Positions 1-37,864 of a DNA stretch of 37,864 bases are shown here, piece after piece. A program made the position numbers and the translations under genes. Numbering within the stretch: the stretch's first letter is position 1; each line of letters starts with the position of its first letter. This DNA is from an uncultured Eudoraea sp. (GTDB lineage: Bacteria > Bacteroidota > Bacteroidia > Flavobacteriales > Flavobacteriaceae), in the NCBI RefSeq assembly GCF_947258525.1, contig NZ_CAMYIP010000181.1, forward strand, positions 1,400-39,263. The letters run 5' to 3'. The notes below the pieces were generated by a model. That model saw only the letters and a list, made by a program, of their open reading frames with translations. It did no database searches and was not told where the DNA came from.

Positions 1-692
1 ATGGTAAATTCATTTCCCCCATAATTCCACAAAAATGCTTTATCAATAACCTTAATACCATTTATGTAATTATAAGGTTCCAGGGCTATGGTATCCCTTT
101 CAAAATCCCTGTTTTCCCTGTAATCATATATCCGCACCGCAGTAAATTCATTATCTGACGTATTAAAACCTTCATCAAAAACTCCTAAAATAGCCTCATT
201 TAAGTTGATATATCGATTTCCTTTTTTTTGATATTCCCGGTAATACCCCACTGTTGAAAATGATTTCATTGGGTAATTTCCGGGAATTGCTGCAATAGAC
301 TTTTTAACAATCTCAAAGGCAGTAAGTTTTCTTCTTTTCTTAGCTGCAACAGTAACTTCCTGAAGCTCTATTGCTTTAGGTAAGAGCATTATTAGGTTTA
401 TTTGATCAGAAGCTAACGCTGATATAAAGATCTTTTGTGCACCAAAGCCCATTGAACTAATCTCGAGTATTTCGCCTATTTCTTTAAATTTTAAAGGTAT
501 TACGAATCCACCATCATCATTGGAAATCACACCTACTGCCTTATTCAGTATCCGTATCGTGGCAAAAGGGATAGGTTCTTTAGTTTTAGCATCTATAACT
601 TTCCCATAGAGAAACTCTGACTGTTGAGCCCAACAAACGTTGCCAATATGGCCAGCAACTATAAAAAAGAAAAGTAATATTCTTAACCTCAT
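1..692 (-). CDS. Carboxypeptidase regulatory-like domain surface protein (3' end beyond window)
   Basis: About 230 residues are readable from the ATG at 692 to the window edge, with no stop. The protein starts with a signal peptide (MRLRILLFFF, cleavage probably after VCWA). A carboxypeptidase regulatory-like fold follows at about residues 25-110 (GKVIDAKTKEPIPFATI, then a LQEVTVAAKK stretch), as in Bacteroidota outer-membrane and surface proteins. The rest (FSTVGYYREYQKKGNRYINL) matches the general type of long proteins with this N-terminal domain, whose function is mostly unknown. The start lies 31 bp after the stop of the displaced antiporter tail, so the two genes are probably co-transcribed. 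The family role is inferred; the substrate or partner is unknown. Confidence 0.75.
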   Translation of the reverse strand, partial: MRLRILLFFFIVAGHIGNVCWAQQSEFLYGKVIDAKTKEPIPFATIRILNKAVGVISNDDGGFVIPLKFKEIGEILEISSMGFGAQKIFISALASDQINLIMLLPKAIELQEVTVAAKKRRKLTAFEIVKKSIAAIPGNYPMKSFSTVGYYREYQKKGNRYINLNEAILGVFDEGFNTSDNEFTAVRIYDYRENRDFERDTIALEPYNYINGIKVIDKAFLWNYGGNEFT

Positions 693-722
693 GTAAATTA
701 ATTCTCCAAATATATAGCGCCC

Positions 723-819
723 TTAGAACAAAGTAAAATACAAAAACAGCGAATAAAAAGATAACAATATCAGGCCATCGCGCCAGCCAAGTCGCAGGCC
801 TTTGGGGAAGAATACCAAA
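723..819 (-). pseudogene. Out-of-frame last transmembrane segment of the antiporter
   Basis: Read in the frame ending at the TAA at 725-723, this stretch encodes FFPKGLRLGWRDG followed by a hydrophobic run (LILLSFYSLFLYFTLF). This is the usual end of YrbG-type antiporters, where a short basic loop precedes a last helix. It joins the upstream frame if one T is added to the CTTTGG run at about 816-821. The repaired protein would be about 309 residues, close to the family norm. Confidence 0.7.
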
Positions 820-1651
820 GGAAGAAAATGCCAAGCATCCACCATATATCACTATTGAGAAGACCCTGATCTATGACATAAATTGGTGATATCATTGACG
901 TAATACCTAAAACTGCGAGCAAATTAAAAATGTTAGATCCTATTAAGTTTCCTACGGAAATTGCTTTTTCTTTTTTAAGTATGGCAATTATAGAAGCAGC
1001 CAGCTCAGGGATACTTGTACCTACCGAGACCACAGTTATCCCGATAACTCGTTCACTTACCTCATAAAAAGTAGCCATCCCTACAGCACCTTTTACGAGC
1101 AACTCTGCCCCTCCCCAGAGTGCGAAACCGCCTAATCCCATGAAAAGTACAGCCTTGTATAGCGGTAATGGTTTGTCATCCAAATGGACGTCATCTACGA
1201 CCGCTGTTTTCTGAAAGCGAAGCAAAAAAACCAAAAACAGAAAAAGAAAGAGCACCATAATTCCCCCTTCATAGGGGTCAAGAATTCCATCAAAATATAT
1301 AAAACCAAAAAACAAAAGCGATGCCGCCATCATTACAGGCCAGTCTGTTGTATAAAAAGCTTTCCGAACATCAATACTTCCTAATAAAATAATAATAGCC
1401 AGTATCAGGCTGAGATTGGCAATATTGGATCCTACAACATTACTAAGTGCCAGATCGGGAAAACCATCTAATGCTGCATTTATGCTTACTATAAGTTCCG
1501 GTGCAGAAGTTGCAAAGGAGACTATGGTCATGCCAATAATAATTCTGGATATGTTTAGTCTCAAAGAAAAGGACACAGCCGACTTTAGCAACCAGTTACC
1601 ACCTAATATTAATAAAGTCAAACCAATTGCAATAAACAATAAATTGAGCAT
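770..1651 (-). CDS. Calcium/sodium antiporter (CaCA family), C-terminus frameshifted
   Basis: Inner-membrane antiporter of the YrbG/CaxA type, exchanging Ca2+ for Na+. The two inverted alpha-repeats are visible: SFATSAPELIVSINAAL with VVGSNIANLSLIL in the first half, and VGTSIPELAASIIAI with LIGSNIFNLLAVLG in the second. Both carry the conserved Glu and the GSN motif. The reading frame ends as WYSSPKACDLAGAMA, which does not look like a membrane segment. A neighbouring frame continues with LVFFPKGLRLGWRDG and a hydrophobic helix to a stop at 723-725, the expected last segment. A single T missing near 817-819 explains this. The 293-residue product would lack the final helix. The cause may be a real mutation or a sequencing error. 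Confidence 0.85.
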   Translation of the reverse strand: MLNLLFIAIGLTLLILGGNWLLKSAVSFSLRLNISRIIIGMTIVSFATSAPELIVSINAALDGFPDLALSNVVGSNIANLSLILAIIILLGSIDVRKAFYTTDWPVMMAASLLFFGFIYFDGILDPYEGGIMVLFLFLFLVFLLRFQKTAVVDDVHLDDKPLPLYKAVLFMGLGGFALWGGAELLVKGAVGMATFYEVSERVIGITVVSVGTSIPELAASIIAILKKEKAISVGNLIGSNIFNLLAVLGITSMISPIYVIDQGLLNSDIWWMLGIFFLWYSSPKACDLAGAMA

Positions 1652-1806
1652 GCGAAAGCTTTTGGCAAATATAGCAGAATTAGGTGGGGAACCGCGAGAG
1701 GTATATCATTAATATAATTACCTCTTTTTGGATGAATATAATAGCTGTTAAACCCTGGGTGAAAAGATGAGATATTTAATTGTCAATTGTATAAAAACTT
1801 AAAAAT

Positions 1807-1842
1807 TAGTTAAATAACTATAAATATAGTTGTATAACTATA
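1807..1842. promoter_or_regulatory. Operator array upstream of the BlaI-like repressor
   Basis: Four alternating half-sites lie side by side: TAGTTA (1807-1812), TAACTATA (1815-1822), TATAGTT (1825-1831) and AACTATA (1836-1842). Neighbouring half-sites form perfect dyads with spacers of 2, 2 and 4 bases. BlaI/MecI repressors bind dyads with short AT-rich cores near their own promoters, so autoregulation is likely. The last two half-sites overlap the -33 element of the promoter. Confidence 0.65.
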
Positions 1843-1860
1843 TTATTAGTAATATGTTTG
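1830..1860 (+). promoter_or_regulatory. Bacteroidota-type promoter of blaI-blaR1-like operon
   Basis: TTG at 1830-1832, then 20 bases, then TATGTTTG at 1853-1860, matching the TAnnTTTG -7 consensus of Bacteroidota sigma factor. Transcription would start near 1865. This excludes the in-frame TTG at 1858 as the translation start of the repressor and supports the ATG at 1879. Confidence 0.6.
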
Positions 1861-1878
1861 ATTAAAATTAACTTTATC

Positions 1879-2238
1879 ATGCAGAGACTTACCAATAAAG
1901 AGGAGGAAATAATGAAAATTCTCTGGAAATTAGAAAAGGCATTTGTTAAGGAAATCAGGGCTGAATTAAAAGGCGACAAGCCTCATTACAATACCTTATC
2001 TACCATTGTACGTAATTTGGAAGACAAAAAATACGTTGCCCACGAAGCATTCGGGAATACACACAGATATTACCCATTGGTTACCAAAGATGCCTACAGA
2101 AAGCGCTTTATCTCTAACACCATTGCTGATTATTACGACAATTCATATAAAAGTATGGTATCATTTTTTGCAAAGGAGCAAAAGATATCCATTGAAGAAC
2201 TCAGGGAAATTATACAACTAATTGAAAAAGAAAAATAG
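1879..2238 (+). CDS. BlaI/MecI-family transcriptional repressor
   Basis: A 119-residue winged-helix protein of the BlaI/MecI/CopY family. The N-terminal half (MQRLTNKEEEIMKILWKLE, then FVKEIRAEL and YNTLSTIVRNLEDKKYV) is the typical DNA-binding domain. The C-terminal part (FFAKEQKISIEELREIIQLI) is the dimerisation helix that an activated partner protease removes in the Bla/Mec systems. The ATG at 1879 is chosen because the upstream TTG sits inside the -7 promoter box. The stop directly abuts the start of the M56 protease gene at 2239, the standard repressor/sensor-protease pairing. An operator array precedes the gene. No beta-lactamase lies nearby, so the regulon is unknown. Confidence 0.88.
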   Translation: MQRLTNKEEEIMKILWKLEKAFVKEIRAELKGDKPHYNTLSTIVRNLEDKKYVAHEAFGNTHRYYPLVTKDAYRKRFISNTIADYYDNSYKSMVSFFAKEQKISIEELREIIQLIEKEK

Positions 2239-3921
2239 ATGGAAGCATTGATGATTTACCTTTTAAAAGCTTCAGGAATACTCATGCTGTTTTATTTAGT
2301 TTACCAGGTTTTTCTAAAAAAAGAAACCTTTTTTCTTGTAAACCGACATTTTCTACTCATCGGGGTAATTGCTGCTTTTGTCTGCCCTTTTATCATAATT
2401 GAAACATATGTAGAAATCGCTGCAATGCCCTTAGCTGCATCTAATTCCCTTCTTGCAAATTCTTCCATTGAAATGAGTACGTTTTCATTCAATTGGCTGG
2501 ATTTAATTTATACACTGTATGGCATTGGAATAAGCATGCTTGGGCTTAAGTTTATATTTCAACTACTGGCAATCCGGAAAGTGATTCGTACTAACAAAAC
2601 CATCAAAATGGATAGCTACGTTTACGTGGAAAAGGACAAGGATATTGCTCCTTTTTCATTTTTCAGGTATATTTTTTATAACCCGAATAAATTCAATCCC
2701 CTGGAGCTCGAAGCAATTTTAAAGCACGAACATGCGCATAGTACTCAAAAACACTCAATAGACCTGCTAATAGCCCATCTGGTTACCATTGTGATGTGGG
2801 CAAATCCCTTTAGCTGGCTCTATAAGAAAAATATTGAGCAAAATCTCGAATATTTGGCTGACGAAACCGCCATTCAAAACGTTCCATCAGACAGGGCATA
2901 CAAATACGCTTTGTTAAAAGTATCTGGAAATCAATTTTTTACACCAATCACCAATAATTTTTACAGTTCATTAATCAAAAAACGAATAGTCATGTTACAC
3001 AAATCAAAATCACACAAAAGAAACTTATTTAAAATGGCACTAATCCTGCCGGCCTTGGCAATTTTCCTATTAAGTTTTAACACAAAGACAATCTACGTAC
3101 CTAAGGCGGAAACAAACGCCGGGGCTGCCTTCACAACAGCAGATGATCAGAAAACCTTTAAGATCCTTATAAATAAGGATACCACAAATGAAGAATTGGA
3201 GGAACTTAAAAAAGATCTATCTGACAAGGGAATAGATTTCTCTTACACAGCAGTGCGAAATGAGAATAAAAAGATAATTGAACTGGAAATTGACATGCGG
3301 TCCAAAAGCAAAGACGGGAAAAAATTCAGAGGTTCCTCTTCCTTCGACAATGAAGGAAAACCCATCGATCCCATTACTATTGTATATGATGAAGATAGCA
3401 ACTCCTTTTTTATGGGTGATAATAAGTCAAAGCATAAGGTTATACATAAAGAAACTGATATTAATACCTGGGTGTACAGCGATAGTGATGAGCACAAGCA
3501 TATTAAAATAAAAATTGATGGGGATGAAGAAATATTTATTGTTAATGGCAAAGAAGTTTCTCCACAAGTTTTTGAAGAAATGGAGGAAGAAGGCAAATTC
3601 CACGGCAAACATATAAGAATAGAAAAAAAAGGTACAGCTGGAAGTAATTCCAATGTTTTCATAGTAAAGGATACAGATGATGAAAATGATATTGAAATAA
3701 TTAGCGAAGATAGCAGCAGCTTTTTCTTTATTGATACTGATGATGATGAAGATCAACTTTATCTGATTGATGGAAAAGAAAGTAGCAAAGAAGAGGTCAA
3801 ATCTTTATCTCCAGATGAGATTGAGACCATAAATGTTTACAAAGGTGATAAGGCTGTTGAAAAGTATGGTGAAAAAGCAAAAGATGGTGTAATAGAAGTC
3901 AAAACCAAAAAAGGGAATTAG
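2239..3921 (+). CDS. BlaR1/MecR1-like M56 family metallopeptidase with TonB-plug-like tail
   Basis: Membrane sensor protease of 560 residues, translated directly after the repressor. Hydrophobic segments lie near residues 5-25, 38-60 and 85-110, with another at about 265-282. The zinc motif HEHAH is at residues 163-167, and a second conserved Glu is likely in NLEYLADETA. In this family the signal triggers cleavage of the BlaI partner. In place of a penicillin-binding sensor domain it has a long acidic, Asp/Glu/Ser-rich periplasmic region with repeated FIVNGKEVS and YLIDGKESS motifs. Its end (ETINVYKGDKAVEKYGEKA, then GVIEVKTKK) resembles the plug motif of TonB-dependent receptors. Such tails occur in Bacteroidota M56 proteins. 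The ligand is unknown. Confidence 0.88.
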   Translation: MEALMIYLLKASGILMLFYLVYQVFLKKETFFLVNRHFLLIGVIAAFVCPFIIIETYVEIAAMPLAASNSLLANSSIEMSTFSFNWLDLIYTLYGIGISMLGLKFIFQLLAIRKVIRTNKTIKMDSYVYVEKDKDIAPFSFFRYIFYNPNKFNPLELEAILKHEHAHSTQKHSIDLLIAHLVTIVMWANPFSWLYKKNIEQNLEYLADETAIQNVPSDRAYKYALLKVSGNQFFTPITNNFYSSLIKKRIVMLHKSKSHKRNLFKMALILPALAIFLLSFNTKTIYVPKAETNAGAAFTTADDQKTFKILINKDTTNEELEELKKDLSDKGIDFSYTAVRNENKKIIELEIDMRSKSKDGKKFRGSSSFDNEGKPIDPITIVYDEDSNSFFMGDNKSKHKVIHKETDINTWVYSDSDEHKHIKIKIDGDEEIFIVNGKEVSPQVFEEMEEEGKFHGKHIRIEKKGTAGSNSNVFIVKDTDDENDIEIISEDSSSFFFIDTDDDEDQLYLIDGKESSKEEVKSLSPDEIETINVYKGDKAVEKYGEKAKDGVIEVKTKKGN

Positions 3922-3958
3922 GATAATAAGTGATCTAAGTTAGATTTTTACAGTATTC

Positions 3959-3992
3959 AAATACCGGTCATAAATTGCACCGGTATTTTTTT
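3959..3992 (+). terminator. Rho-independent terminator of the blaI-blaR1-like operon
   Basis: AATACCGGT pairs with ACCGGTATT (9 bp) around a 10-base loop and is followed by a run of seven T. It lies about 40 bp after the stop of the M56 gene. Confidence 0.85.
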
Positions 3993-4387
3993 GTTGTACA
4001 ACGGTTTAGTCGAAAAAGGTGTTTTTTAGCTATTATATCCCCTTGTAATTCAAAAAAAGCTCAAAATACCGCCTACAAATGTTACAATTTGTAACAATAT
4101 TGAACAAATTAAGCTTCGATTTAAAATTAGTTGCAAGGAGTATGTTTTTAATTAGCAATATGAACCATCTTTTTACTTACAATAGTGTATGTAATTGCAT
4201 TATTTCTCCATGATTATTTTGGTAAGACGGCAAGGATTCCCATATCTTCGAAACATAATTAATAAAAAGAAATATTTTTTAACCATATAAAGTCTAAGTA
4301 ATGATCACAATTGCCAAAATCATAATTTTTGTATTGGTATCCCTGATACTGATAATAACCTAAACAGAAATAGAGCAATGTATATAC
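3993..4387. other. Gene-poor intergenic stretch
   Basis: About 400 AT-rich bases hold no recognisable gene. The only notable items are a perfect 17-bp dyad at 4080-4096 and a 20-codon hydrophobic open frame at 4301-4363 (starts MITIAKIIIF). The latter could be a tiny membrane peptide or chance. Confidence 0.5.
4080..4096. promoter_or_regulatory. Operator-like perfect dyad
   Basis: TGTTACAA-T-TTGTAACA is an 8-bp perfect inverted repeat around one base. Its TTACA/TGTAA core resembles operators of the BlaI/MecI class, but no gene start lies close. Binding factor and target are unknown. Confidence 0.35.
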
Positions 4388-4416
4388 AATGAACGCTGAT
4401 GGCGTTCATTTGTGTT
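4388..4416 (+). terminator. Hairpin with T-rich tail, possible terminator
   Basis: AATGAACGC (4388-4396) pairs with GCGTTCATT (4402-4410) around TGATG, followed by TGTGTTTT. No recognised gene ends just upstream, so it may end an unannotated small RNA or the tiny ORF at 4301-4363, or act on the opposite strand. Confidence 0.4.
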
Positions 4417-4437
4417 TTATATAAGATACTATATTTG
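4409..4437 (+). promoter_or_regulatory. Promoter of the 53-residue conserved protein
   Basis: TTTG (4409-4412), 17 bases, then TATATTTG (4430-4437), a full match to the Bacteroidota -7 box. It ends only four bases before the ATG at 4442, so the transcript would be leaderless or nearly so. Confidence 0.55.
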
Positions 4438-4441
4438 TATT

Positions 4442-4603
4442 ATGCTAAACCTAAAAAAAACGTTGTTTAAGCTTCTTGCCAGGATCAATAAACTAGTGTT
4501 GCCTTCCTTTACAAAAAAGAGACTAGACCTTTCTAAAGCATCTAAGTACCAATTGGCCATTATTGGCTGGCGATATTATATTACTATCAACGCGTTGGAT
4601 TAA
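4442..4603 (+). CDS. Conserved 53-residue flavobacterial protein
   Basis: Small basic protein beginning MLNLKKTLFKLLARINK and ending AIIGWRYYITINALD. From memory, very similar short proteins (LPSFTKKRLDLSKASKYQLA core, GWR.Y.T.N.LD end) are widespread in Flavobacteriaceae and often carry the label SsrA-binding protein. It is far shorter than SmpB and lacks that fold, so I regard the label as doubtful. There is no signal peptide, and the N-terminal third is amphipathic. A consensus promoter box lies just before the ATG. Its last four bases overlap the end of apt on the other strand. Function is unknown. Confidence 0.7.
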   Translation: MLNLKKTLFKLLARINKLVLPSFTKKRLDLSKASKYQLAIIGWRYYITINALD

Positions 4604-5112
4604 TAACTTACCAGAGATTTTACAGCGTAACCTTTTAGTTTCGCTGCTCCATTCAAGCTCAACAGCTCTAGTAAGAAATTACATTGCAATACTTTTCCTC
4701 CTAATGCTTCTACCAATTCACAAGTGGCTTTTGCAGTCCCTCCTGTAGCCAGAACATCATCATGAATAATTACATTTTCGCCAGGATTAATGCTGTCTTC
4801 ATGCATTTCCAGTGTATCTTTCCCGTACTCCAAGGCATAGGTCCTGCTGATCTTATCTGAAGGCAATTTTCCTGCCTTACGCACAGGAACAAATCCGGCA
4901 TTTAATTTTGAAGCAAGGATTGGGGCAAAGAAAAAACCCCTGCTTTCCATTCCTACGACCTTATCTACTTTCACATCGCCAATCATTCTTAACATAGCAT
5001 CAGCCGCTGCCTGCAGTGCTTTTGCATCTTTTAAAAGGGGTGTAATATCCTTGAATGTCACATCTTTCTCAGGAAAATCGTGAATATCTCTGATGTAATT
5101 TTTAAAATCCAT
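4600..5112 (-). CDS. apt: Adenine phosphoribosyltransferase
   Basis: Cytoplasmic purine-salvage enzyme converting adenine plus PRPP to AMP and pyrophosphate. At 170 residues it has the usual length. The PRPP-binding loop VIIHDDVLATGGTAKA lies at about residues 114-129. The family N-terminus (IRDIHDFPEKDVTFKDITPLL) and the VVGMESRGFFFAPILA segment with the flexible loop after it (VPVRKAGKLP) are intact. It is convergent with the 53-residue gene (4-bp overlap) and divergent from the tRNA-Arg gene. A 56-bp tandem duplication lies between their starts. Confidence 0.96.
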   Translation of the reverse strand: MDFKNYIRDIHDFPEKDVTFKDITPLLKDAKALQAAADAMLRMIGDVKVDKVVGMESRGFFFAPILASKLNAGFVPVRKAGKLPSDKISRTYALEYGKDTLEMHEDSINPGENVIIHDDVLATGGTAKATCELVEALGGKVLQCNFLLELLSLNGAAKLKGYAVKSLVSY

Positions 5113-5131
5113 TTATTATGCAGCTTGTTAT

Positions 5132-5162
5132 TTTGCCCTAAATGTAAAAAGAAATATATTTG
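5132..5162 (+). promoter_or_regulatory. tRNA-Arg promoter, original copy
   Basis: TTTG (5132-5135), 19 bases, then TATATTTG (5155-5162): a complete Bacteroidota promoter. The duplicated downstream copy keeps only the TATATTTG box (5211-5218) and has no TTTG at the right distance. Confidence 0.65.
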
Positions 5163-5260
5163 CAGCCCCATTGGGGAACATATTAATAAGGCCTCGTAGC
5201 ATAAAAGAAATATATTTGCAGCCCCATTGGGGAACATATTAATAAGGCCTCGTAGCATAA
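5147..5260 (+). repeat. 56-bp tandem duplication of tRNA promoter and 5' end
   Basis: Bases 5147-5204 are repeated exactly at 5203-5260 (period 56). Each copy holds the TATATTTG box, a CCCC-ATT-GGGG hairpin and the first 15 bases of the tRNA (GGCCTCGTAGCATAA). The first copy therefore leaves a truncated tRNA 5' end at 5190-5204. Confidence 0.9.
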
Positions 5261-5319
5261 TTGAATAATGCACTTGATTACGGCTCAAGAGATTACAGGT
5301 TTGAATCCTGTCGAGGTCA
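5246..5319 (+). tRNA. tRNA-Arg (anticodon ACG)
   Basis: A full cloverleaf can be drawn. Acceptor GGCCTCG pairs with CGAGGTC with one G-U pair; D stem GCAT pairs with ATGC; anticodon stem CTTGA pairs with TCAAG around TTACGGC (ACG at 5280-5282); T stem ACAGG pairs with CCTGT around TTTGAAT. The discriminator is A and no CCA is encoded. The usual G19 and C56 are A and T, which could still pair with each other. A strong terminator follows. Confidence 0.88.
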
Positions 5320-5339
5320 CGAATAAATAGTTCGATAAG

Positions 5340-5372
5340 AAAAAACGCCAAGCTTGCTTGAGCGTTTTTTTT
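5340..5372 (+). terminator. Terminator of tRNA-Arg
   Basis: AAAAACGC (5341-5348) pairs with GCGTTTTT (5362-5369), with an inner CAAG/CTTG stem and a run of eight T. Confidence 0.85.
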
Positions 5373-5418
5373 GTTTGAACTATTTTCAAAGCGGAGCTTT
5401 GCAGGACGTGCGTCAGCA

Positions 5419-5435
5419 AATCCTGTCGAGGTCAC
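5419..5435 (+). repeat. Copy of the tRNA-Arg 3' end
   Basis: AATCCTGTCGAGGTCAC is identical to the last part of the tRNA plus one flanking base (5304-5320), 115 bp downstream. Repeated tRNA 3' ends are typical of integration (att) scars. No integrase is present in the 98 bp between. Confidence 0.75.
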
Positions 5436-5470
5436 TTAAAGCAGAAGCAATAGGTTTTTGTTATTCAATC

Positions 5471-5501
5471 AAAAAAGGTGGTCTGTTGTCAGACCACCTT
5501 T
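5471..5501 (-). terminator. Terminator of katG
   Basis: A 12-bp perfect stem AAAGGTGGTCTG/CAGACCACCTTT (5474-5485 with 5490-5501) with loop TTGT. On the minus strand it is followed by a run of T (5476-5471), 38 bp after the katG stop. Confidence 0.85.
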
Positions 5502-5538
5502 ATCTTTTAAATTACTATTATACGAACCTTAGTTGTAC

Positions 5539-8099
<2,561 letters not shown>

Positions 8100-8480
8100 A
8101 TGACTATAAAAAAAGAAATCGCCCTTAAATATTTGGATTACCTGGACAAAGGTGATATTGAGAAAATCATAGAACTATTTAATAAAAATGGCGTCGTTGA
8201 CTCTCCTATTTACGGCATCATGAAGGCTCATGAATTTTACCATAAGTTAAACAATGATACAAATAACTCTGAACTGCTCCTAAAAGGAATTTTTGAGGAC
8301 AATGATTCCAATAAACTGGCACTTTATTTTGGCTATAAATGGACACTGAAAAATAAGGAAGAAGTAGAATTTGACGTTGTTGATATTTTAGAATTTGATT
8401 CGTTAAATACGATTACTAAACTTAAAATTGTTTATGATACTGTCTTAGCCAGAGCATTAGTAAAGCAATTAAAAAAATAA
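8100..8480 (+). CDS. NTF2-like / SnoaL-like protein
   Basis: A 126-residue soluble protein. The N-terminus KKEIALKYLDYLDKGDIEKIIELF, followed by NGVVDSPIYG, is characteristic of the nuclear-transport-factor-2/ketosteroid-isomerase fold. Three short helices and a strand are followed by a pocket-lining Asp/Ser segment, with later beta strands (LALYFGYKWTLKN, EVEFDVVDILEFD). Members include isomerases, hydrolases and many uncharacterised proteins. I cannot assign a substrate. It stands alone between katG and small unknown genes. Confidence 0.7.
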   Translation: MTIKKEIALKYLDYLDKGDIEKIIELFNKNGVVDSPIYGIMKAHEFYHKLNNDTNNSELLLKGIFEDNDSNKLALYFGYKWTLKNKEEVEFDVVDILEFDSLNTITKLKIVYDTVLARALVKQLKK

Positions 8481-8670
8481 TTATTGGTAATTGCACCCTA
8501 ATTTTAATGTTTCACTTGCTTATTAAACGAGTACACCCAAATCTATCGAAAGCTTCAAATCTTCATAAGAAATTGAAGAAGAAACAGATACAGTAAGCAT
8601 TTTATCCATATTTATTAGAATTCAACGGAAATTTTTTGGAGTTGGGCCAGACCAGTCTAATTTTATTTTT

Positions 8671-8766
8671 ATGAGAAGAAAATCTAAAATTATCAACGCT
8701 GTTTTGACCTTTGGTAGTGCTTTCCTACTTTTTATGGCTTTTATGGTAGTTTTCAAGATTATTTAG
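8671..8766 (+). CDS. Possible 31-residue membrane protein
   Basis: Starts MRRKSKIINAV and continues as one hydrophobic helix (LTFGSAFLLFMAFMVVF) ending KII. Basic N-terminus plus one transmembrane segment is the usual form of real small membrane proteins. There is no homology evidence and no clear promoter, so it may be chance. Confidence 0.35.
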   Translation: MRRKSKIINAVLTFGSAFLLFMAFMVVFKII

Positions 8767-8773
8767 AGTCAGC

Positions 8774-8804
8774 TTTAGTCAGATTAATCTGATTTGTATC
8801 TTTG
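8774..8804 (+). promoter_or_regulatory. Promoter of the 97-residue membrane protein
   Basis: TTTA (8774-8777), 19 bases, then TATCTTTG (8797-8804), a full match to TAnnTTTG. The leader to the ATG at 8864 would be about 50 bases. Confidence 0.5.
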
Positions 8805-8863
8805 TTATACCATTCCAGCCCAAATCCATCATAATATAATATTATGAACCTAAAACCTGAAAG

Positions 8864-9157
8864 ATGCACAAAACCACAAAAATTTTAGTCATTGTATTGG
8901 TCGTAGTCGTTATGGGCTTTGGTATTGGGATATACCTCCAGGATCTAAAACACCAGGAGAGTACCGCAGCGGCGTGGGAAGCCAACCGGTTTAACGTTGC
9001 GAAATTCCATAAAATTCTAAAGTATAATTCCAATATGAATACAGCCAACTGGGCAATAATGAAAGACAGCATTTCACGGCAATTAGACTCATTGGTAATC
9101 CTTAGGTTCAGAAAGGAAATGGACAGCCTCAATGCGCTAAAGGGTCAAAATCCATAA
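8864..9157 (+). CDS. Small membrane-anchored protein of unknown function
   Basis: A 97-residue protein with one N-terminal transmembrane segment (about residues 6-25, ILVIVLVVVVMGFGIGIYL). The remaining 70 residues are soluble and probably helical (WAIMKDSISRQLDSLVILRF, then KEMDSLNAL). The basic N-terminus (MHKTTK) suggests the soluble part faces the periplasm. A matching promoter box lies at 8797-8804. I do not recognise the family. It converges on the acyl-CoA synthetase gene, whose end is 36 bp away. Confidence 0.6.
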   Translation: MHKTTKILVIVLVVVVMGFGIGIYLQDLKHQESTAAAWEANRFNVAKFHKILKYNSNMNTANWAIMKDSISRQLDSLVILRFRKEMDSLNALKGQNP

Positions 9158-9193
9158 TTGTTATCAGATTCTTAAGCACACAAAAAAGTAGAA

Positions 9194-11011
9194 TCAAGCA
9201 TATATTTCCTGAATTTCACTCTTGTATTTTTCGCGTATTACCCTTCTTTTAAGCTTCAGGGTTGGGGTTAATTCAGCCTCGGAATTGTCTTCATGTATTG
9301 GTAACCACACGGCAGGGACCAGGCGAAATTTCTTTATTTGTTCTATATGACTGAATTCCGGATTGTATTTGTCAATCACTTTTTGATATTTAGCGATTAT
9401 CCTCTGCTGCTTTACCATATCCTCCAGATTGGTCCACTTAATATTTTTATGCGTACACCAGTTTTTTAATCCATCCTCTGACGGAACAATAAGTGCCGAG
9501 ACAAATTTTTGCTTATCCCCAATTACCATGATCTGATCAATAACAAAATTTTCTTTAATCCTGTTTTCAATTGGTGCGGGTGCTACGTATTTCCCTCCTG
9601 ATGTTTTTAATAACTCCTTCTTCCTGTCAGTTATTTTTAAAAATTCCTTCCCATTCGGGCCTTTAATTAATTTTCCAATATCACCGGTGCAGAACCACTT
9701 TCTGCCATCAATTTCTTTAAATACCTGAGCATTTATCTCAGGTTTTTTATAATAGCCCGACATAACATTCGGTCCAATGGCCAATATTTCACCTTCGTCA
9801 TCATTATATTCACCTGAAGAGCTGTCTATATATAATTCTACCCCATTGATAGCATAACCTACAGTGCCTATTACAGATCCTCCGGGTTCTAATCCATTAA
9901 CTGTTAAAGTTGGAGCGGTTTCAGTTAAACCATAAGCTTCTCGAACGTTAATACCTGCGGCGCAAAAAACACGTATAATCTTCAACGGACAAGGCGCAGA
10001 ACCGGTAATTATCATGCGTACATTACCCCCTAAAGCGGCCCGCCATTTGCTGAAAATTAATTTATCTGCTATCCTCCATTTTATTTTACTTATATGAGAT
10101 AACTTCTGATCTAATTCAAAATCATCTGTCAGCCGAAGTGCCCAGAAGAATAGCCCTTTTTTTAGTCCTTTTAATGCAAGACCCTTATTATAAATAGCCT
10201 CATAGACTTTTTCCAGCAACCTTGGAACTGTTGTAAATGCTACCGGCTGAACTGACGCCAAATCCCCTTGTGGCCCACTCAGGTTGTCCGTACCACAGAA
10301 ATAGATTGAGGTTCCCAGGTAGAACCATGCAAATGAAACGGCCCTTTCATAAATATGGCAAAGTGGTAGAAAACTTAGCACTTTTTCACCTGGATCTATT
10401 TCCAAAAAACTTGAAGTCTCCAAAATTACGTGCATAACATTTTCATGCGTCAACATTACCCCTTTTGGAAATCCTGTTGTTCCCGAGGTATAAATAATTG
10501 TTACTAGATCATTTCCGGTAATTTGTTTCTTTATCTCTTCTATTTTTACAAGATCTTCAGTATCCAATATTTCTTTCCAGAAAGGCCTTCCTTCAACTTG
10601 GTCAAAAGTGTAAATATGCTCTAAGCCTGGGACATTTTTCCGGGTTGAAGTAAACTTTTCATAAAGATCTAGTCCGCCACAAAAAGCCGCTTTTACCTCA
10701 GCCTCATTTAATATGTATTCATACTCCGAAATACTAATTGTAGGGTATAGCGGAATACTCACCATTCCAGACATTTGTAATGCAAAATCCATAATCACCC
10801 ATTCCGGTCTGTTTTTATAGATTACCATGGCTACTTTATCTCCCGGCTTTAAACCCAATTTCAATAAGCCGGAGGCAGCCTGTTCTGCATAATTCTTTAC
10901 ATCCTCAGTACTATAAGATTTCCAACTGCCATCGGAATTACGAGCATTCATGGAAGCTTCGAGGGGGTTTTTGTTCAACTGATTGTAAAGAAGGTCAAAA
11001 AGTCTGGTCAT
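9194..11011 (-). CDS. Long-chain acyl-CoA synthetase (AMP-forming)
   Basis: ATP-dependent ligase of 605 residues making acyl-CoA via an acyl-adenylate. The phosphate-binding loop YTSGTTGFPKG is at 174-184, the YGLTETAP motif at 360-367, the WFCTGDIG hinge near 417-424, and a C-terminal Lys region (DRKKELLKTSGGKYVAP). It is close in type to the FadD15/long-chain branch found in Bacteroidota and Actinobacteria. It is the last gene of the catabolic cluster, 78 bp after the MaoC gene, and would activate the acid substrate. In the levulinate operon of Pseudomonas the corresponding role belongs to LvaE. Chain-length preference cannot be read. Confidence 0.92.
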   Translation of the reverse strand: MTRLFDLLYNQLNKNPLEASMNARNSDGSWKSYSTEDVKNYAEQAASGLLKLGLKPGDKVAMVIYKNRPEWVIMDFALQMSGMVSIPLYPTISISEYEYILNEAEVKAAFCGGLDLYEKFTSTRKNVPGLEHIYTFDQVEGRPFWKEILDTEDLVKIEEIKKQITGNDLVTIIYTSGTTGFPKGVMLTHENVMHVILETSSFLEIDPGEKVLSFLPLCHIYERAVSFAWFYLGTSIYFCGTDNLSGPQGDLASVQPVAFTTVPRLLEKVYEAIYNKGLALKGLKKGLFFWALRLTDDFELDQKLSHISKIKWRIADKLIFSKWRAALGGNVRMIITGSAPCPLKIIRVFCAAGINVREAYGLTETAPTLTVNGLEPGGSVIGTVGYAINGVELYIDSSSGEYNDDEGEILAIGPNVMSGYYKKPEINAQVFKEIDGRKWFCTGDIGKLIKGPNGKEFLKITDRKKELLKTSGGKYVAPAPIENRIKENFVIDQIMVIGDKQKFVSALIVPSEDGLKNWCTHKNIKWTNLEDMVKQQRIIAKYQKVIDKYNPEFSHIEQIKKFRLVPAVWLPIHEDNSEAELTPTLKLKRRVIREKYKSEIQEIYA

Positions 11012-11089
11012 TAGTTTGTAAATTTTAGGTTTAGCTTTAGTTATTTATAGAACAAGTCTTATCAAAAGGTCACTTCTAAATTTAAGAAA

Positions 11090-11554
11090 TTACTCGAACA
11101 TTAAGCTAATAAATTCAGCCACACAAGCTGGTTTATCAGATCCTTCCGTCTCTACTATACAATTCCAGGTGATTTTGAGACCATTGTCTCCATAATTATC
11201 AATTTTGAGAATAGTGCAGATTAACCTGAGTCTGCTATCTACTAAGACAGGGCTTGGAAAACGAACTTTGTTCAGACCATAATTTACCCCCATTTTCACA
11301 GATTTGATCAACAAAACATCTTTTAACAACTTGGCCAGGAGTGACAGAGACATGAAACCATGAGCCACTGGCTTTTTAAATGGGGAATATTTTGTCGCTT
11401 TCTCAACATCTACATGTATCCATTGGAAATCCATAGTGGCTTTCGCAAAGTCGTTGATCATTTCCTGGGTAACAGTAAGCCAATCACCAGCCGGCAAAGT
11501 TTTTCCTTCTAATTTGCTAAAAGATTCGAAATTCTCTAATTCTAGTTTAGCCAT
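11090..11554 (-). CDS. MaoC-like (R)-specific enoyl-CoA hydratase
   Basis: Hot-dog fold hydratase of 154 residues adding water to trans-2-enoyl-CoA to give the (R)-3-hydroxyacyl-CoA. The catalytic pattern is visible as Asp42 (MDFQWIHVD), His47 and the HG pair at 65-66 (PVAHGFMSLSL). This arrangement is shared with mycobacterial and NodN-type single-domain MaoC proteins. The gene lies 9 bp after the FabG-like reductase, a typical pairing for handling an (R)-hydroxyacyl intermediate. Confidence 0.9.
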   Translation of the reverse strand: MAKLELENFESFSKLEGKTLPAGDWLTVTQEMINDFAKATMDFQWIHVDVEKATKYSPFKKPVAHGFMSLSLLAKLLKDVLLIKSVKMGVNYGLNKVRFPSPVLVDSRLRLICTILKIDNYGDNGLKITWNCIVETEGSDKPACVAEFISLMFE

Positions 11555-11563
11555 TCTTTTCAG

Positions 11564-12301
11564 TTATCTTGAAGTTCCACCATCTATTGTTAAACATGTA
11601 CCTGAAACAAAGCGAGCTTCATCAGAAGCGAGATACAGGTAACCATAGGCAATATCCATGGGTTGTGCTACCGTGCGTAAGGGAATACTTTCCTTAATTT
11701 TAGCAAAATGCTCGTCCGGAATCTTCTCTACCATATCGGTCATTGTAAATCCCGGCGCGATGGCGTTGGCCGTGATACCGTACCTGCCAAATTCCATTGT
11801 CCAGGTTTTGGACATAGCAATAACACCAGCTTTAGTAGCCGCATAATTAGTCTGTCCAAAATTACCCCTTAAACCAACATTTGAAGCAGCGCTCACTATC
11901 CTGCCATATTTATTTGCCTTCATATAGGGAACCACGGCCTGGGTGCAAATAAAGACTCCCTTAAGATTTACGTCTATAACTGCATCCCATTCATCCTCAC
12001 TCATTTTTTCGAGGGTTCTATCCCTGGTTATTCCGGCGTTGTTTATCAGGATATCGATTCTGCCATATTTGTTATTTACTTCTTTGAAAACCCCTTCCAC
12101 AGCTATTTTATTCGTTACGGATACCTGATGGTATTCTGCTCTTTTACCGGCATCATTTATTTTATCTGCTACTTTTTGCCCTTGCGGCAATAGATCTAAT
12201 ATAATTACTGTTGCGCCTTCCTTCGCAAAGAGTTCTGAAATGGCCTGACCTATGCCACGGGCTCCCCCCGTAACTATGGCTATTTTGTCTTTTAGTCTCA
12301 T
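11564..12301 (-). CDS. FabG-like short-chain dehydrogenase
   Basis: NAD(P)-dependent oxidoreductase of 245 residues, of the 3-oxoacyl reductase type. The Rossmann motif TGGARGIG is at 11-18, NNAG at 87-90, and the catalytic Ser140, Tyr153 and Lys157 (YAATK) are all present, as is the C-terminal VSGTCLTIDGG. An Asp near residue 36 (IILDLLPQ) suggests a preference for NAD(H). It is closely followed by the MaoC gene. A 97-bp gap upstream separates it from the quinone-oxidoreductase-like gene and could hold a secondary promoter. Confidence 0.92.
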   Translation of the reverse strand: MRLKDKIAIVTGGARGIGQAISELFAKEGATVIILDLLPQGQKVADKINDAGKRAEYHQVSVTNKIAVEGVFKEVNNKYGRIDILINNAGITRDRTLEKMSEDEWDAVIDVNLKGVFICTQAVVPYMKANKYGRIVSAASNVGLRGNFGQTNYAATKAGVIAMSKTWTMEFGRYGITANAIAPGFTMTDMVEKIPDEHFAKIKESIPLRTVAQPMDIAYGYLYLASDEARFVSGTCLTIDGGTSR

Positions 12302-12398
12302 TTTGTAAAATTCATTAAAATTGTTTCTTAAGAATTAAATATTTTAAATTTAGCTTTACTGTGATCTTAAAAAAGTATATTCCCTGTATAAGATAAAC

Positions 12399-13353
12399 TT
12401 ACATTTCTATTACTAATTTACCCCTGACTTTCCTGTTCATTATTTCCTCCAATGCCCTGGCTGTATTCTTTAATTCATAAGTCTTATGAATATGAGGTCT
12501 GAGCCTACCCTCATCATACCATTTCATAAGCATCTTCGTATTCTCCATATTTTGCTTCGGATTTCTCATGGCAAAATCTCCCCAAAAAACTCCTACAATA
12601 GACGCAGTCTTAAGTAAAGGCAGGTTTAAAGGCATTTTAGGTATAGTCCCGGAAGCAAATCCGACAACCAGAAATCTGCCCTCCCATGCAATTCCCCTAA
12701 ATGCTGCTTCAGAATAGTCGCCTCCAACAGGATCGTAAATAACATCTACCCCCTTATTATCGGTCAATTTTTTTATTTCGGACTTCAGATCATCTTTGGA
12801 ATAGTTAATCGTTTGATCAGCTCCATATTCGCGGCATAATTGCAACTTGTTTTCGGAAGAGGCTGCCGCAATAACTTTTGCCCCCATTAATTTTCCCAGC
12901 TCAACAGCTGCCAAACCAACACCCCCGGAGGCCCCAAGAACGAGCAGGGTTTCGCCGTCAGACAGTTTTGCCCGGTCTTTAAGTGCGTGGTATGACGTAC
13001 CATATGCCACCATAAATGACGCTGCAATAGGGAAGTTCATTTTTTTTGGACGGCACAAGAACTTCCTCCGCAAAACCCCCGCTAAAGACAAAACCGAAAA
13101 CCTCATCACCTACTTTTAGATGTCCGACACCATCCCCCACTTCTTTTACTACCCCGGATATGTCGCTGCCCGGCGTGAAAGGGAGTTCTGGCTTAAATTG
13201 ATATAAACCCTGGATAATTAAGGTATCCGGAAAATTTATGCCACAGGCTTTTACATCTACTAAAACTTCATTGGAACCCGGTTTTAACCCGGGCATTTCT
13301 TCCAGAGCAAGCGAAGACGGCGGTCCAAATTCTTTACATCGTATCGCTTTCAT
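12399..13353 (-). pseudogene. NADPH:quinone oxidoreductase-like MDR enzyme, frameshifted at an A8 run
   Basis: Zinc-independent medium-chain reductase (zeta-crystallin type). The first frame (from 13353) gives MKAIRCKEFGPPSSLALEEM through GFVFSGGFAEEVLVPSKK. The second frame (to 12399) gives MNFPIAASFMVAYGTSYHAL, the LVLGASGGVGLAAVELGK nucleotide-binding segment and the family C-terminus. They join if the run of eight A on the coding strand (13047-13040) is shortened to seven, giving about 317 residues, near the family norm of about 324. The start overlaps the upstream reductase gene by 20 bp. The cause may be a genuine mutation, polymerase slippage on A8 or a sequencing error. Confidence 0.85.
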
Positions 13354-14365
13354 CTTCGATTACTTTTAGCACCAGTTTACCTAATTTATCACCCGTAAAC
13401 AACCTTTGAAAGGTCTGCGGAAAGTTTTCAATTCCTTCATAAATATCTTCTTTGCCCTTCAATTTTCCTTCCGCAAGCCATGCTCCCATATCCCTCGCAG
13501 CTTCGCCGTACCTTTTGGCGTAATCAAATACCACCATTCCCTGCATTGTTGCACGGTTAACCAGAAGCGAAAGATAGTTACTGGGACCTTTAATAGCCAT
13601 TTTGTTGTTGTATTGAGATATTGCTCCACATATCACTATTCGGGCATGCATTCTAAGTCTGCTCAGCGCAATATCAAGAATCTCCCCTCCTACATTATCG
13701 AAATATACATCCAGCCCTTTTGGACATTCTTGCTTCAATCTGCTTCTAACATCTTCGTTCTTATAATCAATCGCAGCATCAAATCCCAGTTCCTCCAAAA
13801 GATAATTACATTTCATTTTACCACCCGCAATTCCTATAACCCGACATCCTTTAATTTTCGCAATTTGACCCACAATGCTGCCCACAGCTCCGGCCGCTCC
13901 TGAGACCACCACAATATCACCTTCCTTTATTTTCCCTACTTCGAGAATTCCAAAATAGGCGGTCATACCGGTCATCCCCAAGGTACTTAAATATGTAGGA
14001 AGAGGAGCCAACCCAGGATCTACTATACGGGTATTTGTACCATCTGAAACCGCATATTGTTGTACACCACCAAATCCGGCCACATAATCCCCAATTTTAA
14101 AATTGGGATTGTTATTAACTGCCACGACCTCACCTACTGCCCCGGCGCGCATAACAGAGCCAATAGCCATAGGTTCTATGTAAGATTTGGAATCATTCAT
14201 CCATCCCCGCATAGCCGGGTCAAGCGAAACATAATGTTGTTTCACCAGAATTTCTCCGTCCTTCAATTCAGAAATAGGATTAATCTCCAATGACCAGGTT
14301 GAAGCATCAGCTTCACCTATGGGTCTTTTTACAAATTTCAATTGTTTATTCATACTACTTTTCAT
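13334..14365 (-). CDS. CurA/LTB4DH-like NADP-dependent oxidoreductase
   Basis: Zinc-independent medium-chain reductase of 343 residues in the leukotriene-B4 dehydrogenase/CurA group, reducing the C=C bond of enones with NADPH. Typical segments are the N-terminal VSLDPAMRGWMND, the cofactor loop VVSGAAGAVGSIVGQIAK at about residues 153-170, and FDNVGGEILD. Translation could begin at 14365 or at the second Met at 14353. It lies 7 bp downstream of the hydratase-like gene and overlaps the next reductase by 20 bp. Two different enone reductases in tandem point to an unsaturated or keto acyl intermediate. Confidence 0.9.
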   Translation of the reverse strand: MKSSMNKQLKFVKRPIGEADASTWSLEINPISELKDGEILVKQHYVSLDPAMRGWMNDSKSYIEPMAIGSVMRAGAVGEVVAVNNNPNFKIGDYVAGFGGVQQYAVSDGTNTRIVDPGLAPLPTYLSTLGMTGMTAYFGILEVGKIKEGDIVVVSGAAGAVGSIVGQIAKIKGCRVIGIAGGKMKCNYLLEELGFDAAIDYKNEDVRSRLKQECPKGLDVYFDNVGGEILDIALSRLRMHARIVICGAISQYNNKMAIKGPSNYLSLLVNRATMQGMVVFDYAKRYGEAARDMGAWLAEGKLKGKEDIYEGIENFPQTFQRLFTGDKLGKLVLKVIEDESDTM

Positions 14366-14372
14366 TTCAGTG

Positions 14373-15146
14373 CTATCCTTTCTTTTTGTTTGTGAAACTC
14401 TTTACGTATGCTTCCATTTTGGTTCTGATTTCAGGTTTCCACCACAAGGTCGCAGCTTCTTTGAGGGAATTTTCGGCATTCAAATCGAGCTTAGCTAGTA
14501 AATTTTTGCGAAGTTTACTTTTTGTGTTAATAAGTATCTCCTGATCTGCCTTTAAATAATGCTGCATCTTCGCTTCGGCCCTTGATAAAACCTGTGCTAG
14601 AGGAACCAATTCATCCACTAAACCGGCCGACAAGGCTTCCTCTCCATTAAGCAGCCTCCCTTCCATAATATATCTGCTTGCTAAACCCTCACCTATCCAA
14701 AAGGCATAGGTTTCTACTAAATTCTGAGATATTTGAATGTTTACAGCTACTTCATTCAGCCCTATTATATATTGCTCGCCATCTGCCATAATCCGATTAT
14801 CACATGCCACTGCAAGCACACAACCTCCCGCAGGTGCATGACCCGTAATGGCGGATATGACAGGTTTGGTAATATGCATAAGTTCTATAAAGAGGGCCCC
14901 GAAAACATGAAAAAAGTCTTTAATCTTTCTTTTGTCATATTGAAATAATTCAATTAAATCGAGGCCTGCAGAGAAATAATGTGGTTGCCCGGTAAGTATT
15001 GCTCCTTTCACTGCGTTGTCATTTTCAATATCCCGGAATACCTGCCTTAGCTCCTGAACCATGTCGTAATTAATTGCATTTACCTTTCCATGGTTCATCT
15101 GAACAATTGTATATTCTTCTCTTTTAATAACCTTCAGTGCGTTCAT
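14373..15146 (-). CDS. Enoyl-CoA hydratase/isomerase-like protein
   Basis: Crotonase-fold protein of 257 residues. The oxyanion-hole segments are present (HYFSAGLDL at 57-65 and GHAPAGGCVLA at 102-112). The first catalytic Glu of hydratases probably corresponds to Glu132 (GLNEVAV). The usual GxGGT and second Glu region reads NIQISQNLVE and ASRYIMEG, where Arg156 seems to replace the second Glu (alignment by eye). It may therefore be an isomerase or another crotonase rather than a classical hydratase. It sits within the catabolic cluster. Confidence 0.87.
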   Translation of the reverse strand: MNALKVIKREEYTIVQMNHGKVNAINYDMVQELRQVFRDIENDNAVKGAILTGQPHYFSAGLDLIELFQYDKRKIKDFFHVFGALFIELMHITKPVISAITGHAPAGGCVLAVACDNRIMADGEQYIIGLNEVAVNIQISQNLVETYAFWIGEGLASRYIMEGRLLNGEEALSAGLVDELVPLAQVLSRAEAKMQHYLKADQEILINTKSKLRKNLLAKLDLNAENSLKEAATLWWKPEIRTKMEAYVKSFTNKKKG

Positions 15147-15190
15147 TTAGAAGTCTTTTTACTATGTTGAGCAATTGATTTATTAGTAAA

Positions 15191-15949
15191 CTATAATAGT
15201 GATGTTCCACCGTCTAATGTTATGGTTTGGCCGGTAACATATTTGGATTTATCCGATGCTAGCCACAAGACAGCTTCTGCAATTTCATCTGCCTCACCAA
15301 ACCTACCCATTGGAATCAGTTGTTTTAATGTATCTTCCATATCCGACCTGCTTGCAAGAAGTTTGTCTAAAAGTGCCGAATGGGTATATCCCGGACACAC
15401 GGCATTTATTCTGATATTTTTACGTCCATATTCCAGAGCAGCCGATTTGGTCATACCTACAACCGCAAATTTACTTGCACTATAGGAGAGGTTGTAACCC
15501 GATGGTTTTAAACCGGCCAGGGAAGCTATATTTATTATGTTTCCGTATCCCTGCTTCATCATTTGCCCCAAAGCAACTTTCATACAATAGAAAACACCTG
15601 TCTGATTCACCGCAATAACATTGTCCCAGTCTTCAAGCGTATGTTCAGCAGTCTTCTGTTGTTTCTCACCACCTATCCCTGCATTATTAATCATGATATC
15701 AAGCTTACCATGATCCTTGACTGTCTTACTAATTAATGATTCAACTTCTGTATACTTTGACACATCCACCCGCAAAGCTATAGCGTTACCTCCTGCTGAT
15801 TTTATTTTATCAACTACCTGACGGGCTCTTTCTAGGTCGAGATCAGAAACAATGACCAAAGCCTTATGTTTAGCCAATAATGCAGCTGAGGCGGCTCCTA
15901 TTCCACTTCCTGCACCCGTAATGATCACAATTTTATCTTCTAATTGCAT
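15191..15949 (-). CDS. Short-chain dehydrogenase (SDR)
   Basis: NAD(P)-dependent oxidoreductase of 252 residues with TGAGSGIG at 11-18, NNAG at 88-91, catalytic Ser143, Tyr156 and Lys160 (YSASK), and VTGQTITLDGG near the end. Asp36 (VSDLDLE) at the end of the second strand favours NAD(H), hence an oxidative role. It is the second of three SDR genes in the cluster. Its closest functional neighbours are the DUF1330-like gene 30 bp upstream and the crotonase 44 bp downstream. The substrate is inferred to be a hydroxyacyl-CoA or its keto form. Confidence 0.92.
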   Translation of the reverse strand: MQLEDKIVIITGAGSGIGAASAALLAKHKALVIVSDLDLERARQVVDKIKSAGGNAIALRVDVSKYTEVESLISKTVKDHGKLDIMINNAGIGGEKQQKTAEHTLEDWDNVIAVNQTGVFYCMKVALGQMMKQGYGNIINIASLAGLKPSGYNLSYSASKFAVVGMTKSAALEYGRKNIRINAVCPGYTHSALLDKLLASRSDMEDTLKQLIPMGRFGEADEIAEAVLWLASDKSKYVTGQTITLDGGTSLL

Positions 15950-15979
15950 GTCACTTTAATTAGTTAAACAACCCAAACA

Positions 15980-16387
15980 TTATCTAATGTGTGGTTTACA
16001 ATATATCAGGCGCGAATCCTGTAAAGACTGCTCCCTTAATTCTGATGGATATCCTTTAGCCTGAGTCATTTTAAAAAACTCTCCTGTATTTCTATATTTT
16101 ACTAAGAGGATATCATCCCATAATTCCTGATCTTCCGGTCCTATCAGCATAAGTTCTGGCCTTCCGAAAAACACGATTTCAGCATCTACTTTCTCAAAAA
16201 AAGGGGATGCCGCCCTCATGTACTGTTTATAGGAAGTCTCACCTGTCAATCCTGTTTCTTCCACCCGGTCTTTATATCTCAAAAGGTTAAGCATAAGCAA
16301 CTCCTGATCCTCAGGTAACTCAGCTAATGCCTGCAGTTGTTCTTTATTTACCTCCATAAATGATTTGTTTATCACAGCTAAACCCAA
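15980..16387 (-). CDS. DUF1330-like small protein
   Basis: A 135-residue protein resembling the dimeric alpha/beta-barrel DUF1330 family: LLMLNLLRYKDRV, then KQYMRAASPFFEKVDAEIVFFG, LIGPEDQELWDDILLVKYRN, FFKMTQAKGYP and a final QDSRLIYC. Such proteins are small cytoplasmic barrels without settled function. It lies 16 bp after the phosphotransferase gene. In the Pseudomonas levulinate operon a small protein (LvaB) is also encoded next to the phosphotransferase, but as I recall it belongs to a different family. A helper role here is only a guess. Confidence 0.68.
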   Translation of the reverse strand: MGLAVINKSFMEVNKEQLQALAELPEDQELLMLNLLRYKDRVEETGLTGETSYKQYMRAASPFFEKVDAEIVFFGRPELMLIGPEDQELWDDILLVKYRNTGEFFKMTQAKGYPSELREQSLQDSRLIYCKPHIR

Positions 16388-16403
16388 TTAAATTTTTAAA
16401 AAA

Positions 16404-17483
16404 TTAAAACAATTCATCAATTCTATCTTTTTGAATGGCATTCCAGGCGGTATTGCAACAAAGGGCCGAAACTTTATTCAGGTTTGCGAAACGAGGGTCT
16501 TTTGTAAACCCGTGCTTGAACCTATAATATATCTGTTGGGCTATAACCGCTATTTTAAAGAGACCATATGCAAAATAGAACGTAAGATTGTTGATATCCC
16601 TACCACTTTTAAGTGCATATTCATGTACAATTTCTGTCCTTGTTGGATTACCTGGCATTATTGTTGGCGATGGAAGTCCTTGTTTTAAAAAATCGGCATC
16701 CGAAGCCGTGGTCCAATACCCAAGAGAAGTACCAAGGTCCATCATTGGGTCACCTAAAGTGCACATTTCCCAGTCCAGTATTGCGGCAATTTGTGTCCAT
16801 TGGTTATCAACAAATACAACATTATCATACTTATAGTCATTGTGGATAAGGCTATAATCATAGTTCCTGGGCTGATGAATTTCCATCCACGTCATTACCT
16901 TTTGAGCCGACTTAACCTCTTCAGTTGCAGCAGTGAGGTACTGTTTGCCCCAGTTTTTAACCTGTCTTTCTACATAGCCTTCGGGGTTTCCCAATGATTC
17001 AAGTCCGGCAGCCTTATAGTCCACCGCGTGTAACTCAACAAAAGTATCTAACCAGGTATTGGATATTTTTTTAAATTCATTGGGCGACACGCCCCGATCT
17101 TTAGCCTCCCTGGCAGTTAGAATAATTCCTTCAACTTTATTCATTATATAGAATGGAGCTCCTAATATCTCAACATCTTCCGTGTATGCATAAGTGACGG
17201 GAGTTTTTTCAAATACATTATGAAGCTTACTTAGTACTTTAAACTCCCTTCCCATATTATGCCCTCGTTTTGGTGCCGCAAATGGCGGACGGCGCAAAAC
17301 ATATTCCCTTTCTTCTATTTTTATCAGATAGGTAAGGTTGGAATATCCATTATAAAACTGCCTTATCATCAATTCGCTTTTTTCAGAATCGATCAAATTG
17401 TTTTGCAACAGGAATCTTTTCAAGTTCTCCTCATGAAGCTCTTCTCCTTTTCGAACAGTTTGGGTTAATTCCTTTTCCGGCAT
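16404..17483 (-). CDS. APH-type phosphotransferase (ACAD10/11 kinase half, LvaA-like)
   Basis: ATP-dependent small-molecule kinase of 359 residues in the aminoglycoside-phosphotransferase/choline-kinase fold. The catalytic loop LIHNDYKYDNVVF (His214, Asp216, Asn221) and the metal-binding ILDWEMCTLGDPMMDL (Asp237) are intact. The N-terminus FYNGYSNLTYLIKI with YVLRRPP is the nucleotide-binding lobe. The acyl-CoA dehydrogenase gene lies 2 bp upstream. This pair is fused in eukaryotic ACAD10/11 and adjacent in Pseudomonas lva operons, where the kinase phosphorylates the 4-hydroxyl of a 4-hydroxyacyl-CoA. Antibiotic resistance is unlikely in this context. Confidence 0.9.
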   Translation of the reverse strand: MPEKELTQTVRKGEELHEENLKRFLLQNNLIDSEKSELMIRQFYNGYSNLTYLIKIEEREYVLRRPPFAAPKRGHNMGREFKVLSKLHNVFEKTPVTYAYTEDVEILGAPFYIMNKVEGIILTAREAKDRGVSPNEFKKISNTWLDTFVELHAVDYKAAGLESLGNPEGYVERQVKNWGKQYLTAATEEVKSAQKVMTWMEIHQPRNYDYSLIHNDYKYDNVVFVDNQWTQIAAILDWEMCTLGDPMMDLGTSLGYWTTASDADFLKQGLPSPTIMPGNPTRTEIVHEYALKSGRDINNLTFYFAYGLFKIAVIAQQIYYRFKHGFTKDPRFANLNKVSALCCNTAWNAIQKDRIDELF

Positions 17484-17485
17484 TG

Positions 17486-18703
17486 TTAGATTTCCGTGTA
17501 TTTTTTAATAGTGTTTTTTCCCAATTGACTCAAGTGAACCTCATCCGGACCATCAGCCAGTCTCAAAGTTCTTGCTGAAGCATAAAAATGCGCTAATGGT
17601 GTGTCGCCACTTACTCCTTTGCCCCCCATGATCTGAATAGCTCTATCAATTACTTTTAAAGCCATATTTGGAGCTACTATCTTAATCATGGCAATCAGGT
17701 CTTTTGCATCCTTATTCCCAACCCTGTCCATTTTATCAGCGGCAGAAAGTACCAGCAGACGCGTTTGTTCTATTTCACAACGAGAATGGGCTATTTCCTG
17801 ACGAATACTGCTATAAGTATCCAAAGTTCTCCCAAACGGACTGCGTTCCGTGGCCCTTTCGGACATTAACTCCAGGGAACGCTGCGCCATCCCTATTAAC
17901 CGCATGCAGTGGTGTATCCTTCCCGGACCCAAACGCCCCTGGGCTATTTCAAATCCTCTACCTTCACCCAGAATAAGATTCTTTTTTGGAACACGTACTT
18001 TATTTAAAACTATTTCTGCATGTCCTTCCGGAGAATCATGGTATCCAAAAACGCTTAAGGGTCTTATAATCTCTAATCCCGGAGTATCCATTGGGACCAG
18101 TATCATACTATGCTGAAGATGGCGGGGTGCATCGAAATTTGTCTTCCCCATAACTATGGCAATTTTGCAATTTGGATCCATTGCCCCTGAAGACCACCAT
18201 TTCCTTCCGGTTATTATATAGTCATCTCCGTCTGCTAGTATAGACGTCTCAATTTTAGTGGCGTCTGAGGAGGCCACATTGGGTTCGGTCATCAAAAATG
18301 ACGATCTGATATCACCTTGCATCAAAGGATATAACCAGATATCTTTCTGTTCCGGTGTTCCATATTTTGCCAGGACTTCCATATTACCGGTGTCAGGCGG
18401 GCTACAATTAAAAACCTCTGATGACCATAATATCCTTCCCATGATCTCTGCCAATGGAGCATATTCCAAATTTGTTAATCCGGGACTTAATTTTCCATAA
18501 GTTTTCGGTAGAAACAAGTTCCAAAGCCTTTCATCCTTAGCCTTTTCTTTTAAGGCATCAAGGCCCGGCCACCTTTTCCAGATATTGTCGGGGTCTCTTT
18601 GAAAAGATTCTACTTCCTCCTGAATTGGCAATATATTACGGTCGATAAATTTTCTGAGTTTTTCCTGGAAAGCAATGGATTTTTCACTGTATTCAAAATT
18701 CAT
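17486..18703 (-). CDS. Acyl-CoA dehydrogenase (ACAD10/11, LvaC-like)
   Basis: FAD enzyme of 405 residues. Family signatures are [36 protein letters not shown] and [34 protein letters not shown]. The final ADGPDEVH motif replaces the usual YEGT, placing Asp where many acyl-CoA dehydrogenases carry Glu. As I recall, this is typical of the ACAD10/11 branch. In the lva pathway the partner of this type removes the 4-phosphate and leads to the 3-hydroxyacyl-CoA. Its stop and the kinase start are 2 bp apart, so the two are surely co-translated. Confidence 0.92.
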
Positions 18704-18731
18704 ATCATTAATTTTATTCAGTAATCAAAGT

Positions 18732-19511
18732 TTATCCGGAAATTAAATAGCCTCCGTCTGCAACATAGACTCCACCTGTCATATAGGATCCGGCATCTGA
18801 AGCCAGTAGCATGACCATACCGGCCATTTCTTCCGGAGCAGCTATCCGGCCGAGCGGCAAGGCTTTTGTTAATCCTTCAACCAATTTTTCATTTGTCCAT
18901 AAACCTTCGCTAAATTTGGTTTTGATCAGGCCAGGACACAATACATTAGCACGAATCCCATAGCGGCCCCATTCTTTTGCCTGATTCTTGGTTAGCATAA
19001 TCAAAGCTGATTTAGTGGCACTATACAATCCTAATCCGAATCCGGGAGTTATTCCCTCGACAGATGAAATATTTATAATACTTCCACTGCCCTTTTCCTT
19101 CATATGAGGCAGGACCAAATTGGATAAGATCCATGGTGCCTTTACGTTCACACTCATTATCTTATCAAAAACTGCTTCGTCTGAGCCCTCCAGAGGACCA
19201 TAATAAGGGTTTATCGCCGCATTGTTTACAAGGATGTCTATGCTTCCAAAATGCTCCATGGTCTTAGCAATAAGCCTTTGGCGTTGTTCAGAATCTCCAA
19301 TATGGCATTGTATCCCCACCGCTTCAAGGTCTGCTTCCCTAAATTCGTTGGCAACCTGTTCTACTGCGCCCTGTTTCCTGCTACTTACTACCACTTTGGC
19401 TCCATTTTCCGCAAGCCCTCTAGCAATAGACTTTCCTATTCCCTTACTCGATCCGGTAACTATAGCGACTTTACCACTGAGATTAAATTTAGATTTTATA
19501 CTACTATTCAT
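18732..19511 (-). CDS. Short-chain dehydrogenase (SDR)
   Basis: Oxidoreductase of 259 residues with TGSSKGIG at 19-26, NNAA at 97-100 in place of the more usual NNAG, catalytic Ser150, Tyr163 and Lys167 (YSATK), and YMTGGVYVADGG at the C-terminus. Arg45 after the second strand (SSRKQG) suggests NADP(H). It lies 28 bp before the acyl-CoA dehydrogenase gene. A reductase of 4-ketoacyl-CoA (LvaD role) or an alcohol dehydrogenase for a hydroxy acid would both fit. The specific substrate is not readable. Confidence 0.92.
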   Translation of the reverse strand: MNSSIKSKFNLSGKVAIVTGSSKGIGKSIARGLAENGAKVVVSSRKQGAVEQVANEFREADLEAVGIQCHIGDSEQRQRLIAKTMEHFGSIDILVNNAAINPYYGPLEGSDEAVFDKIMSVNVKAPWILSNLVLPHMKEKGSGSIINISSVEGITPGFGLGLYSATKSALIMLTKNQAKEWGRYGIRANVLCPGLIKTKFSEGLWTNEKLVEGLTKALPLGRIAAPEEMAGMVMLLASDAGSYMTGGVYVADGGYLISG

Positions 19512-19573
19512 TGGTTTCTGCTGACTTTATTGATTTTGGTAATTGTTCTAACACTTATGTCTCTAATTATTCC

Positions 19574-21385
19574 CTAAGTAAATAACTGTTTTTCAACAGA
19601 GGTTGTCAATATTTGTTCATCCATCAAAACTTCAGCCAGCGCTCTTGTTTTAGGAATTTCATATTTGAAATAAAATTTCATGGCGTGGATCTTACTTTCG
19701 TAGAATATCGATGAATAATTGGCAATGGTCAAAACCATGGCATTTTGTGCTTTAACAGCAATATCCAACCATTGCCAGCCTACAATTATATTTCCAAAAA
19801 ATTCCATGAATACTGTAGCGTCTGATAAAAAACGTTCGTAATCTCCTTTTTTAGCAAAATTCATAAGAAATTGCACTACTTCCTGTGCCAGGGATAAAGT
19901 TGATTTGAGTTTCTTTGCATATGGCAGGAGATCTTCAAATTCAGATGCTGCTTTGATACTATTCATTATTTCTGCAGACAACAATTGTAATCCTTTGCCA
20001 TTATTCATAGTAATCTTCCTTCCCAGAAGATCCAATGATTGAATACCCGTGGTACCTTCATAAATGGAAAAAATACGAATGTCTCTATAATATTGTTGAA
20101 GAATAAAATCTGAGCAAAAACCGTAACCCCCAAGAACCTGAAGACCATTACTTACCGAAATCAAACCCATTTCAGAAGGATAGGTCTTAGCAATTGGTGT
20201 AAGCATTTCCAGCAAATTTTTGTATCGTTCCCTTTCTTCCGGATCTGAATGTGTCTGCGACAAATCGTGATATTTAGAAGACAGTAATATCAGACTTAAT
20301 GAACCTTCTGCTACAACCTTTTGGAGTAAGAGCATGCGTTTAACGTCCGGGTGGTTTATAATAAGGGTTTGCTCCTGACTCACATCTTTCTTACCTGTAT
20401 TGGTAAGACTGCGGCCCTGTGGTCTTTCTCTTGCATAAGATAAAGATGCCTGATAAGCGGCCATGCTTATTGCAGCAGCGCCTCGCCCGACGGCTATCCG
20501 AGCTCCGTTCATCATCATAAACATATATTTCAATCCCTGATTGGGTTCTCCAACAAGCCATCCTTTGCAATCATCATTATGTCCGAAGAAAAGATGGGTT
20601 GTACAATAGCCTTTTTGACCCATTTTTTCAAAATCAGCAAAAGTCGTTACATCATTAGGAGTAAGGTCACCACTGACAGACGGCCTGTATTTAGGGACAA
20701 CAAATAAGGAAATTCCTTTTGTACCTGCAGGTGCACCTTTAATTCGGGCCAATAACAGGTGAACAACATTTTCCGCCCCTTGATAATCTCCGCCGGAAAT
20801 AAATATCTTCTGCCCTGAAATGTTATAACCGTCCTCTGAAGGTTCAGCCGAAGTCACAATGTCGGATAACGAACTTCCGGCCTGGGGCTCAGTCAGGCAC
20901 ATAGTACCGGTCCAATCGCCTGAAAGCATTTTGGGAACGAATATTTCATTAAGCTCTTTACTGCCAAAATGTACAATCAACTCCGCTGCCCCAAGGGTCA
21001 AACCAAGATATCCGGGCAAATGATTATTGGCTGTTTCCTGAATATAAGCAGAGGCAGTGACAACCATACCCGGCAACTGCATCCCTCCAATTTCATAGTC
21101 AAACAATCCGGAAACAAGTCCCATCTCTCCACCTTTTTTAATGTAGTTTTTTACTTGTGGATGAACAACTATTTCACCGTTATCAAAATACGCAGGCTGC
21201 TCGTCCATCTCCCTAAAAAATGGAAACATCTCCCTGTCTGAAAAATCTTTTACAGCATTCAAAAAAAGTTCTACTGATTCCTGATCATAATCATCATGAC
21301 GACTTTGATCCAAAACATTTTGAAGGTCATGTACTTCGTAAAGTAAAAATTTAAGAGCATCTATGTCTATATATTGATTCGCCAT
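19574..21385 (-). CDS. Long acyl-CoA dehydrogenase with C-terminal extension
   Basis: FAD-dependent acyl-CoA dehydrogenase of 603 residues, longer than the usual 380-400 and similar to the DmdC-type group with an extra C-terminal domain. Visible parts are the FAD/substrate segments CLTEPQAGSSLSDI (163-176) and GQKIFISGGD (191-200), and the catalytic base Glu443 in IYEGTTGIQ (441-449). About 150 further helical residues follow. It is the first gene of the minus-strand cluster, so its upstream region (21386-21761) should carry the operon promoter. It probably makes the 2-enoyl-CoA. Chain length is unknown. Confidence 0.92.
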   Translation of the reverse strand: MANQYIDIDALKFLLYEVHDLQNVLDQSRHDDYDQESVELFLNAVKDFSDREMFPFFREMDEQPAYFDNGEIVVHPQVKNYIKKGGEMGLVSGLFDYEIGGMQLPGMVVTASAYIQETANNHLPGYLGLTLGAAELIVHFGSKELNEIFVPKMLSGDWTGTMCLTEPQAGSSLSDIVTSAEPSEDGYNISGQKIFISGGDYQGAENVVHLLLARIKGAPAGTKGISLFVVPKYRPSVSGDLTPNDVTTFADFEKMGQKGYCTTHLFFGHNDDCKGWLVGEPNQGLKYMFMMMNGARIAVGRGAAAISMAAYQASLSYARERPQGRSLTNTGKKDVSQEQTLIINHPDVKRMLLLQKVVAEGSLSLILLSSKYHDLSQTHSDPEERERYKNLLEMLTPIAKTYPSEMGLISVSNGLQVLGGYGFCSDFILQQYYRDIRIFSIYEGTTGIQSLDLLGRKITMNNGKGLQLLSAEIMNSIKAASEFEDLLPYAKKLKSTLSLAQEVVQFLMNFAKKGDYERFLSDATVFMEFFGNIIVGWQWLDIAVKAQNAMVLTIANYSSIFYESKIHAMKFYFKYEIPKTRALAEVLMDEQILTTSVEKQLFT

Positions 21386-21761
21386 AAGAAATTGAATTTA
21401 TATGCTTAACAGAACAATTGTCAGATAGGTAAATTGCCAGTAGAATTCAGCCTCAATATAATCAATTAGAATGACATTCGCGGGTAAATTATTATCATAT
21501 AAATGAAGATATTATTAGGCTACATCAGCTACAACTATCCTTATAATTTCCGCAACCTGAGCAATATATATTTAAATTCTACTTGTGAAATTCAGTTTTT
21601 GAAGACAAGATTGAAATCAAATATAATCTATATGGCATTGCTTAAAACTTTCAATACAGGAATTGTAACACTAGTTGTTTAAAATGATATATAGCGTACT
21701 TTTTCATATTTCATAGTTAAGCAAAATTTCGAATTCAATTAAAAACATTTACATTTGAACA
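21386..21761. other. Divergent regulatory region of the catabolic cluster and the lipoprotein gene
   Basis: 376 bases. On the plus side there is a clear promoter (21727-21757). For the minus-strand cluster I find no full TAnnTTTG box. A perfect dyad GAATG-A-CATTC at 21469-21479 lies about 85 bp before the cluster start and could be an operator. A 59-codon open frame (21503-21682) has non-coding-like composition. Confidence 0.45.
21727..21757 (+). promoter_or_regulatory. Promoter of the lipocalin-like lipoprotein gene
   Basis: TTTC (21727-21730), 19 bases, then TACATTTG (21750-21757). Transcription would begin about 21762-21765, on top of the first in-frame ATG (21762). This favours the second ATG at 21783. 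Confidence 0.55.
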
Positions 21762-21782
21762 ATGACAAAAAATAAAAGAGTA

Positions 21783-22256
21783 ATGAAAAAGATCAGGGTT
21801 TTATTACCATTAATTGCATTCATATTTGTTTTTCAGGCTTGCTCATCAGACGACAACGCCCCTGTTGAGGATAATAATGATGCTGTTGTGGGTACGTGGA
21901 ATTTGGCCGAACTAAATATCAATCCTCCTCAGGATATTAATAGTGATGGGAATACTACTTCTAATATTTTGACTGAATTACCCTGTGCAACGGGCACACT
22001 TATTATTAACAGTGATGGTAGCTGGAGTTCTACCGTCGTTAATTTAGATATTACCACTATTACCGGAACGCTTTTTGACATTCGATGCACAAATACGAGC
22101 AGCACTGCTTCAGGAGTCTGGCAATTACAAAACTCACAATTATCCTTATTTTTTAATACTACTCTTTTCTTATATAACCTCAGCGGTGATAGGTTAACCA
22201 ACACTACCAATGAGGATCTGCCCGGATTTATGAGTGAAGTTTACGAAAAACAATAA
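21783..22256 (+). CDS. Lipocalin-like lipoprotein
   Basis: A 157-residue lipoprotein from the ATG at 21783 (MKKIRVLLPLIAFIFVFQAC). The lipobox FQAC marks the acylated Cys. The mature part starts SSDDNAPVEDNND, then VVGTWNLAELNI, the strand pattern and GTW motif of small lipocalin-like proteins common in Flavobacteriia. A TLIINSDGSWSS strand, a two-cysteine pattern and a final beta segment follow. The first ATG at 21762 lies at the predicted transcription start and is less likely. Ligand unknown. It is a lone gene divergent from the catabolic cluster. Confidence 0.75.
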   Translation: MKKIRVLLPLIAFIFVFQACSSDDNAPVEDNNDAVVGTWNLAELNINPPQDINSDGNTTSNILTELPCATGTLIINSDGSWSSTVVNLDITTITGTLFDIRCTNTSSTASGVWQLQNSQLSLFFNTTLFLYNLSGDRLTNTTNEDLPGFMSEVYEKQ

Positions 22257-22329
22257 TTTAATCATTTATCTTTCGAAGCGATCAAAGTTTGCAAAATCAT
22301 CTTTAAACAGTTTCGGGTGTGTAATTTAT

Positions 22330-22364
22330 ATTCCATGAATCCGGCAATTATGGAATTATATTTT
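22330..22364 (+). terminator. Weak hairpin between lipoprotein and YeeE-type genes
   Basis: ATTCCAT (22330-22336) pairs with ATGGAAT (22350-22356) around 13 bases, followed by TATATTTTT. It could end the lipoprotein transcript. The same T-rich tail resembles a weak -7 box for the next gene. Confidence 0.35.
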
Positions 22365-22376
22365 TAAATAAAAGAA

Positions 22377-22940
22377 ATGGAATATCTGCTTAAACCCTGG
22401 CCCTGGTACGTTTCGGGTCCTTTGTTTACACTGGTAATGTTATTACTGATTTATTTTGGCAAAACATTTGGCATGTCTACTACACTCAGAACCCTATGCA
22501 GTATTGGTGGTGCGGGAAAATATTCTGATTTCTTCCGTTTCGACTGGAAAGCATATCGATGGAACCTCATTGTAGTCCTGGGTGCCATTATTGGTGGCTA
22601 TATTGCAGTTACTTTTTTGTCTGATGGTTCCACCATCGCTCTAAACGCGCAAACGGTTTCCGATCTAAGTGAACTAGGGTTTTATAACGCAGGTGAAGGT
22701 CTTTTACCCACTGAAATTTATGCATGGGATAATGTTTTAACCTTAAAGGGAATGGCGATTCTTATAATTGCCGGATTCCTGGTTGGTTTTGGAACACGCT
22801 ATGCAGGAGGTTGTACATCTGGTCATGCGATAACCGGACTGAGTAATCTTCAATGGCCTTCACTAATTGCAGTAATTGGCTTTTTTATTGGTGGATTAAT
22901 AATGACACATTTTCTATTACCCTTAATATTCAGCCCATGA
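22377..22940 (+). CDS. YeeE/YedE-type sulfur-compound transporter, first half
   Basis: Inner-membrane protein of 187 residues with about four or five hydrophobic segments. The signature GTRYAGGCTSGHAITGLSN carries the conserved Cys that handles the sulfur substrate in YeeE/TsuA-type proteins, where it passes thiosulfate or related compounds. Here the carrier is split into two genes: the stop of this gene overlaps the next start in an ATGA. The second gene supplies the other half with its own Cys motif. Substrate in this organism is inferred, possibly thiosulfate or persulfide. Confidence 0.88.
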   Translation: MEYLLKPWPWYVSGPLFTLVMLLLIYFGKTFGMSTTLRTLCSIGGAGKYSDFFRFDWKAYRWNLIVVLGAIIGGYIAVTFLSDGSTIALNAQTVSDLSELGFYNAGEGLLPTEIYAWDNVLTLKGMAILIIAGFLVGFGTRYAGGCTSGHAITGLSNLQWPSLIAVIGFFIGGLIMTHFLLPLIFSP

Positions 22941-23350
22941 AAATTTTAAAATTCTTATTAGTTGGTATTTTCTTTGGAATAGTCCTTGTGAAATCTGAGG
23001 CCGTTTCCTGGTACAGGATCTATGAAATGTTCAAATTTCAGTCATTTCATATGTATGGCATCATTGGTTCCGCCGTTTTATTAGGTGTATTGTTCATATG
23101 GTTATTCAAAGTATTTGGTGTTAAAAATATTGAGGGAAACCGGATAAGCCTGGTGCCAAAAGATAGTGGCTTTGTTCGGTATATTGTGGGGGGTACTGTA
23201 TTCGGATTGGGTTGGGCACTTGCAGGAGCTTGCCCGGGACCTCTATATGTTTTACTTGGCACGGGCGTAATAAGTATGTTAATTGTAATTGCTGCGGCAG
23301 TATTTGGGACATTTGTCTATGGCGTACTAAAAAGCAAACTTCCTCATTAA
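22937..23350 (+). CDS. YeeE/YedE-type sulfur-compound transporter, second half
   Basis: A 137-residue membrane protein. The start ATG at 22937 overlaps the TGA of the preceding gene (ATGA), typical of translational coupling. An upstream extension in the same frame is not needed. Hydrophobic segments flank the motif GLGWALAGACPGPLYVLLGTG, the second conserved Cys element of the YeeE/YedE (DUF6691-like) group. It would assemble with the 187-residue partner as one transporter. It converges on the GH94 gene with a 24-bp gap and no obvious terminator. Confidence 0.88.
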   Translation: MKILKFLLVGIFFGIVLVKSEAVSWYRIYEMFKFQSFHMYGIIGSAVLLGVLFIWLFKVFGVKNIEGNRISLVPKDSGFVRYIVGGTVFGLGWALAGACPGPLYVLLGTGVISMLIVIAAAVFGTFVYGVLKSKLPH

Positions 23351-23374
23351 TAAATAGAGGGGTTTTAATAATCT

Positions 23375-25810
23375 TTATCCCATTATTACTTGCACAGCAT
23401 GTTCCTTGCCTTTTTCAAGTATTGGTATAATGTTAGAATTTATTTCTTTCCCATTAACCAGGATTTGTTTTATCCCTTTGCTAATATGTTTCGGGTTTTT
23501 GACATCGATATTGTAGGTAACATCCCTAAACACCCTTTTCATCTTAAAACCATCCCATGCAGATGGGATACAAGGATTTATCGCTAATCCATCATAGTCC
23601 GGACTAATTCCTAAAATATGCTGTGTAATTGCGTAGAAATTCCAGGAGGCGGTACCAGACAGCCATGAGTTTTTTGCTTCGCCAGGCTTATGTGCCTCTT
23701 TACCCGCGATCATCTGACAATAGACATAGGGTTCAACTTTGTGCAATTCTGACAATTCCTCTAGAAAGCTTGGTGCAATTTTAGTGTAATAATCATAGGC
23801 CTCATCTCCACGGCCCAGCATGGTTTCACCAATCATGATCCAGGGGTTGTTATGACAAAAGATTCCCCCATTTTCCTTATAACCCGCGGGATAAGTTGAA
23901 ATCTCGCCATATTCTATATAGTACTTGGTGAAGGCAGGATAATTCAGGACAATTCCAAATTCGCAATCCAAATATTTTTTTACCGCATTTAAGGACTTTT
24001 CAACCATCCCTTCTTCTTTGCCAATTTCTGCCATGGTGCACCAACCCTGGGATTCTATAAATATCTTTCCTTCTTCATTCTCTGATGATCCTACTTTGTT
24101 TCCAAAATAATCGTATGCCCGCAGGTACCAGTTTCCATCCCAACCATGTTCCATAACTGCTTCACTCATATCATCTACGTGTACCTGAGCGGCTTCAGCT
24201 TCTTCCTCTTTGCCAACCCGTTTACAAAGCTTTACATATTCTTTACCGTACACCACAAAAAGACCAGCAATCATTAAAGATTCGGCTGTACCTCCCTTTT
24301 GGTTCTCCGTAGTTTGAAAAGACTCATTAGGATCCTCGGAGAAGCAATTTAAATTAAGGCAGTCATTCCAATCTGCTCTGCCAATTAATGGTAATTTATG
24401 CGGTCCCAAATTATTTACAACATGGTAAAAAGAAGCTTTTAGATGTTCAAAATGTGATTTAGCACGTGCAGAATCATTATCAAAGGGTACCAATTCATCT
24501 AACAGGGAAAAATCTCCGGTTTCCTTTATGTATGCAGTAGTAGAAAGGATCAGCCAGAGTGGATCGTCATTAAAATTTCCTCCTATTGCAGCATTGCCTT
24601 TTTTGGTCAGCGGTTGATATTGATGGTAACAGGAGCCATCTTCAAATTGTGTAGATGCTATATCATAAATGCGTTCCCGGGCTCTTTCCGGAATTTGATG
24701 AACAAATCCAATTAGATCCTGATTAGAATCCCTAAAACCCATTCCACGGCCTATGCCCGATTCAAAGAATGAGGCGGATCTAGACATATTAAACGTTACC
24801 ATGCATTGGTATTGATTCCAAATATTTACCATCCTATCGAGCCGGGGGTCCGCAGATTGTATTGAGATTTTACCTAATAAATCATCCCAATAGGCCTTCA
24901 AATTTTCAAAGGCACGGTTTACCTTTTCTGCAGTATCAAAGGATGAAATCATTTCCTGTGCCGGCTGCTTATTAATGACCGATTTACTTTCCCATTTATT
25001 ATCTTTCTCAACCTCAACATAACCCAGCATGAATATCAATTCTTTTTCCTCTCCGGGCTCAAGTTCTATTTCCAGGTAATGTGATGCAATTGGCGACCAG
25101 CCGTGAGCAATTGAATTTTTAGATTGTCCTTCGCTAACTACATCAGGGGCATCCAAACCATTATAAAGGCCAGCAAAAGTCTCCCTGTCTGTGTCATAAC
25201 CTTTTATTGCGCCATTAACGGAGTAAAAAGCATAATGGTTTCGTCTCTCCTTAAATTCTGTCTTGTGGTAAATTACGGAGTCTTTTACTTCAACTTCACC
25301 GGTGGAGAAGTTTCTCTGAAAATTGGTCATATCATCTTCAGCATTCCATAAGCACCATTCAATAAAGGAAAACAGCTTTAATTGTTTACTATTTGATGAA
25401 GAATTCTTTAAGGAAACCTTTTGAATTTCGCCCCAGAAACCCAGAGGAATAAATTGCAGAACTTCTGCCTCTATCCCGTTTTTGGTTCCTTTGAACTTTG
25501 TATAACTCATACCATGACGGCATTCATAATGGTCCAATTCGGTTTTCACAGGTTTCCACCCGGGAGACCAAATAGTATCACCATCTTTAATATAAAAATA
25601 CTTACCACCGTTATCCGCCGGAATATTGTTATATCTGTATCGGGTTAATCTTCGAAATTTTGCGTCTTTATAAAAAGTGTAGCCACCACCGGTATTTGAT
25701 GTTAATGAGAAAAAATCTTTATTTCCAAGATAATTAATCCAGGGATATGGAGTTTTGGGATTTGTAATTACGTATTCTCTGTTTTCATCATCAAAGTATC
25801 CGTATTTCAT
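23375..25810 (-). CDS. GH94 glycoside phosphorylase (cellobiose/laminaribiose phosphorylase-like)
   Basis: Cytoplasmic enzyme of 811 residues with no signal peptide. The N-terminal beta-sandwich ([20 protein letters not shown], then PWINYLGN and [20 protein letters not shown]) and the [18 protein letters not shown] segment are hallmarks of GH94. The ADWND catalytic motif is at 479-483 ([12 protein letters not shown]), followed by a C-terminal beta domain. GH94 enzymes split beta-glucosidic disaccharides with phosphate to give alpha-glucose-1-phosphate. In this locus, next to GH17 enzymes, laminaribiose is a plausible substrate, but the length also fits cellobiose phosphorylases. It is the most downstream gene of the locus, 212 bp after the GH17 gene. 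Confidence 0.9.
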
Positions 25811-26022
25811 TTTTTACGAAGTTTTTAGATTATTGAGTAGCCGATAGCAAAACCTAAAAGTAAAAAATGTTCTTTTAACAAAGATCCGGAATACAAAATG
25901 AATTCTAAAGGTGAGAATAAATGCTCATCCCGGTCTTATAGCCTGGACCTGTGAATAAAGAAATTTCCTTACTCATATACAAATCAACCCGAATTTTGGA
26001 AACCTCTTAAAGTCAAAAATCT

Positions 26023-26964
26023 CTATCTGACTGTTTCACGAGAGTATAGTTCACTCATGACCAGTTTTGGAGTTCTGTCAACTTTAAATAATCCCCAGTG
26101 TTTTTCCGGTTCCAGAGCTTCTTCCGATCCTTTCCATGATTCATCAAAAGCTTCAAACACGAATGTAAGCACCTCTGCTTCTTCACTCCAATCAACTAAA
26201 TCATTATAATAAATACGTTGATGTTCTTCACTTACATTACTCGGGCAAATTCCTCTTCCGTTTGAAAAAGTTGTCCACCCTGCCTCTGTAATTACCACCG
26301 GTTTATTTGGATAGGTATCAGCTACCGTATAATAATTTTGCCTGGTATATTCCATAGCTTCATGAATGTTCTTATACTCCCATACAGGGTAGGTATGGAT
26401 AGATATAAAATCTACTTCTTCAACCAGGTCTTTTAACTTATCAAGCCAGGGCAGATAATTTTCACAAAAAGTGACGGGTTGTTTGGCTCCTTTTTTAATC
26501 ATCTTCACATAATTGACAACGCTATCAACGGGTACATAATGGTCAGTCCAATCAACACATGCTTCATTACCGGCAGACAGAGAGAAAATAATATTGGGAT
26601 ATTTGTTTGCCAGGCGTATCAATTTATTGATCTGCGAGACATTTGCGACTTTGTTTTTCTCGAGTTGCTCTTCAGAATAAGATCCGCCCCAGGGACAACC
26701 ATAATTATTTACTTCGGCAACAATATAGGCGCCAAGCATCACTTTAAAATTAAGGTTCTCTTTATCAATGACCTCCAAAACTGTTTCGGCATGTCTATCA
26801 CAGTCGTATAATCTAAGGTATCTCCAGTGATTATGAAGAATTAACAGATCTTCTTTGATTTCATCATAGCTGGGAAAAACGTCTCCAGGCCTCTGACCTT
26901 CTCGAAAACCTGAATAACAAATTGCCCTTCCTGCTTCTATATTTAATTCTTTAGTATAACTCAT
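26023..26964 (-). CDS. GH17-like beta-1,3-glucanase, cytoplasmic
   Basis: A TIM-barrel protein of 313 residues without signal peptide. The acid/base Glu134 (LSAGNEACVDWT) and nucleophile Glu227 (VVITEAGW) match GH17, whose members cleave or transfer beta-1,3-glucans. Also typical are YLRLYDCDRHAE and DFISIHTYPVW. The ICYSGFREGQRPGD start resembles the neighbour at 27005 (LCFSLYEDGQRPGD), so the two probably arose by duplication and then diverged. The stop-to-start gap between them is 40 bp. The lack of an export signal suggests action on imported oligosaccharides. Confidence 0.87.
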   Translation of the reverse strand: MSYTKELNIEAGRAICYSGFREGQRPGDVFPSYDEIKEDLLILHNHWRYLRLYDCDRHAETVLEVIDKENLNFKVMLGAYIVAEVNNYGCPWGGSYSEEQLEKNKVANVSQINKLIRLANKYPNIIFSLSAGNEACVDWTDHYVPVDSVVNYVKMIKKGAKQPVTFCENYLPWLDKLKDLVEEVDFISIHTYPVWEYKNIHEAMEYTRQNYYTVADTYPNKPVVITEAGWTTFSNGRGICPSNVSEEHQRIYYNDLVDWSEEAEVLTFVFEAFDESWKGSEEALEPEKHWGLFKVDRTPKLVMSELYSRETVR

Positions 26965-27004
26965 ATTTCAATAACAACTTTTATAAACTATTGGAATATT
27001 AACC

Positions 27005-27913
27005 TTAAAATTTTAGTTTTTCATGTTTGTCCCAAAGCCCCCAGTAAGCACCAACGTCACCCTCTGCCCCAACTTTCCAGGATTCGTCAAAGGATGAAAA
27101 GTAGAATATATCTATATCTTCTTTCGCCGACCATACCTGGGTATTAATAAAATATTTCATAGCATTTACTTCAGAGGCAAATGCTGCATTTAAATTACCC
27201 CCTTCACTCGGCCAACCAGTTTCAGTAATAATTACTTTCTTCCCCTTACCTGCTTCAACGGCCTGAGCAAACATTTGTTTCATATGGAGCAAAGAATATT
27301 CCAATGGGCAACTTTCCCAATAAGGATAACAATTTGCCAAAATCACATCAGAAGCCTCCGTTATTCTTGGATGAACGCTAAACTCATAATAAGCATCTAC
27401 ATAGCCCATTGGAACATCCGGAATCGCTTCTTTTACCCTGTACATGAATTCTAAAAGCTCATCTTCACTTAAATCATTGCGATACAACACTTCATTACCA
27501 ACTGCTGCTATATCTACGTGGCCGTCTTTAGCCAATTGAATAAGGCCTTCTATTTCTCTTTCATTAATTTCCGGATCATCACCCAACCAGGCACCTACCA
27601 GGGTTTTTATGCCAAATTCACGAGCTATTTTGGGAATAAATTCATTACCGTCTGTACATGAAAACGAACGAACCCATTTAGTATAAGGCTGAATAATTTT
27701 CATTCGCCTTCTTACTTGTTCCTCAGTAATAATATCCCCCGGCCTTTGCCCATCTTCATATAAGCTAAAACATAATCCATGCATTCCGCTTTCCATGGTT
27801 TTTCTCCATAGCTCTTTTAATTTTTCTGTTGAATATTTACCAAAATCAACACCTGATGATTCTGTAAGATCAATTCCTTTTAGGGAAAACTCATGTCCTT
27901 CTCTATACGACAT
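27005..27913 (-). CDS. GH17-like beta-1,3-glucanase, cytoplasmic
   Basis: A 302-residue GH17 protein without signal peptide. Glu141 (AAVGNEVLYRND) is the expected acid/base and Glu231 (VIITETGWPSEGG) the nucleophile; the ETGWPS motif is a close match to the family signature. FDESWK near the C-terminus is shared with the 26023 protein. It may be an exo-acting glucanase or a transglycosylase releasing short products for the phosphorylases. It is encoded 107 bp downstream of the sugar symporter gene. Confidence 0.9.
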   Translation of the reverse strand: MSYREGHEFSLKGIDLTESSGVDFGKYSTEKLKELWRKTMESGMHGLCFSLYEDGQRPGDIITEEQVRRRMKIIQPYTKWVRSFSCTDGNEFIPKIAREFGIKTLVGAWLGDDPEINEREIEGLIQLAKDGHVDIAAVGNEVLYRNDLSEDELLEFMYRVKEAIPDVPMGYVDAYYEFSVHPRITEASDVILANCYPYWESCPLEYSLLHMKQMFAQAVEAGKGKKVIITETGWPSEGGNLNAAFASEVNAMKYFINTQVWSAKEDIDIFYFSSFDESWKVGAEGDVGAYWGLWDKHEKLKF

Positions 27914-28020
27914 ATTATATATATTTAATTTTTAGTTTTTATTCTATAACCCAAAAAAAATTCAATATCCACTAACCCTGGGGAATGTAATTTTTTTGGT
28001 TTGAAAATAGGAAGTTAATT

Positions 28021-29448
28021 TTAGTTTTTTGCTTTCTTACGTTTAACTAATTCTGCACTAATTTCATTGGCACGTTCTTCCGTAAGGTCATAATTGCGCA
28101 TTACATAGATGGCAACGAGAGTTCCAAGAATTGGGAATCCGGAATAAAATATCCTTAGACCCAGAATCGCTCCATCAGGCTGAACAGCCGCATCCGGATT
28201 AAATCCAACTACAGACATTATCGTACCTGTTAATAATCCTGCAATAGCGAAGCCAAACTTTACCATCCACCAATAAATAGCGCCAAAAATACCCTCTCTT
28301 CGTTCTCCTGTATTAAGTTCATCCAAATCGATAACATCGGCGGTCATAGACATCATCAGCGTAAATAAACTACCAATACCAAAGGCGAAAAAGGGAAGAG
28401 CGATAATAAACATATAGGGTTTTCCGGGAATAAATAGAAACCAAAGCATTATATATCCTAAAACAGAAATAGCTTGTGAGACAATAAAGGCTTTTTTCTT
28501 TCCCATTTTTTTGGACATGAAAGTGATAATAGGAATCACAATAAATGTAGTAGCCAAAGCTCCAACACTACCGAATAAAGTAGGCCAAACCCCGGCGGCT
28601 CCGGCATCACCGCCAAACAAATAATAAACAACGATAAAAAATGAAAAACTCGCGATAGTATAAAAGGTATTATAGATCAAAAATGTAGCAATGCACAATT
28701 GTCTGAAAGGCAATGATTTAAATGCCTCCTTAAAACCTACTAAAATCTTTTTTAAGCTTCCCCCGATTCCTTTAAAACTCAAAGGGGAGTAATCTGCATT
28801 TAGCGTGGATTCACTTTTTATAAAAATGGCAGGTACCATAGCAAAAATCATGCATATAATTCCTACCCATACGGCAAGGGTCCTTGTGGCTACATCTGCA
28901 GATTCAAACAATCCCTGGTCATACATAATTACCCAAAACCAGGGCGCTATCACCCATGCCCATTGCCCGATCCATTGGGCAATAGCCATAATATCAGTAC
29001 GTTCATGAAAATCATTGCTCATTTCATAACCCATGGCCACATAGGGTACACTGAAAATGGTCAATCCCAAATAGAATACAAAGGACCATAATAAAAAATA
29101 GGTGAAATTATAATCAAGTCCATTTACACGATACAATTGCCACATAATGACAAATGAAATACCCATGATCAGAGCACCCAAAAACACATAATGCCTCCTT
29201 CTTCCCCATTTAGATTTGGTATTGTCCGAAATGAATCCCATAATTGGGTCGGTGATGGAGTCGAACACCCTGGGCAGAAAGAACAAGACTCCCCACATCC
29301 AGCCCGGAAAGCCTAAATCCTGTACTAAAACCACCATAAATATGCCCAGCGCTGCAGGAAACATTTGATTGGCAAGCATACCGATCCCGAAAGCTACTTT
29401 CTGCCCGTACGGGACTTTATTTTTTACTGCTGCACTTTGATTTGACAT
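28021..29448 (-). CDS. GPH-family sugar:cation symporter (MelB-like)
   Basis: Inner-membrane transporter of 475 residues with about twelve hydrophobic segments. Signatures of the glycoside-pentoside-hexuronide group are DSITDPIMGFISDNTKSKWGRRRHYVF, read in parts as DPIMGFISD and KWGRRR, and MMSMTADVIDLDELNTGERREG near the C-terminus, with a GIFGAIYWW stretch after it. It likely brings beta-glucan oligosaccharides or glucosides into the cytoplasm for the GH17 and GH94 enzymes encoded next. The coupling ion is unknown. Confidence 0.9.
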   Translation of the reverse strand: MSNQSAAVKNKVPYGQKVAFGIGMLANQMFPAALGIFMVVLVQDLGFPGWMWGVLFFLPRVFDSITDPIMGFISDNTKSKWGRRRHYVFLGALIMGISFVIMWQLYRVNGLDYNFTYFLLWSFVFYLGLTIFSVPYVAMGYEMSNDFHERTDIMAIAQWIGQWAWVIAPWFWVIMYDQGLFESADVATRTLAVWVGIICMIFAMVPAIFIKSESTLNADYSPLSFKGIGGSLKKILVGFKEAFKSLPFRQLCIATFLIYNTFYTIASFSFFIVVYYLFGGDAGAAGVWPTLFGSVGALATTFIVIPIITFMSKKMGKKKAFIVSQAISVLGYIMLWFLFIPGKPYMFIIALPFFAFGIGSLFTLMMSMTADVIDLDELNTGERREGIFGAIYWWMVKFGFAIAGLLTGTIMSVVGFNPDAAVQPDGAILGLRIFYSGFPILGTLVAIYVMRNYDLTEERANEISAELVKRKKAKN

Positions 29449-29517
29449 GTTTTTAGAGTTTTAGATTACTATTGGTTATTTAGGTTTATTTCAGATTTTA
29501 ATCTCATCCGATAACAA

Positions 29518-30555
29518 TTACAAATTTGTTAAAGATAGATCGGTGTATTTTTCTTTTAACACAATAAATGCTTCTTTCTTGTTTCTTTCAATATCTACCA
29601 TTCCCCAATACTCCTCGTTTGGAGTACCGTCATAAGGAACACCTGTACTATTTGGAGCCCAGCCCCCCGGATCCTGTGTTTCTGTATTTCCTGCTTTCCA
29701 CCAGCCATCTGTAAATGAGAACATGGTTACGCCGGAACAAATATCAGTGGCATTGAACACAGCATTTAAAATATTTCTATTGGCATCTGCCTGTGCTTTT
29801 TCGTTATTTCCTTCCGCATAGCCATCTTTTGAAATGGTCATAAAACTATCTCCTCCTGCTTCGGATAAATACATGGGTTTAGAACTAATTGCGCTCCATT
29901 CAGTAAAAATTGTTGTAGGATCATCCCAGCGATACACATTCATTCCCCAAACATCAATGTTTTCCGATAAAGACAGGGCTAATGAATCAGGCAATTCACC
30001 ATGAGCAGTTGTAACCGGGTGTAAAGGATCTTTTTCGTGAATAAGCTCAGCTGCTGCATTCATTGTAGTATACCAGTTTCTTAAATCATCATCAAACCAT
30101 TCGGGATGATAGTTATACTCGTTACCAAGTTCCCAAAGCAGTATAGCATTATGATTTTTATACATATTGACATAATCGATAAACGTTCCCGACTTAATAT
30201 CGTTATTTCCATTCTGATCATATCCAAAACCGAGTATTACTTTGAGACCAGCTTCCTGTATCTGGTCAAGGACAGATTTATCCGCAATTGGTTCATATAC
30301 CCGAATAGTGTTAATACCTGCCTCTGCCATTAAAGACAAATCCTGAGTTAAATTACTAAAGTCTCTCCTCTCACTCCCCTTTGGCACCGGATGATAACAT
30401 ATCCCCTTAATTACATAAGGGGTATTATTTACCAATATCTGGCGTCCTGAAATAGTAACGATATCAGTTTTAGGATTGTCTGTGCAAGAAACAAGAATCG
30501 CGGCTAAAAGGATTATTAAGCCGCTTAAATATTTCAATTGTATTTTTTTAATCAT
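29518..30555 (-). CDS. Clan GH-A glycoside hydrolase lipoprotein (GH2/GH5/GH72-like barrel)
   Basis: A 345-residue lipoprotein with signal to Cys24 (ILVSCTDN). The barrel starts at ILVNNTPYVIKGICYHPVPKG. Acid/base Glu146 (LLWELGNEYNYH) and nucleophile Glu232 (MYLSEAGG) are visible. It lacks the beta-sandwich domains of full GH2 enzymes. The N-terminal KGICYHP pattern resembles GH72 transglucosylases as well as GH2/GH5 barrels, so the family stays open. Acting at the cell surface or in the periplasm, it probably trims or remodels beta-glucan. It follows the GH17 lipoprotein gene with a 23-bp gap. Confidence 0.8.
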   Translation of the reverse strand: MIKKIQLKYLSGLIILLAAILVSCTDNPKTDIVTISGRQILVNNTPYVIKGICYHPVPKGSERRDFSNLTQDLSLMAEAGINTIRVYEPIADKSVLDQIQEAGLKVILGFGYDQNGNNDIKSGTFIDYVNMYKNHNAILLWELGNEYNYHPEWFDDDLRNWYTTMNAAAELIHEKDPLHPVTTAHGELPDSLALSLSENIDVWGMNVYRWDDPTTIFTEWSAISSKPMYLSEAGGDSFMTISKDGYAEGNNEKAQADANRNILNAVFNATDICSGVTMFSFTDGWWKAGNTETQDPGGWAPNSTGVPYDGTPNEEYWGMVDIERNKKEAFIVLKEKYTDLSLTNL

Positions 30556-30578
30556 TATCCTCTTGGGGTAGATTAGAA

Positions 30579-31874
30579 TTATTCAGGAGCTTTGGTTTCA
30601 CTGGCAAGTGGCGGGACCATAACATCTTGCATCAAAGCATCACTATCTCCGTCATAGGTCTTTGTAATGGGTTCCCCGTTTCTGGTTAATCCTTCAAAGA
30701 CACCTTCGTCTACTAAACTCCACATTGGATATTTGGCCTGACTTTTTATATTTATCATTCCGAAATGATTCTCTGAACCTTTTGGATTTTCAGCATCTTT
30801 CCATGGTTCATCAAAGCCTTCGAAATAAAAACATGAAATACCCGCTGCATTGGTCCAGTCGCGCATGTGCTTGTAATACAACGCTTGCTTATATTCGTCA
30901 GTGGCTCTGGAACCTGAGGATCCATAGAACCCATCAGAGGTCGTTGCCCATCCGGTTTCTCCAATATGTATTGGTTTGTCTACCCCTATACTTTTCATAT
31001 AGCCTGAAACACTGTCGTATTGCGACATTGCAAACTCTTTTGCACGAAGCATAGCTGCATCTATCTTTTCAATATCGGATAATTGCTCTTCTTCTTCAGG
31101 AATTCCCCAAAATTCAGGATTATAATGTGTGTTATGATAGGGATAGGTGTGCATGGAGACGTAATCTACGGCATTATATAATTTTTCAAGATCTTCGGTA
31201 TGATATTCAGCACCGCCACCACCCCATGATGAAAAGTCATCAGAGCTTGTTATCCATAAATCTTCAGGAAGTTTACCCTCTTTTTTTAAATCCTGGAGGT
31301 GGGTTACCCATTTTAATATCACTCTCGGTTGCACATAATAAGTTTCCGCCCATTTTACCATTGCCTCGTTACCCACAGCAATTATTTTTACAATATCCGG
31401 ATATTGATTTGCCAAATATGATGCTACTAAAATTTGATTTGCATTGGCTTCACTTTCCCGTTCGTGATCAGGGGGCACAGCGGTCCATGCATTTTTACAA
31501 TCTATCCATGCACCTAACATCACATACATTTCAAAATCGGAATCTTCTTCTTTTAATTCGCTAATAGCCTTCAATAAATTAGTGGCCTGGGGTAAGTGAA
31601 CTTTATAAGTGCGTACAATTTTAACACCCATGGCTGCCAATAGCTTCATATCTTCCTTAAGTTCTTCAATGGCGGGTTCAACATCATGATCAACATCCCT
31701 GTAACCCCCATATGACATTGCCAAAAATTCCGGGTTACCCAGAATGTCCTTTGCGCTTAAACTTGTTACTTCCTTCACAGAATTAGTTTTAATCTCTTTT
31801 TTAGTATTGTCTTTGCAAGAAAAAACTATTATAGCTAATAGCAGGTAAATAGTTGTTTTCATAATTTTTTTCAT
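30579..31874 (-). CDS. GH17-like lipoprotein beta-1,3-glucanase
   Basis: A 431-residue lipoprotein from the ATG at 31874 (MKKIMKTTIYLLLAIIVFSC, Cys20). A longer start at 31904 would overlap the preceding gene by 20 bp and spoil the signal peptide. The GH17 barrel has Glu170 (IAVGNEAMVKWAE) and Glu306 (HIGETGWATTSDG), and YVSMHTYPYHNTHYN. Its FDEPWK region and C-terminus resemble the two cytoplasmic GH17 proteins. It would cleave beta-1,3-glucan outside the inner membrane. It lies 10 bp from the giant phosphorylase gene. Confidence 0.88.
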   Translation of the reverse strand: MKKIMKTTIYLLLAIIVFSCKDNTKKEIKTNSVKEVTSLSAKDILGNPEFLAMSYGGYRDVDHDVEPAIEELKEDMKLLAAMGVKIVRTYKVHLPQATNLLKAISELKEEDSDFEMYVMLGAWIDCKNAWTAVPPDHERESEANANQILVASYLANQYPDIVKIIAVGNEAMVKWAETYYVQPRVILKWVTHLQDLKKEGKLPEDLWITSSDDFSSWGGGGAEYHTEDLEKLYNAVDYVSMHTYPYHNTHYNPEFWGIPEEEEQLSDIEKIDAAMLRAKEFAMSQYDSVSGYMKSIGVDKPIHIGETGWATTSDGFYGSSGSRATDEYKQALYYKHMRDWTNAAGISCFYFEGFDEPWKDAENPKGSENHFGMINIKSQAKYPMWSLVDEGVFEGLTRNGEPITKTYDGDSDALMQDVMVPPLASETKAPE

Positions 31875-31884
31875 GTCTCTATAT

Positions 31885-34800
31885 TTATTTTTTAATGGAA
31901 ACAATTATTCTATTGATTTCTCCGGTTCGTTCAAAAACCTTTTTGCTTGTAGCCTCATCAAGAATCAATTCTTCATATTCCATAATTGAATCCTTGCTAA
32001 AGACAATCTTCAAATTCTCATTTTCCGCCAATTTGTAAATTATTGGTATTTGACAATATGTAAATCCAAGTGAATTTTCTTCCAGTTTCAATTCTTTTTG
32101 TTGCTTATCCACGTTGGTATATGTCAATGATCCGCCCTTTTGTAAAAATTCTTCTTTTCTTAAAAGATCAGGTTTAAATTGAAGCTTACCTTTATTTACC
32201 ATGACGCCCAGCTCTCCAATTCTACTCAATATATCTTCTTTTACCTGACCTGTCATCCCGGGTTGCTGCGCGCCTTTTCCTGCTGGAGTATGTGAATAAG
32301 GATCAGTTGGAAACGCTCCATAAAGTTCAGGGGATTTATGCACTCCAATACCTTCGTTAATTTCATAATAATGATCTAATAGTCTGCCTACTATTTCATC
32401 ATTTTCATTGTCTTCTATGGCTTTTAGGCAACATTCCTGAACAGCTAATAGCAGTTTAGATACCATATGCCAATAAATAGAGCCCAGGCCTTCGTAACCA
32501 AAGAATGTCCCTGACCTTCCGGTAAATGATTTGTGATCAAATACCTCTTCAAAAATATTTAATACCAATTCCTCATCTTGTTCAATAAGCTTACCGTATT
32601 GCTCATTTGGAAGTTCAGAAAGCGCATTTTTTAGGCTATTGGCATTATTGAAAGAGCCATTAAAATGGTAATTGCCTGCAACATCCTTTTCTATAATTTG
32701 TTTGTTTCCATCTTTAAGCAACTGCCTCAGTAAGTTGGACTGTTCTACTTTTTTTGAAGCTATATTATTCTTATCTACAAATCTTGGCAATTCCTTGTTG
32801 GGATAAAGTATATAGCTATACTGATCTTCTCTGAACAGGCTACTCGCCTTGAGGCCATCAAGTACCGCAAGACATGATTCTGAAGTGAGATAGCCGGCAC
32901 TAAGAACTGCAACCTGTCCTTCCAGCATTTCACTCAAATATGAAATAGAGATCTCATTTTCATTCTCAACAGCCATCAGGTTATAGGCATGATACATGTT
33001 ATCCGCTCTTTTGTTCGCATCAATGGAATGATCAAGATATTCTAAAACCAGCTCTACAAAATTGAGTATATCAGTTTTGGAAATATCTTTTTTGCTCCCA
33101 CTAAATCCATTAGCATAAACATTGGCTCTGTAGGCACTGCCAGCCTCGCCTAAGCCATCCAGAATTAGTTTTCTATCAGCATCTGATATTTTGCTTTTCA
33201 AAGTATATGAATACTGCTCCAATGTGGAGGCCAGACCCTGAAAAAATGTAACCAATTCTTCTGAAAGTGCGGTATTGGTAAATTTTGCGTTTAAAAGTAA
33301 GTTCTGAAAGAATTTCAAAAATCTTCTTAGGTAATAAAGAGTAACCATAGAAACACCGTTGCCAACCAAAGCATTGTTGGCATCATTCCATTCTGGTCTC
33401 TGGGTATTAAGCCAAATTCCTCCTTCGGGAATTAAGTTAGAGCACTTGGACATTACGGTAGCCAGTAATTTTTCCAGAAGATTTACACTATAAATATCAG
33501 AATCCTTTGCAGTCATAAGAGCACCATCTGCACCCAGTTCACTTTTCCTTTTGTCTATCTGATCATTAAGATCATGATCATAATCAATAGTATCCTTAGG
33601 ATTTTTAAGGGTATCCTGATAACTTTTAATTTTATAAGGAACATTCGCATAAACAAATAGTTCCTGATTAAAGTATGCTTCTAATTTGGAGGGATAATAA
33701 TTTTGAATAATCTCCAAAAATTTCAGGAGATAAATTATTTGGTGATCGCCCCAATAGCCAATATATGACCAAGGATCATCCGGCTCTATTACTTCCCAGT
33801 CAAAGCCATCTTTAGTAACACGATATGGATTATAGCCTTCAAATGTAGTGGCATTTAAAAACTTGTGAATCATACTATCAATAAATTCGGGATAAGAGTG
33901 CGCCAGAGCCTCCCAGTTTTGGAAAATATCTCGCCAGTTACCCTCATAATCCAGGACTTTAGATCCATCAATTTCACTGCGTGTATTTATTGAAAATCTA
34001 TTCCAAGGCCTACTTGGATCGCCATGCCTTCGGCTAAATTTTAGAGGCATGTACTCAAAACAAAGACGTTTAAAATTACTATCCGGACTTTGATCCGCGA
34101 TTTTTCGTAATTCCTTTAGTGAAAATGTAACAGGAATTTCCTCCAATATCTTTTTATTATCCTTAGAGACTGCTGTATTTGCCTTTTCAATATACCTTAC
34201 AAAATCGTTCTTGTCTATATTGTAACCGTCATCAAAAATACCACCTCGCATTATATTAAATAATACGTTTGAAAAGTGTCTTGTATTTTGAAGTTTATCC
34301 GATGTTACTTGCAAACCATCCGCGGAATAGGTCAGTTCTTTCAGGTTTTGTGTACCCAATTCTATATCCTCCAAAACTTTATTATATAAACCTTTTTCGG
34401 ACTTTAATAATGAAGATATAGCTTGCACATCGGATGGTCCCTGATTTAAGTTAGCCACAATTATCCAGTCTTTATCCGAATTGGGACTAAGTTTAACTTT
34501 TGAACTGATGAAATAAGCGCTCTTTTCTGCTTTGATATCAATTTCGTCATTTATTGGCAATCCTTTTCTAAAATTATCAAGCTGTAGAGAGGAAATTAAA
34601 TGTGTAGGTTTGTTACTCCCAAGAGACCATGCAATAGTCGACTTTAGCGCTTCGCTTGGCTCCGCCTTATCAACAATTACTGCGCTTAAAGCATAAATGC
34701 CCAGTCCTATTTCTACTTCCAGTTCACTTTTTTTATAGGCATCGGCAAGGTTGCTTCTGTTATTCTGCAAGTCCTCATGGATACCGTAAGGCAATATATT

Positions 34801-35346
34801 TTGAATTCCGTCTAAAATAGTTAGCTGAACGTCATTTTTTGAATTATTTACGAGTGTCGACTTTTTAACAAATCCATACAAGTCAGATGAATTCCATTGA
34901 TAGCGGAATGTTAAGCCCAAATCCTCATTAATTTCTTCAAAGATTATTTTGTTGCCGAAACTGTTTTTATATAAATTTCTGGTAATTGTATATACCCCTT
35001 CGTAACGCTCAGAAAAAGGCTCCCAAAGTAAAGACTTGCCATCTTTATGGATTTGAAGTATGGTCTTACTGCCAGTAATCTCATTCGATTCTGTAATTTT
35101 ATCATCCGTATAATAGGGAAAAATTGCGCTGTCACTATTCTTTCTTCCGGCACTCAGTGCCCCATTACTGGAAATAAACATCCAATGATCCGAATCACTT
35201 ACAATACTCATGAAAAATGGTCTCATGGCATGGCTGTTTGAAATTTTATAAAAACTTTCATTTTCCATGAGTACAGGTTCTCCTTTTATTTCGGGTTTTT
35301 CAAAATGAGCTTTTATATCACCTAAGTATATTTTGCGTTGATTCAT
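31885..35346 (-). CDS. Giant GH149/GH161-type beta-1,3-glucan phosphorylase (putative)
   Basis: A 1153-residue cytoplasmic protein without signal peptide. The N-terminal 300 residues look like a GH94-type beta-sandwich (SYRISNSHAM-like start, WMFISSNGALSAGRKN, TITRNLYKNSFGNKIIF). The barrel holds FSRRHGDPSRPWNRFSI, DYEGNWRDIFQNWEAL and IGYWGDHQIIYLLKFL. The motif RPEWNDANNALVGNG with Asp655 is the counterpart of the ADWND catalytic site of GH94. Size and motif fit the GH149 and GH161 families of beta-1,3-glucan/oligoglucan phosphorylases; I cannot decide between them by eye. It would release glucose-1-phosphate from longer laminari-oligosaccharides, complementing the GH94 enzyme. It is placed among GH17 genes. 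Confidence 0.78.
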   Translation of the reverse strand: MNQRKIYLGDIKAHFEKPEIKGEPVLMENESFYKISNSHAMRPFFMSIVSDSDHWMFISSNGALSAGRKNSDSAIFPYYTDDKITESNEITGSKTILQIHKDGKSLLWEPFSERYEGVYTITRNLYKNSFGNKIIFEEINEDLGLTFRYQWNSSDLYGFVKKSTLVNNSKNDVQLTILDGIQNILPYGIHEDLQNNRSNLADAYKKSELEVEIGLGIYALSAVIVDKAEPSEALKSTIAWSLGSNKPTHLISSLQLDNFRKGLPINDEIDIKAEKSAYFISSKVKLSPNSDKDWIIVANLNQGPSDVQAISSLLKSEKGLYNKVLEDIELGTQNLKELTYSADGLQVTSDKLQNTRHFSNVLFNIMRGGIFDDGYNIDKNDFVRYIEKANTAVSKDNKKILEEIPVTFSLKELRKIADQSPDSNFKRLCFEYMPLKFSRRHGDPSRPWNRFSINTRSEIDGSKVLDYEGNWRDIFQNWEALAHSYPEFIDSMIHKFLNATTFEGYNPYRVTKDGFDWEVIEPDDPWSYIGYWGDHQIIYLLKFLEIIQNYYPSKLEAYFNQELFVYANVPYKIKSYQDTLKNPKDTIDYDHDLNDQIDKRKSELGADGALMTAKDSDIYSVNLLEKLLATVMSKCSNLIPEGGIWLNTQRPEWNDANNALVGNGVSMVTLYYLRRFLKFFQNLLLNAKFTNTALSEELVTFFQGLASTLEQYSYTLKSKISDADRKLILDGLGEAGSAYRANVYANGFSGSKKDISKTDILNFVELVLEYLDHSIDANKRADNMYHAYNLMAVENENEISISYLSEMLEGQVAVLSAGYLTSESCLAVLDGLKASSLFREDQYSYILYPNKELPRFVDKNNIASKKVEQSNLLRQLLKDGNKQIIEKDVAGNYHFNGSFNNANSLKNALSELPNEQYGKLIEQDEELVLNIFEEVFDHKSFTGRSGTFFGYEGLGSIYWHMVSKLLLAVQECCLKAIEDNENDEIVGRLLDHYYEINEGIGVHKSPELYGAFPTDPYSHTPAGKGAQQPGMTGQVKEDILSRIGELGVMVNKGKLQFKPDLLRKEEFLQKGGSLTYTNVDKQQKELKLEENSLGFTYCQIPIIYKLAENENLKIVFSKDSIMEYEELILDEATSKKVFERTGEINRIIVSIKK

Positions 35347-35435
35347 TTAATGATAATTTGATTGTTCTAAACTTAAAAAAAACTCCTGAATTAATATATT
35401 ACTTCAAACTTTATATTCTAATTTTATCTAGTCAT

Positions 35436-36755
35436 TTAGTTTACCATAAATGGAATATTCGCAGTTGCTGAATGATTATTTCCATCATCTGCATAAACAA
35501 ATAACCTGTATGTTCCTTTTTCCTGTACTTTAATTTTAGCAGCTCCATCTTTATGTGAAATTATTGCTCTTTCCAGGGCGGCCGGGCGTTCTTCATAATC
35601 ACCTCCTTCTTTGGTCTCTGTGCTTTCATGCAATACTTCCCAAGTATAGCTTATGGTATCGTCTTCAAAATCAACCAGTTTAATTTCAGCATTGTACATC
35701 TTATCGGCTTGTAAAAAAACATTGTCGTAGGCCGTCTTTCCATCTAAAGTAAATGATACAATCTGAGGCGTTCTATTATCCGGCCATTCTCCATTCCATA
35801 TGTAGTGCATTACATCTACAGATTCTGTTTCCTGACCATTTTCCAGAAAGATACCATACCAGGTTGGTGTACGCTCTTGTTTATTCCCCCAGAGAAAAAC
35901 GTAAGAACCAATACATTGTAAGGTATCTGCCTCAATACCCTGCTTAAAACGCTTTAAATAATTGGCTGCTTTAAGTGAGCTGTGCTCTTCAATGGGAGCT
36001 CCCCATTGTGTCTTTGGAACTTCCCAATGCCCCGTGGCACCCCATTCTGTAATCATATAAGGGCCATCCCATCCATACTCCCTGATCAGGGCAGGTACTG
36101 CAGGTAATTCTCCATACATCTGGATAGACAAAATATCGAGATCCGGACATCGTTCTTTGATGTAATTAATTTCTTTTTGCGAGATGCCGGAAAGGCTTGT
36201 AGTGGTAGGATGATTTGGATCTAACTCATGGATCATTCTTGAAATTTCATTAACAGCATCCCACACTTTAGGATTCTCATAACTGAGGTTTAGTTCGTTG
36301 CCTATACCCCATATCAAAAGGGCAGGATGATCCTTTATGCTTATCACCTCTTTTTTAATTCTTTCCAATTGCCCATTTACGGCAGTTTCATCATTATAAT
36401 CAAAGCCATGGCGTTCTCTGCCAACATTAATTCCCATGGTTACCATTAAGCCATTTTCCTGCGCTTCATCCAGAACTTCCAATGCTGTTTTTTGACCATT
36501 GTCGGTTTGCCAGGTCCTGAAGGAGTTACCCTTATGGCTGGCAAGAGAACTGACATCTCCAAATTCCAAACCCGCCCCCTTAATATAAAAAGGTTCTTTA
36601 TTGACTAATAGAGCATATTTACTATCCTTGAACATAATTTCAACCCTGGCCGGGCCCGGGTTGAACTCAGTATCACCTGCAATATCTTTTTTAACGGAAT
36701 TATCTTTGCATGAAAAAAAAACACAAAAACAAACTAAAAAAATAATTTGTCTCAT
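35436..36755 (-). CDS. GH2-type TIM-barrel lipoprotein with C-terminal beta domain
   Basis: A 439-residue lipoprotein (signal to Cys16, FFSCKDN). The catalytic barrel shows Glu154 (LLIWGIGNELNLS) and Glu237 (PYMITEWGATG), clan GH-A positions as in GH2/GH5. From about residue 340 an Ig-like beta domain follows (PQIVSFTLDGKTAYDN to GTYRLFVYADDGNNHSATA) and may bind carbohydrate. Lipidation puts it at the outer or inner membrane surface. It is 8 bp downstream of the MFS gene and 89 bp before the giant phosphorylase. It is probably an accessory beta-glucanase or glucosidase; the substrate is inferred from context. Confidence 0.8.
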   Translation of the reverse strand: MRQIIFLVCFCVFFSCKDNSVKKDIAGDTEFNPGPARVEIMFKDSKYALLVNKEPFYIKGAGLEFGDVSSLASHKGNSFRTWQTDNGQKTALEVLDEAQENGLMVTMGINVGRERHGFDYNDETAVNGQLERIKKEVISIKDHPALLIWGIGNELNLSYENPKVWDAVNEISRMIHELDPNHPTTTSLSGISQKEINYIKERCPDLDILSIQMYGELPAVPALIREYGWDGPYMITEWGATGHWEVPKTQWGAPIEEHSSLKAANYLKRFKQGIEADTLQCIGSYVFLWGNKQERTPTWYGIFLENGQETESVDVMHYIWNGEWPDNRTPQIVSFTLDGKTAYDNVFLQADKMYNAEIKLVDFEDDTISYTWEVLHESTETKEGGDYEERPAALERAIISHKDGAAKIKVQEKGTYRLFVYADDGNNHSATANIPFMVN

Positions 36756-36763
36756 TTATTGAT

Positions 36764-37864
36764 TTATTTCCTGATTAATATTTCCTGGACTTCTTCAAGT
36801 GTTCGTCCCTTAGTCTCAATAACAAATTTATGTACAAAGAATATGGCGCAGAAGGATAATAATGCATAAAGGGCGAAAGTCACCGTTGGTCCCAGATTGG
36901 ATAATTCCCAGGGAAATACCTGGGTGACAGAAAAACTTACCAAAGAGTTAAAAAAGCCCACTGCTGAAATTGCAATTCCTTTTATTTTACTGGGGAAAAT
37001 CTCTGAAATCAATGTCCACATAACCGGTCCCAAAGAAATGGCAAAGGAGGCAACATACAGCAGGATAGCAATCAATACCAAAGTAGCGTTGATTTGTATA
37101 AAATTAGTGATTTCATTACGTTTAAACTTCAGAAACAATTCCTGATTCATGGCAGGTTCAACCTCCGCAAAAAGTGCAGACTGGCTCTCGTATGACCTAC
37201 CTTTAAAATCTGATAATGCTGTTCTAATTTCATTGTTGCTTATTTTAGCAAGGGTCTTCTCATTAAAATCATAGGTTGCACTATTAAATGCGAAAGCAGC
37301 CATCAAAAGTGCAATAGTCATAAAAGTAGTCCCTATCAGTAAAAGTGGTTTTCGGCCCAACTTATCAATTAGCCATATAGCCACCAGGGTAAATACAAGG
37401 TTCGTAAGCCCTACCACAATAGCCTGTAAAAATGAGGAATCTGTGCTTCCTCCGGCTTGTTCAAATATCGTAGGGGCATAATAAAAGACCGCATTTATCC
37501 CTGTAATCTGCTGAAAAAATGCTATCCCAATTGCAATTATCATGATGGTGCGATTTCTGTATTTAAACAGATCTGCAAGGGTTCCTTTTTCTTCTTTAGC
37601 AGATATTCCCCGCTGAATCTCTGCAATGGTAACTTCGGCATATTCTTCACCGCCAATCTTAGCCAGAATCTTTCTTGCCAATTTTACTTCGTTCAATTTC
37701 CTTATCAACCATCTTGGACTTCTTGGTACTGTAAAGAGTGCTAAAAAATAAATTGCTGCAGGAATGGCTTCAACACCCAACATATAGCGCCAGCTTTCAC
37801 CTTCCATATTTACAAGGAAATAATTGGAAAAATAGGCAACGGAAATACCAATTACTATATTCAA
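36764..37864 (-). CDS. Sugar-porter MFS transporter (5' end beyond window)
   Basis: 366 residues are visible; the start codon lies outside, since the frame is open to the window end and the reading begins inside transmembrane segment 5 (NIVIGISVAYFSNYFLV). Sugar-porter signatures are PRSPRWLIRK, QQITGINAVFYYAPTIF, IDKLGRKPLLLIG and the end FVIETKGRTLEEVQEI. An inserted loop of about 70 residues between segments 9 and 10 is longer than in XylE-like carriers. It probably imports glucose or a short glucoside released outside. With the GPH symporter it gives the locus two unrelated importers. Confidence 0.92.
   Translation of the reverse strand: MNIVIGISVAYFSNYFLVNMEGESWRYMLGVEAIPAAIYFLALFTVPRSPRWLIRKLNEVKLARKILAKIGGEEYAEVTIAEIQRGISAKEEKGTLADLFKYRNRTIMIIAIGIAFFQQITGINAVFYYAPTIFEQAGGSTDSSFLQAIVVGLTNLVFTLVAIWLIDKLGRKPLLLIGTTFMTIALLMAAFAFNSATYDFNEKTLAKISNNEIRTALSDFKGRSYESQSALFAEVEPAMNQELFLKFKRNEITNFIQINATLVLIAILLYVASFAISLGPVMWTLISEIFPSKIKGIAISAVGFFNSLVSFSVTQVFPWELSNLGPTVTFALYALLSFCAIFFVHKFVIETKGRTLEEVQEILIRK

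Follow-up and report, generated by a model that had tools for sequence, protein, structure and literature searches.

Laminarin, an algal storage sugar, is one of the major carbon pools of the sea, and GH149 loci offer a known route to use it that saves bond energy as glucose-1-phosphate. In an uncultured Eudoraea sp., a GH149 gene lies in a cluster with a GH94 gene at its end. How would two such enzymes share the work? The first-pass annotation of the window (the whole stretch of 37,864 nucleotides analysed here) described an energy-saving beta-1,3-glucan route built around two phosphorylases, in which the giant enzyme takes long oligomers and GH94 takes disaccharides. We propose, with a probability of about 0.75, that the window carries a laminarin PUL of the described type with a cellobiose-type GH94 neighbour, and that the work is split by linkage and not by chain length.

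Gene organization of the locus

Gene content, family membership, catalytic residues and synteny were observed directly. The features are as follows.

22377..23350, plus strand: YeeE/YedE-like gene pair; first gene PF04143 (Sulf_transp), second assigned by eye
23375..25810, minus strand: GH94 of the cellobiose-phosphorylase clade, 811 amino acids, predicted cytoplasmic; R355, D361, D483, E636, Y640, K645 and H653 conserved
26023..26964, minus strand: GH17_313, cytoplasmic GH17; catalytic Glu pair E134 and E227, Val where transglycosylases have the aglycone Tyr
27005..27913, minus strand: GH17_302, cytoplasmic GH17 of MlGH17B type; Tyr144, Trp199 and Glu200 present, residues associated with beta-1,6 transglycosylation
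28021..29448, minus strand: MFS_2/GPH sugar symporter; a relative in genome G025, 67% identical, is fused to a GH17 domain
29518..30555, minus strand: lipoprotein TIM-barrel glycosidase, clan GH-A-like, GH2_C-like, 345 amino acids; likely catalytic E146 and E232, by motif
30579..31904, minus strand: GH17 lipoprotein, probable endo-beta-1,3-glucanase; MlGH17A-like position and export signal
31885..35346, minus strand: GH149 beta-1,3-glucan phosphorylase, 1153 amino acids; R472/D473, W653-N654-D655, E952 and H960 conserved
35436..36755, minus strand: GH158 lipoprotein, probable surface endo-beta-1,3-glucanase; N-E154 and E237
36764..37864, minus strand: sugar-porter MFS carrier, incomplete, extending past the window into an assembly gap

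The YeeE/YedE-like pair stands tail to tail with GH94; it lies outside the pathway and serves as a landmark of the chromosomal site. Export was assessed as the 15-residue hydropathy maximum within the first 45 residues. GH94, GH149, GH17_302 and GH17_313 stayed below 0.4, whereas the three lipoproteins (GH17, GH158 and the TIM barrel) ranged from 2.1 to 2.7. Thus, the two phosphorylase candidates and two GH17 proteins without export signals, and the three lipoprotein glycosidases, are as first annotated, each at the coordinates first given; one of the lipoproteins is itself a GH17, which brings the GH17 proteins of the locus to three. The lipobox pattern matched the 345-residue lipoprotein only, and the cysteines of the other two (in VFSC and FFSC) were read by eye. 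Profile matches also bore out two different sugar carriers, MFS_2/GPH and a sugar-porter MFS.

The 439-residue lipoprotein belongs to GH158 (9oro, 311 bits; 6pal, 261 bits), with similarity over its full length and the catalytic Glu pair, placed by motif, present. A structure model of the 345-residue glycosidase, built from two sequences, had a mean pLDDT of 40. Y144, W199 and E200 of GH17_302, and the Val at the Tyr place in GH17_313, were located by motif, MlGH17B itself being outside the alignment. Sigma-70 and terminator scans of the locus gave counts no higher than shuffles, and the strict flavobacterial promoter motif had no minus-strand match in it.

The 1153-residue protein belongs to GH149

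This protein had been described as GH149/GH161-like. The profile search decided for GH149: it matched the NCBIfam equivalog NF058639 at 1824 bits (cut-off 1150) and PDB 6hq6 at 1629 bits. Against 9qqk, a GH161 entry, it scored only 63 bits, with the best stretch confined to residues 55-228, and GH161 membership was rejected. The signature residues of GH149 are present, namely the WND catalytic loop (W653-N654-D655), the RD sugar-phosphate motif (R472-D473), the phosphate His H960, and E952; they were placed against PMC6771811 after a shift of 19 between the two numberings, determined by eye. Judged from its sequence, the cytoplasmic GH149 should yield glucose-1-phosphate from beta-1,3-glucan. 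The characterised GH149 Pro_7066 alone converts laminaritriose to glucose (PMC6484121). Therefore, a GH94 step is not needed in the beta-1,3 route.

The GH94 protein resembles cellobiose phosphorylase

The GH94 protein contains PF17167 (563 bits) and the GH94 supersandwich domain. It is 68.8% identical to the cellobiose phosphorylase CtCBP over 811 residues, and it matched 3qde, the Clostridium thermocellum enzyme, at 1365 bits and 3rrs at 1131 bits. In contrast, 6ggy, the sole laminaribiose phosphorylase among the listed matches, gave only E 3e-8 over a partial match (554-779). The active-site and acceptor residues of cellobiose phosphorylase are kept (R355, D361, D483, E636, Y640, K645 and H653); the mapping was counted by eye from the alignment and the letters were then checked. 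In C. uda numbering these are R362, D368, D490, E649, Y653, K658 and H666. The role of Y653 in that numbering is given in PMC10318527. This GH94 looks like a cellobiose phosphorylase acting on a beta-1,4 disaccharide, a linkage specificity that rests on the identity and the conserved residues. Thus, of the route first proposed, the laminarin locus with a cytoplasmic GH149 is supported, and the GH94 disaccharide step within a beta-1,3 pathway is not. The split between the two enzymes by oligomer length was rejected as the main reading on the same likeness and because laminaribiose is already a substrate of characterised GH149, unlike GH161 (PMC6484121). In the available text of PMC10811738, GH94 is listed only among families without a clear substrate; the available main text of PMC11345257 mentions neither GH94 nor GH149.

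Import genes and conserved gene order

The first-pass annotation expected outer-membrane import genes outside the window, which is supported. Past 37864, the contig continues beyond the sugar porter and the assembly gap with a GH30 lipoprotein gene and stops at 41676. Two other contigs of the same genome (C230 and C117) carry SusC, SusD, a gene for a surface protein and a regulator gene, the latter two genes being named by likeness and by eye. The SusC halves on the ends of C117 and C230 are 62-64% identical to SusC of G025 (the C230 half has no Pfam match), and SusD and the regulator are 73% and 48% identical to their counterparts in the G025 locus. The best matches of this SusC/SusD are those of the G025 locus; a physical link to the contig of the window (C181) is suggested by PrmA/TpiA synteny only. 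Related genomes repeat the order GH149, GH17 lipoprotein, (TIM barrel), (GH30), MFS_2, GH17_302, (GH17_313), and SusC/SusD lie upstream of this laminarin-type order in G025 and G032.

Proposed pathway

From these data we infer the activities, the order of the steps, co-regulation and which way the site changed over time. Laminarin would be cut and debranched by lipoproteins at the surface or in the periplasm (GH158, GH17, the 345-residue TIM barrel and the GH30 beyond the window). The pieces would cross the outer membrane via the SusC/SusD encoded on the other contigs, and MFS carriers would pass short oligomers on to the cytoplasm, where GH149 would phosphorolyse beta-1,3-oligomers to glucose and glucose-1-phosphate, and longer oligomers may be remodelled or cut by GH17_302 (transglycosylase-like) and GH17_313. 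A beta-1,4 disaccharide would be handled by the neighbouring GH94. Because GH94 is of the cellobiose type and GH149 needs no disaccharide partner, this split between beta-1,3 and beta-1,4 linkages is likely.

In the same genome, matches over the cut-offs comprised two GH16, five GH3, one GH9 and one GH5 (a second GH5 was below its cut-off), and none of these is on C181. Hydrolysis may compete with phosphorolysis, since five GH3 matches are present. No link to GH94 is visible around the GH9 or the GH5 gene.

Co-occurrence of GH94 and GH149

GH149 was found in 71 of the 199 sampled genomes of the family (E limit 0.001), and GH94 of cellobiose type in seven (E <=1e-50), the window genome being counted in both. 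GH149 lies <=20 kb from GH94 in only three of these seven. Therefore, GH94 was rejected as a conserved member of GH149 loci, and "built around two phosphorylases" overstates its place: GH149 belongs to a conserved core. In the flanks of 80 GH94 loci (tblastn, >=100 bits), the MFS carrier of GH94 occurred 43 times, GH5 12 times and GH9 9 times, so that GH5 or GH9 was near GH94 in 19 loci; one of the GH5 and two of the GH9 were confirmed with Pfam. In G032, a GH94-carrier pair stands between PrmA-TpiA and YeeE/YedE, the same landmarks as in the window genome, without the laminarin cluster. GH94 probably occupies an older site of its own, and in the window genome and in G104 the laminarin locus adjoins that site. 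Being on the same strand and at the cluster end, GH94 could be co-transcribed with the cluster.

The arrangement in a second flavobacterial lineage (G025, L067 and L068), where GH94 is also at the end of a laminarin-type cluster, hints at a real coupling. It bears on a linkage relay, which we consider unlikely: GH149 would take the beta-1,3-linked non-reducing glucose (e.g. of G3G4G), and the cellobiose left would be phosphorolysed by GH94. It is similarly improbable that the two enzymes, paired in two lineages, phosphorolyse every bond of mixed-linkage beta-1,3/1,4 oligomers in the cytoplasm and that the laminarin locus thereby also serves mixed-linkage glucans of cell walls. The relay agrees with the cellobiose-type GH94, with the reversible addition of glucose by Pro_7066 to beta-linked disaccharides, those with a beta-1,4 bond among them (PMC6484121), and with a Bacteroides uniformis locus with GH158 and GH16 that serves laminarin and mixed-linkage glucan alike (PMC7157763). 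Moreover, six of the seven GH94 holders have GH149 (P 0.009; five of six without the window genome, P 0.02; relatedness ignored, n=199), and one of the two lineages has an added GH16. However, the locus has no component that is specific to mixed-linkage glucan, and characterised GH158 and Formosa GH17 are laminarinases (PMC7157763; PMC6246565). In G032 and in the two Eudoraea contigs most similar to the window, GH94 is not directly adjoined by the cluster, although these Eudoraea contigs end 1.4 and 2.5 kb upstream, and the usual GH94 partner carrier is absent from the window genome. The GH16 proteins of L068, L065, L066 and contig C79 of the window genome are below the cut-off of every 1,3-1,4-glucanase model; thus, the L068 GH16 cannot decide between laminarin and mixed-linkage glucan.

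We give very little credence to a single beta-1,3 pathway in which GH149 takes long oligomers and GH94 takes laminaribiose, as in Gram-positive GH161-GH94 tandems: laminaribiose phosphorylases do occur in GH94, and such tandems are published (PMC6484121), but this GH94 groups with cellobiose phosphorylase far from 6ggy, and characterised GH149 itself takes laminaribiose. That GH149 and GH17_302 partly run in reverse, building or branching a beta-1,3-glucan store from glucose-1-phosphate, is highly improbable. In its favour, GH149 is reversible in vitro, and MlGH17B, which is of the GH17_302 type, lacks a signal peptide and acts as a beta-1,3-glucanosyltransglycosylase; its authors suggested a storage role (PMC11005184, PMC13188888). 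Against it stand the surface glucanases of the locus, its import genes (by synteny) and the degradative role that authors have given to GH149 clusters (PMC5827456; PMC6484121).

We therefore keep the laminarin PUL with a linkage split. If GH94 works as a cellobiose phosphorylase alongside GH149 in one cell, phosphorolysis would cover both beta-1,3 and beta-1,4 bonds between glucose units. In that case, the use of laminarin would extend in a simple way to mixed-linkage glucans; otherwise, the locus cautions against taking GH94 beside GH149 as a laminaribiose step.

Comparison with known systems

Full-text searches, judged by title and the start of the abstract, returned no report of a laminarin locus with GH149 and a cellobiose-type GH94. 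GH149 with a cytoplasmic GH17 and an MFS carrier is a published laminarin-PUL layout, and a cytoplasmic GH17 beside GH149 has already been described (PMC5827456; PMC13188888 with PMC11005184). The laminarin PULs of Muricauda lutaonensis and Formosa sp. Hel1_33_131 share GH149, GH17, GH30 and an MFS carrier with our locus, and likewise have a second GH17 that either lacks a signal peptide or is joined to the carrier (PMC13188888, PMC6246565); the Muricauda PUL has a LuxR-type regulator (PMC13188888). In contrast to Formosa, where they are fused, MFS and GH17 are separate genes in the window. Our locus differs from both by the extra cytoplasmic GH17_313 and the GH94 neighbour (the term GH94 is absent from both texts as available), and from Muricauda by GH158, a term absent from the available text of PMC13188888.

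Type II GH149 clusters of Alteromonadales have the same GH149, cytoplasmic GH17 and pfam13347 MFS (PMC5827456), whereas our locus has SusC/SusD type import (by synteny) and Bacteroidota lipoprotein glycosidases. As in GH161-GH94 tandem loci, two phosphorylase families adjoin (PMC6484121); however, GH149 replaces GH161, GH94 is of the cellobiose type, and characterised GH149 needs no disaccharide partner. Compared by sequence alone, GH94 is like CtCBP (69% identity over 811 residues, acceptor-site residues kept) but adjoins a laminarin locus. Overall, the laminarin PUL is an ordinary one whose neighbour is modestly unusual.

Gene layout of the window locus

From 37864 to 23375, gene calls together with profile and PDB matches gave a run of minus-strand genes, which are listed here in the order of transcription.

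Genes of the minus-strand run
First, minus: sugar-porter MFS, incomplete
Second, minus: GH158
Third, minus: GH149, 1153 residues
Fourth, minus: GH17 lipoprotein
Fifth, 29518-30555, minus: lipoprotein glycosidase, 345 residues
Sixth, minus: MFS_2 symporter
Seventh, minus: GH17_302, a cytoplasmic GH17 protein
Eighth, 26023-26964, minus: GH17_313, a second cytoplasmic GH17 protein
Last, minus: GH94, 811 residues

The genes are spaced by -20 to 107 bp, except for 212 bp ahead of GH94. The gene content reported in the first-pass annotation (a GH149/GH161-like protein, GH94, GH17 proteins, lipoprotein glycosidases and inner-membrane sugar carriers) was all found in the run. Past the window edge, an assembly gap lies within the sugar porter gene, a GH30 lipoprotein gene follows and the contig ends at base 41676. 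Elsewhere in the window, the 9194-21385 run, with most of its genes on the minus strand, contains genes named by eye as an SDR oxidoreductase and an acyl-CoA dehydrogenase, and looks like a fatty-acid-type oxidation cluster.

The 1153-residue protein is a GH149 and the GH94 resembles cellobiose phosphorylase

The 1153-residue protein scored 1824 bits against the NCBIfam GH149 equivalog (cut-off, 1150) and 1629 bits against the solved GH149 structure 6hq6. In the aligned part compared, with a chain offset of 19 derived by eye, it keeps the residues named for the characterised GH149, Pro_7066, in PMC6771811 (W653-N654-D655, R472-D473, E952 and H960), as well as K833, E840 and Y843, the three residues of the Pro_7066 surface-site set that were compared. 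The beta-1,3 reading proposed earlier is sound for this enzyme. GH149 is present in 71 of 199 sampled family genomes, the window genome counted, and is above the cut-off in 70.

The best matches of GH94 were cellobiose phosphorylases, 3qde (1365 bits) and 3rrs (1131 bits), from C. thermocellum and C. uda, respectively. Identity to the C. thermocellum enzyme was 68.8% over 811 positions. In contrast, 6ggy, the sole laminaribiose phosphorylase among the matches listed, gave a partial match (E 3e-8). By a mapping counted by eye, with the window letters verified separately, GH94 R355, D361, D483, E636, Y640, K645 and H653 correspond to C. uda R362, D368, D490, E649, Y653, K658 and H666, which are active- and acceptor-site residues of that enzyme. 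Y653 is discussed in PMC10318527. According to PMC6484121, Pro_7066 degrades laminaritriose to glucose, and GH161 halts at laminaribiose. Because a characterised GH149 reaches glucose unaided, no additional laminaribiose enzyme is needed here. Thus, the proposed division by length, with long oligomers for the GH149/GH161-like enzyme and disaccharides for GH94, was not borne out.

The best account is a laminarin locus of known kind with a cellobiose phosphorylase as its neighbour. GH149 and GH94 could also act as a linkage relay on a mixed-linkage glucan, but no feature of the locus requires this. The genome has five GH3 and two GH16 matches above the cut-offs, together with a single GH9 and a weak GH5 match on contigs other than that of the window. 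Because these enzymes are present, hydrolytic beta-glucosidases could compete with phosphorolysis; cellobiose might be supplied by the GH9 enzyme.

Related neighbourhoods and import genes

We compared the surroundings of GH149 and/or GH94 in 11 related genomes: the six remaining sampled genomes with GH94, and the five top-scoring GH149 holders without it. The core gene order was repeated across them, with losses and swaps. In the related genome G025, where several names were assigned by eye, the order is regulator, SusC, SusD, surface protein, GH16, GH30, sugar porter, GH149, GH17 lipoprotein, TIM barrel, GH30, MFS fused to GH17, GH17_302, GH17_313, GH16, CotH, two transporters, ribokinase-like gene, MFS537 and GH94.

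When the window genome was searched with G025 SusC, its own SusC appeared split in two, with one half closing contig C117 (62% identity) and the other opening contig C230 (64%). The C117 half has the plug domain; the C230 half had no match in the Pfam search and is followed by a Pfam-confirmed SusD and a surface-protein gene. Ahead of SusC, C117 carries a regulator-like gene (48% identity to that of G025) and then runs into PrmA, TpiA and DoxX (named by eye). G104, a member of this genus, has a shortened block of sugar porter, GH158, GH149, GT17-like gene and GH94, bordered by PrmA, TpiA and DoxX at one end and by YeeE/YedE at the opposite end. Because G104 has both landmark sets around one block, we infer that C117, C230 and the window contig would belong to one chromosomal site.

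Distribution and history of GH94

GH94 occurs in seven of the 199 genomes, six of which have GH149 (P 0.009, or 0.02 minus the window genome; relatedness uncorrected). The two genes are less than 20 kb apart in three of the seven (window, G104 and G025). Among the best 80 of at least 529 GH94 relatives, with full 10-kb flanks in 45, tblastn (at least 100 bits) found the MFS carrier in 43, GH5 in 12, GH9 in nine (either one in 19), GH149 in one and the GH17_302 type in one. This usual carrier is absent from the window genome, where the best match (28% identity) is its own MFS_2. G132 (C7:371289-379243) has a pair of GH94 genes arranged in alternation with a pair of MFS carriers; its second GH94 shares only about 40% identity with that of the window.

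In the GH94 tree, the window groups with G104 and Eudoraea rows, separate from a group of G025, L067, L068 and L069. Both lie within one 15-row flavobacterial set (support 99, quick method), inside which branching is poorly supported. Of the four members of the latter group, three (G025, L067 and L068) have laminarin-type genes upstream of GH94; the L069 contig begins 5.5 kb upstream, and that stretch has no laminarin-type genes. With the G104/window neighbourhoods, this makes two groups in which GH94 is preceded by a laminarin cluster, and their outer flanks differ. In G032, the interval between the PrmA/TpiA and YeeE/YedE landmarks contains just GH94, the MFS carrier that goes with it and two more genes (260 and 93 residues), and the GH149 locus is elsewhere. 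The two nearest GH94 contigs among the matches listed (Eudoraea MAGs, 91% and 90% identity) keep the YeeE/YedE side and have other genes directly upstream; they stop 1.4 and 2.5 kb upstream of GH94, so that a more distant GH149 is possible. In Eudoraea MAG Ww136 (L064, around 2474-2764), GH94 appears to be in two pieces and the open frame begins late; contig coverage is low (2.2), and the split is possibly a sequencing error.

GH17 proteins and comparison with fused carriers

By motif in the alignment, GH17_302 has both catalytic glutamates and Y144, W199 and E200. In PMC11005184, this Tyr/Trp/Glu set is tied to beta-1,6 transglycosylation in Muricauda lutaonensis MlGH17B, an enzyme without a signal peptide, and Formosa FbGH17B has Met at the Tyr place. 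Among 12 aligned GH17_302-type sequences, MlGH17B not included, ten have Tyr and two have Leu (G120 and the GH17 domain fused to the G025 MFS carrier). GH17_313 has both glutamates and Val in place of Tyr; among the loci annotated, the only others that carry it are G025, G133 and L067, in each of which it comes immediately after GH17_302. The TIM-barrel lipoprotein glycosidase (29518-30555) gave only weak matches in Pfam, NCBIfam and PDB; G025, G017 and G163 also have it in their laminarin clusters, and in Ancylomarina (L092) it lies close to GH94.

The absence of an export signal from the unfused GH17 suggests that the fused GH17 domain of G025 faces the cytoplasm; the text available from the Formosa paper does not state which side its fused GH17 faces. 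In the window (27005-29448), MFS_2 carrier and GH17 are encoded by two genes, whereas they are fused in G025 (781 residues; C1:2450857-2453202, loci L045/L046) and likewise in Formosa.
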